From: Caldisericum exile AZM16c01
GTDB lineage: Bacteria; Caldisericota; Caldisericia; Caldisericales; Caldisericaceae
Assembly: GCF_000284335.1 (NCBI RefSeq)
Contig: NC_017096.1
Span: 248,001-312,000 of the forward strand
Direction of reading: 5' to 3'
DNA length: 64,000 bases
In this document: positions 1-64,000 of the stretch, one piece after another
How the letters are laid out: each line of letters starts with the position of its first letter
How positions within the stretch are numbered: position 1 is the stretch's first letter
The notes under the pieces: generated by a model
The model's input: only the letters and a program-made list of their open reading frames with translations
Database searches by the model: none
Told to the model about the DNA's origin: nothing
Program-made: the position numbers and the translations under genes

Positions 1-1
1 G

Positions 2-289
2 CGAAACGGAATTTATGCTTACTATGACACAGGCTTATCAAATGCATTTTTAATATTGCGTGCAACTGAACTTGGGCTTGTTGCACACCCTATTGCAGGA
101 TACGATGAAAACATTGTAAAAAGTGCTTTGAATATCCCAGAAAATTTTGAAGTAATTGCTCTTATTGTTGTTGCAAAACATTCATCAACCATATCGCCAT
201 TGCTATCTGAAAAACAAATTCAAACTGAGCACACTCGCCCAGAGCGTAAGAAATTCGAAGAGTTTTGCTATATGAATAAGGTTGAATAA
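2..289 (+). CDS. Nitroreductase-family protein, C-terminal part
   Basis: The window opens inside this gene: the frame is open from base 2 and ends at TAA 287-289. The visible ~95 residues contain a YYDTGLSNAFLILRATELGL stretch followed by a PIAGYDE turn, which matches the C-terminal half of FMN-dependent nitroreductases, where this helix packs on the flavin. The tail ends with an ERK/FEEF segment typical of the family's last helix. The N-terminal FMN-binding half is outside the window, so the substrate class cannot be judged. The stop overlaps the next ATG by one base, so it is probably co-transcribed with the cysteine hydrolase. Confidence 0.75.
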   Translation, partial: RNGIYAYYDTGLSNAFLILRATELGLVAHPIAGYDENIVKSALNIPENFEVIALIVVAKHSSTISPLLSEKQIQTEHTRPERKKFEEFCYMNKVE

Positions 290-858
290 TGAAGCCAGCA
301 CTTTTAATTATTGATATGCAGGAGGACTTTTTAGACGAGTCCTCCCCTCTTTTTGTAAAAGGTGGAAGAGAAATTATCCCCAACATTGAAATGCTTCTTT
401 CCTTTTTTAGGAAACAAAATCTAAATCGCATTTTTATTAAAAGAGAACATCGCGGGAGCATAGACATTGATAAACCGCGTATACCTTACGGTGGCAAAGT
501 GCTTTTGCCCAATTCGGAAGGTGCAAAAATTGTAAAAGAACTTTTCCCAATGGAGTCAGAAATTGTTGTCATAAAAAAGAGGTTTTCTGCATTCTTCCAT
601 ACGGAACTTGACCTTATTTTAAGGCGCCTTCAAATTGATACCCTCATCTTAACAGGGGTTCAAACGCCAAATTGCATAAGAGCAACTGCCGTTGACGGAG
701 TTTCGTATGACTATGATGTCATAGTTGTAAGTGATGGGACTGCATCAAGTTCAGATGAGGTGCAGAAAGCAAATCTCTTTGACCTTGAAAAAATGGGTAT
801 AAAAATTCTCAATGTAAATGATGTAATAGAGTTTATAAAAAAACAACTGGTTGTATAA
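289..858 (+). CDS. Cysteine hydrolase (isochorismatase/nicotinamidase-like)
   Basis: A 189-residue isochorismatase-fold protein. The N-terminal LLIIDMQEDF carries the catalytic Asp9, the KKRFSAF segment (about 96-102) carries the catalytic Lys, and the LTGVQTPNCIRATA segment places the nucleophile Cys129 after the cis-peptide turn. This is the full Asp-Lys-Cys triad. Members hydrolyse amides such as nicotinamide, ureidoacrylate or N-carbamoylsarcosine; the sequence does not decide which. Nicotinamidase would fit the neighbouring nitroreductase through NAD metabolism, but this is only inference. The start overlaps the preceding stop by one base, implying translational coupling. The stop codon TAA is part of a TATAAT that may serve the next gene. 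Confidence 0.8.
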   Translation: MKPALLIIDMQEDFLDESSPLFVKGGREIIPNIEMLLSFFRKQNLNRIFIKREHRGSIDIDKPRIPYGGKVLLPNSEGAKIVKELFPMESEIVVIKKRFSAFFHTELDLILRRLQIDTLILTGVQTPNCIRATAVDGVSYDYDVIVVSDGTASSSDEVQKANLFDLEKMGIKILNVNDVIEFIKKQLVV

Positions 859-864
859 TTTAGT

Positions 865-1779
865 ATGGCAAAGTGCTTGCGGTGTGGAAAACCTGCAACA
901 ATTTTTCTTGAAGGACTTCGCTTTTGCAACGATTGTTTTAAAATTCATGTTGAAAAAGAATTTCAAAGCGCAATTGAAGGGCATGCAATAGGGACTCGTC
1001 TTATTAACGGAGAAGAGCAGGTAATGGTTGCTTTGTCAGGTGGAAAGGATTCAATGGTCCTCTGGTATCTTTTACGAAAATTTAATTTTAATGTTGTGCC
1101 AGTGCACCTTAATTTAAATTATGGTGTTTTTTCAGAGAAAAGCCTTGAAGTGATCCAGAAATTTTCAGAGAAAATTGGCGACAAAGTTCTTGTATATAAC
1201 ATAAAAGATGATTTTGGCATTGATATGTTGGAAGTTTTTAATAGAGCAAAAAAACGTCCAAGGTGCGGGGTTTGTGGCATCATAAAGCGATACCTTCTAA
1301 ACAAAATTGCACTTAACTTACAGGTTGATGTGATTGCAACTGGCCACAACCTTGATGACGGCGCTGCAACGACATTTAAGGCAATCCTCAACTGGGATTT
1401 TGATACACTTTCAAGAAATTATCCAATCGTCTCATCCTATAAGGACAAACTTGTTAAGAAAATTAAGCCACTCTATAGGCTTTCTGATAAAGAAATTAAA
1501 ATGTATGCAGACCTTGTTGGTATTGAATACACATCGGAAGCGTGCCCTTATAGAATTGGAAAAGTGACACTATCAAAAACAAAGGACATTTTAGACGAAA
1601 TAAGCGAAGATTACAAAGGCATAAAGCGCACTTTTTATTATGGGTATCTTCGCAATAAGGACATATTTCAAAAAGATGAAGCCGAGTTAAAGGAGTGTAA
1701 AATTTGTGGTATGCCTACAGCAAGCGAAGATGGTGTTTGCTCATTTTGTAAACTCACGAAAGGACTAAGCGATGGGTAA
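865..1779 (+). CDS. ttuA: tRNA-5-methyluridine(54) 2-sulfurtransferase TtuA
   Basis: A 304-residue PP-loop ATPase of the TtcA/TtuA/Ncs6 group. It has an N-terminal zinc finger (Cys4, Cys7, Cys21, Cys24), the PP-loop SGGKDS at 58-63, a catalytic-core CxxC (Cys134, Cys137) with a third Cys227, and a C-terminal zinc finger (Cys278, Cys281, Cys292, Cys295). This arrangement of two zinc fingers and three core cysteines binding a 4Fe-4S cluster is that of TtuA, which thiolates U54/T54 in thermophile tRNAs. Other Ncs6-like enzymes act on U34, so U54 is inferred from architecture and from the adjoining trmI. No Shine-Dalgarno is visible; a TATAAT at 854-859 lies five bases before the ATG, so the mRNA may be leaderless or translation may be coupled to the upstream gene. 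Confidence 0.82.
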   Translation: MAKCLRCGKPATIFLEGLRFCNDCFKIHVEKEFQSAIEGHAIGTRLINGEEQVMVALSGGKDSMVLWYLLRKFNFNVVPVHLNLNYGVFSEKSLEVIQKFSEKIGDKVLVYNIKDDFGIDMLEVFNRAKKRPRCGVCGIIKRYLLNKIALNLQVDVIATGHNLDDGAATTFKAILNWDFDTLSRNYPIVSSYKDKLVKKIKPLYRLSDKEIKMYADLVGIEYTSEACPYRIGKVTLSKTKDILDEISEDYKGIKRTFYYGYLRNKDIFQKDEAELKECKICGMPTASEDGVCSFCKLTKGLSDG

Positions 1780-2572
1780 TAGATTTAAAGAAGGTGATTT
1801 AGTTGAAGTTATCGATTCAAAGGATAGAATTTTCCTCTTGAAACTTAAAAAGGGCGAAAAATCACACTTCCACTTTGGAATCCTCGAGCATGATTCAATC
1901 ATAGGAAAAGTTAACGGAAGTTTTGTAAAATCCCTCAAGGGAGACGAGGTTTTGGTTTTCAAAGTGCGCACTCCATTTTACACGGTGCATATGCGAAGGG
2001 TTTCTCAAATTATCTATCCAAAAGATGTTGGAGCAATTGTCATACATGCGGATATTCACCCAGGGCTTAGAGTATTTACAGCAGGCGGAGGAGCAGGAGC
2101 GCTTGCAATTTCTCTTCTTCAAATGCTTCATGGCAGAGGCAAACTTATTGTTTATGAAATTAGAAGTGATTTTATTGATGTGTTCCTTGCAAATGTTTAT
2201 GACTTTTTTAAAGAAATTCCCAAAAATCTTATCATAAGAAGAAAGGATATATATGCTGAACCAGTTGAAGAAAATGACGCACCTTTTGATAGAGTGATCT
2301 TAGATGTGCCGGAGCCGTGGCGTGCGTTAAAAACAGTTAAAGATGCGCTTGTCCCCGGTGGAATTCTCATAAGTTATAGTCCAACAACGCAACAGATAAC
2401 TGAGATGAAACAAGCACTTGATGACTCAAAAGAATTTTACAATCTTGGCACTTTTGAAATTATAGAGAGGCGATGGAAAGTTGAGGCACTTTCAACGCGT
2501 CCTGTTGATAGAATGGTTGCACATACTGCCTTTATACTTGTTGCAAGAAAGTTAAGTAAAAAAAAGCCATAG
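1772..2572 (+). CDS. trmI: tRNA (adenine-58-N1)-methyltransferase TrmI
   Basis: A 266-residue class I SAM-dependent methyltransferase. After an N-terminal beta-barrel-like region (1-70), a SAM loop TAGGGAGALAISLLQML lies near 105-121, followed by an acidic YEIR turn. The LDVPEPW segment corresponds to the D-x-PEPW substrate motif of TrmI. TrmI works as a tetramer and makes m1A58 in the T-loop. The ATG overlaps the end of ttuA by eight bases, so the two are co-translated. In Thermus m1A58 favours 2-thiolation of T54, which gives the pairing a functional logic. The stop codon TAG at 2570-2572 is also the first three bases of the duplicated cas6 unit. Confidence 0.87.
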   Translation: MGNRFKEGDLVEVIDSKDRIFLLKLKKGEKSHFHFGILEHDSIIGKVNGSFVKSLKGDEVLVFKVRTPFYTVHMRRVSQIIYPKDVGAIVIHADIHPGLRVFTAGGGAGALAISLLQMLHGRGKLIVYEIRSDFIDVFLANVYDFFKEIPKNLIIRRKDIYAEPVEENDAPFDRVILDVPEPWRALKTVKDALVPGGILISYSPTTQQITEMKQALDDSKEFYNLGTFEIIERRWKVEALSTRPVDRMVAHTAFILVARKLSKKKP

Positions 2573-2576
2573 GGAC

Positions 2577-2604
2577 TTGACACAAAATTATTTTCGTGTA
2601 TAAT
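2577..2604 (+). promoter_or_regulatory. Promoter of cas6 copy 1
   Basis: Perfect consensus boxes: TTGACA at 2577-2582 and TATAAT at 2599-2604, separated by 16 bp. A strong AAGGAGG lies at 2611-2617, five bases before the ATG at 2622. The same sequence drives the second cas6 copy. Confidence 0.85.
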
Positions 2605-2621
2605 ATATATAAGGAGGAGTA

Positions 2622-3392
2622 ATGAGAATAAAGTTAACCTTCGAGGACATTAAGGGTCGTGAAATTATCCTTCCCATTCATTACGGATATCTCTTGCATT
2701 ACCTTGTCTACAATACTTTTTCAGAAGGTATGGCACAGAAGTTATACCTTGAAGGCTTCCCAATCGACGGCAAAAAGTTCAAACTCTTTACCTTTTCAAA
2801 TATCATCGAAAAAGGCACAAAGTTCAACAACACTTTAAATTTTGGTAAATATATCACATTCTACTTTTCATCTCCTCTTTATGAAATCGTTGAAGATCTT
2901 GGCTCAAATGCCTTTAGAAAAACAGGAATTGTCCTAAATGACTTTAACCTTTTTTTATCAGCAGTTGAAGTGATAAAACCCCCACGATTGACAGACGACA
3001 TACTTATCCGCACACTATCACCCATCACTGCCTATAGCACCTTCAACAACAATGGCAAACGCACAACGCACTACTATCGCCCAACTGAAAGCGAATTCAA
3101 ACGGCTCATTGAAGAGAATGCACAAAACAAATACATTTTGATTAAAAAAGCCCAAGGCTTACCTATTGAGAAAGATATCGTTAATGACCTTCACCTTGAT
3201 ATTGAGCCTTACAAATTTTCCATCGAAAAGAACAAAAAAGTAGTTTATTTTAAAAATACAATTGTTGAATGCTTCTCAGGTATCTACAGATTGAAAGGCT
3301 CTCCCGAACTTATCTACACAACCTATGATGCAGGGCTTGGTGCCAAGTCCTCCGAAGGCTTCGGTATGTGGGACGTGTGGGAGAAAGGGTGA
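2622..3392 (+). CDS. cas6: CRISPR endoribonuclease Cas6, copy 1 (orphan)
   Basis: A 256-residue RAMP-fold protein. The N-terminal beta strand and a PIHYGYLLHYLVY helix with candidate catalytic histidines (20, 26) are followed by the C-terminal glycine-rich loop GLGAKSSEGFG (238-248), the signature of Cas6. Cas6 cuts pre-crRNA within repeats. Compared with the copy at 12333 it differs at only three residues (F58Y, I186V, H191R, this copy listed first). No array or other cas gene is adjacent: it sits between trmI and an unrelated surface protein, 9.7 kb upstream of the cas operon. It is clearly different from the cas6 at 13299. The perfect promoter and intact frame suggest it is expressed. Confidence 0.88.
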   Translation: MRIKLTFEDIKGREIILPIHYGYLLHYLVYNTFSEGMAQKLYLEGFPIDGKKFKLFTFSNIIEKGTKFNNTLNFGKYITFYFSSPLYEIVEDLGSNAFRKTGIVLNDFNLFLSAVEVIKPPRLTDDILIRTLSPITAYSTFNNNGKRTTHYYRPTESEFKRLIEENAQNKYILIKKAQGLPIEKDIVNDLHLDIEPYKFSIEKNKKVVYFKNTIVECFSGIYRLKGSPELIYTTYDAGLGAKSSEGFGMWDVWEKG

Positions 3393-3586
3393 AAATTTAG
3401 TGGAAGGATATGGCTAAGACGATATATTTAAAGATTAGGAAAAATTTACATGGAGGGTTAAAAATTGGAAGAAAGTTTTAAAAACAACATCTGCATAGTG
3501 GCAATTTTATTTTTTGTTTAAAGTTTTATTTTAGCTTACCTGTGAAGGTTTTAAGCTATAAATTTATTGAAAAGGAGGTTATAGGC

Positions 3587-6196
3587 ATGCCAAGAAACAA
3601 ATCAAGACTTTTTACAAGTTTAGTAGTTCTTATTGTGTTAAGCCTTGTTTCTTCTTTCGTTCCTTCTGGAGGCAATTTGTTTAGTGTTAACGCAGGTTCA
3701 AATACAATTACTGTTAAACTTTGGGTAGGAAAGTCTTATATGGAGGTTAATGGGTTAAGACAGCCAATTGATGCACAAGGAACAACACCAGTTATAGTTG
3801 AATCGAGAACGTTTGTCCCAATTAGAGCAATAATAGAGGCGCTTGGTGGAAGCGTGCAGTGGGATGCGTCAACAAGAAAAGTTTCAATTTCCTTGAACGA
3901 TAAAACCCTTGAGTTATGGATTAATAATCCTATTGCTTCTTTGAATGGGATTTCAACAGCAATAGATCCTAATAATCCAAAAGTTGCACCATTAATTATA
4001 AACGGAAGGACAATGTTGCCACTAAGGTTTGTTGCGGAATCCTTAGGAATAACAGTTAGTTATGATAATGCCTCAAGAATGATAACCTTAGAATATGTGA
4101 CGGTTACCCCCCCTGAAGCGCCAGTGCTTGTTTCCCCTTCCAACGGATCAACTGTTTCAAGCGATAATATCACTTTCTCATGGATGCCAATACCAGAAGC
4201 TGACTATTATGCGATTAATATCTCAAGCAATGGTTCCACAGTACATACAAATGAACAAATAAAAACATCAACGTATTCAGTTAACAAAACCACACTTGGC
4301 GACGGTACATTTTCGTGGAGAGTGCGCGCACATAACTCAGCGGGGTGGGGAGAGTGGTCTTTTAGTTTTGTTTTTACTATTCAGTCAACTATTTCGTTAC
4401 CATATGCACCGAATCTTGTTTACCCTCAGCCTAATTCAATGATTAGTTCATCGAACATAACATTCACTTGGACAGTTGTACCTGGTGCAGATTACTACAA
4501 GCTTCAAGTGCTTAATAACAATGCAGTTATTCATACACAAGACTTTATTTCTACTAACTCTTATACAATTACAGTTGAATTATCAAATGGCACATATTCA
4601 TGGCAAGTTTGTGCGCATAATTCGGCAGGTTATGGTCCTTGGTCTAATCCTTCGACATTTACATTAAAGAAACAACTTTCTGTGACAGATATTGCAAAAT
4701 TTGTCGATAGGGTTGTTTATGTTGAGGTAAGCGGATATAAGAATGGAAAATCTTTCCAAGCAAGCGGAAGTGGTTTTATAATTTCACCTGACGGTAAAAT
4801 AGTTACAAACTATCATGTAATAGATGGAGCAACCTCTGGTACTGTTACCTTAAATGATGGAAGAAAGTTTAATATAGACTATGTTCTAGGGTATGCAAAA
4901 GGTGTTAATACATTTTATGAAGCTGTAACAAAAAATTCGCCATTTGACTTGGCTATTTTGAAAATATCCTCTAATAACTTACCCACATGTAATCTTGGCG
5001 ATTCTAGTACATCTAAGGTTGGGGAAAATGTTGTTGCGATAGGAAATCCGTTAGGGCTTCCAAATGTTGTATCTACAGGTAACATAAGTAAAATATGGGA
5101 TAATGGGATAATACAGATAACAGCACCTTTATCGAACGGTAATAGTGGAGGACCATTGTTTAATATGTTTGGAGAAGTGATAGGTGTAAATACCTTTAAG
5201 AATACTGCAGGAGAAAATCTAAACTTTTCTATACCAGTTAACTGGTTAAAATCAATAGATCTCTCAAATCAAATGACACTACAACAGGTTTATCAGAAAG
5301 AATACGGCGGATCTTCTATTTCTTTGAAAGCACCTGTTTTGATTTCACCTCCAGATAACTCAGTAATTTTAACTACTACTCCTACGTTTACTTGGAGCCC
5401 TGTGGTTGGAGCCGTGGAATACTTAATTGCCATATTTAAGGATAAGCTTTCTCCAGATACGATTGAATTAACTAGCTACACTTCTAACACTTCATACACA
5501 GTTCCAAATGGAAAATTAAGTTATGGTTATAAATATTTCTGGACTGTTTTTGCAATAGATAGTTACGGTAATTTTAATGATTCGACTAATCAAATGGTAT
5601 GGAGTTTTACTATACGGCAAAAGCAAACCTTAAGTAAACCAATTATTATAAACCCAAAAGAAAAGGGTGCATTTACTGATTTGACAAAATATTTTGATTT
5701 TAGTTGGTCTTCTGTTCCAGGTGCAGTATCATACCAAATTTGGATAGGTTTAGGGGAAAGTGGGGCGGATTCAACAAGAATTTACTCACAAGGTGGGATT
5801 TATACTACAAGTTTTTCTGTTCCTTCTTCTATTTTTGTTCCTGCACAAGTATATACAGTAGCAGTTTGTGCATTTGATGCGGATGGAAATCATATGTGGA
5901 GCGACGATGTTCATTTTAGTGTAGCAATGAGTGGGCTTCCTCTTATGATCTCACCTGCTAATGGTGGTACTTTGTATATGAATACAATCTACTGGAATTC
6001 TCTATCGGATATAGATATGTATGGCGTTATAATATACGATAAAGAAAGTGGTGTTAAGATCTTTAGTACTACAACAACGTTAAACGGTGTTTCAATTGCG
6101 GGCTATCTTGTCCATGGAAAAAAGTATATACTTAGTATCGGAGCTTTTAAGAATTGGTATCTTTTGTATATTAATGTAATAGAATTTTATTACTAA
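3587..6196 (+). CDS. Secreted stalk-domain/FnIII protein with trypsin-like protease domain
   Basis: The start at 3587 is preceded by AGGAGG at 3573-3578, giving 869 residues. The order of parts is: signal peptide (about 1-36); copper-amine-oxidase-N-like 'stalk' domain (about 45-170, with RTFVPIRAIIEALGG and RTMLPLRFVAESLG repeats); two fibronectin-III-like repeats (about 175-265 and 270-360); an HtrA/trypsin-like domain (about 365-560); and two or three further FnIII-like modules to the end. The protease has an intact triad: His410 in NYHV, Asp454 in FDLAIL and Ser520 in GNSGGPLF. No membrane anchor or sortase motif follows, so it is probably exported and held by its stalk domain. An extracellular protease sits oddly among defence genes, since this locus lies between two cas6 copies. 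No PDZ domain is seen, which separates it from canonical DegP. Confidence 0.82.
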   Translation: MPRNKSRLFTSLVVLIVLSLVSSFVPSGGNLFSVNAGSNTITVKLWVGKSYMEVNGLRQPIDAQGTTPVIVESRTFVPIRAIIEALGGSVQWDASTRKVSISLNDKTLELWINNPIASLNGISTAIDPNNPKVAPLIINGRTMLPLRFVAESLGITVSYDNASRMITLEYVTVTPPEAPVLVSPSNGSTVSSDNITFSWMPIPEADYYAINISSNGSTVHTNEQIKTSTYSVNKTTLGDGTFSWRVRAHNSAGWGEWSFSFVFTIQSTISLPYAPNLVYPQPNSMISSSNITFTWTVVPGADYYKLQVLNNNAVIHTQDFISTNSYTITVELSNGTYSWQVCAHNSAGYGPWSNPSTFTLKKQLSVTDIAKFVDRVVYVEVSGYKNGKSFQASGSGFIISPDGKIVTNYHVIDGATSGTVTLNDGRKFNIDYVLGYAKGVNTFYEAVTKNSPFDLAILKISSNNLPTCNLGDSSTSKVGENVVAIGNPLGLPNVVSTGNISKIWDNGIIQITAPLSNGNSGGPLFNMFGEVIGVNTFKNTAGENLNFSIPVNWLKSIDLSNQMTLQQVYQKEYGGSSISLKAPVLISPPDNSVILTTTPTFTWSPVVGAVEYLIAIFKDKLSPDTIELTSYTSNTSYTVPNGKLSYGYKYFWTVFAIDSYGNFNDSTNQMVWSFTIRQKQTLSKPIIINPKEKGAFTDLTKYFDFSWSSVPGAVSYQIWIGLGESGADSTRIYSQGGIYTTSFSVPSSIFVPAQVYTVAVCAFDADGNHMWSDDVHFSVAMSGLPLMISPANGGTLYMNTIYWNSLSDIDMYGVIIYDKESGVKIFSTTTTLNGVSIAGYLVHGKKYILSIGAFKNWYLLYINVIEFYY

Positions 6197-6218
6197 TTCC
6201 ATTATTGATGCGGAAATG

Positions 6219-6252
6219 CCTCCGAAGGCTTCGGCATGTGGGACGTGTGGGA
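6219..6252 (+). repeat. 34-bp remnant of the 3' end of cas6
   Basis: These 34 bases are identical to bases 13060-13093 of the downstream cas6 copy and differ by one base from 3349-3382 of the upstream copy. They encode the Cas6 glycine-rich C-terminus. Homology stops abruptly on both sides. The remnant shows that cas6 DNA has been involved in more than one rearrangement here. Confidence 0.9.
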
Positions 6253-6307
6253 AAGGAATACAAGATGAAGTTTTTGGGTAAAAGACATTATATCTTAGGA
6301 GGGTAAA

Positions 6308-6907
6308 ATGGATGAATTAAAGATTCTTTCAAAACTTATAGAAAAAGGATCAGAAGGAGCATCAAAAACGGATTTAAAAATTAAAAAAGGCGAAGAAGAT
6401 GTTCTAAGTAAAATGATTGAAAATGGGCTTATCCGTTCAGAAAAAATTAAGGGAAAAGAGCGCTTTTTCATCACGGAAAAGGGTGAAAGTGAATTTTTGT
6501 CGAAAACTGAGGAAGACGAATTTCAAAAGTTCGTTAAAGAAAAGATCTTAGAGATTGAGAGTGAAATTAAAAAACTAAATGTAAACTTCGAAAATTTTGT
6601 TAAGTTGCTTCAATCAAGAAAATCTCCCAATATTTCGTTAAATACTGTAAATTTGGAGGAACTGTTGCACAGAGTATATGATGAACTTTCAACAAAAGAT
6701 TACTCATACCTTAAGGGGCTTGTACCCATAGTTTCATTAGTTTCAACGCTTGTGCAGAAGTTTAACGTGCCGAAATATGAGGTTGAAAAGGTTATTTATG
6801 ATTTGTATCTTTCAGGCAAAGCCTCTCTTGAATACGGTGATAAGAAAGAAGGTGCACTTAAGGCACCTGATGGAAAAGAATACTACTATGTAAGACTAAA
6901 GAAATGA
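6308..6907 (+). CDS. Winged-helix protein partnered with the downstream ATPase
   Basis: I do not recognise a named family. The 199-residue, highly charged protein looks like an N-terminal winged helix (about 1-60: helix-turn-helix spacing, then a KERFFITEKG wing), a coiled-coil linker (about 65-105, heptad-like EILEIESEIKKL), and a second small helical or winged domain (about 110-199) ending in a YYYVRLKK strand. An AGGAGGG Shine-Dalgarno precedes the ATG. The stop overlaps the ATG of the ATPase by four bases (ATGA), so the two proteins are made together and probably form a complex. There is no signal peptide or catalytic motif. A role as DNA-binding or adaptor subunit of a defence ATPase is inference from structure and location. 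Confidence 0.6.
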   Translation: MDELKILSKLIEKGSEGASKTDLKIKKGEEDVLSKMIENGLIRSEKIKGKERFFITEKGESEFLSKTEEDEFQKFVKEKILEIESEIKKLNVNFENFVKLLQSRKSPNISLNTVNLEELLHRVYDELSTKDYSYLKGLVPIVSLVSTLVQKFNVPKYEVEKVIYDLYLSGKASLEYGDKKEGALKAPDGKEYYYVRLKK

Positions 6908-8868
6908 AAGACTGGAAAGAAGTTCTTCTTGATAGAAGTTTACCCAGCCCAATTCCGCCACCTCCTTATTCCAACTTGGAACAGAGTTTTGGCTTTTTAG
7001 ACAGGGAAAACGAGATAAAAGAGTTTCTTGATCTAATAAATAAGGCAGTTATTGAGCATAGAGGCTTTTTAATATTTCTTCTTGGAGATCAAGGTAAGGG
7101 CAAAACGACTTTTTTAAAATACATAAAAGAAAATTACTTCTACCCTTCAAAAGACAATAGCGATAAGTTATTCGTTTCTATGCATTTTCCGCAGGAACTT
7201 TCAGAACTTGACTTTTCTTTTATCTTTACTAAATATATCGGAGAAATTGTTAACTCGGGATTAATTGACAAATTGCGCGATAGAGTTGTTTATGAATTAA
7301 ACTCAACATTAGGTTTAAACCTTGAATACACCGACAAAAACCAAGTAATAGATTTTCTAACAAAAGTTAAGAACTTAGTTATAACGCTTCCTAAAAATCT
7401 TTTAAAGAACATGGAGATTATCACTTTTGTTATTTCCTCATACATATACTATCCTGAAATTCAATCTTTTATTGACTACGGCGAACAACCTAACAATCAA
7501 TTTTTGGGTCTTTTAAAGCATGGACCTAATGAAGTTTCTGTTTCGAAAATATATTTATTTTCAAAATTTCTTAGAGATTTCATGGGTATAAAGCATACAG
7601 TATTCTCAATTGACGACTTCGACATTCTTGAAAGAAACGAAAATGTGTATAGAACTCTCTACAAATTACTTATGAGTTTTAGAAACGCAAACCTCGTCGA
7701 AGAGTTTAGCATCGTCCTTTCAGGATCTGTGTCATTTTACGAGGAGTTTATACAATCGCTTTCACAGAATGAAAGGCAGAGAATTGAAAATTGGGGTTAT
7801 CCAATCTTCTTCGAAAGTTTAGACACAAAGGACGTATTAGACTTAATTAAACGCTCCTTTTCAAATTTTTGGATGAATTACAATGTAATACCGCCAGATA
7901 ATCCGTACGGTGTGTTTAGTAGTGACTCTATTTCCTTTTTATACACATATACCAACAAAGACATTAGGGAAACTTTGAGGAAACTCTACGATTTAATAAA
8001 CGAAATGAGATCGTTGGGTAATATCGTTGATTATTCCGATGTGAAGAAGATAATTAGCAAATTTAAAGTGGATAAGGTTGGGTTAAAAGATGTTGAATTA
8101 AACTATTTCAAAAACTTACTTATTGAAAAGGTTAAGTTATTCAAAAGTTCTGATTTTATAAACGAAAAGTTAAAAGATGCTTTCAATAAACTCATTAAAT
8201 ATTACGAAAGTAGGAGTATTTCAATAAGAGCAGAAAAAGAAGTAAACATTAATGGAAGTTTTGCAGACGTATTGCTAACAGTTAATAAAATAAACGAAGG
8301 AATGCGTTATGAAATTATATTTGAGGTGAAAATAAAGGACTCAGAAGTAAGTGAAGAGGAAATTTCATCAAGGATAAACTTAATTAAAGGAAATGAGAGG
8401 CGTTATCTTTATTGGATTTCGAGATCAAAACTCCATGAACTTGATTACACAGACGGAAATGACAAAAAAAGAATTTTAAGAGATACTCCATTAACAGAGA
8501 CTGAAATAGCCTATCTTTCTTACCTTGTCCACATTCCAGAAATTTTTGGTTGGGATAAATTTGAAGATAATGACCTTGAGTTGATATTGAAACAGAGCGG
8601 CATAAATATGGATTTAATTCTTAATTTGCAGGCACCAAAAGAAGATAAACCTTCCAACATTTATGCACTTTTTGAGGAAATACTGGATAGATTCTTGAAG
8701 GAAGAAAAGATATACGTTTTAAAAAAGACCGTTTTAAGAGAAGTTAGAGGCAAAGGCTTTAAAGATTTTAGCGACGAGTATCTAATGGGTGTTTTAAGTG
8801 AGGTTGCACATCAGAAGAATCTGAGAATAACCGATTCCCAAATAAGGTTTGACATTAAAAAAATTTAG
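6904..8868 (+). CDS. AAA-type ATPase with PD-(D/E)XK-like and winged-helix C-terminus
   Basis: A 654-residue protein I cannot assign to a named system. Residues 15-21 form a proline-rich stretch. The P-loop NTPase domain has Walker A GDQGKGKT (61-68), Walker B HTVFSIDD (231-238, Asp237/Asp238) and a sensor-like VLSGS (271-275), resembling Orc/STAND-type AAA ATPases. A helical lid follows to about 430. Residues 435-520 fit a restriction-endonuclease-like core: acidic residues at 443/446, FADVLL with Asp455, then IIFEVK with Glu474 and Lys476. Residues 585-654 look like a winged helix. The gene overlaps its winged-helix partner by four bases. ATPase plus nuclease fold plus DNA-binding domain beside restriction and CRISPR genes suggests anti-phage function, which is inference. 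Walker motifs are certain; the nuclease-like domain is moderately supported. Confidence 0.7.
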   Translation: MKDWKEVLLDRSLPSPIPPPPYSNLEQSFGFLDRENEIKEFLDLINKAVIEHRGFLIFLLGDQGKGKTTFLKYIKENYFYPSKDNSDKLFVSMHFPQELSELDFSFIFTKYIGEIVNSGLIDKLRDRVVYELNSTLGLNLEYTDKNQVIDFLTKVKNLVITLPKNLLKNMEIITFVISSYIYYPEIQSFIDYGEQPNNQFLGLLKHGPNEVSVSKIYLFSKFLRDFMGIKHTVFSIDDFDILERNENVYRTLYKLLMSFRNANLVEEFSIVLSGSVSFYEEFIQSLSQNERQRIENWGYPIFFESLDTKDVLDLIKRSFSNFWMNYNVIPPDNPYGVFSSDSISFLYTYTNKDIRETLRKLYDLINEMRSLGNIVDYSDVKKIISKFKVDKVGLKDVELNYFKNLLIEKVKLFKSSDFINEKLKDAFNKLIKYYESRSISIRAEKEVNINGSFADVLLTVNKINEGMRYEIIFEVKIKDSEVSEEEISSRINLIKGNERRYLYWISRSKLHELDYTDGNDKKRILRDTPLTETEIAYLSYLVHIPEIFGWDKFEDNDLELILKQSGINMDLILNLQAPKEDKPSNIYALFEEILDRFLKEEKIYVLKKTVLREVRGKGFKDFSDEYLMGVLSEVAHQKNLRITDSQIRFDIKKI

Positions 8869-9024
8869 TTTTAAAACATTCCCATCAAATCGGAACACAG
8901 ACTCTTATAAATATTTTTTGAGTATCACCAAAAAGATATTTGATGGGGAAATTTTATTAAGAATGTGAATAACTATAAAATATTTTTAGCAAAAAAGATA
9001 AGGTAAAACTTTAGATATTAAACC

Positions 9025-9940
9025 TATGAGGAAATCCCCTACAGTTGATGAATTGAGGAAGAAAAATTAAGTTTCTCATTTGAAAATAAACAAGCGAAAC
9101 CTATTCTTGTTGTATATGCAAAGTGCGAAGAAAGCATTCAGAATTATCAAGATGTAGTGATAGAGGCTATCCTTAACATATTGCATCAAGCAAAAAGCCC
9201 ATCTTTATCTTGTAAAAGGCTCCGGAAAACATTTATTTTAGCCATATTGTGATTGATGAATGCCATAGGATTGTCCAAAGAAAAATCAAAAGACTATTTC
9301 TTTTGTGTGAAGGGAATTTACGCTAATGCAATTGCAAACGAATGAATAATATGTATGCAGGGTGGTTTCGTAAAATTGCAAGGTAAGTGGACTCCTATGC
9401 GTTTAAGTGCACCGCATTTATGTTTTACTCAATTACAACGGGCGTTGATGTTCCAATTTTTCAAAATGTGGTTTTCTTTAAGTGTGGTAAATCGCAAATT
9501 GCTTTTCAAAAGCTTCTTGTAAGAGTTTCAAGAATACCACCCAACTAACAAGCTTATGTTTAGAGTTTATGCATATCCGATATTAATTTAAACTCGGAAA
9601 AATTACATTTGAGGAATATAAAAAAATTAATTGCATCCAAGGTACTTGAGGAAGTTAAAAATTCTTTCTCACTTACAGGAAATTTGGATTGACCCTCAAA
9701 AAAGAAAAGCCTTTATTGAATCTTTTCCAAATGGTGTTTCAGGAATAAAAATACTTCAAGAGTTATTCGGATTACGTAATACACCTGAAGTTAGGTAATC
9801 AATCGGACTTGAATCTCTTAAAATTTATGGAACCCCAAAGAAAAATTGCGCAAAATACTTGAAAAAGAACTTGAAACAAATAATGAATTGCATCAATCAA
9901 TTCTTAATAAAGGTTTCAGAGGAGAAATATAGTATGAAGT
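9025..9940 (+). pseudogene. Degraded type I restriction subunit HsdR (EcoEI-like)
   Basis: No intact gene exists between 8869 and 10051, but helicase motifs survive in shifting frames. A NYQDVVIEAIL segment near 9140 resembles the Q-motif region. A GSGK P-loop scrap near 9220 runs almost directly into VIDECHRIVQ (DECH box, about 9249-9281), so DNA between motifs I and II is missing. ITTGVDVP (9432-9455) and a following QKLLVRVSRI match motifs V-VI of HsdR. A later WIDPQKRKAFIESFPNGVSG piece matches the HsdR C-terminal region. Several stops and frameshifts make it non-functional. The stretch 8869-9024 before it holds only a 10-bp inverted repeat (8881-8890 / 8938-8947) and nothing else I can identify. 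Confidence 0.65.
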
Positions 9941-9994
9941 AAATTGATGTTAAATATACGAAAATTATCGTAAAGGCATACCTGCTTGGCTCTC

Positions 9995-10023
9995 TTGACA
10001 AAAAGTCTACTTTAAAGTAGACT
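9995..10023 (+). promoter_or_regulatory. Promoter with perfect 20-bp palindromic operator
   Basis: TTGACA at 9995-10000 is followed 17 bp later by TAGACT (10018-10023) as a plausible -10 box. The interval 10004-10023 is a perfect 20-bp palindrome (AGTCTACTTTAAAGTAGACT) that covers the spacer and -10. The half-motif repeats once more just downstream, making two 15-bp units (10007-10036). The Shine-Dalgarno CGGAGG and ATG of the DUF234 ATPase follow. A bound dimeric repressor would block this promoter, but no regulator gene for it lies adjacent. Confidence 0.6.
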
Positions 10024-10051
10024 ACTTTAGAGTAGACTATCGGAGGTTGCG

Positions 10052-11434
10052 ATGAGATTCATAGACAGAGAAAAAGAATTAAGTGCCTTAGAAAGGTTTT
10101 GGAAGGAAAATAAGCCACAATTTGTTGTAATTTATGGAAAAAGACGCGTTGGTAAAACAGAATTGATCAAGCAATTTATTAAAGATAAGCCCCATATTTA
10201 CTTCTTAGCACAGAAAATAAGCGATAATGATAACTTAAAAATGCTTTCAAAATTAGTTGGCGAATATTTCAAAGATATAATTCTTCAATCAAGTGGTTTT
10301 GCAAATTGGCAGACATTTTTTGCGTATTTAAAAGAAAAAATAAAGGAGAAAATTGTTGTTGTAATTGACGAATTTCCCTATCTTGCAGAAGCAAACAAAG
10401 GCATTTCATCAATTTTTCAAGCAGGCTGGGATGAATTTTTAAAAGAGACACCAGTGTATTTAATCATCTGTGGCTCAAGCATTGCAATGATGGAACAAGA
10501 AGTCCTTGGATACAAAGCCCCTCTTTATGGAAGAAGAACAGGGCAAATTCTTGTGAAGCCTTTTGATTTTTATGAAGCTTCAGCATTCTTCCCAAAGTTA
10601 TCTTTTGATGAAAGACTTTCCTTTTTTTCGATTGTGGGAGGAAACCCAAGTTATCTAAACAAAATAAACCCAGAAAAATCACTTGAAGATAACATAAAAG
10701 ATAATTTTCTTTCTCCAGAAGCAACTCTCTATAGCGAAGTGGAATTTATACTTCATGAAGAACTGCGAGAACCAAGAAACTATTTTGCAATATTAAGAGC
10801 AATTGCACAGGGAAAAGCAAGAGTAAGTGAAATAATAAATGAAACAGGCTTCGAAAAAAGTATTCTTCATAAGTATCTTTTTGTACTCGAAGACTTACAG
10901 ATAATTGAGAAGGAAGTTCCTATAACAGAAAAGAATCCTCAAAAATCGAGAAAAGGTATCTATAAACTGCAAGACCAGTTCTTCAAATTTTGGTTTAAAT
11001 ACGTATTGCCCAATAGAAGTAGAATTGAAGAAGGAAAAATAGATGTGGTATTAAAGAAAATAATGGAAGATTTTAATACTGTTGTTGCTGAGAATTATGA
11101 AAGGGTAGCACAGGATATCTTAAAAAGACACGAGGAAGAATTTTTTCCCTTTGAAAGTATCGGAAGATGGTGGGACAGAAACGAGGAAATCGATGTTGTT
11201 GCCTTGAATAAGATTGAAAATAAAATACTATTTGGCGAGGTAAAGTGGAGCAATAAACCTGTAGGGGTAGACATTTATGAGAATTTAAAGAGAAAAGCAA
11301 GTTTAGTTGAGTGGAAAAAAGAAGGTAGAAAAGAATATTATTGTCTATTCTCAAAAAGTGGATTTACAGATGAAATGAAAAAAATAGCAAAAAAGGGAAA
11401 TGTAATGCTTTTTCAAAAAGACAACGTAATATAA
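10052..11434 (+). CDS. ATPase_2/DUF234 family ATPase (AAA plus PD-(D/E)XK)
   Basis: A 460-residue protein of the ATPase_2 plus DUF234 family, common in archaea and thermophilic bacteria. Walker A is GKRRVGKT (29-36), Walker B is VVVIDEF (102-108), a sensor-like CGSS follows at 140-143, and a LYGRR arginine motif at 158-162. A winged-helix region spans about 245-300. The DUF234 C-terminus carries a nuclease-like signature: EEIDVVAL with Asp381 and LFGEVKW with Glu396 and Lys398. The biological role of the family is not settled; association with mobile and defence regions is common. It sits between pieces of a dead type I restriction system and has its own palindrome-covered promoter, so it is probably independently regulated. 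Confidence 0.85.
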   Translation: MRFIDREKELSALERFWKENKPQFVVIYGKRRVGKTELIKQFIKDKPHIYFLAQKISDNDNLKMLSKLVGEYFKDIILQSSGFANWQTFFAYLKEKIKEKIVVVIDEFPYLAEANKGISSIFQAGWDEFLKETPVYLIICGSSIAMMEQEVLGYKAPLYGRRTGQILVKPFDFYEASAFFPKLSFDERLSFFSIVGGNPSYLNKINPEKSLEDNIKDNFLSPEATLYSEVEFILHEELREPRNYFAILRAIAQGKARVSEIINETGFEKSILHKYLFVLEDLQIIEKEVPITEKNPQKSRKGIYKLQDQFFKFWFKYVLPNRSRIEEGKIDVVLKKIMEDFNTVVAENYERVAQDILKRHEEEFFPFESIGRWWDRNEEIDVVALNKIENKILFGEVKWSNKPVGVDIYENLKRKASLVEWKKEGRKEYYCLFSKSGFTDEMKKIAKKGNVMLFQKDNVI

Positions 11435-11442
11435 GGAATAAA

Positions 11443-12280
11443 ATATGAAAAGTAACAATAATTGAAAAATTACAACACCACTATCACTAAATGCCTACTT
11501 CAAGGGTATATGCGATATTATGAGAAAATGTTTGATATCTTCTGTTATGAAGTATTCGTCTTAACCTATATTGTTTCTATTGATTAAACAATACAAAATA
11601 AAGAGAAGACGGACTTAAAAAAATTTGCAATCACAAAAGAGAAAATTAACACATTGAAAGGTTTAGCTATTTTGATAAGGGAAACTTTTAAATTTGTATT
11701 CCAATGTTAATAGAGGCACAAAAAGGCGATTGTAAATTTTTGGCAACTTGCACGAAAAATGAATTATAAAAAAGGGATTGTTATTGAAGGATGTAAGTTT
11801 TAAAAACTCCTTATTGGTCGTATTAGATCCCGTTATAGAGAAGCCGTTATTTAGAGAGATACCCACTTCACAAGGTATGTGTTTGCATATCCTCTAAGTT
11901 CCATTTCTTCTATGAGTTTAAATCACAAAGCAGTAGAAACATATCAAACACAACTTCATTTATCTAAAAAGTCCCAAGAACTTGTTATCAGTCATTGACA
12001 ACTCTAATTCTAAATTTCCATATAAAGTAAGTAAAAAGACTAAATTTGTTCCAAAGAAGTTATTGGGAATGTGTCCCTCTAATAAAGAAACAGAACATTA
12101 AAGAAAGAATTCATAGACTTAAATCTCTTACTTTTTCACGATAACATCAATGAATTCAACAAGAGATTTATTGACTACCTTATATGACACAATACTCAAA
12201 GACTACATAAGAGCACAAACTGACACCAATTGATTATGTGTTAAAATATTCGGCAGAGTCTCAAATGTATGTGGCGCGTT
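11443..12280 (+). pseudogene. Remnants of type I restriction hsdM/hsdS
   Basis: No open frame of useful length exists here. At 11466-11528 one frame reads KITTP-SLNAYFKGICDIMRK, which resembles the N-terminus of one class of HsdM methylase subunits; a frameshifted LTYIV scrap follows. Around 11780-11870 the string KNSLLVVLDPVIEKPLF-REIP appears, and further short coding-like pieces continue to 12270; they could be hsdM or hsdS but I cannot place them. Together with the hsdR wreck at 9025-9940 this suggests one dead type I system with the DUF234 ATPase gene between its parts. The duplicated cas6 unit begins abruptly at 12281. Confidence 0.45.
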
Positions 12281-12287
12281 TAGGGAC

Positions 12288-12315
12288 TTGACACAAAATT
12301 ATTTTCGTGTATAAT
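12288..12315 (+). promoter_or_regulatory. Promoter of cas6 copy 2
   Basis: TTGACA at 12288-12293 and TATAAT at 12310-12315 with a 16-bp spacer, identical to the promoter of copy 1. It may also contribute to transcription of the type I-B operon, because no strong terminator is seen between 13103 and 13299. Confidence 0.83.
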
Positions 12316-12332
12316 ATATATAAGGAGGAGTA

Positions 12333-13103
12333 ATGAGAATAAAGTTAACCTTCGAGGACATTAAGGGTCGTGAAATTATCCTTCCCATTCATTACGGGTA
12401 TCTCTTGCATTACCTTGTCTACAATACTTTTTCAGAAGGTATGGCACAGAAGTTATACCTTGAAGGCTTCCCAATCGACGGCAAAAAGTTCAAACTCTTT
12501 ACCTATTCAAATATCATCGAAAAAGGCACAAAGTTCAACAACACTTTAAATTTTGGTAAATATATCACATTCTACTTTTCATCTCCTCTTTATGAAATCG
12601 TTGAAGATCTTGGCTCAAATGCCTTTAGAAAAACAGGAATTGTCCTAAATGACTTTAACCTTTTTTTATCAGCAGTTGAAGTGATAAAACCCCCACGATT
12701 GACAGACGACATACTTATCCGCACACTATCACCCATCACTGCCTATAGCACCTTCAACAACAATGGCAAACGCACAACGCACTACTATCGCCCAACTGAA
12801 AGCGAATTCAAACGGCTCATTGAAGAGAATGCACAAAACAAATACATTTTGATTAAAAAAGCGCAAGGCTTACCTATTGAGAAAGATGTCGTTAATGATC
12901 TTCGCCTTGATATTGAGCCTTACAAATTTTCCATCGAAAAGAACAAAAAAGTAGTTTATTTTAAAAATACAATTGTTGAATGCTTCTCAGGTATCTACAG
13001 ATTGAAAGGCTCTCCCGAACTTATCTACACAACCTATGATGCAGGGCTTGGTGCCAAGTCCTCCGAAGGCTTCGGCATGTGGGACGTGTGGGAGAAAGGG
13101 TGA
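12333..13103 (+). CDS. cas6: CRISPR endoribonuclease Cas6, copy 2
   Basis: The same 256-residue Cas6 as at 2622, with three substitutions (Tyr58, Val186, Arg191). The glycine-rich loop near residues 238-248 and the histidine-bearing N-terminal helix are intact. It precedes, by about 195 bp, a second and very different Cas6 at 13299 that is translationally coupled to cas8b. The locus therefore encodes two Cas6 types. This one may process transcripts of another repeat family, perhaps the decayed ATTGAAAC-type repeats at 23482-23581 or arrays elsewhere; that is inference. Confidence 0.88.
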   Translation: MRIKLTFEDIKGREIILPIHYGYLLHYLVYNTFSEGMAQKLYLEGFPIDGKKFKLFTYSNIIEKGTKFNNTLNFGKYITFYFSSPLYEIVEDLGSNAFRKTGIVLNDFNLFLSAVEVIKPPRLTDDILIRTLSPITAYSTFNNNGKRTTHYYRPTESEFKRLIEENAQNKYILIKKAQGLPIEKDVVNDLRLDIEPYKFSIEKNKKVVYFKNTIVECFSGIYRLKGSPELIYTTYDAGLGAKSSEGFGMWDVWEKG

Positions 13104-13144
13104 AAATTTAGTGGAAGGATAAGATTTAAGAAAGGAGGAAACTA

Positions 13145-13270
13145 ATGGTTGAAACGATTGCAAAAATTGGAAAGATGACCAGGAAATTGAATGGAAGATT
13201 TTTTAGCAAAATGAAATATTGTAAAATATTACAAATAGACTGTATAACTTTATATTTTAAAAATGCTTAA
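13145..13270 (+). CDS. Possible 41-residue peptide between the two cas6 types
   Basis: A short frame with an excellent AAAGGAGG Shine-Dalgarno five bases upstream of its ATG. It encodes 41 basic residues starting MVETIAKIGKM and containing two cysteines. The opening resembles the first residues of Csh1-type Cas8 proteins, so it may be the stub of an older cas8 gene. It could equally be an accident between the repeat end at 13121 and the next gene. Nothing else occupies 13122-13298. Confidence 0.3.
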   Translation: MVETIAKIGKMTRKLNGRFFSKMKYCKILQIDCITLYFKNA

Positions 13271-13298
13271 ATATTTGCAGAAAGAAGGGAGGAACGAT

Positions 13299-14117
13299 TT
13301 GAGAGCGAAAGTAATTTTTGATGTCGAAGGAGAAAAGATGCCTATACTTTATAGGCACAGGTTTATGGACCTAATAATTTCCGCATTAGCTGAGTCTAAT
13401 AGAGATTACAAATTGTTTCTTTACCCTGAAGATAAAACAGATCGAAAAATAGTTAAGCCTTTTACATTCAGTGTTATGTTACCTCAAAATTATTATCTAA
13501 AAAAAGAGAAGTTCAAAATTTTCGACTTTGAAGTTGAAGATATCGTTTTCTATCTTTCGAATGATAAGAGAATTTCACTTTTTATAAGTTCTTGTAGTTA
13601 CGAATTTTTTGTGAATCTATATAATGGCTTATTAAGTTTAAAAGAATTCAAGTTTAGTAGTGATCTGACTTTGAAACTCTCCAAAGTTTATATGTTGAAC
13701 GAGAGGAAAATCAACTCTAAAGAAGTTGTGCTTAAAACTATGTCTCCAATTCTTATAGAAACAGCCAATGATAAACCTATAATACCATTTGATGAAAGTG
13801 GCGATTTACTAAAAGAAGAATCGCTCTCGGTTTTTAACGAGGAATTTAATGCTTTACACAATAGAATTCTAAAAGATATTCGCGGTTTTCAGTTATACGA
13901 AAAATTATTCTTCAGTCCTGTGAAGATTAGAAAACAGGTCGTAAAACATGCATTAAGAGATTTTACGAAACAAACTGGTAAGCCGTATATGATACTTACT
14001 ACTTTTGAGGGTATTTTTAAACTCAGAGGAGACCCTAAAGATTTATTGATGCTTTATCAATTAGGTATTGGCTTAAGAACTGGGCAAGGTTTTGGGATGG
14101 TAGAGGTGATAACATGA
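13299..14117 (+). CDS. cas6: Cas6 endoribonuclease of the type I-B operon
   Basis: I place the start at the TTG at 13299, six bases after a GGGAGG (13287-13292), rather than at an ATG 36 bases upstream that lacks a Shine-Dalgarno. This gives 272 residues beginning directly with the first RAMP beta strand. The YRHRFMDLIISAL helix has a candidate catalytic His. The C-terminal FEGIFKLRGDP strand and GIGLRTGQGFG loop are the Cas6 signature. It shares no close identity with the duplicated Cas6. The stop overlaps the cas8b ATG by four bases, so this is the Cas6 dedicated to the operon and most likely cuts the array at 21623-23081, leaving an 8-nt handle ending in AAAG. Confidence 0.85.
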   Translation: MRAKVIFDVEGEKMPILYRHRFMDLIISALAESNRDYKLFLYPEDKTDRKIVKPFTFSVMLPQNYYLKKEKFKIFDFEVEDIVFYLSNDKRISLFISSCSYEFFVNLYNGLLSLKEFKFSSDLTLKLSKVYMLNERKINSKEVVLKTMSPILIETANDKPIIPFDESGDLLKEESLSVFNEEFNALHNRILKDIRGFQLYEKLFFSPVKIRKQVVKHALRDFTKQTGKPYMILTTFEGIFKLRGDPKDLLMLYQLGIGLRTGQGFGMVEVIT

Positions 14118-15769
14118 GCGAGAAATTTAAGGTTTATCTTTCTGATTGGCTGTTCAATGCTGGAATAATTGGTTTTCTCAAAATAATGACCAACGATAAT
14201 ATTGAGGATCAAAAAATTGTTACTATTGGAGAGAATTATATTGAGTTCGAAAGAGAATCTATTAAAGGTTTCTCAGAGAAGTATTTCAATACCGCTTTCA
14301 AACAATATGGTAGATACGATAGAACTTTACAAACTTTAAAGGAATTTTTAGAGGATCTTAGAAATGTAAGAGATTCCAAGAACTTGGAAACTATTTCTAG
14401 AAAGTATGAGGTTGATAAAAACAATTTAGGTTTAGAACTACCTTTGTATTTATTTAACCGTTTTAAAAATAAATTTCCCTATTTTAAGTTCTTAAACAAT
14501 GTTCTTCCTGATGATGAAGAGATTAAAAAAGATCCAAATAAAGTTGAAAAAATCTTTGAAGAAGTTGCAGCTTTGGAAGAAAAACATAAGGAAATTTATC
14601 AAAAAATCCTCGAAAATGACGTTCGATCGTACCTTAAAAATATATATGGACAAAAGAGCTTTCTTAATAATTCAATAAGGACAGGTATTTTTAATAAATT
14701 CTATAATGATTTCGAAAAACCAATTGTTGAAAATACTGTAAAACAAGAAAGCGAACTTTACTGTGTAAATTGCGGGCGTCCTGCTAAGAAGGATACTTCT
14801 TTCGACACAGGTATCTCCCCCTTTTTTGGGATTAATAAAGATGCAAGCAATTTCTTATGGAAATTTAATACCAAACTACCATTATGTGAGATATGTGAAC
14901 TCATCTATTTTTGTAGTTTTGCTGCACTTACGCCTTCCGTATACACAAAAGATAAGACTTTTTATTTCGTTAACAGCGATTCGAGTGTAATCGATTTGTA
15001 CCAGAAAAACAGACTTTTGTCTTTAGTCCTTAAGAAAGAAGGGAATCCTATTTTAGATTTTTTTCCAGAACTAATTATTGAACTACAGAAAGAAAAGGCA
15101 TATTTTTCATTAAGAAACATAGCTTTAATTGAGTTAAACCTTAATGATGGCAATTTTCCAAAAATATACTCTTTTAACATTTCCAAAGCCAAGGCATTAT
15201 ACCTGAATGAAAATGCAAATACTCTGAAAAAACTTGCAAAAGCCTCTTATAAGATAAAAGATAAGGAAAGATATGTTTTATTCGAAACAATAGAGAAAAT
15301 TCTTAGAAACGAAATCAACTACGAATTCCTTTACAGCCTTGAGCGGATGTTTTTAAGTAATTCTAACAAAAACAAACAAAATCTCAATCCATATCATTTA
15401 CAGGTTTTGAATTTATTGATTTTAAATTTTATAAAAAATACCAAAAACGAAGGGAGGAATAAAATGGATTTAGAAGAAAAAGAAGTATGGAATATTTATT
15501 TCAAAGGAAAAGAACTTTCTAAAAAAATGAGAGATAGAAACGCAGAGAACAAAATCCATACAATTGCATACAAGCTGCTTAATGCACTTAAAGCAAGTGA
15601 TGTAAATTATTTTATGGATGTTATTATGAGAACTTTTATGGCATACGAAATGGAAATACCATCTGATATGGTAAAAGTACTTTTAAAGAAGGATAACTTT
15701 TATCCTTTGGGTTATGGATTTTTAAACGGCTTTTTAGACAAGAAAGGAGATGAAAAAGAAAATGAGTAA
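14114..15769 (+). CDS. cas8b: Type I-B Cascade large subunit Cas8b (Cst1)
   Basis: A 551-residue protein with two paired cysteine motifs, CVNCG (about 217-221) and CEIC (about 256-259), the CxxC-CxxC zinc site that gives the Cst1 family its name. The large subunit recognises the PAM and recruits Cas3. The sequence is lysine- and asparagine-rich and poorly conserved elsewhere, as is normal for Cas8. Its position between cas6 and cas7 is standard for the Tneap-type I-B operon. It overlaps cas6 by four bases and cas7 by eight. A possible internal ATG with a GGGAGG upstream lies at 15464 and could yield a separate small subunit of about 100 helical residues, as reported for some I-B and I-D large subunits. 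Confidence 0.8.
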   Translation: MSEKFKVYLSDWLFNAGIIGFLKIMTNDNIEDQKIVTIGENYIEFERESIKGFSEKYFNTAFKQYGRYDRTLQTLKEFLEDLRNVRDSKNLETISRKYEVDKNNLGLELPLYLFNRFKNKFPYFKFLNNVLPDDEEIKKDPNKVEKIFEEVAALEEKHKEIYQKILENDVRSYLKNIYGQKSFLNNSIRTGIFNKFYNDFEKPIVENTVKQESELYCVNCGRPAKKDTSFDTGISPFFGINKDASNFLWKFNTKLPLCEICELIYFCSFAALTPSVYTKDKTFYFVNSDSSVIDLYQKNRLLSLVLKKEGNPILDFFPELIIELQKEKAYFSLRNIALIELNLNDGNFPKIYSFNISKAKALYLNENANTLKKLAKASYKIKDKERYVLFETIEKILRNEINYEFLYSLERMFLSNSNKNKQNLNPYHLQVLNLLILNFIKNTKNEGRNKMDLEEKEVWNIYFKGKELSKKMRDRNAENKIHTIAYKLLNALKASDVNYFMDVIMRTFMAYEMEIPSDMVKVLLKKDNFYPLGYGFLNGFLDKKGDEKENE

Positions 15770-16679
15770 GGGATTGACTTACACGGCAATTTTTGAAGCG
15801 ATGAGCTTGAACTATGGAGAAGGCACAGGTAATATTTCTGAGTTAAAAAAAATTACTAAAGGTGGGGAAACATATACTTACGTTTCACGACAAGCTATAA
15901 GGTATGATATTTACCGTTTGTTAAGAGAGAACTTTTTTGTTGATGATAAGGAGGTTCCTCTTACTAAGGAGCAGCAGGTTGTCCAATTCAAGCCTGATGC
16001 TAACATCAAAGATTATGTTGAAATGGACTTGTTCGGATACATGAAAACAGCTAAGGGGCAGAAGTCGGGTTCACGTCCCGCAGTTGTTCGAATAAGTCCT
16101 GCTATCTCTCTCGAACCCACATTGGGCGACATTGAGTTTGGAACTAACAAGAATTTTGCAGATCGAGTAGGAGCAGATCCCAATCCTTTCCAATTTGAAA
16201 ATCATTATTCTCTTTATACCTATACAATTACGATTGATTTAGACAAAGTTGGCAAAGATGAAAACGATAACATCGATCTTTCGACAAGCGAAAAAGCTGA
16301 CCGTGTAAAAATGCTACTTGAAGTACTTAAAGTGTTGAACAGAAATATCAAAGGTAGAATTGAAAACCTAAACCCCGTTTTTGCAATAGGTGGAGTTTAT
16401 AATATTAAAAATCCATTCTTTTTAAACCGGATAAAGGTTAAATATGACAGGAATAGTGGAAAGTACGCTCTTGACACTGAAATAATAAATTCAGTGCTTG
16501 ACTTAAACTTTGGCAATGAGCCTGTACGGGATAAAACATACGTTGGTTACTTAAAAGGATACTGGGCCAATGAAGAGGAATTTAATAAATTGGTCAACAA
16601 CCCAACCAATATTGGTTTATTTTTTGAAAATCTTGAGAATGAAGTTTTTAAAAATTATGGAGTAGAATTTAAGAAATGA
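15762..16679 (+). CDS. cas7: Cascade backbone protein Cas7 (Cst2/DevR)
   Basis: I choose the ATG at 15762 (305 residues, MSKGLTYTAIF); the ATG at 15750 directly abuts its Shine-Dalgarno. The family hallmarks are the N-terminal beta strand followed by SRQAIRYDIYRLL, a SGSRPAVVRISPAISLEPT segment and the C-terminal GGVYNIKNPFF region. Cas7 polymerises along the crRNA spacer to make the Cascade filament. It overlaps cas8b by eight bases and cas5 by four, so stoichiometry must be set by translation rate. Confidence 0.85.
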   Translation: MSKGLTYTAIFEAMSLNYGEGTGNISELKKITKGGETYTYVSRQAIRYDIYRLLRENFFVDDKEVPLTKEQQVVQFKPDANIKDYVEMDLFGYMKTAKGQKSGSRPAVVRISPAISLEPTLGDIEFGTNKNFADRVGADPNPFQFENHYSLYTYTITIDLDKVGKDENDNIDLSTSEKADRVKMLLEVLKVLNRNIKGRIENLNPVFAIGGVYNIKNPFFLNRIKVKYDRNSGKYALDTEIINSVLDLNFGNEPVRDKTYVGYLKGYWANEEEFNKLVNNPTNIGLFFENLENEVFKNYGVEFKK

Positions 16680-17395
16680 AAGTGTTAAAGATTAAAGCAT
16701 ATCAACCTTTTGCCTGTTACAGAAAACCAATGAATTATAATTTATGGGACACCTATCCACTACCACCATTATCTACGATTAAAGGATGGTTTCATAGTGT
16801 TATAAAGGCCAAAGAATATATCCCCTTGTCAATTAGTATTCAAGGAACTTATGCTGCTATAGTTTACGATATGCAGACCTTGCTTAAGTTTGATCGGATA
16901 AGAAGAGACGAGAAACAAATAATAATGGATTGGATAGGAAAAGCGCTCATCTCATCCCCAACATTTATTGCAACCCTATTGGACGTTGATCTTATTATTT
17001 ATATTTATTCTGAAAGCAAGGAATCATTAGATGCGTTCAGAGATAACATTTTAAAAGAAGATTTTCCGAGCATTGGAAGACATGAAGATTTAGCAAGAAT
17101 TGATTTTGTCGATTTTGTCGATTTAGAGGAAGCCAAGTTTGATGTGAGAAATGCCCATGACTTGACATACGGTATATATTTAAGTAAAGAAACGGCACTT
17201 AAATATGGACTTGGTGGAATTAATTATAGAATGAACACCAAGTATGTAATTAAATCCAATTTAAGATATTTTGAAAAGGTAGACGTGGTTTATGTAGATA
17301 ATGGTAGAATTGATAAAGGAAATTTTCTTTTTGACAAAGAGGATAACAGAATTGTGGAGCTTATAAATTTGGAAAGCAAAAATGACAATTGCTAA
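16676..17395 (+). CDS. cas5: Cascade subunit Cas5 (Cst5-type)
   Basis: A 239-residue RAMP protein. The N-terminal strand MKVLKIKAYQPFACYRKP leads into a Y-PLPPLSTIKGWFHSV segment characteristic of Cas5t. Cas5 caps the 5' handle of the crRNA and contacts Cas8. The ATG overlaps the cas7 stop by four bases and the gene overlaps cas3 by 14 bases. No catalytic His is needed here because Cas6 is encoded separately. Confidence 0.83.
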   Translation: MKVLKIKAYQPFACYRKPMNYNLWDTYPLPPLSTIKGWFHSVIKAKEYIPLSISIQGTYAAIVYDMQTLLKFDRIRRDEKQIIMDWIGKALISSPTFIATLLDVDLIIYIYSESKESLDAFRDNILKEDFPSIGRHEDLARIDFVDFVDLEEAKFDVRNAHDLTYGIYLSKETALKYGLGGINYRMNTKYVIKSNLRYFEKVDVVYVDNGRIDKGNFLFDKEDNRIVELINLESKNDNC

Positions 17396-19628
17396 AGTAT
17401 TTTTTAAAGAAAATGGACAATTCGAAATTGAGACTTTAGAGCAACATACCGATAATTTATTAAAAAACTACGAAAATTTTAAGACGAAATACGAAGGTGA
17501 TTTGTCGAGATTAGAATTAGGGAAAAATTTCTTGGAATTATTGAGAATAGCCTGTATTTTTCACGACCTCGGAAAAGTTTCTTCTGCTTTTCAAAACAAA
17601 GTAAAAAGACTTTTAAAGAAAAATGAAGAATTTCATAAAGATCAAAGCGAAGAGATACCTCATAATTTTCTCTCTGTTGCGTTTCTGCCAGATCAAAACT
17701 TGCTTAATTTGAGTGCAGACGAAGAATACTATAAGTTATTTTATGCAATTGCATTTCATCATGACAGGAAAATTAATTTTACTGAACAAGATCTAAAAAA
17801 AGTTATTAATGAAGATCTCTCAAAAAAAATCGAAGAACTTTCCTGGATTAAAAAGTATGGTCTAAGTATATCAGAAAATTTGTGGGACAATTACTATAAG
17901 CTTCTTGATCTTAATTCATCAAATATATTTAATAGAATAAGGAGAGATAGAGAATTTATTTTATTGAAAGGTTTATTACATAGATTAGACCACTCATCAT
18001 CAGCACATTTACCTGTCGAAACAGAGAAAATTGAAGAGCCAAGAAGCAAACTTGTTAGCTATATTAAAGATAACGGTAGTACGCTAAAAGATTTTCAGAA
18101 AGAAGCGGAAAAGTATTCTGATAAAAACGTAATACTTACTGCCTCAACCGGGATAGGGAAAACTGAATTTGCATTGAACTGGATAGGTGAACAAAAGGCG
18201 TTTTATACGCTTCCTGTAAGGGTGTCCGTGAATGCGATGTATGAAAGATTTGCTGAAATTTTCGGTCCAGAAAAAGTAGGTCTTCTCCATAGCGATAGTT
18301 TATTCTATAACTTGGATTTTTTCTCAAACAAGTATGATATCTGGGAAGAAGACTCAGGAATTGAAGAAGGTATACACAGGACACTTCTCTCAAGACAACT
18401 ATCTTTACCAATTACCGTGACAACAGCGGATCAGATGTTTACTTCGGTCTTTAAGTGGAGAGGTTACGAAAAAATTTATGGAACTCTAATGTATTCAAAA
18501 GTTATCATAGATGAGCCACAAAGTTATTCGCCTCAGATACTCGCGATGATAATTAAGTCTTTGGAAGAGATCTCAGATCTTGGAGGTAAGTTTTGCATTA
18601 TAAGTGCAACAAATCATCCTTTTGTGTTGGACCAATTAATGAGGATAAATAACAAACCTGAAATAATTGGACCTGTTTTAGATAATGGAGAAAGACATAA
18701 GCTAAAGATAGAGGATTCAGAAATTGAAGATTTAACCTTGACAATAAAGAAATATTATGACGAGGGCAAAAAAATTATTGTGCTTGTAAATACTGTAAAT
18801 AAAGCACAGGAAGTTTTTAAGAAATTCAAGGAAATAGGAAATGTGAAAATGCTTCATTCGCAGTTTATCCAGCGTGACAGAAGAAATAAAGAAAAGGAAA
18901 TAATGAAGGATCAAAAAGAAAGCGGGCCTGTTATTTGGATAACAACCCAAATTATCGAAGCATCACTGAATATTGATTACGACGTATTGTTTACAGAGAT
19001 TTCTTCGTTAGACTCTTTGATTCAAAGAATGGGAAGAATATACAGGGGCAGAGGTAGATATATAAGCAAATCTGATTTTCCCAATGTTTTCATTAGTAGT
19101 GTCGATCCATCGGACAATTTTAAGATATATGATAAGGAAATTGTTAGTTTCACTAAAGATGTTTTATCAAAATATGATGCTAAAATAATAACAGAAGACA
19201 TAAAAATTGAAATGATGAAAAACGTTTATGATACGAAGAGGATTGAAGGCACTAAATATTACAAAAAGTTTAAAGAAGCATTTGCTTTGTTAGAAAGTGG
19301 ATTCGAATCGCAAACAAAGGATGAAGCGCAAAAACTATTTAGAGATATTGCAAATCTTCTTGTTATTCCTGAGAATGTCTACATAGAAAACAAAGAAAAA
19401 ATAGAAGATGCACTTTCTGTAATAAACGACAAGAACCAAAATTTGGCTAAAAGAGTTGAGGCTATAAAAAGCTTTAATGAGTTTACTGTAAGTGTCCCTT
19501 TATACAAGGTTAACCGATCACAAATTGAAAAAAAAGACAAAGTATATGTAGTAAAAGCACACTATGACCAAAATATGGGACTGTTTTTTAGTAATCATGA
19601 TGATGACCTTTTTTCTAATATAATTTAA
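17382..19628 (+). CDS. cas3: CRISPR helicase-nuclease Cas3 (HD fused)
   Basis: A 748-residue HD nuclease-SF2 helicase fusion that degrades target DNA after Cascade binding. HD ligands are visible: His22, His61-Asp62 (FHDLGK), His94, His126/His127 and the HRLDH cluster at 200-204. Helicase motifs: Walker A TASTGIGKTE (253-262), DEPQ box (377-380), SAT (408-410), and a C-terminal domain with a QIIEASLNID motif and an RMGRIYRGRG arginine finger region. Both halves look intact, so the system is probably active. DEPQ instead of DEVH/DEAH is within normal Cas3 variation. It is co-translated with cas5 (14-base overlap) and touches cas4 by one base. Confidence 0.92.
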   Translation: MTIAKVFFKENGQFEIETLEQHTDNLLKNYENFKTKYEGDLSRLELGKNFLELLRIACIFHDLGKVSSAFQNKVKRLLKKNEEFHKDQSEEIPHNFLSVAFLPDQNLLNLSADEEYYKLFYAIAFHHDRKINFTEQDLKKVINEDLSKKIEELSWIKKYGLSISENLWDNYYKLLDLNSSNIFNRIRRDREFILLKGLLHRLDHSSSAHLPVETEKIEEPRSKLVSYIKDNGSTLKDFQKEAEKYSDKNVILTASTGIGKTEFALNWIGEQKAFYTLPVRVSVNAMYERFAEIFGPEKVGLLHSDSLFYNLDFFSNKYDIWEEDSGIEEGIHRTLLSRQLSLPITVTTADQMFTSVFKWRGYEKIYGTLMYSKVIIDEPQSYSPQILAMIIKSLEEISDLGGKFCIISATNHPFVLDQLMRINNKPEIIGPVLDNGERHKLKIEDSEIEDLTLTIKKYYDEGKKIIVLVNTVNKAQEVFKKFKEIGNVKMLHSQFIQRDRRNKEKEIMKDQKESGPVIWITTQIIEASLNIDYDVLFTEISSLDSLIQRMGRIYRGRGRYISKSDFPNVFISSVDPSDNFKIYDKEIVSFTKDVLSKYDAKIITEDIKIEMMKNVYDTKRIEGTKYYKKFKEAFALLESGFESQTKDEAQKLFRDIANLLVIPENVYIENKEKIEDALSVINDKNQNLAKRVEAIKSFNEFTVSVPLYKVNRSQIEKKDKVYVVKAHYDQNMGLFFSNHDDDLFSNII

Positions 19629-20137
19629 TGAAAGATAAAAACTTTGACGAATTAAAAATCACTGGATTAAGAATTAATTATCTTCATGTATGTAAAAGGA
19701 AGCTATGGCTCTTTGATAGGGGAATTAGAATGGAGCATACATCTAATATGGTCTTATTAGGCTCATTACTCCAAGACTATTATTACCAAAGGAAGGAAAG
19801 GAAAAACATTCTAATTGATAATCTTATTCAAATAGATATAATAGACAACGAGTCGATCAGAGAGGTGAAGTATTCAAATAAACTCAAGGAAGCCGACGAA
19901 GCACAGCTTTTATACTATCTTTACTATCTTAAGAGACTTGGTGTTTCCAAGAAAGGTATATTGAACTACCCAAAGATTAAAAGAAGAGAAGAACTTATTT
20001 TGACTGAAGAGCTTGAGAAAGAAGTAGAAAAAGATTTAGAAGAAGCAAAAAAAGTTTTGTCGCTTAATAAGCCTCCGAAAGTTGAAAAAAAGACATTTTG
20101 CTCAAAATGTGCCTATTTTGAATTCTGCTGGAGTTAA
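19628..20137 (+). CDS. cas4: Adaptation nuclease Cas4
   Basis: A 169-residue RecB-like nuclease. Cys22 near the N-terminus and Cys158, Cys161 and Cys167 at the end form the four-cysteine iron-sulfur site. The nuclease core has IQIDII with Asp70 and IREVKY with Glu79 and Lys81, followed by the EADEAQLLYYL motif IV helix. Cas4 trims prespacers and helps select the PAM side during adaptation. It lies between cas3 and cas1 with one-base and two-base junctions. Its length is at the short end of the family but all key residues are present. Confidence 0.92.
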   Translation: MKDKNFDELKITGLRINYLHVCKRKLWLFDRGIRMEHTSNMVLLGSLLQDYYYQRKERKNILIDNLIQIDIIDNESIREVKYSNKLKEADEAQLLYYLYYLKRLGVSKKGILNYPKIKRREELILTEELEKEVEKDLEEAKKVLSLNKPPKVEKKTFCSKCAYFEFCWS

Positions 20138-20139
20138 CA

Positions 20140-21120
20140 ATGAGTAGACCTTATTATATTTTTTCAAATGGTAGGTTGTCAAGAAAAGAAAACACACTTT
20201 ATGTTGAAAATGCTAATGAAGAGAAAAGGGCAATCCCCATTGAGGATGTTGAGGTTCTCCACATTTTTAGTGAGATTGATTTAAATAGTAAAGTTCTAAA
20301 CTTTTTAGCACAGCATAATATAGCAGTTCACTTTTATAATTATTACGGTTTTTATTCGGGTAGTTTTATGCCGAAGGAAAGTAATACCTCTGGACACCTT
20401 ACAGTAAAACAAGTTGAGCACTATCTTGATTTTGAAAAGAGGAGATATATTGCAATTTCATTTGTTGAGGGAGCCATACATCATATGAGAAGAAATTTGA
20501 GAGAATACAAAGAAACGGAGGATTTTATAGATGTAATGAGCATGGAATTAGCAAATGTATACGAAGCAAAGCTAATAAGTGAACTTATGGGTTGTGAAGG
20601 AAGAGCAAGAGATGCTTATTATAAAGCATTTAATACTATTTTCAATGGAAAAATTGAAATAAAGAAAAGACAAAAACATCCCCCAAACAATCCAGTTAAC
20701 GCATTAATTTCATTTGGTAACTCTATTATATATTCTGTTGTACTAACGCAAATTTACCTTACTCAACTTAACCCAACTATAAGTTATCTTCATGAGCCAG
20801 GGGAAAAACGATACTCGCTAAGTCTTGATATAGCAGAAATTTTTAAGCCGCTTATTGCAGATCCAGTTATCTTTAAACTTGTAAACAATAATATGTTGAC
20901 TGCTGGAGATTTTGAACAAGACTTGAATTTTTGCTATTTAACAGAACAAGGAAAGAAGAAATTCTTGAAGGAATTAGATCAAAAACTTAACACGACTATT
21001 AGGCATAGGAAATTAAGAAGAAATGTTTCATACAAACTTTTAATTAGGCTTGAATGTTATAAACTAATTAAACACTTAATAGGTGACGAGCTTTATCGTC
21101 CTTTTAAGGCTTGGTGGTAA
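20140..21120 (+). CDS. cas1: CRISPR integrase Cas1
   Basis: A 326-residue Cas1. The N-terminal beta domain begins with a strand and IPIEDVEVLHIFSEI. The C-terminal helical domain contains the metal-binding catalytic residues: Glu153 (GCEGRARDAYY), His218 (YLHEPG) and Glu233 (LDIAEIFKP). With Cas2 it inserts spacers at the leader end of the array. The gene is intact and is followed by cas2 after two bases. Confidence 0.95.
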   Translation: MSRPYYIFSNGRLSRKENTLYVENANEEKRAIPIEDVEVLHIFSEIDLNSKVLNFLAQHNIAVHFYNYYGFYSGSFMPKESNTSGHLTVKQVEHYLDFEKRRYIAISFVEGAIHHMRRNLREYKETEDFIDVMSMELANVYEAKLISELMGCEGRARDAYYKAFNTIFNGKIEIKKRQKHPPNNPVNALISFGNSIIYSVVLTQIYLTQLNPTISYLHEPGEKRYSLSLDIAEIFKPLIADPVIFKLVNNNMLTAGDFEQDLNFCYLTEQGKKKFLKELDQKLNTTIRHRKLRRNVSYKLLIRLECYKLIKHLIGDELYRPFKAWW

Positions 21121-21122
21121 TT

Positions 21123-21389
21123 ATGTCTTATATGATTGTTGTGTATGATGTGGAAGAGGAAAGAATAAACAAAGCAAGAAAAGTTCTAAAGAAATATTTT
21201 CTGTGGGTTCAGAATTCCGTTTTTGAAGGGGAAATTACGGAAGGTAAATTTGAAAAGTGTAGAATAGAATTATCAAAGGTGCTCGATTTAAAAAGAGATT
21301 CGATTTACTTTTATAGAATCGAGAATAAGTTTAATTATAAGAAAGTTGTGCTTGGAATAGAGAAGGAGATTACCGATAATTTTATATAA
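21123..21389 (+). CDS. cas2: CRISPR adaptation protein Cas2
   Basis: The start is the ATG at 21123, giving 88 residues (MSYMIVVYDVEEERINKARK). The ferredoxin-like fold with Asp9 in VVYDV and a KYFLWVQNSVFEGEI strand is the Cas2 signature. It forms the bridge of the Cas1-Cas2 integrase. It is the last gene of the operon and is followed by the leader. Confidence 0.93.
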   Translation: MSYMIVVYDVEEERINKARKVLKKYFLWVQNSVFEGEITEGKFEKCRIELSKVLDLKRDSIYFYRIENKFNYKKVVLGIEKEITDNFI

Positions 21390-21622
21390 TCGCATCGAAG
21401 GTATTTTTTGGCTTTTAACTAAAAGAACTGTATTTTATACAAGCTTGTTAAAGTTATTTATCACTATTAAAAAAATGGATTAGCGGGTCGATGCAAAAAT
21501 GACCTCCGTTAAATGACTTTTATACAAAAATTTTACTTTTATGATATAATTATAAAAAATATGTAAACGTTAATGCCATCAGGCTTAGCTTACCTTGAAA
21601 ATTATGCTATTTTTAAAAAGGG
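21390..21622 (+). promoter_or_regulatory. CRISPR leader
   Basis: An AT-rich 233-bp non-coding stretch between cas2 and the first repeat. It holds a clear -10 box TATAAT at 21545-21550, but the -35 is not consensus. Its place at the end opposite to the degenerate last repeat makes it the leader, where transcription starts and new spacers enter. No gene is seen in it. Confidence 0.75.
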
Positions 21623-23081
21623 GTTTTATCTGAACCATGTGGGATATAAAGATATCAGAACCATTAAATTTTATCCCATAGCCTGAAGAAGTTTTATCTG
21701 AACCATGTGGGATATAAAGGAAAGATGTGTTGCAAGGTCGTCAACAAAATTGAGAGTTTTATCTGAACCATGTGGGATATAAAGCAACAATTATTTGCGG
21801 GCCCAGAGGCGAGAGAAAAAGTTTTATCTGAACCATGTGGGATATAAAGCAAAAAGAAAGATAGGAGGTGAGAAAATGGAATTAGTTTTATCTGAACCAT
21901 GTGGGATATAAAGTACTTAAAAGATTATCCAAAAGCATATACGGTTGAGTTTTATCTGAACCATGTGGGATATAAAGGCAAGAAATTTAAAAGTAGAAGC
22001 AAGAGATTTAATAGTTTTATCTGAACCATGTGGGATATAAAGTCGCAAAAGCTTTGAAAATAAATAGGGGAGCTTTCAGTTTTATCTGAACCATGTGGGA
22101 TATAAAGTTGCAAAAAACTCGCATCACAACTGCAACATTTTGCGTTTTATCTGAACCATGTGGGATATAAAGTCAGTATGGTGCATAATATAAAGTGTAT
22201 CAAAAAAGGTTTTATCTGAACCATGTGGGATATAAAGTTCGTAAATGCTTGTGTCTATTTTTTCTGTGTAATAGTTTTATCTGAACCATGTGGGATATAA
22301 AGCATCACTTTATTCACAGAAGGAGTAAGGCTTTTAGTTTTATCTGAACCATGTGGGATATAAAGAAAGAAATAGGGTTGTTCTGGGAGTTTTTAGACAG
22401 AGTTTTATCTGAACCATGTGGGATATAAAGTTCTATCTCATTGACAAGATTAGCATTGCCTACTTTGTTTTATCTGAACCATGTGGGATATAAAGCTTGT
22501 GCAGACTAACTTTATCTGCGTTAAGTCTCCTGTTTTATCTGAACCATGTGGGATATAAAGAAATGCAAATCGCCAAGCGGTATAAGATACACCTTAGTTT
22601 TATCTGAACCATGTGGGATATAAAGATAGATTTAACGAATTTTGACAGAATTCACTTCTGGGTTTTATCTGAACCATGTGGGATATAAAGCTTGTTTGGA
22701 GAGGAGATTTCGTAAAGTTCTATTTGGTTTTATCTGAACCATGTGGGATATAAAGGCTTCAGAAATACGAAGAAGGGAAAAGAATGCACCGTTTTATCTG
22801 AACCATGTGGGATATAAAGAGTCTATGTATGGCAAACAATTGATAATCTTTTTCCACGTTTTATCTGAACCATGTGGGATATAAAGTAAGGAATTACTGA
22901 TCTAAATGGTTTACTATTTACTGTTTTATCTGAACCATGTGGGATATAAAGTTAACAAGAGAAGAGTTAAGCATTATACTTTACAGAGTTTTATCTGAAC
23001 CATGTGGGATATAAAGACACCATAATCTTTTAGAATGCTAATCAGATTGCTTGTTTTATCTGAACCATGTGGGATGTAAAT
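21623..23081 (+). CRISPR. Type I-B CRISPR array, 23 repeats and 22 spacers
   Basis: Repeats are 29 bp, beginning GTTTTATCTG and ending GTGGGATATAAAG, with starts at 21623, 21691, 21756, 21821, 21885, 21949, 22014, 22079, 22144, 22209, 22274, 22337, 22402, 22467, 22532, 22597, 22662, 22727, 22791, 22858, 22923, 22988 and 23053. Spacers are 34-39 bp, mostly 36. Only the last repeat is altered, with two changes near its 3' end (GATGTAAAT), which marks the old trailer end. Transcription is therefore on the plus strand and the crRNA 5' handle would be ATATAAAG. All spacers look different from each other. Targets cannot be identified without a search. Confidence 0.98.
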
Positions 23082-23146
23082 TAATGAACTTTCTTCTCAT
23101 ACAAATACCGAAGGAGAAATTTTAAAACAAAAAAGGAGGTATTAAA

Positions 23147-23392
23147 ATGTCTAAAAAAAATTTAACAAATGAATTGAAGGATTGGTTGCTTTCAAACTAC
23201 ACTTATGACAGCAGTTTTTATGATAGGTTGTATAAGGATGAAGTTAAAGATGAAGAGATGAATTATTTTGTTACGATTATGCTACAAACCCATCTAATGC
23301 AATTGTACAATCTTGTTGCAATTCTTAAAGACTATGGGGTTGGAAACGCTGAATTGATTAATGAGATTAAAAATAGGTTGGATGGCAAATGA
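23147..23392 (+). CDS. Small hypothetical protein beside the CRISPR array
   Basis: An 81-residue protein I do not recognise. AAAGGAGG lies seven bases before the ATG, so it is probably translated. It is acidic in the middle (KDEVKDEEM), mostly helical, and without cysteines, signal peptide or membrane segment. It begins 65 bp after the last repeat on the same strand and may be read from array transcription. Association with CRISPR function is only positional. Confidence 0.55.
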   Translation: MSKKNLTNELKDWLLSNYTYDSSFYDRLYKDEVKDEEMNYFVTIMLQTHLMQLYNLVAILKDYGVGNAELINEIKNRLDGK

Positions 23393-23481
23393 AACTTCTT
23401 TAAATAATATTTGTAAAGTTAATATCTTCTATACATTCTAATCACCATCTATAGTTGCTGTAAAAATTTTTAGAAGAGTAT

Positions 23482-23603
23482 GTTTTTTTTACCCTACCCT
23501 TGAGGGATTGAAACATAATTATGTAGGGTGGTGTCAGGTTTACTGTTTTTGTTTTTTAGCGTGCTTAAAAAGAATTGAAACCAATTTTCGAGAGGATTAA
23601 AAC
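23482..23603 (+). CRISPR. Relict CRISPR repeats of a different family
   Basis: Bases 23482-23514 (poly-T then ACCCTACCCTTGAGGGATTGAAAC) look like the widespread thermophile repeat type ending ATTGAAAC. Bases 23551-23581 (GTTTTTTAGCG...AGAATTGAAAC) are a more decayed relative. The DNA between them (23515-23550) is 36 bp, a normal spacer length. A third scrap ending GAGGATTAAAAC stops at 23603. None resembles the 29-bp repeat of the main array except in general layout. The interval 23393-23644 holds no gene. Confidence 0.5.
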
Positions 23604-23644
23604 AATCTTTACAAAGATTTAAGGGTGGATTTTTGTTTTAGGTC

Positions 23645-23672
23645 TTGACATACTTTCAAAATGTATTATAAT
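23645..23672 (+). promoter_or_regulatory. Promoter of argR
   Basis: TTGACA at 23645-23650 and TATAAT at 23667-23672 with a 16-bp spacer. The expected transcription start is about 23679-23681, only a few bases before the chosen ATG at 23685, so the transcript is nearly leaderless. The AT-rich TGAATAAAT at the start codon resembles half an ARG box, compatible with autoregulation. Confidence 0.75.
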
Positions 23673-23684
23673 TATGCCAATAAT

Positions 23685-24140
23685 ATGAATAAATATAAGA
23701 AAGAGAAAAGGCAAGCCTTAATAAAAGAGATTTTAAAGACTTACGAGGTTGAAACAGAAGAAGACCTTGTGCTTCATTTGAAGAAGCACAACATAGATAT
23801 TACTCAACCTACCATTGCAAAGGATCTCAAAGAGCTTGGCGTGATAAAGGTGAATAAGGGAAATAAATCATACTATGCACTTCCAGAAGAAGGCTCTGAA
23901 AGTATCCTTAAAAAAATCGAATTTGCTTTTGAAAATTTTGTAAGGGAAATTGTAGTAGAAGATAATCTTATACTTGTGAAAACCACACCTGGAAATGCAA
24001 ATAGTGTTGCGTGGCTCATTGATAAGTATGAAATTAAAGGAATTCTTGGAACAGTTGCAGGTGATGATACGATACTTGTCGTGACAAAAAGGGGAACAAC
24101 CAAAGACATAATAAAGCAATTAGAAGATTTTAAAAAATAA
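23685..24140 (+). CDS. argR: Arginine repressor ArgR
   Basis: An in-frame ATG at 23661 lies inside the promoter, so I use the ATG at 23685 (151 residues). The N-terminal winged helix (about 1-65, with ITQPTIAKDLKELGV as the recognition region) is followed by the C-terminal oligomerisation and arginine-binding domain (about 75-150) with TTPGNANSVAWLID and GTVAGDDTILVV, in which GDD-type acidic residues bind arginine. ArgR hexamers control arginine genes; argG and argH follow directly, so it likely regulates this operon and itself. Confidence 0.92.
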   Translation: MNKYKKEKRQALIKEILKTYEVETEEDLVLHLKKHNIDITQPTIAKDLKELGVIKVNKGNKSYYALPEEGSESILKKIEFAFENFVREIVVEDNLILVKTTPGNANSVAWLIDKYEIKGILGTVAGDDTILVVTKRGTTKDIIKQLEDFKK

Positions 24141-24156
24141 TTAGGGAGGTTTTGTA

Positions 24157-25437
24157 ATGAAAGGAAAAGTGGTGCTTGCCTACAGTGGAGGACTTGATAC
24201 TTCGGTTATTCTCCACTATCTTGTGGAAAAGGGGTATGAGGTAATTGCATTTGTTGGAAACATCGGCCAGAGTGAGAATTTTGACGAAATCAAGGAAAAG
24301 GCACTGAAAACAGGCGCAAGTAAGGTCTACGTGGAAGATTTAAGAAAGCGTTTCGTTGTTGAATTTATCTTTCCTGCTCTTATGGGAAATGCAATCTATG
24401 AGGGAAGATACCTTTTAGGCACTTCGCTTGCTCGTCCACTTCTTGCACAAAAACAAGTTGAGATTGCAGAGAAAGAAGGCGCAGAGTATGTTGCACACGG
24501 TGCAACGGCAAAAGGGAACGATCAGGTAAGGTTTGAACTTTCTTACTATGCTCTTAATCCTGAAATAAAAGTTATATCTCCTTGGAAAGACGAGGAGTTT
24601 TTGAGCAACTTCAAGGGAAGAAGCGATTTAATTGAGTATGCAAAGAAGCATGGCATAAATGTAAAGGCAACAAAGGATAAACCATTTTCAGAAGATGAAA
24701 ACCTTATGCATATAAGTCATGAGGCAGGAATAATTGAAGACCCAATGTATCGCCCAGAGGAGTATATTTTCTCAAAAACGAAAAGCCCAAAAGAGGCAAA
24801 AGACGAAGAGACAATAATTGAAATTTACTTCAAAGATGGAATTCCTGTGAAGGTTGTAAATCCAAAGGAAAACATTGTAAAAGAAGATCCATTAGATTTA
24901 TTTTTATATTTAAATCAAGTTGGAAGTGAAAATGGAGTGGGAAGAGTAGATATGGTAGAAAATAGATTTATTGGCATCAAATCGCGTGGAATTTACGAAA
25001 CGCCTGGTGCAACGATTTTATGGACTGCGCATAGAGATCTTGAAGGGATTGCAATGGATAAAGAAGTAATGCATCTTAGAGATATGCTTACACCAAAATT
25101 TTCTGAGTTAATCTATAACGGTATGTGGTTTTCACCTGAGATGGACTTTTTGTTTGCTGCAATAAAGAAAAGTCAAGAAGCAATCGATGGGAAGGTGGTG
25201 CTTTCCATATATAAAGGAAACGTTATGCCAATAGGAAGAGAATCCCCAACCTCTCTTTATGACAAAGATCTATCGAGTATGGATATTGAAGGTGGTTTTA
25301 CTGCTTCTGATTCAAAAGGCTTTATAAATATAAACGCAATAAGGTTAAAGGCGCATGCAGCAGTTTTAAGGAGGAAGAATCCCTACACTTGGAGAGAAAT
25401 TCTATATGGCAAAACTCTGGAAGAAAAAGGGAATTAA
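24157..25437 (+). CDS. argG: Argininosuccinate synthase ArgG
   Basis: A 426-residue enzyme that joins citrulline and aspartate using ATP. The [13 protein letters not shown]-loop (8-19), an [14 protein letters not shown] citrulline/aspartate site (about 111-124) and the [14 protein letters not shown] region are all present. GGGAGG precedes the ATG. It is somewhat longer than the usual ~400 residues. Its last 32 bases overlap argH in another frame, an unusually long overlap for this pair. Confidence 0.95.
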
Positions 25438-26599
25438 AGAAAACGATACGATTATTAGATTTACAGTTGGTAATGACTATTTGTTTGATAGAAGACTTGT
25501 GAAATACGATTGCCTTTGCTCTATTGCACATGCAAAGATGCTCAATAAAATTGGAATACTAACTGATAGCGAGGTAAACGCCATTACAAAGACACTTGAA
25601 GAAATCATTCATATTGATTCAAAAGGAAAATTTCAAATTACTCCTAACGATGAAGACGTGCATACAAAAATTGAAAATTACCTTGTTGAAAAATTAGGTG
25701 ATGTTGGCAAAAAGATACATACTGCGCGATCAAGAAATGATCAAGTACTCTGCACCTTACGCCTTTATTACAAAAGTGCTCTAAAAGATATTGAAAAAAT
25801 TGTTGTGGAAATTATTAATGCACTTAAAATATTCAAAAGAAAGTATGGTAAGGTTCAAATACCGGGCTTTACTCACACAAGAAAGGCAATGGTTTCATCT
25901 ATTAAATTGTGGGCAGATTCGTTTATTGAGGCACTTACTGATGAGTTAAAATTTGGAAAATCAGTGTATGAACTTATTGATAAGTCGCCTTTGGGCACTG
26001 GTGCAGGATATGGAGTACCTGTGTTAAAAATAGACAGAAATTATACAAAAAAGATTCTTGGATTTAAAACATTGCAATATAATCCCATATACGTGCAAAA
26101 CTCCAGGGGTAAATTTGAAGGCGAAATTCTTTCTTTCCTTACAATGATTATGTATGATATAAACAAACTTGTTTCTGATATTATCTTCTTTTCAGAGGAT
26201 GATTTAGGATTTATAAAAATACCAGTAGAGTTTACAACGGGAAGTTCCATAATGCCACACAAGAAAAATCCAGATGTTTTTGAAATTGCACGAAGTAAAT
26301 ATTCAAAACTTCTTTCCCTTGAAATGAGGGTAAAAATTTTACCGTCAAATCTTATTTCAGGCTATCACAGGGATTTGCAGGAGACAAAAGAGTGTGTCTT
26401 TGAAGGCTTCGATACCGTAAAGGAAACTCTTATAGTGTTAGCAAACGTTTTGTCAAAGTTAGAAGTAGATAAAACCAAGGCGCATAGTCTTTTAACCCAG
26501 GAACTATACGCAACAGAGGAAGTCTATAAACTCGTCTTAGAAGGTGTTCCTTTTAGAGAAGCCTATAAAATAATTGGGGAGAAATATCTAAACGAATAA
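25406..26599 (+). CDS. argH: Argininosuccinate lyase ArgH (short form)
   Basis: A 397-residue member of the fumarase/aspartase superfamily that releases arginine and fumarate. Motifs: [10 protein letters not shown] (about 105-114), [12 protein letters not shown] and the signature loop [18 protein letters not shown] (about 279-296). Most ArgH proteins have about 450-480 residues; this one ends after the [13 protein letters not shown] helix, lacking the last ~50 residues of the C-terminal domain. The catalytic residues lie before the missing part, so it may still work. The start MAKLWKKKG overlaps argG by 32 bases. Confidence 0.92.
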
Positions 26600-26966
26600 G
26601 TCAAATACTTTTAGTAATCTATAGGTCTTAACTATTATCTATGATTATTCGAAGATGGTTTTAAGTTATATTTTTAAGTATGGAGTTAACAATTTTTGTG
26701 TGATAAAAATTTCTGGGGTGTCGTCTCAAATTTTGTCACAACAGAATATAACTGGTTTTTGTTTTCAATAGGCGAAGTTTTAATTTTGATTGCCGTTTTT
26801 CTTTTTATTCGATGAACCACTAAAACTAAGAAATAAAAAAATTTTATTTGCTTTAATTTTTGTTTTGCATAAAATTGAGTATGGCTAATCTTTAACAACA
26901 TAAAATCTTAATGTCATTAAAGAAAGGTCATAAAGTGAGGTTATGAACCCCACAAAGGAGGGAAAG
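26600..26966. other. Gene-free AT-rich gap before the SLH gene
   Basis: About 370 bases with no plausible coding frame, structured RNA or repeat that I can see. It presumably contains the promoter of the downstream surface-protein gene, but no pair of consensus boxes stands out. AAAGGAGG at about 26954-26961 is the Shine-Dalgarno of that gene. Confidence 0.5.
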
Positions 26967-29900
26967 ATGAATATCTTTAAAAGGCTTATATCTTTCTTAC
27001 TTGTTTTAATGATGTTCTTTTTGAACTTTCCGTTTGTAAGTAATGCTGTTGCATTTTACTTCTCAATTTTTAACGATGCAACAGCAAGCAGGTGGGCAAT
27101 CTCAGAACTCACACAGGCTTACAACTATGGGCTTACTTACCCTGACATTATGGGTAAATTTCAGCAACCAATCACAAGGGAAGAATTCTGCGTTATTGTT
27201 GTAAAACTCTACACTAAACTTACGAATAAAACGGTAGTGGCAGGAGCAACTCCTTTTTCCGACACAAGCAATCCTGAAATTGTAAAGGCGTATCAACTTG
27301 GTATTGTTAATGGAACAGGCGGTGGAAAATTTTCACCAACTCTTTCCATAACAAGACAGGAAATTGCAACAATGATTTATCGAGCACTGTCAAAGGCTTA
27401 TCCTGCGCTTCCAACCATTAATAAGAACGACTTTCCATTTAGGGATAAAGAAAAAATCGCTTCGTGGGCACTTACAAGTATGATGTTTGCATTCCAAAAT
27501 GGAATTATGAAGGGCACATCAGTTGATACAATCGACCCTCTCTCAAATACAACAAGAGAACAAGGGATTATTCTTGTAAAAAGGACCTATGAAAATTTCA
27601 GAACTTCCATTAATGCTACACTTCAAATTCTTCCAACACCTGCACCTACAAGCGAATCCGAAAAATTTAGAAATCTTGATTTCAATGCGTTAATAAATGC
27701 GCCTGTGTATGATACTAAATTGACTCTTTATATTGCAAATGACTCGACAAAACCCTTGAGCATTCCGACAGCATCGTCAGGTACAAAAAGTGGCTCGCTT
27801 TACACAAAGGCAGACGATGGTGCTCTGATTGATATGTCGGGCAACAAGCAACGCTATTTTTATGCAGATTATGGGACTTTGACTCCTTATGCAATTGTTG
27901 TTCAAGTTTCAAAGGCGCCTTTCGTTGGTTTCAAGACAAACTGGAATAATCCGCCGGCTCTTGTTTATACAACAACGATATCGCCTGCAAAAAAAGAATT
28001 TGTTATTGATTTTTCTAAATTCGTTGAGGCATTTCCGATCCTTATAATCAATACCACGCCTAAAACAGAAAGTGCACAGGTTTATTACGTAAGGGCTGTT
28101 CCTGTAGACAAAAATATGAATTGCATCGGAGACCCGGGTGAGGGATTGCGAGTGCTTTATGGAAAGCCAAGTTTGGGAAATCAAAAACTCTCTCAAATTA
28201 CTGTTAACGGAAAGCCAAGTTTAATAAAAACGTCTTTTGAATTATGGACTACCCAGCGTGACGGAGACATTACCTGCAATGGTGAGTTTCCAAATAAACT
28301 CCAACATTTAAGCGAAGTTGGATTTGATTGTGAGAATCCGAATGATACCGCAAGATGGTTCCAATTCAAAAACTTTCCAGAAGACACAACAAAAATTGTC
28401 TTAGAGATTTCTTCAAAGCCGTTTGATGTAAATGATGCTGTCGATAATCCAGCAGGGCTTGTTTATTCAAGCTCATATATACCACCAATTCCTGCGGTAG
28501 CATGCACTGGAACTGGAAATTCTGTTTCCGTGAAGTTTCATAATTTTGCATCGGCATCTTCTACCCTTAAACCAGGCGATTCTATCTCGTACTATGTAAG
28601 GGCTGTTGCATATTCAAAATCTGCATTGGCAGGATCTTTGGATTATGCTCTATCCGATGTTATAAAAGTGAATTATTACAAGCAAAAGGACATTACATTC
28701 TTTATACCAAAAACTATTAATGTTCCCACGTATATTCCATCCGTTAAGATAATTCACTACGAACCTGTTCAATGGCAAGACCCAAACTGGGCACATTACT
28801 ATGTGGTGTATCGAAATCCACATTGGAACGAGGTAAACTTTGAAGTAACAAACGGAGTCGACACTCTCCATCCTTATATGTACTACTTTGAAAATGATCC
28901 CTCTATGACTCCTGACCGCTATGAAAAAGAAATTCTCTCAAAGTGGCTTGCGGTAGGAGACGGAATACAGGTTTGGGATAGGCCTAAAGACGAGTCGTTC
29001 TGGGGACAATTGTGGGATGGGATTGTCTCATTCTTTAAGTCTTTGATAAACGTTATAGCTCAACTTACAAACTGGGTATCACAGGCATATGCCAATTTGA
29101 AATCAGGGCTAATTAATTTTGTTGTATCGAGTCTTCCTGGAATCCCCGATGGTTGGCGTGACAGTTTGAAAAAAGCGCTTACTGCACTTGTAGATTATGG
29201 CTTAGCTTCTCTTGGAATTCCTCCAGAACTTCCAAATTTTGATGCACTTGAAAAAGATGGGCTTGACTATCTTGCAAAAGAAACACTAACTGAAGCAGGT
29301 GTGCCTGCAACGGATATGACCGTTGATTTAGTTGAAAAAACTGCGAAAGGTATTGGTGATAATCTTGCTGCCTCGGCAAATTCTGCTACTCCAAACCCGC
29401 TTAACTGTTCATTCCTTAAAGTTAATCCAATGTATTTATACAGGCCTGCATATATGGATATTAAAATCACTAACAACTATGACAAGCCATCGCAACCTGG
29501 TAAATTGAATATAGACGTTCAATGGGAGTGGCACGAATGGAATTCTGATGGTGGAAGTATTACACTCTCAAGCCCACTTTCTACTTTTGCAAATGGGTGT
29601 CCCGATGCTGCACTTCAAGAAGGAGTGGATTACCGTAACCACTTTCTTAACGGACTCAAAAATGGATATCCGTACTTTCCTGTTTACTATCCGATATTTG
29701 AGCCTGTTAGGGGCATTTCAATACCTGCGCTTAAGCCACATGAAAGCACGACTGTTCGTATCTATTTCAAGGAATATGTGGGAAAGAATTATCCGTTTGC
29801 ACCAAATGGAGCAACTGTTAACTGGGACGATTTTGCAAACCTGTATGGAATGGTAGGAAATGTTGGACCATCGCAATTCAAAGTTTATACAAATGGTTTC

Positions 29901-30020
29901 ACACTACCTAATCTCCCTAAAACTTATTGCGATGAGAAAACACATACAATTTATACGTATGTCTATGATGCAACAACTACTTCAGATTCATTCATAGGAG
30001 TACCCAAAAACGCGCATTAA
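26967..30020 (+). CDS. Large SLH-domain surface protein
   Basis: The start at 26967 follows AAAGGAGG and gives 1,017 residues; an upstream in-frame ATG lacks such a site. After a signal peptide (about 1-28, ending near SNA), three S-layer-homology repeats span about 35-215 (ASRWAISELTQAYNYGL with ITREEFCVIVVKLY; VKAYQLGIVNGTGGGKFSP with ITRQEIATMIYRAL; ALTSMMFAFQNGIMKG). They would anchor the protein to cell-wall polymer. The remaining ~800 residues are large beta-rich modules, with an amphipathic helical stretch at about 680-800 (WDGIVSFFKSLINVIAQL). I recognise no enzyme motif. It appears to be a single-gene unit. Confidence 0.8.
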   Translation: MNIFKRLISFLLVLMMFFLNFPFVSNAVAFYFSIFNDATASRWAISELTQAYNYGLTYPDIMGKFQQPITREEFCVIVVKLYTKLTNKTVVAGATPFSDTSNPEIVKAYQLGIVNGTGGGKFSPTLSITRQEIATMIYRALSKAYPALPTINKNDFPFRDKEKIASWALTSMMFAFQNGIMKGTSVDTIDPLSNTTREQGIILVKRTYENFRTSINATLQILPTPAPTSESEKFRNLDFNALINAPVYDTKLTLYIANDSTKPLSIPTASSGTKSGSLYTKADDGALIDMSGNKQRYFYADYGTLTPYAIVVQVSKAPFVGFKTNWNNPPALVYTTTISPAKKEFVIDFSKFVEAFPILIINTTPKTESAQVYYVRAVPVDKNMNCIGDPGEGLRVLYGKPSLGNQKLSQITVNGKPSLIKTSFELWTTQRDGDITCNGEFPNKLQHLSEVGFDCENPNDTARWFQFKNFPEDTTKIVLEISSKPFDVNDAVDNPAGLVYSSSYIPPIPAVACTGTGNSVSVKFHNFASASSTLKPGDSISYYVRAVAYSKSALAGSLDYALSDVIKVNYYKQKDITFFIPKTINVPTYIPSVKIIHYEPVQWQDPNWAHYYVVYRNPHWNEVNFEVTNGVDTLHPYMYYFENDPSMTPDRYEKEILSKWLAVGDGIQVWDRPKDESFWGQLWDGIVSFFKSLINVIAQLTNWVSQAYANLKSGLINFVVSSLPGIPDGWRDSLKKALTALVDYGLASLGIPPELPNFDALEKDGLDYLAKETLTEAGVPATDMTVDLVEKTAKGIGDNLAASANSATPNPLNCSFLKVNPMYLYRPAYMDIKITNNYDKPSQPGKLNIDVQWEWHEWNSDGGSITLSSPLSTFANGCPDAALQEGVDYRNHFLNGLKNGYPYFPVYYPIFEPVRGISIPALKPHESTTVRIYFKEYVGKNYPFAPNGATVNWDDFANLYGMVGNVGPSQFKVYTNGFTLPNLPKTYCDEKTHTIYTYVYDATTTSDSFIGVPKNAH

Positions 30021-30063
30021 ATAAATACCCAAAAGTTTTTCAAAAGTGGGTCCTTTTAAACTC

Positions 30064-30091
30064 TTGACTATTATGAGCATATGCTTATAAT
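30064..30091 (+). promoter_or_regulatory. Promoter with palindromic operator before the DUF134 gene
   Basis: TTGACT at 30064-30069 and TATAAT at 30086-30091 with a 16-bp spacer. The spacer is occupied by an inverted repeat at 30071-30090: 10-bp arms around a perfect AGCATATGCT centre, one mismatched pair in 10. A dimeric regulator here would block RNA polymerase; the first gene of the operon encodes a helix-turn-helix protein, so autoregulation is likely. Confidence 0.65.
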
Positions 30092-30110
30092 ATTGTAGAA
30101 GGTAAGTGAT

Positions 30111-30572
30111 ATGACAAGACCGAGATTTAGAAGAAGAATTGGATGGCTTCCTCGCGTTGACTACTTTACTCCTGTTTTAGATAAGGGTAGCCAAGTTGAA
30201 AGTGTTGTGCTTACACTTGATGAGGTAGAGGCAATTCGCCTTGCGGATCTTGAGGGACTATACCAAGAGGAAGCCGCAAAGAGAATGAATATTTCAAGGC
30301 AAACATTCGGAAGAATTATTGATTCTGCACACAAAAAGATTGCAGATGCAATTGTAAACGGAAAGGCAATAAGAATTGCAGGCGGCCCAGTTGAGTTTGT
30401 TGAAAATCTTAGGGAGTTTGTTGAGGGGGATTACTGTGTTTGCCCAAATTGTGGGTTTGTCAAGATACACGAAAGAGGTGTACCTTGCAGGTTTGAGATT
30501 TGTCCGAATTGCGGAAGTCATTTGATAAGGGAATTTGAAATAAAAAGCAATAAAAGAAAAAGGGGTGAATAG
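30111..30572 (+). CDS. DUF134-family helix-turn-helix regulator with zinc ribbon
   Basis: A 153-residue DUF134 protein. The basic N-terminus MTRPRFRRRI is followed by a helix-turn-helix (about 35-85) with LTLDEVEAIRLADLEGLYQEEAA and ISRQTFGRII as the recognition helix. The C-terminus has a CVCPNCG...CRFEICPNCG cluster (about 107-135) that should bind zinc or iron. DUF134 genes habitually accompany NifX/NifB-like and ferredoxin genes in anaerobes, exactly as here. A metal- or redox-responsive repressor role is inference. It overlaps the region just before the next ATG by a few bases. Confidence 0.85.
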   Translation: MTRPRFRRRIGWLPRVDYFTPVLDKGSQVESVVLTLDEVEAIRLADLEGLYQEEAAKRMNISRQTFGRIIDSAHKKIADAIVNGKAIRIAGGPVEFVENLREFVEGDYCVCPNCGFVKIHERGVPCRFEICPNCGSHLIREFEIKSNKRKRGE

Positions 30573-30573
30573 T

Positions 30574-30834
30574 ATGCCATTAGGAGATAGAACTGGGCCA
30601 CTTGGCTTAGGTCCAAGGACACGAAGAGGACTTGGCTATTGTGTAGGATATGGTTTTAGATACGGTTTCGGGCGAGGTTTTGGTTGGGGTGGAAGATTTG
30701 TTCCCTATTATGGATACCCGTTTGGATATAGTCCTTCAGATGAAAAAGCAATCCTTACTGAAGAGTTGAAAGCACTTGAAAATGAACTTAATGCAATAAA
30801 ATCTCGTCTTGCAGAATTAGAAAAAGAAGGATAG
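30574..30834 (+). CDS. DUF5320-type Gly/Arg/aromatic-rich small protein
   Basis: The start is the ATG at 30574 (86 residues), one base after the upstream stop. Residues 1-55 have the MPLGDRTGPLGLGPRTRRGLG opening and GYGFRYGFGRGFGWGG repeats rich in Gly, Tyr, Phe and Arg; residues 60-86 are a coiled coil (EELKALENELNAIKSRLAEL). This layout is the DUF5320 family found beside NifX-like proteins and ferredoxins. Its function is unknown; a scaffold or metal-cluster chaperone is possible. Confidence 0.75.
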   Translation: MPLGDRTGPLGLGPRTRRGLGYCVGYGFRYGFGRGFGWGGRFVPYYGYPFGYSPSDEKAILTEELKALENELNAIKSRLAELEKEG

Positions 30835-30845
30835 GATTCTATGCC

Positions 30846-30861
30846 CCGGGTGTAAGCCCGG
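30846..30861 (+). terminator. Small intercistronic hairpin
   Basis: CCGGG (30846-30850) pairs with CCCGG (30857-30861) across a six-base loop. No long T-run follows, so it is more likely an mRNA processing or attenuation element than a full terminator. Confidence 0.35.
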
Positions 30862-30883
30862 AGACTATTTTGGGAGGTGAAAA

Positions 30884-31165
30884 ATGATTATTGCAATAAC
30901 CTCAAGTGGAAATACGCTTGACTCAATGGTAGACCCAAGATTTGGGAGATGCCCGTATTTTATTATTGGCGATCCTATGCAGTTTAAAGCGATTGATAAT
31001 AGTGGCGCAGGACGTCAGGGAGGTGCAGGGGTGAATACAGCACAATTCCTCATTGATGAGGGAGTTCAAATTTTGGTTAGCGGAAATGCTGGACCAAACG
31101 CAGAACAAGCTCTAAAAAGTAGTGTCATTAGAATTATAACTGGAGTTTCAGGCGTGGTAAGATGA
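30884..31165 (+). CDS. NifX/NifB-C-terminal-like (MTH1175) protein, frameshifted end
   Basis: GGGAGG precedes the ATG. The 93 residues show the family strand MIIAITSSG, SMVDPRFGRCPYFII and VSGNAGPNAEQAL, a domain that binds FeMo-type or other iron-sulfur clusters. The family is normally about 105-120 residues. Here the frame stops early at 31163-31165, while the expected C-terminal helix (DETIEKLKRGEI) is readable in another frame up to TAG 31198-31200, immediately before the next ATG. A small indel near 31155 therefore truncates the protein, either a true mutation or a sequencing error. Confidence 0.75.
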   Translation: MIIAITSSGNTLDSMVDPRFGRCPYFIIGDPMQFKAIDNSGAGRQGGAGVNTAQFLIDEGVQILVSGNAGPNAEQALKSSVIRIITGVSGVVR

Positions 31166-31200
31166 AACAATAGAAAAGCTAAAGAGAGGTGAAATTTAGT

Positions 31201-31578
31201 ATGCGTTATATTTTGAATGGTGTTGGTCCACATAAAAGAAGGCAAGGAAGAGGCTACGGTAGAGGTTTGCGGTTAGGACATGGTAGAGGAATGGGTTATG
31301 GGAGAATGTTTTTAAGCAATCAACCCGAAGTTAAAAGTGAGACGCCTAGAATTATGACAGAAAAAAACATCGAAAATAGTCCAATTAATACTCAAACCTC
31401 TACAAAGAAAGCAAACGTCAATGTTGCAAGATGTGTTGGTTGTGGTATTTGTGCAAACGTATGTAATTTTGGTGCGATAAGTATCATAAATAGGATTGCA
31501 AAGATTGATCGAGAAAAATGCACAGGTTGTGGTGAATGCGTGCAGGTCTGTCCAAGAAATGCAATCAGTTTGAATTAA
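31201..31578 (+). CDS. Two-cluster ferredoxin with Gly/Arg-rich N-terminus
   Basis: Start at the ATG 31201 (125 residues), with GAGAGGTG upstream. Residues 12-40 are Gly/Arg-rich ([20 protein letters not shown]), like the DUF5320 neighbour. The C-terminal half has two CxxCxxCxxxC/P motifs ([11 protein letters not shown] and [12 protein letters not shown]), so it carries two 4Fe-4S clusters. It probably passes electrons or clusters to the MinD-type ATPase encoded next. Confidence 0.85.
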
Positions 31579-31588
31579 AGGGTGGATT

Positions 31589-32453
31589 ATGGTAATATCT
31601 ATTGCAAGCGGTAAAGGTGGCACAGGTAAAACAACACTTACAGCATCTCTTGCAGCGCTCCCTTTTGATGCGGTTGTTGTGGATTGCGATGTTGATGCAC
31701 CTGATTTATACCTTCTTTTAAAACCAACGATTCTTAAGACTAAAGATTTTTATGGTTCTAAGCTTGCAAGTATTGATAAAAATATTTTGTGTAAGGTGTG
31801 GCGCTTGTATTGAAAGTTGTAGATTTGATGCAATTGATAGCGACTTTAATGTTGGTCCATTTTCTTGTGAAGGGTGTAGAGTTTGTGGGATTGTTTGTCC
31901 TGTTTCTGCAATTACATTTACACAACGTAAGGCAGGGGAAATCTATGTGTCAGAGACAAAATATGGTCCGATGGTTCATGCATTCCTTTTTCCAGGAGAG
32001 GAAAACTCTGGAAAATTGGTTATAATGACAAGACTTTTTGCAAGCATAGTCGCACAGGAAAATAAAAAATCGCTTGTTATAATTGATGGATCTCCCGGGA
32101 TTGGTTGCTCTTTAATCTCATCTATTACAAAGGTTAATTACGCACTTGTTGTAATAGAACCTACCGAATCTGGGATACACGACCTCGAAAGGCTTTTAGA
32201 ACTTTTAAAGCACTTTACAATTACGCCTCTTGTTGTAATAAATAAATACGACATAAATGAGGAAAATACTCAAAGGACAGAAAAATATTGTGCGCTAAAC
32301 AACATATTAGTTCTGGGTAAAATCCCCTTTGACCCTATCGTAACAGAAGCGATGGTTGAGGGTGTCCCTGTAGTTGAATACAATAGAGATAGTCCTGTAG
32401 TTGCTGTAATAAAAGATATCTTCCAAAAGGTCACAAAAATTTTAGCGACTTAG
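31589..32453 (+). pseudogene. MinD-type P-loop ATPase with inserted ferredoxin, frameshifted
   Basis: The first frame (31589-31813) has [12 protein letters not shown], the deviant Walker A of the Mrp/MinD family, and [10 protein letters not shown]. The second frame (from about 31752 to 32453) continues with a two-cluster ferredoxin insert ([13 protein letters not shown] and CEGCRVCGIVCP), a VIIDGSPGIGCS Walker B and a C-terminal MinD fold with VINKYDIN. The two join if the frame shifts near 31785, in an A5/T4-rich stretch. The complete protein would be about 287 residues, the normal size for this COG1149 family. It is either recently broken or a sequencing artefact; all family motifs survive. 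Confidence 0.8.
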
Positions 32454-32860
32454 TTTTGAAAGTATTTGCTCCTAAAAATGCCTTAAAATGGTTCAAAACG
32501 CAGTTTTGTAGGATTTTTTATGTTGAAAACCTTGTAAATTACCCTTGACCTAAATTGAGTAATTCTACACGCTTTCATTATATGTTTCTTACTTAAAACA
32601 AAGGTTCAATGTATAATTTGAGCGCATATTAAAAAATATAGTGCCTTTGCTTAATGGGTTATGAAGTTTTTGCCTTCTACTTATTTATTTTTCCTTTTTC
32701 AATGTCTACGATAAATTTTGCTGCCTTGCTTCTTTGCTGTTATTGAAGCAAACACTCGGTTATCACTCAAAAAAGAAGCGCTAATGGTTGTAGAGTTAAA
32801 TTTTATAAAAGAGGATTTTTTTAGTAAAATACCATAATAAGCTAAAAACCGATAGATAAA
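32454..32860. other. Intergenic gap of about 400 bases
   Basis: No convincing gene or RNA is visible. Near the start a 6-bp hairpin (32494-32499 / 32503-32508) followed eight bases later by a T6 run may be a weak terminator for the redox operon. Close to the end, CATAAT (32832-32837) could be the -10 of the NlpC/P60 gene, which has no Shine-Dalgarno. Confidence 0.4.
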
Positions 32861-33655
32861 ATGGAAAAATATTACGTTGTTAATGTACCGTTTTCTAATA
32901 TGTATAAAGATGTAGATGACATGGAGGTTGTCTCCCAAGTTTTGATGGGAGAAAGGATTGTAGTTTTAGATTTCTTCAAGGACTTTGTTAGAATTAAGGC
33001 TGAAGATGGCTACACAGGGTTCGTTAAAAAAGATATTTTCGTTGATTTTGAAATACTTGGAATGCCTGCTGTCGTAATAATAGAGAAAGTTGCCTTTGGA
33101 TATGAAAAACCTTCCGTAAAATCAAGAGTTATTTATTCGTTACCGATTGGAAGTGTGTTATACGATAAAGGGATTATCGAGGGAGATTATAGAATTGTGG
33201 AGAATTTTAGCGGTACTAAATTCTACATTCATAAAAACACAATCACCACAAAAAAATTTCCATTTGAATATGAAAAGAAAAACTGTAAAGAAATTCTAAA
33301 AACTGCTTTAATGTTTTTGAATGTGCCATATTTTTGGGGCGGAAAAACTCCATTTGGTTTTGATTGCTCAGGATTTATCCAAACCGTTTTTAAATTGAAT
33401 GGATACAAACTTCCACGTGATGCTTATATGCAAGCTGAAAGCAATGTATTACAGACCTTCCAATTATCGAGTATTGAACTTTCTCCATGTGATCTTCTGT
33501 TTTTCGGGAAAAATAAAATTGATCATGTTGGACTTTATATGGGAAATAAAAAGTTTATTCACGCAACAACATTCAATGTGCCTAAGGTTCAAATAACCAA
33601 TTTCGATGAATATTGGATTGAAAAATTAAACAGTGTAGGGAGAATCAAATGGTAA
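32861..33655 (+). CDS. NlpC/P60 gamma-D-Glu-diamino-acid endopeptidase (YkfC-like)
   Basis: A 264-residue protein with two SH3-like domains (about 1-62 and 65-130) and an NlpC/P60 domain (about 140-264). The catalytic Cys169 lies in FDCSGF, His222 in DHVGLYMG, and the third residue is His234. There is no signal peptide, so it works in the cytoplasm, as expected of YkfC-type recycling enzymes that cut imported murein peptides between D-Glu and the diamino acid. It overlaps the LD-carboxypeptidase gene by seven bases. No Shine-Dalgarno precedes its ATG. Confidence 0.85.
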   Translation: MEKYYVVNVPFSNMYKDVDDMEVVSQVLMGERIVVLDFFKDFVRIKAEDGYTGFVKKDIFVDFEILGMPAVVIIEKVAFGYEKPSVKSRVIYSLPIGSVLYDKGIIEGDYRIVENFSGTKFYIHKNTITTKKFPFEYEKKNCKEILKTALMFLNVPYFWGGKTPFGFDCSGFIQTVFKLNGYKLPRDAYMQAESNVLQTFQLSSIELSPCDLLFFGKNKIDHVGLYMGNKKFIHATTFNVPKVQITNFDEYWIEKLNSVGRIKW

Positions 33656-34563
33656 AGCCAGGAAAATTAAAAAGTGGAGATAGGGTTGCGGTTGTGTCTC
33701 TTGCAAGCACTCCATTCAAGGAGCACTTTGAACGAGGTATTAACTACCTAAGAAGTTTTGGTTTTGAAGTAGTTGTGGATAAAAACGTATTTAATGAATA
33801 TGGATATCTTGCAGGTAGTGATATTGAAAGAGCAAATGCACTAAACACCTATTTTGAAGACAAGAGCATAAGGGCGATTTTTTCTTCGTGTGGTGGTTAT
33901 GGGAGTGGAAGAATCCTTCCGTATGTTGATTTTTCTATAATCAAAAAAAATCCTAAGATTTTAGTTGGATATTCTGATATAACTGCACTGCATCTTGCAA
34001 TTCAAAAGAAGACACATCTTATAACATTTTACGGGCAGATGCCAATGGTTGATCTTGGTAAAAACGAAAATTCAGATATCCTTATGAGATATCTTATGGA
34101 TAAAGACTTTACGCCGATATTCAAAAGAGACGAAGTAAAAGTATTAAACAAGGGCAGCGCAAGAGGTTTGCTTGTTGGGGGCACTCTTACTCTTATAGAC
34201 CTTCTTTTGGGAACTGAATTTGAAATTGTGACAAAAGGAAACATTCTTTTTATGGAGGAAGTAGAGGAACATAACCACGATATCGATAGAATGCTTTTAC
34301 ATCTTAAACTTACAAAAAAGTTAGAAGAAGCAAATGGTTTCGTGATAGGTGATATGGTGGACATAACACCAAAGGATAAACGAAGAAAATTTTTAACGCT
34401 TGAAGAAATCTTTGACGAATATATTATAAAGACAGGAAAGCCAACGTTGTTAAATTTCCCTTCCGGGCACGGAGAGATTTTTATTCCACTGCCACTTGGT
34501 GTGTTAAGCGAAGTTAATTCTGAAAGTGGCACTTTGAAAATCCTTGAGGGAAGTGTAATATGA
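33649..34563 (+). CDS. Muramoyltetrapeptide LD-carboxypeptidase (peptidase S66)
   Basis: A 304-residue S66 peptidase. The CGGYGSGRILPYVD segment (81-94) and GYSDITALH with nucleophile Ser109 are diagnostic. The Glu (LFMEEVEE, about 203-206) and His (FPSGHGE) of the unusual Ser-Glu-His triad are visible. The enzyme removes the terminal D-Ala from cytoplasmic tetrapeptides. It has no signal peptide and overlaps both neighbours by a few bases, in a murein-peptide catabolic operon with YkfC-like and LysA proteins. Confidence 0.88.
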   Translation: MVKPGKLKSGDRVAVVSLASTPFKEHFERGINYLRSFGFEVVVDKNVFNEYGYLAGSDIERANALNTYFEDKSIRAIFSSCGGYGSGRILPYVDFSIIKKNPKILVGYSDITALHLAIQKKTHLITFYGQMPMVDLGKNENSDILMRYLMDKDFTPIFKRDEVKVLNKGSARGLLVGGTLTLIDLLLGTEFEIVTKGNILFMEEVEEHNHDIDRMLLHLKLTKKLEEANGFVIGDMVDITPKDKRRKFLTLEEIFDEYIIKTGKPTLLNFPSGHGEIFIPLPLGVLSEVNSESGTLKILEGSVI

Positions 34564-35846
34564 AAGACGAGTTTTTAAAATCTTTTGATTTAACATATGA
34601 CGAAAGGGGTTTTCTTCATTTTTCCTCTGTGAACCTTTTGGAAATCGCTAACAAATTTGGAACGCCTCTTTATGTGATTTCTGAGGATGTATTTATTAAA
34701 AATATTAACGATTTTAGGAACGCACTAAGCAAAAATTTCAAAGAGTTTTCTATTTTATATGCAAGTAAAGCTTTTTCTGTTAAGGAGGTTTATCGAATTC
34801 TTCAAAGTGAAAATATAGGCGCCGATGTTGTCTCTATGGGGGAGATTCTTACCGCACTTTCAGTTGGTTTTGATCCAAAGAATTTGTATTTTCATGGCAA
34901 CAGCAAAACAGATGAAGACATTGAGTTTGCATTACGAAAAGGTATAAATATCGTTGTTGACAATGAAAGCGAATTTGAATCAATTATAAAAATTGCCTCT
35001 ATTTTGCAAACGAAAGCAAATATTTTATTGCGGATAAAACCAGGTATTGCCGCAAAAACGCATACTTATATTATGACAGGACATCTTGAATCGAAATTTG
35101 GTTTAACTTTTGATGAAGCGTTTCTTTTGATTTCCAAATGCCTCAACCATAAAGATATTAATTTGAAAGGATTCCATTATCACATTGGTTCTCAGATACT
35201 TGATGTAAATTCATTTGAAGAAAGTGCAGAAGAGGTTTCATCATTCTTAAAAGAGGTAAAGGAAAAATTTGGATATACTCCAAAAGAACTAAACGTAGGT
35301 GGTGGTTTTGGAATTGTATATACAGAGTCTGACTTATCGGTAAGCAAAAGCGACTTTGTATCAGCAATTAAGAGAGGCCTTTTAAAACATTTAACTAATC
35401 TTGAAGACATAAAAATTTTAATAGAACCGGGAAGATCTCTCATTGGAGATGTGGGTGTTATAATTTATAAAGTCGTAAGAAAAAAGAAAGTTAAAGACAA
35501 AGAATACCTTTTTGTTGATGGCGGTATGGGGGATAACATAAGAGTTCCCCTGTATGGCGCAAAATACACCGTGATAAATTTAAAACGTTTAGGAAGAGAA
35601 GTTAAAGAATATTCAATCTTTGGAAAATATTGCGAATCAGGGGATATTGTTTCGTTAAATGTGCTGCTTGAAAGTGTTGAAGAGGGAGATTACCTTGTTA
35701 TGCTTTCAGCAGGTGCATATACTTATTCAATGGCTTCTAATTATAATAGGTTTCCACGTCCAGGAGTTGTTGCTATTTCAAGTGGCACATACAAACTCAT
35801 CGTAAAGCGGGAAACCTACGAACAAGTCATCCAAAACGATATTTAG
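34560..35846 (+). CDS. lysA: Diaminopimelate decarboxylase LysA
   Basis: A 428-residue PLP enzyme with alanine-racemase-type fold. YASKAF (about 62-67) carries the PLP lysine; HYHIGSQI, NVGGGFGIVY, EPGRSLIGD and the CESGDIV motif with the partner-subunit cysteine are all present. It decarboxylates meso-DAP to lysine. Here, co-translated with two murein-peptide hydrolases, it may draw DAP from recycled wall peptides as well as from biosynthesis. The last four bases overlap the end of the convergent epimerase gene; no terminator separates them. Confidence 0.93.
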   Translation: MKDEFLKSFDLTYDERGFLHFSSVNLLEIANKFGTPLYVISEDVFIKNINDFRNALSKNFKEFSILYASKAFSVKEVYRILQSENIGADVVSMGEILTALSVGFDPKNLYFHGNSKTDEDIEFALRKGINIVVDNESEFESIIKIASILQTKANILLRIKPGIAAKTHTYIMTGHLESKFGLTFDEAFLLISKCLNHKDINLKGFHYHIGSQILDVNSFEESAEEVSSFLKEVKEKFGYTPKELNVGGGFGIVYTESDLSVSKSDFVSAIKRGLLKHLTNLEDIKILIEPGRSLIGDVGVIIYKVVRKKKVKDKEYLFVDGGMGDNIRVPLYGAKYTVINLKRLGREVKEYSIFGKYCESGDIVSLNVLLESVEEGDYLVMLSAGAYTYSMASNYNRFPRPGVVAISSGTYKLIVKRETYEQVIQNDI

Positions 35847-36874
35847 GCAATTCTGTAGAACGGTTTTTCTACGATGAAGTTTCCCTCGAATTTCTCTTCA
35901 TTAAGCAAGAAGATTGTATCAAGATCAAAATATTTAAATCCACCAACACCAAGAGCAAAATGAACACTTTGAGTTATTCCTATACTTGTCTCTGCCATTG
36001 CACCAATCATAAGGCCAATATTTGAAGTTTTTGCAAGTTCAACAATGGAAAGCGCTGACGATATTCCAGATTTCATTAACTTTATATTAAAGAAATCTAC
36101 AGCCTCGTTTTGAATTAGACGAAGGGCATCCATTGGGGTTTTCACGCTTTCATCTGCTGCGACGGGGTAGTGTGAATGGAAACGCACATATTTGAGACCG
36201 TCAAAATCAAAGTATGCAACTGGTTGCTCAAAGATTGCGATATCCACGCCATTTCTATACATTTCTCTTTCAAAGGTTAGTGCTTCTTTTGGAGTATATC
36301 CCATATTTGCATCTACTATGTATTTTGCACCTTTTGTTTCTTTGGAGATTCTAAGCATTGCTTCAATGTCCTCTTTGAGATTTTCTCCAACTTTCACTTT
36401 TATAATTCTAAAACCTTCATTAAAAATTTCGATTGTATCAGAAACTCTCTCTTCTAATGGCTCTATGCTTACGGTTTTATCTGTTTCAAGAGAAGTTTCT
36501 GCCCCTCCAAAAATGATGTGAGGAGTTGTACCCAGTTCCTTAGCAAGTGCATCTATTATTGAAAACTCAACTGCAGCCTTTAAACTTGGTGTTGCAAGTA
36601 GTTTTGAAGTTTTTAAGAAGCACTTTCTAAAAGATTTTACATCTTCTCCGTTTAGTAGTGTATTTAAGAAATTTTCCATTGAAAGAAGTGCATTGATTTC
36701 TTCACCATTTACTCTAAAGGAAGGTGATGCTTCACCAACACCGATAACATTAGATTCAAGTTCCGTAAAAACCCTTATGTTTATAGCCTCGGTGCTTATG
36801 CTATTTGTTACATGGAATGGCTTTTTAAATTTTGTTGTAATTTGTTTTAAGGATATATTTTTAATTTTTCCCAT
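35843..36874 (-). CDS. Dipeptide (L-Ala-D/L-Glu) epimerase, enolase superfamily
   Basis: A 343-residue member of the mandelate racemase/muconate-lactonising group. The KVKVG motif (near 156-160) supplies one catalytic Lys, VDANMGYT, FEQPV and AADES supply the Mg ligands, and IKLMKSG the second Lys. In B. subtilis the homologue YkfB sits with YkfC and epimerises L-Ala-D-Glu from murein. The same grouping here supports that function. The gene is convergent with lysA (3' overlap of four bases) and its promoter region faces the GntR regulator across about 160 bp. CTCCTT before the start is its Shine-Dalgarno on the minus strand. Confidence 0.85.
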   Translation of the reverse strand: MGKIKNISLKQITTKFKKPFHVTNSISTEAINIRVFTELESNVIGVGEASPSFRVNGEEINALLSMENFLNTLLNGEDVKSFRKCFLKTSKLLATPSLKAAVEFSIIDALAKELGTTPHIIFGGAETSLETDKTVSIEPLEERVSDTIEIFNEGFRIIKVKVGENLKEDIEAMLRISKETKGAKYIVDANMGYTPKEALTFEREMYRNGVDIAIFEQPVAYFDFDGLKYVRFHSHYPVAADESVKTPMDALRLIQNEAVDFFNIKLMKSGISSALSIVELAKTSNIGLMIGAMAETSIGITQSVHFALGVGGFKYFDLDTIFLLNEEKFEGNFIVEKPFYRIA

Positions 36875-37033
36875 TTTAACCTCCTTGCAATATTATATGC
36901 AGTTTTGATTTTTGTGTTTTCTAAAGTTTTGTTAAGCCTTTATTAAGGAGGTGCTTTAATATAGATAAAACCTTTGTTTTTATTGCACTTGATTTTTATT
37001 AAAAATTAACTAAAATAATGTTGGGACGTTGGT

Positions 37034-37777
37034 ATGGCTTTAAAGAAAATTGATAAAACAAGTGCCGTTCCTCTTTACCTTCAAGTTGCAGAAGGCATTA
37101 GAGAATTAATAGACTCAAAAGAATTCAAACAAGGCGAACCAATCCCTCCTGAAAATGAACTTATGGAGATATTTGGCGTAAGCAGAAATACTGTAAGGCA
37201 GGCAATTTCAAGACTCATTTCTATGGGATACCTTTACATTGAAAAAGGGAAAGGAACTTTTGTTTCAAAAGTTATCTTTAACCACCCTTCCGATCGGCTT
37301 CTTGGTTTTTCTGAAGAAATGAAATCATCGGGTTTTGATCCAGTTTCAAAGATTCTTCACATTGGCGTTGAGAATGCAACACGCGAAGTTGCAGAGGAAC
37401 TTTTGATTAAGGCAGGAGATAGCGTTTACAGACTAAAGAGAATTAGATTTTCAAACGGCCTTCCAGTTTCAATTGAAGAGGCATTCATAAAATATGAAAA
37501 TTTTAAAGGCTTACTCGATAACTTTGACGAAAGAAGCTCTCTTTATGCAACATTCGTTGAGAAGTTTGGAGTGCAACCATTTTATGCAGAAGAAACAGTT
37601 GAAGCATCGCTTGTAAAAAGCGACGAAATTTCGCTTTTGGGTATTAAGGAAGGTGCGCCAGTTTTTAGAATTAGAAGACGTACGTTTGATAGATCAGGTG
37701 AAATATTGGAGTTTGTAAGGTCCGTATACCGTGGGGACATTTATAGAATTAATTTACACCTGAGGAGAATAGTGTGA
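37034..37777 (+). CDS. GntR-family regulator with UTRA domain (NagR/DasR type)
   Basis: A 247-residue HutC-subfamily regulator. The winged helix (about 8-75) contains PLYLQVAEGIRELI and SRNTVRQAISRLISMGYLYIEKGKGTF-like signature elements; the UTRA effector domain (about 95-240) ends with a RSVYRGDIYRI strand. YvoA/NagR and DasR, of this subfamily, sense GlcNAc-6-P or GlcN-6-P. As the first gene of the amino-sugar recycling operon it is the probable regulator. The stop overlaps the next GTG start by four bases. The leader is short and lacks a good Shine-Dalgarno. Confidence 0.9.
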   Translation: MALKKIDKTSAVPLYLQVAEGIRELIDSKEFKQGEPIPPENELMEIFGVSRNTVRQAISRLISMGYLYIEKGKGTFVSKVIFNHPSDRLLGFSEEMKSSGFDPVSKILHIGVENATREVAEELLIKAGDSVYRLKRIRFSNGLPVSIEEAFIKYENFKGLLDNFDERSSLYATFVEKFGVQPFYAEETVEASLVKSDEISLLGIKEGAPVFRIRRRTFDRSGEILEFVRSVYRGDIYRINLHLRRIV

Positions 37778-38631
37778 AACTGGGTATTGACCTTGGAGGA
37801 AGTAAAATTCGTTTTGCAGTTGTCCAGGATAACACCATCAATAGTATTAACTTTGATTATCCTGCAAATCCAACTTCTTCAAAGGATTTAAGTAAGAGGC
37901 TTTACGAAGCAGTTAGCACTCTAAATATTTTGCAATTTGACCTTATTGCGGTAGGTATGGCAGGTGGCCTGCAGGAAGGATTTAAGAAGATTGTATTTGA
38001 TGCACTCAGGGATTTTTCAACACAGATATTCATCTTTTCTGATTTACAGGTGGTCCATTTTAGTTTCTTTGAGAATTCCGATGGTGTTGTTGTGATTTCT
38101 GGGACGGGTTCTTCAATTTTTGGTAAGTTAGCTAATAAGTCTCTTTTTTATGGTGGTCTTGGTTTTGCAATTTCTGATGTTGGCTCTGGCTTTGATATAG
38201 GGAAAAGTTATCTATCAAAAGGACTATCGCAAATGCAACTTGGGAAAAATTCGAAAGAAACAAAACTTATAGAAGACTACTTTAAGGAAGTTAATGTAAA
38301 TACTATTATAGAAAAGATTTATTCGGGGAATGTTGTTAAAAATATTGCCGATTTTAGTGCGTTTGTTCTAAAAAAAGACCCACAAAATCCCGTTGTTAGG
38401 AAATCATCAATTTCTCTTGCAAGAGAGACTTTGAAAGCAATCTTTAAACTTGGATTTGAAAGCAATGTGAGAATAGGACTTTCAGGCGGAGTATTTGAAT
38501 ATTCAGTATATTTCCGTCAAACATTCTTAAACATCCTTGGAAAACGCATAAATGTAGAATTAGCAGAAAGAAAAATGCCAAACGAAGTTGCAGTGCTCGA
38601 AATGGCTCATTTGGAGGAAGAACATGTATGA
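37774..38631 (+). CDS. BadF/BcrA-type amino-sugar kinase (MurK/NagK-like)
   Basis: A 285-residue ASKHA-fold kinase starting at GTG 37774 (GAGGAG six bases upstream). The LGIDLGGSKIRFAVV phosphate-1 motif (3-17), a VVISGTGSSIFG phosphate-2 motif (about 108-119), YGGLGFAISDVGSG and a C-terminal GLSGGVFE adenosine motif define the BadF/BadG family. In Clostridium the MurK member phosphorylates both MurNAc and GlcNAc. Here murQ follows directly and no PTS transporter is present, so a cytoplasmic kinase must supply MurNAc-6-P; this enzyme fits. It overlaps murQ by eight bases. Confidence 0.85.
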   Translation: MKLGIDLGGSKIRFAVVQDNTINSINFDYPANPTSSKDLSKRLYEAVSTLNILQFDLIAVGMAGGLQEGFKKIVFDALRDFSTQIFIFSDLQVVHFSFFENSDGVVVISGTGSSIFGKLANKSLFYGGLGFAISDVGSGFDIGKSYLSKGLSQMQLGKNSKETKLIEDYFKEVNVNTIIEKIYSGNVVKNIADFSAFVLKKDPQNPVVRKSSISLARETLKAIFKLGFESNVRIGLSGGVFEYSVYFRQTFLNILGKRINVELAERKMPNEVAVLEMAHLEEEHV

Positions 38632-39466
38632 TGAGCATCTTGATTTAAAAGATGTTGAAACTCTAACAAAACTTTTCTTGGAAGATCATAAAAAGGTTTT
38701 TTCTGCAATAGAAAATGCATTAGACGATATAAATAAAGTAATTGATGCAGTTGTAAGTGTCATTGAAAATGGCGGAAAAGTTTTTTACATAGGGGCGGGC
38801 ACAAGTGGAAGAATTGCGGTGCTTGATGCTTCGGAAATAGGTCCAACATTTTCGAGAAACGATCTATTTGTTCCTGTAATGGCAGGAGGCATAAAGGCAG
38901 TTTTTACTGCGAAAGAAAATCTTGAAGATAACTCAAAACTCGGCGCTATGGCACTACGAAGAAAAGGTTTCTCAAATAAAGATATTCTAATAGGTATCTC
39001 TGCAAGTGGCAAAACACCGTTTGTTATTGGTGCTTTGAAATATGCTAAATCACTTGGAAGTAAGACCTCTTTGATTGCAAACAACAAGGTTAATTATGAT
39101 TTTGTTGATTATCATGTGATTCTTGGCACAGGTGAGGAATTTATAATTGGTTCTACGCGCTTGAAAGCAGGCACTTCTCAAAAAATTGTTTTAAATATGA
39201 TTTCAACAATTTCTATGATGAAACTTGGATACACATACGGCAATCTCATGGTAAGTGTAAATCCTACAAATAAGAAACTTATCGAGAGGTCTGCAACTAT
39301 TGTATCAACAATTAGCGGATTACCAATTAAAGATGCCTTGAAACTTGTAGAGAGCGTAAAAGATCCAAGGATTGCTCTCCTTATGATTAAAAAGGGAATA
39401 ACTTTAGAAGAAGCAAAAGAGTTGCTTAAAAAAAATAACTATTCTTTCAGGAAGGCATATGGCTAA
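38624..39466 (+). CDS. murQ: N-acetylmuramic acid 6-phosphate etherase MurQ
   Basis: Start at the ATG 38624 after GGAGG, giving 280 residues; an in-frame upstream ATG adds 12 unlikely residues. The SIS fold shows GAGTSGRIAVLDASEIGPTF (about 58-77) with catalytic Glu, GISASGKTPFV, and LKAGTSQKIVLNMIST, all diagnostic of MurQ. It splits the lactyl ether of MurNAc-6-P, giving GlcNAc-6-P for NagA. The usual ~20 N-terminal residues are missing, but the catalytic core is complete. Confidence 0.93.
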   Translation: MYDEHLDLKDVETLTKLFLEDHKKVFSAIENALDDINKVIDAVVSVIENGGKVFYIGAGTSGRIAVLDASEIGPTFSRNDLFVPVMAGGIKAVFTAKENLEDNSKLGAMALRRKGFSNKDILIGISASGKTPFVIGALKYAKSLGSKTSLIANNKVNYDFVDYHVILGTGEEFIIGSTRLKAGTSQKIVLNMISTISMMKLGYTYGNLMVSVNPTNKKLIERSATIVSTISGLPIKDALKLVESVKDPRIALLMIKKGITLEEAKELLKKNNYSFRKAYG

Positions 39467-40514
39467 GATTGGCATTGACAAAGTTAAAAGTAGTTTTAAA
39501 AATTTTGCCCTTTTTACAAATGCATCAGGCGTAGATTCTATGTTTAGGAGAAATATCGAAATACTCGATCCACTTTTTGTAATTGTAGGAGAGCATGGAA
39601 TGTATCTTGAAGTTGATAGAGGAAAAGACTTTGAGTCTTACTATGAGTATTTTAGCGGGAAAAAAATATATCCCATATATCCTACATTTAAAGAAGACCT
39701 TCTTGATGGGGTTGATGGTGTTTTGGTTGATATCCAAGATGTTGGTGTTAGATGTTTTACATATGTACACAACATAAAAAGTATTATTGAGATGGCTGCA
39801 AAAAAGCATCTTAAAGTAGTTGTATTTGATAGATTTAACCCGGTTGGAAAAGCGTTTGGCTCTTCTTGTCATACTGATAGTATTGTATGCCCGAAAGATA
39901 TTCCGTTTTTGTATGGTGTGTCGGTTGGGAGCCTTGCAAAGTTTTTTGGAAGAAAATTTGGCGCGGAGATTGAAGTTTTTGAAACCGAAGGTAATCCAAC
40001 ATACGAGGAAATGGAAAAATTTTTAAGCAATGTTTCACAAAATCTAAACTCTTTTCAATCGGTTTTACTATATCCTTCACTTGTTCTTCTTGAAGGCTTC
40101 AAGTATGTTTCCGTTGGAAGAGGCACAAATAAACCCTTTAGAATGGTTCTGTTGGAAGACAAACGTATTGCAAAAGAATTTGTAGAGTTTTTAAAGTCTC
40201 TTGATTTAAAAGGGGTTCTATTTCATGAAACAATTCAGAAACCATGTTTTGATACATTGAGGGGAGAGATACTTTACGGTGTAGAATTTTTCGTTTATGA
40301 TAAAGATAATTTTGACCAAATGTTTTTTGGGTTTAACTTAGTAAAATTTTTCTTTGATAATGGCTTTGAATTTTCAAAAGATGATTCGGGTAATCTATAT
40401 CTTGATTTAATTTATCCTAACTTGATTGAAAATTTGGAATTGGGTAATATATACAAATTTTATGAAGAAGAGCGTATTAAAGGAAGTGTGTTTTTAAATG
40501 AAATTTATAAATAA
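39459..40514 (+). CDS. DUF1343/NamZ-type exo-beta-N-acetylmuramidase
   Basis: A 351-residue DUF1343 protein. The FTNASGVD (18-25), GEHG (about 44-47), VDIQDVGVRCFTYV, VFDRFNPVG and LLEGFKYVSVGRGTNKPF segments correspond to NamZ (YbbC) of B. subtilis, which releases MurNAc from non-reducing ends. B. subtilis namZ lies with nagZ, amiE and murQ, the same set as here. Unlike secreted NamZ, this protein starts directly with the domain and has no signal peptide, so it should act in the cytoplasm on imported fragments. It overlaps murQ by eight bases. Confidence 0.85.
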   Translation: MAKIGIDKVKSSFKNFALFTNASGVDSMFRRNIEILDPLFVIVGEHGMYLEVDRGKDFESYYEYFSGKKIYPIYPTFKEDLLDGVDGVLVDIQDVGVRCFTYVHNIKSIIEMAAKKHLKVVVFDRFNPVGKAFGSSCHTDSIVCPKDIPFLYGVSVGSLAKFFGRKFGAEIEVFETEGNPTYEEMEKFLSNVSQNLNSFQSVLLYPSLVLLEGFKYVSVGRGTNKPFRMVLLEDKRIAKEFVEFLKSLDLKGVLFHETIQKPCFDTLRGEILYGVEFFVYDKDNFDQMFFGFNLVKFFFDNGFEFSKDDSGNLYLDLIYPNLIENLELGNIYKFYEEERIKGSVFLNEIYK

Positions 40515-40529
40515 CGCGAGGAGGTGCGT

Positions 40530-42728
40530 ATGAAGAAGTTAGTAGCAGTATTGCTTACTGTGTTGCTACTTGCAAGTGGACTTGCAGTTTCTCCACTTAA
40601 TGCAGCAACGCAGGGATTTTCTGATGTAAAAGGTGACTATTGGGCGTATGAGGCGATTACATTCTTGTCGGGTAAAGGGATTATTTCTGGAGTAGGGCAA
40701 GGACTTTTCAAACCTGATGATCCTGTTACACGAGAACAACTTGCAAAGATCATTTGTCTATCGAAAGGAATAACTGAGTTTAAGCCTGCAAAACCAACCT
40801 TCAAAGATGTAAGTCCTTCTTCTTGGTCTTATGGATTTATTGAAGCGGCAGTAAAATCTGGTTACATTAAAGGATTTCCAGATGGTACATTTAAACCCAA
40901 GGAAAACATAAAGAGAGCAGACCTTGCAGTTCTTCTTGTAAGAGTTCTTGGTAAAGAAAGCGAAGCACAGAAGTATAAAGAACCCTTAGTTTTCTCGAAT
41001 GACGAAGCAAGCATTCCGAAGTATGCAATAGGTGCAATGAGTCTTGCGTATAACAATCACTATCAGTTGCTTAATTACAGGGCAGGAAGAAATGCAGCGC
41101 CAAATGCAAATGCAACAAGAGCAGAAGTTGCAAATGCAATCTATAAAATTCTTAAGCCCGTTAAAGTTGGTGGCACGATAAACCTTGCATCTGGAACAGA
41201 AGCAGATTCGCTTTTCCTTCCTCTTGCAAAAATTGGTGCATCAGGTGATTATTGGCTTTTGCAGTTTGCAAACCTCATTGGCCTTGATGAAAACGAAAGT
41301 GTGTATCCTCTTGCAGCAAAAGAAGTGCCCACAGTTCAAAATGGTCTTGTAAGTGTTTACGAGGTTAATGGTGAGAAGAGAATGAAGGTTACCTACCATT
41401 TAAGGGGTGGTTTAAAGTGGGCAGATGGACAGCCTGTCACAGTTAATGATTATATATTTACCGAAAAGCTCCTTCAAGATCCACAAGTTAAGGTTGTTTC
41501 TGCTTCGAGTATGTGGGCAAACTTCATTGACCATGTTGAAGCACCAAATAGTTCAACTCTTGTTTATTACTATAAGGTTGTCGATCCTCAGTACATTTTG
41601 GGAAGAGGTGTTTTACCAGAGCATATTTTGAAGCCAATTTACGATAAAGATCCAAGTCTTATTAACACATGTGATTTTAATACTCAACCTCTTGGAAATG
41701 GACCATTTATGTTAGAGAAGTGGGTTAAGAACTCCTATATTTCCTTTGTGAGAAACCCCTACTATCCTTGGGGGCAACCGCTTGTTGATAGAATTGTTAT
41801 TAAATACATTCCAGACGCTAACACAAGACTTGCAAACCTCATGGCAGGAACGATACTTGCAAGTAGTATTGATCCACAACAGATGCCGGTTTTAAAGAAC
41901 AGCAATAAGTTTAATGTGTATGTTTCCTTTAGTGAGGGTGGGCTCACATACATCGGTTGCATTACAACAAATCCACTTCTTTCAGATAAGCGAGTAAGAC
42001 AGGCAATTGCATATGGTATAAACATGGAAGCCTATGGAAAACAGTACTACGGATTTGATGTTCCAAGAGCAACTGGTCCAATTATGAAGAGCAGTTGGGC
42101 ATATAACCCAAAAGCAAAGACATACTACTATGATTTCAATAAGGCAAAACAACTCCTTGCAGAAGCAGGCTTTACAATGGGCTCAAATGGAGTTTTGGTT
42201 TCAAAAGATGGTAAAGAATTTGTTGTAACATTGGGCACTACCACTGCAACATCTTCGAAACAAGCAGGTGTATTTATTCAATCTGAATTACAAAAACTTG
42301 GAATTAAGGTGAATATTGCATCTTATCCAATATCAACTTACTATGGAAGAGTTATTCCTCAGGCGCAGGTTGACCTTTACTTTGCAGGTTGGATTGAAGA
42401 TCCACTCTTCCCAGGAAAACTTGACTCATACAAGTGCAATCAAATACCTACATCTGAAAATAACTATTCAGGCCTGAACTGGTCAAGATGGTGCAATGAG
42501 GAAGCAACAAAATACGCAAACCTTGCATACTCCACACTCGATAGAGAACTTGCAAAACAGTACTATGGAAAATTCCAGGAAATCTTTACAGAAGAACTTC
42601 CCGAAATTCCATGGCTTGAAAGAGTTGGAATTTCCGCAATAAGGAAGGAATTCAAGAACTATATCGGATCAAAAGGTGGTATTAACAGATACACGTGGAA
42701 TGCCTCCTTCTGGTATCTTGATAACTAA
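40530..42728 (+). CDS. SLH-anchored extracellular solute-binding protein (family 5)
   Basis: The ATG at 40530 follows GAGGAGG (732 residues). The parts are: signal peptide without lipobox cysteine (about 1-26); three SLH repeats (about 30-210: YWAYEAITFLSGKGIISG, GFIEAAVKSGYIKGFPDGTF, YAIGAMSLAYNNHY); and an SBP_bac_5 domain (about 215-732, with HLRGGLKWADGQPVTVNDY). Family 5 proteins bind oligopeptides, nickel or muropeptides. The fusion of SLH anchor and binding domain replaces the usual lipid anchor. Two permease genes follow, but no ATPase. Within a murein recycling operon the ligand is probably a muropeptide or wall fragment. Confidence 0.9.
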   Translation: MKKLVAVLLTVLLLASGLAVSPLNAATQGFSDVKGDYWAYEAITFLSGKGIISGVGQGLFKPDDPVTREQLAKIICLSKGITEFKPAKPTFKDVSPSSWSYGFIEAAVKSGYIKGFPDGTFKPKENIKRADLAVLLVRVLGKESEAQKYKEPLVFSNDEASIPKYAIGAMSLAYNNHYQLLNYRAGRNAAPNANATRAEVANAIYKILKPVKVGGTINLASGTEADSLFLPLAKIGASGDYWLLQFANLIGLDENESVYPLAAKEVPTVQNGLVSVYEVNGEKRMKVTYHLRGGLKWADGQPVTVNDYIFTEKLLQDPQVKVVSASSMWANFIDHVEAPNSSTLVYYYKVVDPQYILGRGVLPEHILKPIYDKDPSLINTCDFNTQPLGNGPFMLEKWVKNSYISFVRNPYYPWGQPLVDRIVIKYIPDANTRLANLMAGTILASSIDPQQMPVLKNSNKFNVYVSFSEGGLTYIGCITTNPLLSDKRVRQAIAYGINMEAYGKQYYGFDVPRATGPIMKSSWAYNPKAKTYYYDFNKAKQLLAEAGFTMGSNGVLVSKDGKEFVVTLGTTTATSSKQAGVFIQSELQKLGIKVNIASYPISTYYGRVIPQAQVDLYFAGWIEDPLFPGKLDSYKCNQIPTSENNYSGLNWSRWCNEEATKYANLAYSTLDRELAKQYYGKFQEIFTEELPEIPWLERVGISAIRKEFKNYIGSKGGINRYTWNASFWYLDN

Positions 42729-42738
42729 TCGAAAAGAT

Positions 42739-42762
42739 GAGGGCCCTTCTTTTTGGGCCCTC
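42739..42762 (+). terminator. GC-rich stem-loop between binding protein and permeases
   Basis: GAGGGCCC (42739-42746) pairs perfectly with GGGCCCTC (42755-42762) across an eight-base pyrimidine loop. It lacks a following T-run. Placed after a binding-protein gene, it is best read as a 3' stabiliser or partial terminator that keeps the binding protein in excess over the permeases. Confidence 0.75.
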
Positions 42763-42782
42763 TAAAACTTGTGGAGGTTTAG

Positions 42783-43748
42783 ATGAGGCAGTATATTACA
42801 AGAAGAGTTTTAATTCTGATACCTGAACTTTTTGTAATTACATTCATTGCGTTTATTTTTTACAGCCTTATGGGTGATCCGTTTGCGGAATTGAGAGCAA
42901 ATCCATTTATAAATCAGGGGTATGTCCAATACCTTGAAAAAGCGTATGGCTTTGATAAACCTGTCCTCGTGAGGTACTTCTTTTGGCTTTCGCAGGTTGT
43001 AAGAGGTAATTTTGGAATCTCAGCAGTTACTGGTGAGCCTGTAATTACTTTAATTAAACGAGCAATGCCCATTACCCTCTCAATTAATATCTTTACATTT
43101 ACTTTCTCTCTTATTGTGGGAGTTTTAATTGGTTTTGCATCCGCATTAAGACAGCGGTCATTTTTAGATAATTTCTTCACTGTCCTTTCCTATATAGGTC
43201 TTGCGATGCCTTCTTTCTGGCTTTCTTTGATGCTTATGATTCTTTTTTCGGTTAAATTACACTGGCTTCCACCTGGAGGCTTTATGACTCCCGGAATGGA
43301 AAATGCGTCATTTCTTCCAAGAGTTATTGATAGACTTAAATATATTGTTATGCCTTTTATTGTTTTAGGTTTTGGTGGTCTTACGGGCTGGGTGAGATAT
43401 ACTCGTTCTTCTGTCCTTGAAATGCTTAAGAAGGATTATGTTAGAACTGCCCGTGCAAAAGGCCTTCCGGAGAGTGTTGTTTTAAGGAAACATGTTTTTC
43501 GAAATTCTTTAAATCCCATTGTAACACTCTTTTTCCTTTCTTTTCCTGGATTTTTTAGTGGCTCTGCAATTGTTGAACAAATTTTTTCAATTCCTGGCAT
43601 GGGAAGTTTGGTTATAAGCGCAGTTATGAATAACGACTATATGGTTGCGATGGCATCTCTTGTATTTTATTCTACGATGCTTGTTATTTCTCTTCTTCTT
43701 GCAGACATTGCGTATGCCTTCCTTGACCCAAGAGTTAAATTTAGTTGA
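42783..43748 (+). CDS. ABC transporter permease, DppB/OppB type
   Basis: A 321-residue membrane protein with six predicted helices. The N-terminus RQYITRRVLILIPELFVITFIAF and the EAA loop region (SSVLEMLKKDYVRTARAKGLPESVV-like, about 218-242) are diagnostic of DppB. A large periplasmic loop follows TM1. GGAGG lies seven bases before the ATG. It works with the downstream DppC-like permease and the SLH binding protein. Confidence 0.9.
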   Translation: MRQYITRRVLILIPELFVITFIAFIFYSLMGDPFAELRANPFINQGYVQYLEKAYGFDKPVLVRYFFWLSQVVRGNFGISAVTGEPVITLIKRAMPITLSINIFTFTFSLIVGVLIGFASALRQRSFLDNFFTVLSYIGLAMPSFWLSLMLMILFSVKLHWLPPGGFMTPGMENASFLPRVIDRLKYIVMPFIVLGFGGLTGWVRYTRSSVLEMLKKDYVRTARAKGLPESVVLRKHVFRNSLNPIVTLFFLSFPGFFSGSAIVEQIFSIPGMGSLVISAVMNNDYMVAMASLVFYSTMLVISLLLADIAYAFLDPRVKFS

Positions 43749-43756
43749 GGTGGATA

Positions 43757-44644
43757 ATGGATATTGAGGTTAGAAAGGAAGTAGTTAAAAAGGAAACATC
43801 TACCTATTGGAATAAGGTATTTGAAAGATTAAAAAAAGACAAACTTGCGATGATTTCACTTTTCTTTCTAATTCTTATATTTGTTTTTGTAATTTTTGGT
43901 CCAATTTTCTACAGAGTTGACCCGAATTACATAAATCTAAATGAGGTTTTGCAACCGCCAAGTAGACTTCATCTGCTTGGAACAGATGAAAATGGGAGAG
44001 ACGAACTTGCACGTCTCATGTATGGTGGGCGTATATCTCTTTTAATTTCTTTTGCAGTAACTTTAACTTCCGGATTAATTGGAGCATTTATTGGTATATT
44101 TGCAGCGTATAAAAAAGGTTTTGTTGATTTAACGCTTATGAGGATAAATGAAATTATGATGACAATACCAGAGTTTCCAATTCTTGTGGTTGCTGCAAAG
44201 ATAAGAATAGTGCCAAGTTCTATTTTGAAGTTAATTATCATTTTAGTTATATTTGGATGGGTTGGTATTGCAAGAATTGTAAGAGGAGAAGCGTTGAGCG
44301 TATCTGAAGAACAATATGTTGAGGCTGCTAAAGCAATTGGTGTAAGCGACACAGGTATCATTTTTAAGCATATACTTCCAAATACGTTTCATGTGCTTAT
44401 CGTTTGGTCTACGCTGAGATTAGGTGGTGTAATCCTCTCTGAAGCAGCACTTTCATTTTTTGGGCTTGGTGTCCAACCCCCTGCTGCAAGTTGGGGAAAT
44501 ATGCTCATGAATGCTCAGACTTATATTTGGACTGCCCAGTGGCTTGTTGTATTCCCTGGATTGATGATTTTTTTGGTAGTATTACTCTTTAACTTTATAG
44601 GAGATGGATTGAGAAACGCAATGGATCCAAAATTTTTCAGATGA
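43757..44644 (+). CDS. ABC transporter permease, DppC/OppC type
   Basis: Start at the ATG 43757 (296 residues), preceded by GAGGTGG. A cytoplasmic N-terminus, first helix (about 35-60), LLGTDENGRDELARLMYGGRISL (DppC hallmark, about 78-100) and the EAA loop with EEQYVEAAKAIGVSD are visible. It pairs with the DppB-type permease. No ATP-binding subunits (DppD/DppF) are encoded in the operon, so they must come from another locus. The stop overlaps the next ATG by four bases. Confidence 0.9.
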   Translation: MDIEVRKEVVKKETSTYWNKVFERLKKDKLAMISLFFLILIFVFVIFGPIFYRVDPNYINLNEVLQPPSRLHLLGTDENGRDELARLMYGGRISLLISFAVTLTSGLIGAFIGIFAAYKKGFVDLTLMRINEIMMTIPEFPILVVAAKIRIVPSSILKLIIILVIFGWVGIARIVRGEALSVSEEQYVEAAKAIGVSDTGIIFKHILPNTFHVLIVWSTLRLGGVILSEAALSFFGLGVQPPAASWGNMLMNAQTYIWTAQWLVVFPGLMIFLVVLLFNFIGDGLRNAMDPKFFR

Positions 44645-45366
44645 GAATAGGATTTTCAACTATTGGATTTCTATTAAACGGAGAAAAATTTGAGTTAAAC
44701 TCTTCTTTTGTAGATGAAGTGGAATTTGTATATGACTTTGATGAAATTTCCATTCCAAAGGTAAGCGTTCCTATTTCGATTCATTCACCATATTTTTATA
44801 CAAATCTTGCAAGCCTTTCAAAAGCGCACAATGAGTTTAGCGTGAAGGAAATTTCAAAGGCACTTGATTTTGGCTTAAAAACGGTTGTTCATGAGGGAAG
44901 TTTAACTACACGGTTTAACGGATATGTAAGTCAAGCGATAAATATTATGAAAAGTTCCTTTGAATACCTTACAGAGCGATACAAAAACATCATTGTTGAA
45001 AACACAACAGGGTCTCTTTTTTCGAGTTTTGACGATTTTGTTTCTTTTTTCTCAGATTTTGAAGTTGAGTTTTGTTTTGATGTCTCACACTACTTTTTGA
45101 AATACGGGATTTTTAATAAGCCAATTATTTTAAAAGAAAAATACTTAGAAAAAATTAGTAAAGTGCATATAAGCGATACAGTCGAAGGTAAAGACCTTCA
45201 TCTGCCACTTGGTAAAGGCAAGGTTAATTTTGCCCTTGTAAAAGATTTTATAAAGGATCTTCGAGGTGATGTTTCTATAATTATTGAAAGCATTCCGAGG
45301 GAAGGAGATGTTTTGAAATTCTACATGGAAGAGGTTGAAAAATTTAGGGAGATAATCAATGAATGA
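44641..45366 (+). CDS. Xylose-isomerase-like TIM-barrel protein
   Basis: A 241-residue protein of the AP-endonuclease-2/xylose-isomerase-like barrel. Metal-binding positions appear in ISIHSPY (His), VHEGS (His-Glu), IVENT (Glu), FDVSH (Asp, His), VHISD (His, Asp) and IIIES (Glu). The family includes endonuclease IV, sugar epimerases and lactonases; position in the amino-sugar operon favours a sugar epimerase or isomerase, perhaps acting on the lactyl or sugar moiety. That is inference. It overlaps both neighbours by 4-8 bases. Confidence 0.7.
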   Translation: MRIGFSTIGFLLNGEKFELNSSFVDEVEFVYDFDEISIPKVSVPISIHSPYFYTNLASLSKAHNEFSVKEISKALDFGLKTVVHEGSLTTRFNGYVSQAINIMKSSFEYLTERYKNIIVENTTGSLFSSFDDFVSFFSDFEVEFCFDVSHYFLKYGIFNKPIILKEKYLEKISKVHISDTVEGKDLHLPLGKGKVNFALVKDFIKDLRGDVSIIIESIPREGDVLKFYMEEVEKFREIINE

Positions 45367-46714
45367 TATAGGAAAGATTTTTCTGTTTGGTTTTGAAGAA
45401 TCCGTCATATCCTTAGAAAGGTTGAAATTCTTTAAGAGTGTTGGCGCAAAGAATTTTATTCTCTTTAAAAGGAATATCGAAAGACTGGAAGAAAATATTG
45501 ATATTCTCAAAAACGAGTTTGACAATCCAATTATTTCTGTTGATGGTGAAGGTGGTATTGTAAGGAGAATAAGTGAATTTGATGATTTTATGTTTTCAAA
45601 TATGAACATAGGTTCCTCTTTTGATCCTCTTTACGCAAAGGAAACCTATTTTAAAATGGGGAAAATTCTATTTGATAAAGGCATAAACATGAACCTTGCG
45701 CCTGTTGTTGATGTGTATCTATCAGATGGAAATACAATCGGTATAAGGAGTTTTGGAAGTTTTGAAGATGCAGTTTCTGAATTTTCAATAAATGCGATAG
45801 AAGGCTTGCATGCATCAAATGTGTATGCAGTTGCAAAACACTTCATAGGTTATGGCGGTGTAAAAATTGACCCGCATAAGACAATCCCTACATTTACACT
45901 TGACTATCCTTACTTCGAAAGGGCACTAAAACCTTTCAGGGAAGTTAAAGATATCGCTGACTTTATAATGACTGCGCATATCATTATCCCTTTTCTTGAT
46001 AATGTGCCTGTTACATTTTCAAAGAATGCCATTTCTGTTTTGCGGGAGTTTTACACTGGCCCAATTATGACAGATGACCTTGAAATGGGAGGTGCGTTTG
46101 TTTTTCCACCACACGAAATTCCCTTAAAGGCCCTTCTTGCAGGAAATGATATGCTTTCTGTTTGTTCTTCTTTTGAATTGCAGAAACTCATGGTAAACGA
46201 AGTTGAAAAGGCACATTTAAATCTTGACCCACATATTGAAAGGATTGAAAACATTAGAAAATTTGAAGATTCAAAGGTAAGTGAGATTCCATTAAGGGAA
46301 GAGCGCTATATCACGCTTTATAAAGATATTGACTTTGTTGGAACCGAAAATTTCAAATTAATTGTCCTTTTTAGTTTGAGTGAACATTTTAAAGGAGAGC
46401 ATGTGTTTAATTACTCTCCGGATATAGGTGATGAGGAAAAACAAAGGATATTAGATACTTTATCTTCAGATGATTATGTAGTGATAACAGTCTATAATGC
46501 CTTTGACCAAGAAAATGTAGTTAAGTTTGTTAAGAGTATAAAGAATAAAGTAAAAAAACTTTGTGTGATTTTGTTGGGTGATCCTTTTGATAGAGAATAT
46601 TTCTTATTTTCTGACTGCATAATTCTCACTTATTCTCCACTCCCAAGAATAGTTGATTATGCTTTGAAAGTAGTTAAAGGAGAATATGAAGCATTGGGGA
46701 GGCTTCCTGTATGA
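45359..46714 (+). CDS. nagZ: Beta-N-acetylhexosaminidase NagZ (GH3)
   Basis: A 451-residue glycoside hydrolase family 3 protein. VDGEGGIVRR (61-70) begins the sugar site; KHFIGYGGVKIDPH (160-173) carries the Asp171-x-His173 acid/base dyad typical of NagZ; and IMTDDLEMGG (236-245) carries the nucleophile Asp239/240. A C-terminal Rossmann-like extension (about 320-451) recalls B. subtilis NagZ. It has no signal peptide, so it acts on imported GlcNAc-MurNAc fragments, as in Gram-negative recycling. The GYGG replaces the common GHG, a mild variation. Confidence 0.88.
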   Translation: MNDIGKIFLFGFEESVISLERLKFFKSVGAKNFILFKRNIERLEENIDILKNEFDNPIISVDGEGGIVRRISEFDDFMFSNMNIGSSFDPLYAKETYFKMGKILFDKGINMNLAPVVDVYLSDGNTIGIRSFGSFEDAVSEFSINAIEGLHASNVYAVAKHFIGYGGVKIDPHKTIPTFTLDYPYFERALKPFREVKDIADFIMTAHIIIPFLDNVPVTFSKNAISVLREFYTGPIMTDDLEMGGAFVFPPHEIPLKALLAGNDMLSVCSSFELQKLMVNEVEKAHLNLDPHIERIENIRKFEDSKVSEIPLREERYITLYKDIDFVGTENFKLIVLFSLSEHFKGEHVFNYSPDIGDEEKQRILDTLSSDDYVVITVYNAFDQENVVKFVKSIKNKVKKLCVILLGDPFDREYFLFSDCIILTYSPLPRIVDYALKVVKGEYEALGRLPV

Positions 46715-47760
46715 AGTTAGAAAAGGTAATTGATGATGCATTAGAAAATAAAATTGCAACAGGTATAGCGGTTTCCATAGTAGATAGAAAAAATAGGATT
46801 TTTGAAATTACAAAAGGACACACAGAAGAAGAAGGAGAAGATATAACTAAAGCAACACTCTTTGACCTTGCATCTTTAACTAAAGTTGTCTTTACGACTC
46901 CCTATATCCTAAAATTGGTAGAGGATGGTTTGCTTTCGATAAATGACCCTGTGAGTTTGTATGTAAATGGTTTTCCTGAAAACATAACTTTGAAGAACCT
47001 TTTAACGCATACTGGTGGTTTAAAACCGTGGCTTCCTTTATTTTCAGACGACCTGAATATTGATAACAGTAAGCCTTACGAGGTTAAACAAATTACAAAG
47101 GAAGAGGCGATAGACAAGATAATAAAGTTTGGTATAGATGCTTCTCCAAATGTGAAAGTTGAATATAGTGATCTTGGTTTTATTCTTCTGGGATTTATAA
47201 TTGAGACTATAACCAAAAAAGATTTAAAAGAGTGTGCAAGAGAATTTTTTGATGAAATCTCTATGTTTAGCACAACCTTTGGACCTGTTCAAGGCGATGT
47301 TGCTTCAACTGAGATAGTTCAAGGAAAACACCTTAAAGGGATTGTCCACGATGAAAACGCAAGAGCACTTGGTGGTATAAGTGGCCATGCAGGGCTTTTT
47401 TCCAATTTAAACGACCTTGAAAGGTATGCGCTATTTATTCTTAACAGTGGGAGTATCGATGAAAAAAGGATACTAACAGAAGATTCCATAGTGCTTATGA
47501 AAGAAACTGCAACTACGGATTTAAAACCTGAAAGGACCATCGGATTTATAAAGGGAAAGTATTTAAGCACTGCACCTGATTTTGCATCAGTAGAATCAAT
47601 TGGGCACACTGGTTTTACTGGAACATCTATTTACTTCGATTTTAAGCGTAGTATTGCAATTATCATCTTAACCAACAGAGTTTATTATGGAAGGGAAAAT
47701 AATAAACACATGCATCTTAGAAGAATCATTGGCAACCTCATTTATAAGGAGATACTATGA
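46711..47760 (+). CDS. Beta-lactamase-family serine hydrolase (AmiE/YbbE-like)
   Basis: A 349-residue serine hydrolase of the class C beta-lactamase/EstB fold. Motifs: SLTK (about 54-57, nucleophile Ser and general base Lys), YSD (about 151-153, in place of YxN), and HTGFTGTS (about 294-301, in place of KTG). In B. subtilis the neighbour of nagZ and namZ is AmiE, an amidase of this fold that removes peptides from MurNAc. The identical context suggests the same job here. No signal peptide is present. It overlaps nagZ and anmK by four bases each. Confidence 0.8.
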   Translation: MKLEKVIDDALENKIATGIAVSIVDRKNRIFEITKGHTEEEGEDITKATLFDLASLTKVVFTTPYILKLVEDGLLSINDPVSLYVNGFPENITLKNLLTHTGGLKPWLPLFSDDLNIDNSKPYEVKQITKEEAIDKIIKFGIDASPNVKVEYSDLGFILLGFIIETITKKDLKECAREFFDEISMFSTTFGPVQGDVASTEIVQGKHLKGIVHDENARALGGISGHAGLFSNLNDLERYALFILNSGSIDEKRILTEDSIVLMKETATTDLKPERTIGFIKGKYLSTAPDFASVESIGHTGFTGTSIYFDFKRSIAIIILTNRVYYGRENNKHMHLRRIIGNLIYKEIL

Positions 47761-48854
47761 AGGCACTTGGAATAATGAGTGGAACATCTCTTGATGGAAT
47801 TACAATTGCACTTATTGAAGCAGATCCTAACGCAGAAAATTTGAATATTTTACACTACAAAACTTATCCGTATAGTGATGAGGTAAAAAATCGTATAAAG
47901 GAAGTCTCTGAGCACGGGGTTGTAGATGAAGTTTCTAATTTGAATTACGAACTTGGTGTTATTTTTTCTCACGCAGTTTCGAGATTTTTAACTGATTTCG
48001 GCATTGATTTCAATGAAATTTTTGTTATAGGTCTTCACGGACAGACAATATATCATAATAGTGGCATTTCAACACTCCAAATCGGTGAGCCATCTTTTAT
48101 TGCAATAAGAAATCACATTGATGTTGTATCAAATTTTAGGTCAAAGGATATTGTGCTTGGAGGAACTGGAGCACCACTTATTCCTTACTTTGATTTCCTT
48201 TATTTCCGAAAGTTTTCTCCAGTTGCTTTGGTAAATTTAGGTGGAATTTCAAATATTACATTTGTCCCCGATAATGATCCTTCACATGTGATTGCCTTTG
48301 ATATGGGACCTTGCAATATGGTGCTTGATAAATCTGCACAAGTTTTGTTTGGTGTCGATTTTGATAAAGATGGTGCATTTGCTATGCAAGGAAAAATAAA
48401 TGATGAAATGCTTGATTATTTGAAAAATAACGAATATATTTTGAAAAAACCTCCAAAGAGTGCAGGGCGAAGTGAGTTTGGAGACAAGTTTTTTGGCGAT
48501 ATTCTTGAGAAATTTGGTAAAATTAATAAGTTTGACTTTATTGCAACGCTTAATATGTTTGTTGCATATTCCATTGCGTATTCAATAAAAAATTTTATCA
48601 ACTCACGGTTTAATCTTCTGGTTCTTTCTGGTGGTGGAGCGAAAAACAAAACCCTTGTGGAAAATATAAAAAGATTACTAAATGATTTTGAGGTGAAACA
48701 TTCCGATAACTTTGGAATACCGAGTGAAGCAAAAGAGGCAGTTGCATTTGGAGTCTATGCGATAAGAAGTAAGTTAAAACTCAAATCGCACCTTCCTCAA
48801 ACAACAGGAAGTAAAAGCGATTACATAATGGGGAGTTTAACATATGGAGAATGA
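47757..48854 (+). CDS. anmK: Anhydro-N-acetylmuramic acid kinase AnmK
   Basis: A 365-residue ASKHA-fold kinase. GIMSGTSLDG (5-14), IGLHGQTIYH, LGGISNITF and VLSGGGAKN are AnmK signatures. It opens the 1,6-anhydro ring and phosphorylates to MurNAc-6-P, feeding MurQ. Its presence implies that the cell handles products of lytic transglycosylases, in addition to the hydrolytic MurNAc route served by the BadF-type kinase. The end overlaps the SIS gene by 11 bases. Confidence 0.93.
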   Translation: MKALGIMSGTSLDGITIALIEADPNAENLNILHYKTYPYSDEVKNRIKEVSEHGVVDEVSNLNYELGVIFSHAVSRFLTDFGIDFNEIFVIGLHGQTIYHNSGISTLQIGEPSFIAIRNHIDVVSNFRSKDIVLGGTGAPLIPYFDFLYFRKFSPVALVNLGGISNITFVPDNDPSHVIAFDMGPCNMVLDKSAQVLFGVDFDKDGAFAMQGKINDEMLDYLKNNEYILKKPPKSAGRSEFGDKFFGDILEKFGKINKFDFIATLNMFVAYSIAYSIKNFINSRFNLLVLSGGGAKNKTLVENIKRLLNDFEVKHSDNFGIPSEAKEAVAFGVYAIRSKLKLKSHLPQTTGSKSDYIMGSLTYGE

Positions 48855-49866
48855 ATATTTTATGCTTAAAGAAATACGAGAAGTATTAGATGTAATTGAT
48901 AAATACAAAAGTCGTAAAGATTTTGATGAAATAAAAGAAAAGATTTTGGAATTTAATCCAGCATCAATAATAATTGCCTCACGGGGGACTTCTGATAATG
49001 CAGCAGTTTTTGGTAAATATGTTCTTGAATCTATCTTTAAAATTCCTGTTTCCTTTGCATCATTTTCGTTATACCTTTGGTATAGAAGTTTTCCATTTTT
49101 AAAAAATGTCCTTGGCGTAGGGATAAGTCAATCAGGAGAGACAGTTGATGTTGTAAAAGTGATTGAAACTTTTAATAGAGAAGGAAGTCTTACACTTGGG
49201 ATAACAAATGAAAGCGATTCGACTTTAGCAAAGATTTCAAAGATAAGTTTTCTTCTTGAGGCAGGCAAGGAACACAGTGTTGCTGCAACAAAGACTTACT
49301 CTTCAACTCTTTTGTTTTTTCTCGGCCTTGCAAATAATTTAAATGGCATTTCCGATTTTGATAGCATAAAGGAATCTGTGAATAATGTTATTGAGAAATC
49401 CAATGACATACAAAAACTTGTCACACGTTATAGATTTGCAGAAAGTTTCATAATTCTTGGAAGAGGTTTTAATTATCCAAATGCGCTTGAATTTGCATTG
49501 AAACTAAGAGAAACTTGTCTTGTAAATGCTGTAGGGTATTCTACGGTTGATTTTTTGCATGGGCCTATTGCTTCATTAACTCCTGAGACTCCTGTGATAC
49601 TCTTAATGCCACATGATGAGACATTTGAATCAAACTTAGAAGTCCTTAAAACTCTTATTTCTTACAATGCAGATGTTCTTGTTGTATCTGATTTTCAAGA
49701 TTTACCTTCAAACGTGTTCCATTTTTATATAAAGGAAGGAAAGACCCTTGAATATCCTGTTTATATTGCTTCTTTTTTGCAGTTGTTCTCGTTCTACCTT
49801 TCCATTGAAAAAAAATTAAATCCAGATAAACCTGAAAAATTAAGGAAGGTGACATATGGAATATAA
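48844..49866 (+). CDS. SIS-domain aminosugar deaminase/isomerase (NagB-II/GlmS-like)
   Basis: A 340-residue protein with two SIS domains, equal to the isomerase half of GlmS without the glutaminase. Motifs: IASRGTSDNAAVFGKY (about 39-54), GISQSGETVDVV and AATKTYSSTLLF in the first domain; LGRGFNYPNALEFALKLRETC and DFLHGP in the second. Such proteins deaminate glucosamine-6-P to fructose-6-P. It follows NagA logically and overlaps it by 11 bases, completing the route from MurNAc to glycolysis. Confidence 0.88.
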   Translation: MENEYFMLKEIREVLDVIDKYKSRKDFDEIKEKILEFNPASIIIASRGTSDNAAVFGKYVLESIFKIPVSFASFSLYLWYRSFPFLKNVLGVGISQSGETVDVVKVIETFNREGSLTLGITNESDSTLAKISKISFLLEAGKEHSVAATKTYSSTLLFFLGLANNLNGISDFDSIKESVNNVIEKSNDIQKLVTRYRFAESFIILGRGFNYPNALEFALKLRETCLVNAVGYSTVDFLHGPIASLTPETPVILLMPHDETFESNLEVLKTLISYNADVLVVSDFQDLPSNVFHFYIKEGKTLEYPVYIASFLQLFSFYLSIEKKLNPDKPEKLRKVTYGI

Positions 49867-50989
49867 AGATGTAAGAATTTTTAAAGTCTCAAGAATGTAT
49901 ACGCCAAATTATCTTGAAGGGGAATTTTATATTAAGGTAGTTAACGGCACAATTTCTGAAATTACCAAAAAAAGACCTGATGGAAATTTTATTGATTTGT
50001 CCCAATTTATTGTTATGCCTGGCTTTGTTGATGTTCATATTCATGGTTTTGAAGGTTTTGATGTTTCAGAAAGTGGAATGGATGCAGTCATAGAAATGTC
50101 AAGGAGGCTTCCAAAAACTGGCGTTGTTGCTTTCCTACCAACATTTGTAAGTATTCCGTTTGAGGATTTAAAGAAGAAACTTGAAAGCATAAAGTTGGAT
50201 TACAAAGGCTTTTACGCAGTGCCACTTGGCGTGCATGTGGAAGGTGCTTTTATTAACCCAAAGAAAAAAGGTGCAATGGATAATAGGTTTTTCATAAGTG
50301 GAGATACTGAAAAGGCAAAAGAAATAATTCAATTCAAAAATGTGAAGATGTTGACTGTTGCACCAGAAGTTGAAGGCGCATTGGAAGTTATAAATTTTCT
50401 TGTTAAAAACGAGATAAGTGTATCAATTGGGCATAGTGATGCAACATTTGAAGAAGTTTTAGAAGCATACCTTAACGGTGCTAATTCAATTACTCACCTT
50501 TTCAATGCAATGGCGCCGTTTAACCACAGAGAGCCTTCAGTCATAGGGGGTGCACTTTATTTTGATTTTTATCTTCAGATAATTGCTGACACTCACCACA
50601 CATCTCCTTATGTTCTCAAACTTCTTAAACCATATTCTGACAGAGTCGTTTTGATTACAGATGCAATTGAAGCAACTAATCTTAGGGAAGGAGTTTATAA
50701 ATTGGGCAGTTTTGAAGTATTTGTAAAGGATGGCACTGCAAGACTTTCAGATGGCACCCTTGCAGGTTCTATTTTAACAATGGATAAGGGCTTTAAAAAT
50801 CTTGTTATGTATGGGGATTTTTCTATCGAACAGGCTGTTAGAGCCGCATCATTAAACCCTCTTAAAAGCATTCATAACTTTTCCTTTGGCGAAATAAAAG
50901 TTAATAAACTTGCAAATTTTGTTTGTGTGGATAACGGATTTAACGTGAGGAAAACAATTATAAATGGTGAAATTGTTTATGAAGAGTAA
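49856..50989 (+). CDS. nagA: N-acetylglucosamine-6-phosphate deacetylase NagA
   Basis: A 377-residue amidohydrolase. DVHIHGFEGFDVSE (about 61-74) is the first metal motif, GVHVEGAF with KKKGA the second (Glu ligand), followed by IGHSDATFEE, THLFNAMAP and the catalytic Asp in LITDAIEA. It converts GlcNAc-6-P to GlcN-6-P. It is the target of the MurQ and kinase products in this operon. Confidence 0.93.
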   Translation: MEYKDVRIFKVSRMYTPNYLEGEFYIKVVNGTISEITKKRPDGNFIDLSQFIVMPGFVDVHIHGFEGFDVSESGMDAVIEMSRRLPKTGVVAFLPTFVSIPFEDLKKKLESIKLDYKGFYAVPLGVHVEGAFINPKKKGAMDNRFFISGDTEKAKEIIQFKNVKMLTVAPEVEGALEVINFLVKNEISVSIGHSDATFEEVLEAYLNGANSITHLFNAMAPFNHREPSVIGGALYFDFYLQIIADTHHTSPYVLKLLKPYSDRVVLITDAIEATNLREGVYKLGSFEVFVKDGTARLSDGTLAGSILTMDKGFKNLVMYGDFSIEQAVRAASLNPLKSIHNFSFGEIKVNKLANFVCVDNGFNVRKTIINGEIVYEE

Positions 50990-51650
50990 AACTTCAGAAG
51001 ATAGATTTGCAACCCTTATTAAGTTTTTGATTTTATTTCTTTTGCCTCTGGTATACGAAAATATAGGTATGAATTTTGGAGGTCCGCTTGGAGTTCGCTA
51101 TCACTATGCAGAATTTTTCCGTCCTAAAGTTTTTGGTTTGCCAATGCTTGTTTGGATATTTTGGGTAATTTTTATTTTCACCGGTTATGGTCTTACAAAC
51201 TGTATCATTAAAAATATATTGAGGGAAAAATATTTGCAATTCATTTCAAAAAAATTAAACATACTTTTTGCAGTTGTTTTAGATGGTTTTATAGTTACAA
51301 CCTTTGACCTTTTTATAGACCCAGTTGCTGTTAGATTCGGACTGTGGAGTTGGGAAAATGTAAATAATGGATATTTTGGGGTTCCTTTCGGGAATTTTAT
51401 AGGCTGGTTTGTAATTGTCTCAACAACAACGCTTCTCTTAAGATTTGTTGACAAATTTTATTCTTCAAAATTAGATAATAGATTAATAAATCTTTCACCT
51501 TATGTTTACATTTTATTGTTATCGGTCTTTTTTATTTCATCGGTTGTGTTTTATAGTATTGAGTTAGCGCTTTCGAGTTTGCTATTTTCCTCGGTTATTG
51601 TTGCTTTTTCCTTATATCTTTTTTCTAAATCTAATTTTGATAAATTATAA
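50979..51650 (+). CDS. CruF-like carotenoid biosynthesis (DUF422) membrane protein
   Basis: A membrane protein of about 223 residues with six or seven predicted helices. The start may be at 50979 or at an in-frame ATG at 50964; the former has GGTG at better spacing. The conserved block DPVAVRFGLWSWEN followed by YFGVPFGNFIGWF is the DUF422/CruF signature (carotenoid 1,2-hydratase family). No carotenoid genes are nearby. It overlaps nagA and so is transcribed with the recycling operon. In this organism it may act on a polyprenyl or other lipid; that is unproven. Confidence 0.75.
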   Translation: MKSKTSEDRFATLIKFLILFLLPLVYENIGMNFGGPLGVRYHYAEFFRPKVFGLPMLVWIFWVIFIFTGYGLTNCIIKNILREKYLQFISKKLNILFAVVLDGFIVTTFDLFIDPVAVRFGLWSWENVNNGYFGVPFGNFIGWFVIVSTTTLLLRFVDKFYSSKLDNRLINLSPYVYILLLSVFFISSVVFYSIELALSSLLFSSVIVAFSLYLFSKSNFDKL

Positions 51651-51699
51651 TTCTTTTTTGGTATAATTTAAGAGAAAATTTTAATTAAGGAGGTTCTGT

Positions 51700-52449
51700 G
51701 TGAAAATTGCTCTTTTCGAAAATGAAACACACAAAGTCTACAAGTTTACAGGTTTTGAAGATTCTGACGAGGTTGAGACAAACCAATTTTTGATTGTTGA
51801 TGGAGATGATGCGCTTCTATACGAGCCGGGTGGTTCAAGGATAAATTCACTTCTTTTCTCGGAAATTGCATCTGTTGTGCCACCACAAAAAATTAGATAC
51901 ATAGTTTTATCCCATCAGGATCCTGATGTAGGTGCATCGCTTAATTTTTGGGCTGTTTCAACAGAGGCAAAGATTGTTCTCTCTGAATTATGGGCAAGAT
52001 TTATACCTCACTTTCTCTCAAAGTCTCTTGTAGCAGGAAGGGTAATTGAAGTAAAAGATTCTGGAATGCGTCTTAAACTCTCAAATTCTGAAATTGTGCT
52101 TTTGCCTGCACATTTCTTACATTCGGAGGGAAATTTCCAAATTTATGATCCAGTTTCTTTAATACTCTTTTCAGGTGATTTTGGTGCTTCATTTGGCGCA
52201 GATTATGAAGTCGTAGAGAATTTTTCAGAACACCTCAAATTTATGGAGCCTTTCCATAAACGTTATATGCCCTCGTCTTTTGCAATTAAATCGTGGGTGA
52301 ATATGGTGCGACAACTTGATGTTAATCAAATTGTTCCTCAACATGGCCCAAGATATGTAGGGAAAGATATGGTAAACAACTTTTTAAATTGGGCAGAAAA
52401 TTTGAAACCAACGCTTGAGGAAAATCCAGATTGGTATAAACTTCCATAA
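51700..52449 (+). CDS. MBL-fold diiron protein (FprA/ODP-like)
   Basis: A 249-residue metallo-beta-lactamase-fold protein starting at GTG 51700 after AAGGAGG. The metal ligands fit the oxygen-binding diiron domain of flavodiiron proteins and chemotaxis ODP proteins: HQDPDVGAS (x-Asp rather than HxHxDH), HFLHSEGNF, FSGDFGAS and PQHGPRYVG. There is no flavodoxin domain, so it may need a separate redox partner or serve as an O2 or NO sensor/scavenger. A TATAAT at 51662-51667 suggests its own promoter. Confidence 0.8.
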   Translation: MKIALFENETHKVYKFTGFEDSDEVETNQFLIVDGDDALLYEPGGSRINSLLFSEIASVVPPQKIRYIVLSHQDPDVGASLNFWAVSTEAKIVLSELWARFIPHFLSKSLVAGRVIEVKDSGMRLKLSNSEIVLLPAHFLHSEGNFQIYDPVSLILFSGDFGASFGADYEVVENFSEHLKFMEPFHKRYMPSSFAIKSWVNMVRQLDVNQIVPQHGPRYVGKDMVNNFLNWAENLKPTLEENPDWYKLP

Positions 52450-52457
52450 ATTAAAAA

Positions 52458-52473
52458 AGGGGCGTAAGCCCCT
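52458..52473 (-). terminator. Bidirectional hairpin terminator between MBL and sufB
   Basis: AGGGGC (52458-52463) pairs with GCCCCT (52468-52473) across GTAA. On the minus strand it is followed by a run of T (A6 on the plus strand), making it a good terminator for the suf operon; on the plus strand the T-run is weaker. Confidence 0.75.
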
Positions 52474-52496
52474 AAATGTTTTATTGTTTAGATTTG

Positions 52497-53450
52497 CTAT
52501 TGTAATATACCTTTTATAATAAGTTCTGTTGCTTCTTCCTCATTTAAGCCTTTTGCCATTAAGGTTTCAAGTTGTCTTTTGTTTACTCTTCCTATGGATG
52601 CTTCGTGAGTAAGTTCCGAAAGGTCGTTTACAACTTTAAGGATTGGTTCGGTTTTCACATCGACTTTATCGCCTTTTGTAATTTCGTTACACTCTACGTG
52701 TCCATACGAATATGGAGCATTCCCATAGGCTACATTTATTATATTTGCCTTTGTTTCATCAAGTGCAACAACCGTTGATTTTGCAATTCCCCTTGCATGA
52801 GCACCATTGAGGTTTAAAGTTTCTTTAATTTCAATCACATCGGTTTTGCTTCCTTTTACCTTTGATACAAGTTCTCCTGCGGCTTGTTCTCCAAGATCAA
52901 GATTCATTTCTACATATAGTTTTCCTACCCGAGTTTTTGTAAGTGTAAAACTATTCTTATAAATCCCACCTTTTTCAACCTTTGCATTTGTAATTGTCTT
53001 AAGGCTTATCGTTCCAAGATCTGAATGAAAGTGTTCATCTGTATATTCCATCACAGCGCCTTCTTCAACAATGACATTTGAGATTGCATTATGAGTGAAT
53101 TCTTCGGCCTGAGGAAACACGCAATGTGCGGTGAATTTCACTTTCGCATTCTTTCTTATACGAATATTAAAGATGATATTTTGCAGTCCCTTTTTCTCCA
53201 CATAGCCAGTGCATACATGTATTGGAATTGGCAGTATCACGCCTTCTTCAATTTCCATATCCACTTTAACACCATTTTCTATTTGAGTTGGTGTAAGTTT
53301 TACGCCTTGCACATTATTCAATCCGATAACTCTATTCCCACTAATGATGATTGATGCAACTTTTTTGTCAAAATATTTCGAAGCATCGTACCCATTTTTT
53401 TCAAGAGTGTCGATGATTTGTTTGTATTCATTAACAACATTTACACTCAT
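52497..53450 (-). CDS. sufB: Minimal SufB/SufD-family scaffold protein
   Basis: A 317-residue SufBD-fold protein, shorter than classical SufB (~470). The beta-helix core ends with GHVECNEITKGDKVD, SELTHEASIGRVNKRQLETLMAKGL, the standard SufB/D C-terminal motif with the conserved Glu-His (ELTHEA). It overlaps sufC by four bases and no sufD, sufS or sufU is adjacent. This two-gene SufB-SufC layout matches the minimal Sms-type system described in anaerobes and archaea, which assembles Fe-S clusters on a homodimeric SufB scaffold. Confidence 0.87.
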   Translation of the reverse strand: MSVNVVNEYKQIIDTLEKNGYDASKYFDKKVASIIISGNRVIGLNNVQGVKLTPTQIENGVKVDMEIEEGVILPIPIHVCTGYVEKKGLQNIIFNIRIRKNAKVKFTAHCVFPQAEEFTHNAISNVIVEEGAVMEYTDEHFHSDLGTISLKTITNAKVEKGGIYKNSFTLTKTRVGKLYVEMNLDLGEQAAGELVSKVKGSKTDVIEIKETLNLNGAHARGIAKSTVVALDETKANIINVAYGNAPYSYGHVECNEITKGDKVDVKTEPILKVVNDLSELTHEASIGRVNKRQLETLMAKGLNEEEATELIIKGILQ

Positions 53451-54199
53451 TTTGCTACCCCCCCTTTTGTTAATTGTTCATTTCTTTCAGGTGCATTCGG
53501 ATGGTTGCATATGCCACACTCTTTTTTGTATTCCTCAATTACTGATAAAGCATCTCCCTTATGAAGGACTATGCCATTACATATGTGGTAGGCATAATCA
53601 ACATTTGTTGCCATTTCTTCTCTGTGGGTAATTATAATAGGTGTTCCGCCGTATGAAGCAATATAACTAAGTACGTTATTTACCATTTCAAGACTCATAA
53701 TGTCAATTCCTGAATCTGGCTCGTCAAGGATTGCGTATCTTGGTTTTAAAACTAAAATAGATGCAAGTTCAACCCTTTTTCTTTCACCGCCACTAAGGCT
53801 TCCATTAACTTTTCTTGCTATGTATAATTTTGGATTTAAACCTACTGTTGCAAGAATATTTTCAATTTCTTTTCTTTCAACTTTTAGTTTTCCTCCAAGA
53901 GTTAAATACGCGCTAATACTAATTCCTTCAAATCTCGGTGGCTCTTGGAAGACAAGTGTTATGCCCCTTTTAGAGCGCTCATAAATTGATAGACTTGTTA
54001 TATCTTCGTTATCAAGGAAAATTCTTCCCGAGGTTGGTTTGTAATCCTCAAGTCCCATTATGATGTATCCAAGTGTGCTTTTCCCAGCACCGTTTACACC
54101 AAGAATTGCGTATTTTTTTCCTTCTTCAAACTCCATGGAAATGTCTCTCAGGATTAACTTATTGTCCGCAATGTAACTTATGTTTTCAAGTTTTAGCAT
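53447..54199 (-). CDS. sufC: Fe-S assembly ATPase SufC
   Basis: A 250-residue ABC ATPase. Walker A GVNGAGKST (about 34-42), signature SLSGGERKRVE (about 134-144), Walker B YAILDEPDSGID and a switch His (ITHREE) are intact; the DSGID sequence is typical of SufC. It ends with a cysteine-containing CGIC tail that is not standard and could bind metal. AGGTG precedes the ATG, and a TATAAT-like box lies near 54220 on the minus strand. Confidence 0.92.
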   Translation of the reverse strand: MLKLENISYIADNKLILRDISMEFEEGKKYAILGVNGAGKSTLGYIIMGLEDYKPTSGRIFLDNEDITSLSIYERSKRGITLVFQEPPRFEGISISAYLTLGGKLKVERKEIENILATVGLNPKLYIARKVNGSLSGGERKRVELASILVLKPRYAILDEPDSGIDIMSLEMVNNVLSYIASYGGTPIIITHREEMATNVDYAYHICNGIVLHKGDALSVIEEYKKECGICNHPNAPERNEQLTKGGVAK

Positions 54200-54350
54200 C
54201 TTTTCACCTCGTCTTCCAGAAAATTATAACACAAAAAGTAATATATTACAATAGAATAGGAGGTAATATTTCACTACTTTTATGGAATTCAAAATTAAAT
54301 AGAATTGAAGAAGTTATAGCTAAACTAACCAAATCCTATATAATAGAAAT

Positions 54351-55028
54351 ATGAGAATAAGAGTTAATTTTGAGCGTCCTTATGCAATTTTTTATTTGGG
54401 GCATCTTGATATGAAGACAGTTATTGAACGTGGATTAAGACGCACAGGTCTTCCGCTTAAATTTACCGAAGGGTTTAATAAAAGAGTTCAGTTGGAGTTG
54501 GGATTTCCGTTGAGCGTTGGGATGGTTGGAGAGGATGAGTATTTTGATTTCTTTTTAAGAGAGGAAGTTGATCTTGATAAAATTTTTAAGAAACTTACCG
54601 AGGCGTTTTCAAATCTTCTTGTAATAAAAAGAATTAAACCACTTCCGTATTCTGCAAGATCGATAACTTCTTTTGAGGCAATATTTACAAATATTGTAGT
54701 GGGACATCTGCTTAAAGATGTTGCTCAAACTGATATTGAAAATGCGTTAAGTTTGATTTCGGAAAAGCAGGAAATTATTGTAGAAAGAGATGGAAAGAAA
54801 AAAGACGTAAGGAAATTTATCGATAAACTGGAAGTTTATAACTTCACAAATCCGCATTTTGAGATACTTCTAACTACACTATATTTACGAGAGGGAAGTA
54901 TCAAAATGAATGAATTTGAAAGTATCCTCTCAAGCCTTGTACCTATTGAGTTTGAATACGTTGTAAGGAAAAATACGCTTGTTATTGACAAAGGAAGACT
55001 TGTTTCTCCCTTTGATTTGAATTTTTAA
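54351..55028 (+). CDS. DUF2344 (TIGR03936) radical-SAM-linked protein
   Basis: A 225-residue protein with the MRIRVNFERPYAIFYLGHLDMKTVIERGL opening motif (first 20 residues MRIRVNFERPYAIFYLGHLD) and FTEGFNKRVQLELGFPLSVG, characteristic of DUF2344. In most genomes it is fused to or follows a B12-binding radical SAM protein (TIGR03960) near ribosomal genes; here no radical SAM gene adjoins. Its role, possibly in RNA modification, is unknown. There is no Shine-Dalgarno, and TATAAT at 54339-54344 lies six bases before the ATG, consistent with a leaderless mRNA. Confidence 0.8.
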   Translation: MRIRVNFERPYAIFYLGHLDMKTVIERGLRRTGLPLKFTEGFNKRVQLELGFPLSVGMVGEDEYFDFFLREEVDLDKIFKKLTEAFSNLLVIKRIKPLPYSARSITSFEAIFTNIVVGHLLKDVAQTDIENALSLISEKQEIIVERDGKKKDVRKFIDKLEVYNFTNPHFEILLTTLYLREGSIKMNEFESILSSLVPIEFEYVVRKNTLVIDKGRLVSPFDLNF

Positions 55029-55036
55029 CCATACTT

Positions 55037-55942
55037 TTAACCAAATACGCAGGTATTTTTACCCTTCTTTTTTGCTTCGTACATAAGAGTATCTGCTCTT
55101 TTAATGAGTGACTCAACTGTGTCTGTTTCTTTAATTAGTGTGCATCCGATTGAAACAGTTGCAGATATTTCACTTCCATCAAAGTCGACAGAAGAATTTC
55201 CTATAAGAATCCTCAATGTGTTTGTGAATTTTCGAAGGTTTTCTTCATTAATATCTTTAAGGATTACTGCAAATTCTTCTCCGCCATATCTTCCAACAGT
55301 ATCTTGCGGTTTTATGTTAGAAAGGATGGTTTGAGCAATTGCTCTTAAAACTCTATCGCCAACAAAATGTCCGAAGGTATCATTGAGTCTTTTAAAGTTA
55401 TCTATATCGAGAAACAGGAATCCGTTCGTCCTTTTTAGTGCATTTACCTCTTTTATTGCTTCCTCAATCTTTTTCTCAAGGTATCTTCTATTTGGGATTT
55501 GAGTTAGTGGGTCAATATAAGCGTCTTTTTGTAGTTTTTGGATATTTTCTCTTACCAAGGACAATCCCCAACTTTGATTGAATCTTTCAACAGCACCAAC
55601 AACTTCACCTTTTCTATTCTTTACAGGAATTGCCTCAACATAAATAGGGATTCTTGCACCGTTTTTATCATGCAAATATACATTTTCAGAAACGATTTCA
55701 CCCTTTTCCATTGCCTTTACAAGTGGACATTTTGTTTGACAGAGAAGAGTGCCATTATCGTCTACATGTCTCAAAATATTATCGAAACATCTTTTATTTA
55801 TTATTTCCTCTTTCTTATAGCCTGTAATTTCTTCTGCCGCCTTATTCCAGTATAGAATTTTTCTTCTTCTATCAACAAAGTAAACACCATCGATAGTATT
55901 TTCTGTGGCGGTTTCATAGTACTTTTTAATTGCCTTTTTCAT
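55037..55942 (-). CDS. PAS-GGDEF diguanylate cyclase
   Basis: A 301-residue protein with an N-terminal PAS domain (about 10-125: GVYFVDRRRKILYWNKAAEEITGY) and a GGDEF domain (about 140-301) containing DPLTQIPNRRYL and the active-site GGEEF. The position of the inhibitory I-site reads KPQD instead of RxxD, so product inhibition is probably absent. It has no membrane segment, hence a cytosolic sensor producing c-di-GMP. No other c-di-GMP gene except a degenerate GGDEF at 56751 is seen nearby. Confidence 0.9.
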   Translation of the reverse strand: MKKAIKKYYETATENTIDGVYFVDRRRKILYWNKAAEEITGYKKEEIINKRCFDNILRHVDDNGTLLCQTKCPLVKAMEKGEIVSENVYLHDKNGARIPIYVEAIPVKNRKGEVVGAVERFNQSWGLSLVRENIQKLQKDAYIDPLTQIPNRRYLEKKIEEAIKEVNALKRTNGFLFLDIDNFKRLNDTFGHFVGDRVLRAIAQTILSNIKPQDTVGRYGGEEFAVILKDINEENLRKFTNTLRILIGNSSVDFDGSEISATVSIGCTLIKETDTVESLIKRADTLMYEAKKKGKNTCVFG

Positions 55943-55987
55943 TTATCACCTCAAACAATTATAAGAAATTTTGTAAATAAAAAGAAA

Positions 55988-56007
55988 GGGTAGCTATATA
56001 GCTACCC
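55988..56007 (-). terminator. Perfect 20-bp palindromic terminator
   Basis: GGGTAGCTATATAGCTACCC is self-complementary over its full length, so it can form a strong hairpin. On the minus strand a T-rich tract follows, which fits a terminator for the DUF996 gene (and separates it from the PAS-GGDEF gene). Confidence 0.8.
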
Positions 56008-56032
56008 CTAAGTAAGATATGTAAAAATATTA

Positions 56033-56698
56033 TTAAGGGAGTGGAGGAGGGGACTCTTGGGCGTTTACTTCTAACTTATCTGGAAGTGAGAAGAATGCAA
56101 TTACTTCAAATATATATCCAATGAAGTAGACTAATAGTCCAATAAGCACAATTGAAAGTATTGAGCCAATAAACATAAGATTTCCTGCAGTCTTGAAGTA
56201 CTCAACACCTGTTTCTTTTTCAATCTCATCATAACATTTTTTAAGGTAATAACTTCTTGCAACTAAAATGCCGTAGAGAATAAGAGCAAAAACAACCAAT
56301 GCAATTATAATGCCTATGTTGATGTTACCTAATCTAAAATTATCCAATGGTCCTTCAAATACGTGAAATGGGTGTCTTCTTAAACCAAAATTGAAGTTAG
56401 GGTATCTTCTAAAAGGTTCTATATAGCCATAGTAGATTTCACCCCTAAAAATTCTTCCAAAAGTGGTGCCAATGAATATAAGACCACCCAAAACTGCTCC
56501 AACTATTCCAAGGATGAAACTTACGAGAAAGTTATCATATATTTTCTTGTTTTTTGTGGTTTTGTATAGTTCATTTATTGCAACAAACACAAGCACCAAT
56601 CCTGCCAAACCTAATATAACTCCAATTCCAGGTATGACTGAAAGGATTGCAAGTAAAACTCCAATTCCTCCAAGTAATCTAATATTTTTCATTTCCAT
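56033..56698 (-). CDS. DUF996 multi-pass membrane protein
   Basis: I place the start at MEMKNIRLLGG (56698), six bases after GAGGTG on the minus strand, giving 221 residues. Four or more hydrophobic helices are clear: two near the N-terminus (GGIGVLLAILSVIPGIG; LVLVFVAI), one at about 60-80, and two in the second half. The layout and the LLGGIG-VIPGIG opening fit DUF996, a family without known function. It forms its own unit ending at the palindromic terminator. Confidence 0.75.
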   Translation of the reverse strand: MEMKNIRLLGGIGVLLAILSVIPGIGVILGLAGLVLVFVAINELYKTTKNKKIYDNFLVSFILGIVGAVLGGLIFIGTTFGRIFRGEIYYGYIEPFRRYPNFNFGLRRHPFHVFEGPLDNFRLGNINIGIIIALVVFALILYGILVARSYYLKKCYDEIEKETGVEYFKTAGNLMFIGSILSIVLIGLLVYFIGYIFEVIAFFSLPDKLEVNAQESPPPLP

Positions 56699-56750
56699 CT
56701 CAATCACCTCAATTATCATTATGGAGTTAATTGTGATAGAATTATGAATT

Positions 56751-57152
56751 TTATTTTTTTCTTCTTAAATTTTCGTATGCCTCTTTAACATTTCCAAAGA
56801 AGCTTCCACTTATACTCCATGCAATATTTACTTTTGGGAGATTTGAAAGTCCTTTGAAATTATTTTGAAGCTCTTCTTTTATTCTTTTTGTAATTTCGAT
56901 GATATTATCTTCGTTTATGTTTTCTAAGATAATTCCAAACTCGTTTTTGCTTACCCTTCCCACTATATCGTAACTTCTTACTGACATTGAAAGAATTTCT
57001 GCAGTCTTTTTAATTATTTGAGGGTCCTCTGTTTCAATTTCAATAATTATAGTTCCGATGTTTGCATCTCGTTTTTTGCTGAGCCTCTCGAGTTCCTCGT
57101 CAAAAAAATCCCTCGAGTAGAGATTTGTTTCAAAGTCTCTTATGTTCCCCAT
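56751..57152 (-). CDS. Degenerate stand-alone GGDEF-like protein
   Basis: A 133-residue protein with GGDEF-domain topology: NLYSRDFFDEELERL at the start, a GTIIIEIETED strand, VGRVSKNEFGIIL where GGDEF would be, and a C-terminal SISG strand region. The active-site sequence is SKNEF, so it cannot be a cyclase; it may bind nucleotide or be decaying. GAGAGGTG precedes the start. It is divergent from the CDF transporter gene. Confidence 0.65.
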   Translation of the reverse strand: MGNIRDFETNLYSRDFFDEELERLSKKRDANIGTIIIEIETEDPQIIKKTAEILSMSVRSYDIVGRVSKNEFGIILENINEDNIIEITKRIKEELQNNFKGLSNLPKVNIAWSISGSFFGNVKEAYENLRRKK

Positions 57153-57219
57153 TTTTCACCTCTCTTATAAATTTTACAACAAATGTATTATAATCAGAAG
57201 GGAATTTTTGGGAGGCAAA

Positions 57220-58125
57220 ATGGAAAAAGAACATAACCACAACCACGAAATTGAAAGTGCATCAGGTAGGGTGCTTGTTTCAATATTTATGAACATTATT
57301 ATAACAGTCCTTGAGGTTGTCTTTGGAATTCTTTCAAGAAGTTTATCTTTGGTTTCAGATTCAATGCATAATTTATCAGATACAATATCAGGAATTTTAA
57401 CCTTGTGGACCTTGAGACTTTCTGAAAGAAAGCATAATGAGAGATTTACCTTTGGATACAGACGATCTCAAATAATCTCTGCGTTTGTAAATAGTTCGGT
57501 TCTTCTTGTTATTGCGGCACTTTTAATTCGTGAAGCAATTTTGCGATTTTTAACACCCGAAGTAATTAATGTGAGCCTTATGCTTCCTGTTGCAGTCGTT
57601 GGTCTTATTGCAAACTCAATTAGTGTAATTTTACTGCATTCGCATGCTCATAACCTCAATATTCGAAGTGCTTATCTTCATCTTCTTTCTGATGCTTTAT
57701 CTTCAGTTGCGGTTGTTCTTGGGGCAATTTTTATGTGGATATTCAGAATCTACTGGATTGATCCTCTTTTGACTGTCCTTATTGCAATTTATATGGGATA
57801 TGAGGCATTTGAAATTGTTAAGGAAAGCACCCTTATTCTTCTTGAAACAACACCAAGCACCATTGATTTAAAAGAAGTGGAGAAAAGCGTTTGTGATGTG
57901 CCAGGTGTTGTAAATATACACCATGTCCATATATGGCGACTCGATGATGAGACAACCCTTCTTGAGGCACATGTAAATGTCTTGCCAAATACAAGTGTTG
58001 AAGAAACCAAAAACATCCGTCTAAAAATTGAGGAAATTCTCAGGAAAGATTTTGGTATTGCACATACAAATATTCAATTTGAATGTAACGAGCACCTTGA
58101 AGATAAATTGATAAAAGACCACTAA
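57220..58125 (+). CDS. Cation diffusion facilitator (Zn/Co/Fe exporter)
   Basis: The ATG at 57220 follows GGGAGG (301 residues). A His-rich N-terminus (HNHNHE) is followed by six transmembrane helices with the metal-site pairs DSMHNLSD (TM2, HxxxD) and HLLSDALSS (TM5, HxxxD). The cytoplasmic C-terminal domain contains HHVHIWRLD and ends in an AHTNIQFEC strand, typical of CzcD-like CDF proteins. The HxxxD pair in TM2 favours zinc. A TATAAT lies at 57188-57193. Confidence 0.92.
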   Translation: MEKEHNHNHEIESASGRVLVSIFMNIIITVLEVVFGILSRSLSLVSDSMHNLSDTISGILTLWTLRLSERKHNERFTFGYRRSQIISAFVNSSVLLVIAALLIREAILRFLTPEVINVSLMLPVAVVGLIANSISVILLHSHAHNLNIRSAYLHLLSDALSSVAVVLGAIFMWIFRIYWIDPLLTVLIAIYMGYEAFEIVKESTLILLETTPSTIDLKEVEKSVCDVPGVVNIHHVHIWRLDDETTLLEAHVNVLPNTSVEETKNIRLKIEEILRKDFGIAHTNIQFECNEHLEDKLIKDH

Positions 58126-58166
58126 AACGTTTTTTGAAAAAAAGTTTTTTTAGGTTTTTTTGCCTC

Positions 58167-58194
58167 TTGACAAACATAAAAAATTATATATAAT
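58167..58194 (+). promoter_or_regulatory. Promoter of hsp20
   Basis: TTGACA at 58167-58172 and TATAAT at 58189-58194, 16-bp spacer. No CIRCE-like inverted repeat is seen, so heat control, if any, acts by another route. GGGAGG at 58202-58207 is the Shine-Dalgarno. Confidence 0.8.
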
Positions 58195-58215
58195 ATATAG
58201 CGGGAGGTGATAGAT

Positions 58216-58692
58216 ATGGCGAGAATCTACGATCCATTTGAAGAAATTAGAAGACTTGAACAGGAAATTGATGAAATCTTCTCTCAGTTCTGGAGAAGCG
58301 CAAGACCAAGATTAGCGCTTCCAAGAAAGGAGAGGGGTGAAATTCAACCTGTAGAAACTCAAATTGCCTTTGCTCCTTCTGTTGACGTTATAGAAAAGGA
58401 CAACGAAATCGTAGTAAAAGCAGACCTTCCAGGAATTGATAAGAAAGATGTGAAGATTAAGGTTGAGGCTGATGCTGTAACAATCTCCGGTGAAGTTAAG
58501 AAGGAGCGTAAGGAAAAAGAAGAAAATTACTTTATCGAAGAACGTGTTTACGGAAGTTTCTACAGAGCAATTCCACTTCCAGCTGAAGTAGATCCCGAAA
58601 AAGCACAGGCGAAGTTTGAAAATGGTGTTCTTGAAATAACTCTTCCAAAGATAGAAACTGGCAAGAAATCAAAAGAAATCACACTCGAATAA
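58216..58692 (+). CDS. Small heat-shock protein Hsp20
   Basis: ATG at 58216 (158 residues). The N-terminal YDPFEEIRRLEQEIDEIF, an alpha-crystallin domain (about 50-145) with VVKADLPGIDKKDVKI and the conserved FENGVLEITLPK, and the C-terminal KEITLE tail (an IxI/V-like element) define the family. It holds unfolding proteins in an ATP-independent way. It is a single-gene unit with a consensus promoter and terminator, suggesting high expression. Confidence 0.95.
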   Translation: MARIYDPFEEIRRLEQEIDEIFSQFWRSARPRLALPRKERGEIQPVETQIAFAPSVDVIEKDNEIVVKADLPGIDKKDVKIKVEADAVTISGEVKKERKEKEENYFIEERVYGSFYRAIPLPAEVDPEKAQAKFENGVLEITLPKIETGKKSKEITLE

Positions 58693-58707
58693 TAAATTAC
58701 TCTTCCT

Positions 58708-59646
58708 TTACCCCCGCTTTTTTTGCGGGGCTTTTTTATTTATGTTTATAAATATTTGAGAAGGAAAAATCATTAACGACCATGGAATTTGTGCAAGCGT
58801 TAACACAAGTGATGCCTTTGCATCAAGAAAAGATAGAGCAAGCACAACCCCTATTGTTACATTTATAAATGTCTTTGTTGCAAACATTGAGATACGCTCT
58901 TTCATTGGTAGAAAAGGTGAAAGATAGAATGGCACAATCATAAATAAAAAATAAATAGGTATAGACATTAAGATGAACTTTAAAGCCTCTATTGGGTTTC
59001 TCATGATGAAGTTGTAGTTTACAGCGGCAATCGTTGTTCCAAGCAGAAGGAGAATTACAGTTGTTATGATTTTATTTTTCGAAATAATTTTAGGGGTAAG
59101 TTTTTTAAATGTGTATTTAAATATTTGAGATAGTATTAAAGGTATGAAAATAAGTTTTATGAGTGTTATAGAAATGTTTATATAGTCAACATGAATCACC
59201 TTTCGTAGAAGTAGATAGAAAAGTATTGGAATTGTTATAGGTGCAATTACGTGGGTAATTATGATAATAGTTGTTGAAAGTATTGTGTCTCCTTCAAGAA
59301 TATCAGTAATAGAGGCTGAGGCAACTCCTGCTGGCACTGCTGAAAAAAGCAAAAGGGACACAAGAAGAAAATCTTCTACCTTCAATATTTTCGAAATCAA
59401 AAAAACAATGATAGGAAGGATTATTAAATCTAAAATTACGGCAAAGACAAGAAGTTTCACTTTTTTTGAAATTTTCAATAAGTCCTGAAATTCAAGTTTG
59501 AGAAATGTGAAAAACAAAACGAGCATCAAAAAGTCAGTTAGATATGGTTTTAAAATAGAAAACTGCGGAAATATAAGTCCTAGCGGTATTCCAAGCGTTA
59601 TAATAAATGATGTATTATTTTCAATAAATTCAGCTATCTTTTTCAT
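58708..59646 (-). CDS. BASS-family (bile acid:Na+ symporter-like) transporter
   Basis: Start at 59646 (312 residues). About nine or ten hydrophobic helices, with FLMLVLFFTFLKLEF, LFSAVPAGVASASITDILEGD and an SIPIYFLF segment, match the BASS/ArsB-like fold. The substrate is probably an organic anion or keto acid; it cannot be specified. No Shine-Dalgarno precedes the ATG; TATAAT (59655-59660 on the minus strand) lies eight bases upstream, consistent with a leaderless transcript. The C-terminal six codons overlap the hsp20 terminator. Confidence 0.8.
   Translation of the reverse strand: MKKIAEFIENNTSFIITLGIPLGLIFPQFSILKPYLTDFLMLVLFFTFLKLEFQDLLKISKKVKLLVFAVILDLIILPIIVFLISKILKVEDFLLVSLLLFSAVPAGVASASITDILEGDTILSTTIIIITHVIAPITIPILFYLLLRKVIHVDYINISITLIKLIFIPLILSQIFKYTFKKLTPKIISKNKIITTVILLLLGTTIAAVNYNFIMRNPIEALKFILMSIPIYFLFMIVPFYLSPFLPMKERISMFATKTFINVTIGVVLALSFLDAKASLVLTLAQIPWSLMIFPSQIFININKKAPQKKRG
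58712..58737 (+). terminator. Rho-independent terminator after hsp20
   Basis: CCCCGC (58712-58717) and GCGGGG (58725-58730) form a stem around a T7 loop, followed by C and T6 (58732-58737). The same bases encode the last residues (PQKKRG) of the convergent transporter gene. Confidence 0.9.
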
Positions 59647-59695
59647 ACTTAACAATTATATTTTACAAGATTGATTTTCCAAATTGCCTTCGTTT

Positions 59696-59723
59696 TTGAA
59701 AAAGATGTAAAATATTGTATAAT
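59696..59723 (+). promoter_or_regulatory. Promoter of rpsO-pnp
   Basis: TTGAAA at 59696-59701 and TATAAT at 59718-59723 with a 16-bp spacer. Transcription should begin near 59730, giving a leader of about 85 bases that contains the hairpin described separately. Confidence 0.75.
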
Positions 59724-59735
59724 ATCTTTGCTTTT

Positions 59736-59807
59736 AGCAAGGGAAACTCGTATAACCCTCCATACGGTTTCCTTTGTTATTAGCGAAATAAAAATTTTTA
59801 TAGGAGG
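59736..59807 (+). promoter_or_regulatory. Structured rpsO leader with possible SD-sequestering pseudoknot
   Basis: A 12-bp stem (59736-59747 with 59767-59778, two G-U pairs), a single bulged T at 59748, and a 5-bp upper stem (CGTAT 59749-59753 with ATACG 59762-59766) enclose the loop AACCCTCC (59754-59761). The loop CCTCC (59757-59761) is perfectly complementary to the Shine-Dalgarno GGAGG (59803-59807) of rpsO. Formation of this pseudoknot would hide or trap the ribosome site, as known for S15 autoregulation in E. coli, though the fold differs. Confidence 0.7.
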
Positions 59808-59814
59808 TAAAAAA

Positions 59815-60081
59815 ATGATTACAAAAGAACAAAAGGAAGAAATTTTTAAGAAGTTTGGTCGTCACGAAGGTGACACTGGCTCTCCAGAAGTGCAAATTGC
59901 ACTTCTCACGTTGCGTATTAATAACCTTACAGAGCATCTAAAACAATTCAAAAAGGATTTTGCTTCTCGAAGAGGCCTATTTAAGTTAGTTGGTGAGAGA
60001 AGAAAACTCCTTACGTATCTTAAGGAAACAGACAAAGGGCGTTACGAAAGAATTATTAAAGAATTGAATTTGAGAGCATAA
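59815..60081 (+). CDS. rpsO: 30S ribosomal protein S15
   Basis: ATG at 59815 gives 88 residues ([20 protein letters not shown]), the normal length. [28 protein letters not shown] and [18 protein letters not shown] are universal S15 motifs. S15 binds 16S rRNA helices 20-22 and in several bacteria represses its own mRNA. pnp follows after four bases, the standard order. Confidence 0.97.
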
Positions 60082-60085
60082 GGCT

Positions 60086-62212
60086 ATGATTGAGAAAGTA
60101 AGTGTTGAAGTTGGCGGAAAGGTAATAGAGTTTGAAGTAGGCAGGATGGCGAAGCAAGCAGGAGGTGCCGTTTTTGCAACATGCGGCGGCACTCAGGTGC
60201 TTGCCACTTCTACAATGGGAGATGAACCTGCAGAGCCAACAGACTTTTTCCCATTGACGGTTGACTATTTCGAAAAGATGTATGCAGCAGGAAAAATCCC
60301 TGGAGGGTTCTATAAGAGGGAAGGGCGTCCTACCGACGAAGAGATTCTTGGCTCTCGCCTTATTGATCGTCCTTTAAGACCGATGTTTCCAATCCAATTC
60401 AGACGTCCAGTTCACATTGTCGTTTACGTTCTTTCTGCGGATGGTTCTATTTCGCCAGCTATTCTTGGAATAAACGCTGCATCTTTAGCATCTCTTATTT
60501 CAGATGAGCCTTTCTACGAGGCAGTTTCTGCGGTTAAAGTTGGTCTTATTGACGGTAAATTTGTCATTAATCCCGATGAAAATGATCTTGATGAAAAGAG
60601 TCTTCTTGATTTGAGTATTGCAGGGACAAAAGATGCACTCATCATGATTGAATCAGGTTCAAAGGAAATATCTGAAGAAATGATGCTTCAGGCAATGCAG
60701 GTTGCATTAGAGGAGATTAAGAAGATTTCTTTAGTACAGGAAGAATTTGCAAAGAAAATTGGAAAGCCAAAGGTTGAAGTGCAAGAAGTTATCATTGATG
60801 AAGCGTTGAAGCAGGAAATTGAATCTGAGATCCTTGATAAAATTAAACTTGCCCTTGAAAACAAAGAGAAACTCACTCGTGAAAAAGCACTTGAAGAGAT
60901 CAAGAAGGGTATAATAACCGAGTACGAAGAAAAATATCCCGAAAAGGTCTCAGAAGTAAATATGATTTTTGACCTTATTTTGAGAAATTATATAAGATCA
61001 CAGACACTTCAAGGGAATAGAATTGACGGAAGGAAGCCAGATGAAATAAGGCCAATCTCAATTGAAGTTGGTGTCTTAAAGAGGACACACGGTTCAGCTC
61101 TTTTCACAAGAGGGCAGACACAGGTACTTTCTATTGCAACGCTTGGTGGTAAAGGTGAAGGGCAATTGATTGAATCCCTTGAAGAAGAAGTTGTTACAAA
61201 AAGATACATGCACTACTATAACTTCCCGCCATTCTCAGTTGGTGAAGCGCGTCCCATGAGGGGACCAACACGAAGGGAGATTGGTCACGGTGCTCTTGCA
61301 GAAAGAGCACTTGTTCCAGTTTTACCACCGGAAGAGGAATTCCCCTATACGATAAGAGTTGTTTCTGAAGTACTTGAATCAAATGGATCAACGTCAATGG
61401 CTTCAACGTGTGGCTCAACGCTTGCTCTTATGGATGCAGGTGTGCCCATTAAGAAGCCTGTTGCAGGCATTGCGATGGGATTAATAAAAGAAGGTGACCA
61501 GTATGTTGTATTAACTGACATTCAAGGTGCAGAAGACCACCTTGGCGATATGGATTTTAAAGTTGCAGGAACAGACGCAGGTATCACTGCACTTCAGATG
61601 GATATAAAGATTAAAGGTATAACAATTGATATTTTAAGGATTGCGCTTGAACAAGCACGTAAGGCTCGCCTTTATATACTTGAGAAAATGAAAGAAGTTA
61701 TTCCTGCACCACGCCCAGAAATTTCTCCTTATGCACCAAGAGTTTACACGATGCAAATTAGATCCGATAAAATTGGTTTACTTATCGGTCCTGGTGGTAA
61801 AACAATAAGAAGCATCATCGGATCAACTGATTCAGAGATAAATATTGAACCTGACGGAAAAGTTTATATTACCGCACCAAATGAGAATATCCTTAATACA
61901 ATTCTTGAACGAATAAATCAACTTCTTGCCGAGCCTGAAGAAGGTAAAATCTACGAAGGAGTTGTTGTTGAACTTAAAGATTTTGGTGCGCTTGTTCAGA
62001 TACTTCCAAACTATGTGGGATTATTGCATATCTCACAAATTGCAGATAAATACATAAAGGATATTAGAAAAGAACTCCATATAGGCGATAAGGTAAAAGT
62101 AAAAGTTATAAAAATCGAAGAGGACGGTAAAATCCAACTCAGTAAAAAGGCAGTTGATGACGGAAGCAAAAGTTCGAAAAGTGAAAACAAATCCAAGGAG
62201 CAAAAAGAATGA
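60086..62212 (+). CDS. pnp: Polyribonucleotide nucleotidyltransferase (PNPase)
   Basis: A 708-residue PNPase with two RNase PH domains (about 10-225 and 310-540), a linking helical domain, KH (about 555-615: LIGPGGKTIRSI) and S1 (about 625-695) domains. The second core has the phosphate-binding GSTSMAST and catalytic DMDFKVAGT residues. It degrades RNA 3'-5' in a phosphorolytic way. ATG is four bases after the rpsO stop; the stop overlaps the M16 peptidase ATG by four bases. Confidence 0.97.
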   Translation: MIEKVSVEVGGKVIEFEVGRMAKQAGGAVFATCGGTQVLATSTMGDEPAEPTDFFPLTVDYFEKMYAAGKIPGGFYKREGRPTDEEILGSRLIDRPLRPMFPIQFRRPVHIVVYVLSADGSISPAILGINAASLASLISDEPFYEAVSAVKVGLIDGKFVINPDENDLDEKSLLDLSIAGTKDALIMIESGSKEISEEMMLQAMQVALEEIKKISLVQEEFAKKIGKPKVEVQEVIIDEALKQEIESEILDKIKLALENKEKLTREKALEEIKKGIITEYEEKYPEKVSEVNMIFDLILRNYIRSQTLQGNRIDGRKPDEIRPISIEVGVLKRTHGSALFTRGQTQVLSIATLGGKGEGQLIESLEEEVVTKRYMHYYNFPPFSVGEARPMRGPTRREIGHGALAERALVPVLPPEEEFPYTIRVVSEVLESNGSTSMASTCGSTLALMDAGVPIKKPVAGIAMGLIKEGDQYVVLTDIQGAEDHLGDMDFKVAGTDAGITALQMDIKIKGITIDILRIALEQARKARLYILEKMKEVIPAPRPEISPYAPRVYTMQIRSDKIGLLIGPGGKTIRSIIGSTDSEINIEPDGKVYITAPNENILNTILERINQLLAEPEEGKIYEGVVVELKDFGALVQILPNYVGLLHISQIADKYIKDIRKELHIGDKVKVKVIKIEEDGKIQLSKKAVDDGSKSSKSENKSKEQKE

Positions 62213-63438
62213 GCGAAAACCTTGAAATCTCAATTTCAAAAAACGATATAAGGTATTTTGTCGAGGAGAACCACACATTTCCGTCAGTATCACTGGGCGT
62301 GTTTGTAAAGTCAGGCTCACGCTACGAAACCAATAAACTCGGTATTGCTCATTTCATTGAGCATATGGTTTTTAAAGAAACAAAAAATCGCTCTGCATTT
62401 GAGATTTCCAAGGCAATTGAGGGCCTTGGAGGAGAGATTAATGCCTATACCTCCTCTGAATATTCTCTTTTTTATGTAAAACTTCTTGGAAAGGACATTG
62501 AAGTAGGTTTTGATGTCTTATCCGATATATTAACTAATCCTACATTCAATAAAGACCTTTTGGAAAAAGAAAGAGAAGTAATTCTTGAAGAAATCTATGA
62601 GTTCTACGATGACCCGCAGGATATCTGTCAAACAGAAGCCTTAAGATCCCTTTGGGGAGATTCTCCTCTTTCAAGGAACCCTCTTGGGACAGAGGAAAGT
62701 GTGCGCTCAATAACTTACGAGGATATTGTCTCCTATTTTGAAGGTTTTTTTGTTAAAGGAAACATTTTTATTTCAGCAGTTGGGGACATTGACCAAGTAA
62801 AGGCAGAAAAACTTGTAGAAAAATACTTTAAGGATTTTCGAATTGGAGAAAACGGTGCAAGTACAGAAACTATTCCCTATAAATTCCTTGAGATAAATTA
62901 CCCGAAAGAAACTGCGCAACTCCACCTTGCGATAACTCTAAAAGGCGAGAAGAGTTTTACTCACGAATCGTACCTACATTCAATCTTCACTGTTGCATTG
63001 GGTGGAAATATGTCTTCGAGGCTATTCCAGAAGTTGCGTGAAGAACACGGCCTTGTTTATACAGTCTATGCCTATCCTGTAAGACTTATTGATACTGGTG
63101 GCACAGTTATTTATGCTTCAACTCTTCCAAAATACGAGAATGTTGCAAGAGAAATAATCCTTGAAGAGTTAAGCAATATTAGAGAGAAGGGCCTCAAAGA
63201 CGAAGAATTCGTAAATGCAAAAAATTATCTTTTGGGAAGTATGATTTTAGGTCTCGAAAGCACTTCTTCAAGAATGCAAAAAAATGGTGTTTCAGGACTC
63301 ATGCAGGGATACATTAGAACGATTGACTCTATCATTAAAGAGATAGAAAGTATTCAAAAGGACGAATTTGATTCGTATCTTAAGGGACTTCTTGATGATA
63401 CCTATGGGGTTGTAAGAGTGGGAAAGATCGATGGATAA
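62209..63438 (+). CDS. M16 family zinc peptidase (PqqL/YmxG-like)
   Basis: A 409-residue insulinase-family peptidase with the inverted zinc motif HFIEH (His48, Glu51, His52) and the third ligand Glu128 in LEEIY, exactly 76 residues later. A C-terminal non-catalytic half has SSRLFQKLREEHGLVYTVYA. The gene next to pnp in Firmicutes (YmxG/MlpA) has the same neighbourhood. It acts in the cytoplasm, as no signal peptide is seen. It overlaps pnp by four bases and the next gene by eight. Confidence 0.92.
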   Translation: MSENLEISISKNDIRYFVEENHTFPSVSLGVFVKSGSRYETNKLGIAHFIEHMVFKETKNRSAFEISKAIEGLGGEINAYTSSEYSLFYVKLLGKDIEVGFDVLSDILTNPTFNKDLLEKEREVILEEIYEFYDDPQDICQTEALRSLWGDSPLSRNPLGTEESVRSITYEDIVSYFEGFFVKGNIFISAVGDIDQVKAEKLVEKYFKDFRIGENGASTETIPYKFLEINYPKETAQLHLAITLKGEKSFTHESYLHSIFTVALGGNMSSRLFQKLREEHGLVYTVYAYPVRLIDTGGTVIYASTLPKYENVAREIILEELSNIREKGLKDEEFVNAKNYLLGSMILGLESTSSRMQKNGVSGLMQGYIRTIDSIIKEIESIQKDEFDSYLKGLLDDTYGVVRVGKIDG

Positions 63439-64000
63439 AGAAGCAATGCTCAAAGAAATAGAAGACGACATCAGGCACTGCATGAAATGTGACTTACACA
63501 AAACAAAAACACATTACGTCCCAGGTGTTGGTCCCGCAAATGCAAAAATTATGTTTGTTGGAGAAGGCCCTGGGCGAGATGAAGATATCCAAGGTCTTCC
63601 CTTTGTTGGTGCTGCTGGAAAACTTTTGACTCAACTTCTTCAAAGCATTGGTATAGAAAGGTCGGAAGTCTTTATTGGCAATATTGTTAAGTGTAGGCCT
63701 CCGAATAACAGAGTACCAACGCCTAATGAAATTGAGGCATGTGTGCCTTATCTATATGCCCAGATTTCCGTAATTGAGCCTGAAATTATTGTAACACTTG
63801 GCAATACACCTTTAAATGCGCTTGTTTCTCCTGCATTGAAGGTGAGTGCGGTTCATGGGAGAGTGTTTGAAAAAGACGGTCTTAAATTTTTTGTGACATT
63901 TCATCCTGCTGCTGCACTTTACCATGGTGAATATAAAGAGTTGCTTAAGAATGACTTTTTGAAGTTAAAACAAATTTTAGACGAGACAAAAATTGTAGGA
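63431..64000 (+). CDS. Family 4 uracil-DNA glycosylase, partial at window end
   Basis: The ATG at 63431 opens a frame that runs off the window (190 residues seen). The 4Fe-4S cysteines Cys17, Cys20, Cys88 and Cys104 are all present. GEGPGRDED (44-52, motif A), GLPFVGAAGKLL and TFHPAAALY (motif B His) define the thermophile-type family 4 UDG, which removes uracil formed by cytosine deamination at high temperature. It overlaps the M16 gene by eight bases. Confidence 0.93.
   Translation, partial: MDKEAMLKEIEDDIRHCMKCDLHKTKTHYVPGVGPANAKIMFVGEGPGRDEDIQGLPFVGAAGKLLTQLLQSIGIERSEVFIGNIVKCRPPNNRVPTPNEIEACVPYLYAQISVIEPEIIVTLGNTPLNALVSPALKVSAVHGRVFEKDGLKFFVTFHPAAALYHGEYKELLKNDFLKLKQILDETKIVG

What the first reader, a model, noticed from the sequence alone, without database searches (positions are those of the whole stretch)
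6308..8868. Unassigned two-gene module: winged-helix protein plus AAA ATPase with nuclease-like and winged-helix C-terminus
The 199-aa winged-helix/coiled-coil protein and the 654-aa ATPase overlap by ATGA. The ATPase has intact Walker A/B, a D455...E474-x-K476 arrangement like a PD-(D/E)XK core, and a C-terminal winged helix. I know no named defence system with exactly this pair. Its position in an island with a dead restriction system, another ATPase-nuclease and duplicated cas6, next to a CRISPR locus, makes it a candidate undescribed anti-phage system.
Basis: partly seen in the sequence, partly recalled or inferred. Interest (0 to 1): 0.72.

Follow-up and report, generated by a model that had tools for sequence, protein, structure and literature searches.

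The report
CRISPR-linked ATPase–nuclease gene pair
Next to a CRISPR immune locus in a hot-spring bacterium sits a conserved two-gene unit, a DNA-binding protein plus an ATP-driven enzyme with a predicted DNA-cutting domain, that fits no named defence system and in a relative is part of the CRISPR operon itself.

Summary
The two genes are real: 199 aa and 654 aa, ATGA overlap, good ribosome-binding site. The small protein is a tandem winged-helix/coiled-coil protein. The large one is an ORC/Cdc6/TnsC/RdrA-like AAA+ ATPase followed by a predicted PD-(D/E)XK domain (model topology alpha-beta-beta-beta-alpha-beta; D455, E474 and K476 invariant) and a winged helix. No Pfam, NCBIfam, PHROGs or PADLOC family claims either gene. 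Orthologous pairs occur in three other Caldisericota MAGs (a fourth MAG has a truncated first gene at a contig end), always with the ATGA overlap and under purifying selection. In G019 the pair heads the type I-B operon: wHTH–AAA–WYL regulator–cas6–cas8–7–5–3–4–1–array. In the window it lies 3.5 kb upstream of a different I-B operon, directly behind a decayed cas6 end and between two near-identical cas6 copies. New here: both proteins are remotely related to a chromosomal three-gene unit of Caldisericaceae (also in this genome) whose third gene is a separate Cas4/Exo5-like nuclease; in the CRISPR-linked version the nuclease is fused to the ATPase. Best reading: an ATP-gated, DNA-loaded nuclease module recruited as an accessory of type I-B CRISPR-Cas. 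Antiphage function is inferred, not shown.

The parts
6308..6907 (+). Gene 1: 199-aa tandem winged-helix / coiled-coil protein
   Evidence: ORF with AGGAGG at 6297-6302; AF2 model pLDDT 83.6 with wHTH 3-66, coiled coil 69-104, wHTH 116-199; Foldseek matches to wHTH proteins, e.g. SSV1 F-93 and Sso10a-2; orthologues 39-53% identical
6904..8868 (+). Gene 2: 654-aa AAA+ ATPase with PD-(D/E)XK-like and winged-helix C-terminus
   Evidence: ORF overlapping gene 1 by ATGA; orthologues 42-46% identical over full length; Foldseek best matches RdrA, ORC/Cdc6, TnsC
7084..7107 (+). Walker A (residues 61-68, GDQGKGKT)
   Evidence: sequence; G66, K67, T68 invariant
7600..7626 (+). Walker B region (residues 233-241, VFSIDDFDI)
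   Evidence: D237, D238, D240 invariant
8131..8433 (+). Predicted PD-(D/E)XK domain (residues 410-510); D455 = 8266-8268, E474 = 8323-8325, K476 = 8329-8331
   Evidence: AF2 secondary-structure order and invariance of the three residues in 4 homologues
8659..8865 (+). C-terminal winged helix (residues 586-654)
   Evidence: AF2 model, pLDDT mostly above 80
6219..6252 (+). Remnant of the 3' end of a cas6 gene just upstream of gene 1
   Evidence: 34/34 bp identical to cas6 copy at 13060-13093 and 33/34 to 3349-3382
2570..3410 (+). cas6 copy 1 with its promoter (gene 2622-3392), left border of the inserted stretch
   Evidence: 99.2% identical to 12281-13121; Cas6 by Pfam
12281..13121 (+). cas6 copy 2 with its promoter (gene 12333-13103), right border
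9052..9942 (+). Decayed HsdR/DEAD-helicase-like gene (context)
   Evidence: fragmentary frames with DECHR and GVDVP motifs, read by eye; no intact ORF of 80 aa or more here
10052..11434 (+). ATPase_2 + DUF234 protein, PADLOC candidate PDC-S27 (context)
   Evidence: Pfam 4e-32 and 2.5e-25; PADLOC 4.7e-55
13263..21389 (+). Type I-B cas operon: second cas6, cas8b1 (Cst1), cas7, cas5, cas3, cas4, cas1, cas2 (context)
21602..23081 (.). CRISPR array, repeat GTTTTATCTGAACCATGTGGGATATAAAG (context)

Best explanation
The pair encodes an ATP-gated DNA nuclease module. The tandem winged-helix/coiled-coil protein binds DNA (probably as a dimer) and hands it to, or anchors, an ORC/Cdc6/TnsC-type AAA+ ATPase; ATP-driven assembly on DNA positions the fused PD-(D/E)XK domain to cut or trim that DNA. 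It is a divergent, nuclease-fused relative of a chromosomal wHTH-AAA-(separate Cas4/Exo5-like nuclease) unit, and has been recruited as an accessory of type I-B CRISPR-Cas loci, where it is expressed with the cas genes (in G019 apparently in one operon with a WYL regulator) and most likely destroys or processes foreign DNA. Shown: gene pair, co-conservation, invariant catalytic residues, predicted folds, cas linkage, remote kinship to the chromosomal unit. Inferred: DNA binding, ATP gating, cleavage, co-expression, antiphage role.
For: Pair always together with ATGA overlap in 4 genomes. Walker and ExK residues invariant. PD-(D/E)XK topology. Structure matches RdrA, ORC/Cdc6, TnsC; Cdc6 also by profile (E=0.003). 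G019 operon wHTH-AAA-WYL-cas6-cas8-7-5-3-4-1 plus array; in G031 the WYL gene follows and the same CRISPR repeat is present. The WYL gene adjoins cas6 in two further genomes. Amino-acid identity G019/G031: AAA 49%, wHTH 45%, WYL 63%, cas3 42%, cas4 60%, cas1 79%, against 87% for the adjacent PEPCK, while synonymous divergence of AAA and PEPCK is similar. Kinship to the chromosomal unit: hhalign score 65.9 over 295 columns for the ATPases (column shuffles at most 28.5; DnaA 33 and ATPase_2 45, P-loop only) and 54 over 170 columns for the wHTH proteins (shuffles at most 21.6).
Against: Only two independent cas-adjacent locations are assembled. G035 (100% complete, 6% contamination) has the pair but no detected cas6, and its contig ends inside the ATPase gene. 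The ATPase model is of moderate quality (pLDDT 70, from 4 sequences); sequence profiles do not confirm PD-(D/E)XK. The remote relatives lie in a vertically inherited, housekeeping-looking context, so repair is possible. Without the P-loop part, the ATPase kinship score drops to 30.
Confidence: 0.5

Rival explanations
1. Adaptation helper: the module processes DNA ends (RecBCD/AddAB-like role) and feeds prespacers to Cas4-Cas1-Cas2 rather than destroying DNA on its own.
For: Located in type I-B loci with cas1, cas2, cas4 and arrays; its chromosomal relative uses a Cas4/Exo5-like nuclease with four invariant cysteines. That RecBCD/AddAB feed spacer acquisition is from general knowledge; only shows they are discussed together.
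Against: No helicase family match; several I-B loci in the phylum have cas1 and cas4 without the pair; no direct test.
Confidence: 0.2
2. Independent defence module that merely sits in the same defence island as CRISPR and works without Cas proteins.
For: In the window it lies among other defence-type genes (PDC-S27 candidate, decayed HsdR-like gene) and 3.5 kb from the operon; different cas8 types neighbour it in G000 (Cst1) and G019 (Cas_TM1802).
Against: In G019 it overlaps the WYL gene and runs into cas6 without a gap over 35 bp; a cas6 remnant directly precedes it in the window.
Confidence: 0.3
3. DNA repair or replication-associated enzyme, paralogue of the lexA-adjacent unit, hitch-hiking beside cas genes.
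For: The related unit is syntenic in 11 of 18 Caldisericaceae genomes, next to lexA in several, 79% identical between G000 and G003.
Against: The CRISPR-linked version is rare (4 to 5 of 54 phylum genomes), fast evolving and cas-adjacent, unlike a housekeeping gene.
Confidence: 0.2
4. Transposition module (TnsC plus TnsA-like fusion) of a CRISPR-associated transposon.
For: AAA+ resembles TnsC and PD-(D/E)XK followed by winged helix recalls TnsA (from memory).
Against: No rve-type transposase in the window part of G000, and none at all in G019 or G031; cas3 and cas1 are present; TnsA Pfam models do not hit.
Confidence: 0.03

Closest known systems
Chromosomal wHTH-AAA-Cas4/Exo5-like nuclease unit of Caldisericaceae (no name found; in this genome at G000:C1:589150-591099)
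   Same: Gene order wHTH then AAA with overlapping ends; remote similarity of both proteins over most of their length; a PD-(D/E)XK nuclease in the unit
   Different: Nuclease is a separate protein with four cysteines; ATPase lacks the ExK motif; lies by nicotinamidase and lexA, not cas
RADAR RdrA ATPase
   Same: Best Foldseek match of the AAA protein (E 2.5e-5)
   Different: No RdrB adenosine deaminase nearby; fused PD-(D/E)XK and wHTH partner instead; TM-scores low (about 0.2)
ORC/Cdc6 and TnsC AAA+ loaders
   Same: Initiator-type AAA+ fold, winged helix, IDDFD Walker B
   Different: Fused nuclease domain; separate tandem-wHTH partner; no origin or transposase context
SspFGH / MADS (mad8) restriction modules
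   Same: Distant relatives of the chromosomal unit (L105, L104) carry an FtsK-type translocase that matches SspH and mad8 models
   Different: Window pair has no FtsK protein and no modification genes; the match is to the FtsK domain only
Archaeal ATPase_2-DUF234 (PDC-S27), e.g. window 10052-11434
   Same: AAA plus winged helix plus a further C-terminal domain in one protein
   Different: Different families; profile similarity confined to the P-loop
Avs (antiviral STAND nucleases)
   Same: ATPase and PD-(D/E)XK in one polypeptide (from memory)
   Different: Avs has an N-terminal effector and C-terminal repeat sensor (from memory); here the nuclease is C-terminal and no repeats are seen

Membership tests
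PD-(D/E)XK nuclease superfamily | alpha-beta-beta-beta-alpha-beta core | tested here: met
   AF2 secondary structure 416-506, moderate-confidence model
PD-(D/E)XK nuclease superfamily | D...(D/E)xK catalytic residues conserved | tested here: met
   D455, E474, K476 invariant in 4 homologues down to 42% identity
PD-(D/E)XK nuclease superfamily | profile match to a member family | tested here: inconclusive
   PDDEXK_9 E=0.054 in 1 of 4; no PDB hit by sequence
AAA+ (ORC/Cdc6/TnsC-like) | Walker A, Walker B, sensor-2 arginine | tested here: met
   invariant GKT, IDDFD, D353xR355; structure matches
RADAR | adjacent RdrB adenosine deaminase | tested here: not met
   no such gene in the window neighbourhood or in L012
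SspFGH / MADS | FtsK-type translocase and DNA-modification genes next to the ATPase | tested here: not met
   neighbours contain none
CRISPR-associated transposon (CAST) | DDE transposase TnsB | tested here: not met
   no rve domain near the pair in G000; none in G019, G031
PADLOC-named defence systems | significant match to a component model | tested here: not met
   best LmuA E=0.01 and mad8 E=0.006
CRISPR-linked accessory genes | recurrent adjacency to cas genes in non-syntenic loci | tested here: met
   G000 (trmI side) and G019 (PEPCK side), two different I-B variants; small sample
Antiphage system | experimental protection against phage | not testable with these tools
   requires experiment

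The most novel reading that the evidence does not exclude
A previously undescribed CRISPR accessory system: a winged-helix/AAA+ DNA loader with a built-in PD-(D/E)XK nuclease that acts in type I-B immunity (as a second interference nuclease or a spacer-precursor generator), evolved from a chromosomal DNA-processing unit by exchanging a separate Cas4-like nuclease for a fused one, and controlled by the same WYL regulator as cas.
Probability: 0.35. Interest if true: 0.75.

Novelty: new variant of a known kind. Interest (0 to 1): 0.52.

Why it matters
It would add an ATP-driven nuclease unit to type I-B CRISPR loci and tie it to a chromosomal wHTH–AAA–nuclease unit, giving a concrete case of a DNA-processing machine being moved into adaptive immunity. 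It also gives a clean test: same ATPase pair, fused versus separate nuclease, inside versus outside a cas operon. Thermophilic proteins make biochemistry practical. The present evidence is limited to four genomes of one phylum.

Tried and rejected
Family libraries (Pfam, PADLOC, NCBIfam, PHROGs) gave no assignment. Plasmid, phage and viral-contig searches found no homologue of the ATPase; the viral scan with the wHTH C-domain was also empty. The genome-contig scan found only the records behind G031 and G035. Profile searches over 386 genomes found no ortholog outside Caldisericota; weak other-phylum hits of the ATPase profile covered the P-loop region only. CAST reading rejected by absence of a transposase. 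Promoter and terminator scans were uninformative (7 and 1 hits against 11.8 and 1.1 expected). No PD-(D/E)XK match in PDB by sequence; viral fold library gave only generic AAA and nuclease matches. Literature searches found no paper on this pair; the library holds open-licence papers only. The wHTH-like gene of L105 is not convincingly related to the Caldisericaceae wHTH by profile.

Full report
Identity of the genome. The window is bases 248001-312000 of a single 1,558,103-base contig, 99.98% complete. From memory this size fits Caldisericum exile; a phylum relative fetched carries the title Caldisericota. Kinship labels (family f1 is called Caldisericaceae here) follow the search tool's grouping.

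Gene 1 (6308-6907, 199 aa) and gene 2 (6904-8868, 654 aa) overlap by ATGA, with AGGAGG five bases before the first start codon. AlphaFold2 on gene 1 (pLDDT 83.6, two domains joined flexibly, pTM 0.43) shows a winged helix, a 36-residue helix, and a second winged helix; Foldseek finds winged-helix proteins such as SSV1 F-93 and Sso10a-2. Gene 2 has a AAA+ domain with a long helical insertion between strand 2 and Walker B, a lid with D353-x-R355, then alpha-beta-beta-beta-alpha-beta at 416-506 and a winged helix at 586-654. D455 is in the second strand and E474-x-K476 at the end of the third, as in PD-(D/E)XK enzymes. All are invariant in four homologues of 42-46% identity to it. Sequence profiles alone do not prove the nuclease (PDDEXK_9 E=0.054 in one of four; none in PDB), so this step is supported, not proven. 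The best structural matches of the whole model are RdrA, ORC/Cdc6 and TnsC, with low TM-scores that reflect a medium-quality model.

Known libraries. No Pfam, PADLOC, NCBIfam or PHROGs family claims either protein.

Relatives. In 54 genomes of the phylum the wHTH gene is found in G000, G019, G031, G035 and, cut by a contig end, G023; the ATPase in G000, G019, G031, G035. Profile searches of 386 genomes spread over bacterial families find no further ortholog. In every complete case the two genes overlap by ATGA. Between the close pair G031/G035, dN/dS is 0.13 for the ATPase and 0.20 for the wHTH protein, so both are under purifying selection.

CRISPR link. In G019 the order on one strand is wHTH–AAA–WYL regulator–cas6–cas8 (Cas_TM1802)–cas7–cas5–cas3–cas4–cas1, followed by a long array. 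AAA and WYL overlap by 4 bases and WYL ends 33 bases before cas6. In G031 the pair is followed by the WYL gene, where the contig ends; cas3-cas4-cas1-cas2 and the same repeat lie on another contig. The WYL gene also adjoins cas6 in G007 and G037, which lack the pair, so WYL belongs to the cas loci and the pair is an optional addition. In the window the flanks differ (isochorismatase, PP-loop protein, trmI), the operon is another I-B variant (Cst1-type Cas8), and the pair lies 3.5 kb upstream of cas6 copy 2, so the two locations are not syntenic. If each placement within 4 kb of a cas operon had a chance of about 0.005, two would occur by chance with about 3e-5; defence islands make the true figure larger.

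Rearrangement in the window. cas6 with its promoter is duplicated (2570-3410 and 12281-13121, 99.2%), and a 34-bp perfect remnant of the cas6 3' end lies at 6219-6252, 55 bp before gene 1. In G003 the same chromosomal site has trmI–cas6–cas8 with nothing inserted. The 8.9-kb stretch between the cas6 copies, including the pair, was therefore probably gained here, by recombination at cas6 (inference).

Rates. Between G019 and G031 amino-acid identities are: cas3 42%, wHTH 45%, AAA 49%, cas4 60%, WYL 63%, cas1 79%, PEPCK (the adjacent host gene) 87%; synonymous divergence of AAA (1.07) and PEPCK (0.94) is similar. The pair changes at the pace of cas effector genes.

A chromosomal relative. The weak wHTH hit in G004 led to a three-gene unit: wHTH, AAA and a nuclease (PDDEXK_1; Cas4-like; four invariant cysteines), present in 11 of 18 f1 genomes, including G000 at 589150, beside nicotinamidase and often lexA. 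Profile comparison of ATPases: score 65.9 over 295 columns from Walker A to sensor 2, against at most 28.5 in 40 column shuffles, and 33 to 45 limited to the P-loop for DnaA and ATPase_2 alignments. wHTH proteins: 54 over 170 columns, shuffles at most 21.6. With the P-loop part removed the ATPase score is 30, still in register from Walker B to sensor 2. Together with the same gene order this makes common descent likely (about 85%, my estimate). The related ATPase has no ExK motif at the matching place; its nuclease is a separate gene. The chromosomal ATPase in turn matches one in another phylum over 465 columns (L105), where the third gene fuses an RNase D-like exonuclease, a Cas4/RecB-like nuclease and an FtsK translocase. 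So AAA plus small DNA-binding-like gene plus PD-(D/E)XK nuclease is a recurring set with the nuclease attached in different ways; the kinship of the small gene in L105 is not established.

Mechanism. The best-supported account is a DNA-bound, ATP-gated nuclease: wHTH protein and AAA+ assemble on DNA and the PD-(D/E)XK domain cuts it. In CRISPR loci it most likely acts on foreign DNA, either on its own or by supplying fragments for spacer acquisition. WYL proteins have been described as ligand-binding regulators of prokaryotic defence systems (title of Makarova et al. 2014, in the reference list of PMC6452270) and the WYL factor DriD binds single-stranded DNA made on damage (PMC12340889 abstract); a loop in which DNA breakage induces the operon is possible but untested.

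Verdict. A real, conserved, unassigned module, linked to type I-B CRISPR-Cas, of narrow known distribution. New variant of a known kind (AAA+–nuclease modules). Antiphage function remains a hypothesis.

Noticed in passing
window 2570-3410 and 12281-13121: cas6 plus its promoter duplicated at 99.2% identity, with a third 34-bp remnant at 6219-6252; relative G003 has a single cas6 at this site.
   Followed up: partly
G000:C1:589150-591099 (L092, L106): Syntenic wHTH-AAA-Cas4/Exo5-like nuclease unit beside nicotinamidase and lexA in 11 of 18 family f1 genomes, no named family.
   Followed up: partly
L105:6606-12211 and L104:10815-14596: Distant relatives of the chromosomal ATPase in other phyla: small gene, AAA, and RNaseD-RecB-FtsK fusion (L105) or AAA-FtsK fusion (L104); FtsK parts match SspH and mad8 models.
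   Followed up: partly
L017:1039-1317: Solo 92-aa copy of the C-terminal winged helix of gene 1 (40-49% identical) on a small mobile-element-like contig of G031; could be a decoy or counter-defence protein.
   Followed up: partly
window 10052-11434: Intact ATPase_2-DUF234 protein, strong PADLOC PDC-S27 candidate.
   Followed up: no
window 9052-9942: Decayed HsdR/DEAD-helicase-like gene between the pair and the ATPase_2 gene.
   Followed up: partly
window 3542-6196: 884-aa secreted protein that reads as a trypsin-like serine protease with repeat modules, inside the stretch between the cas6 copies (by eye, not searched).
   Followed up: no
L080:6436-7999: Prophage-like genes (amidase, holin-like, by eye) beside the CRISPR array of G031.
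   Followed up: no
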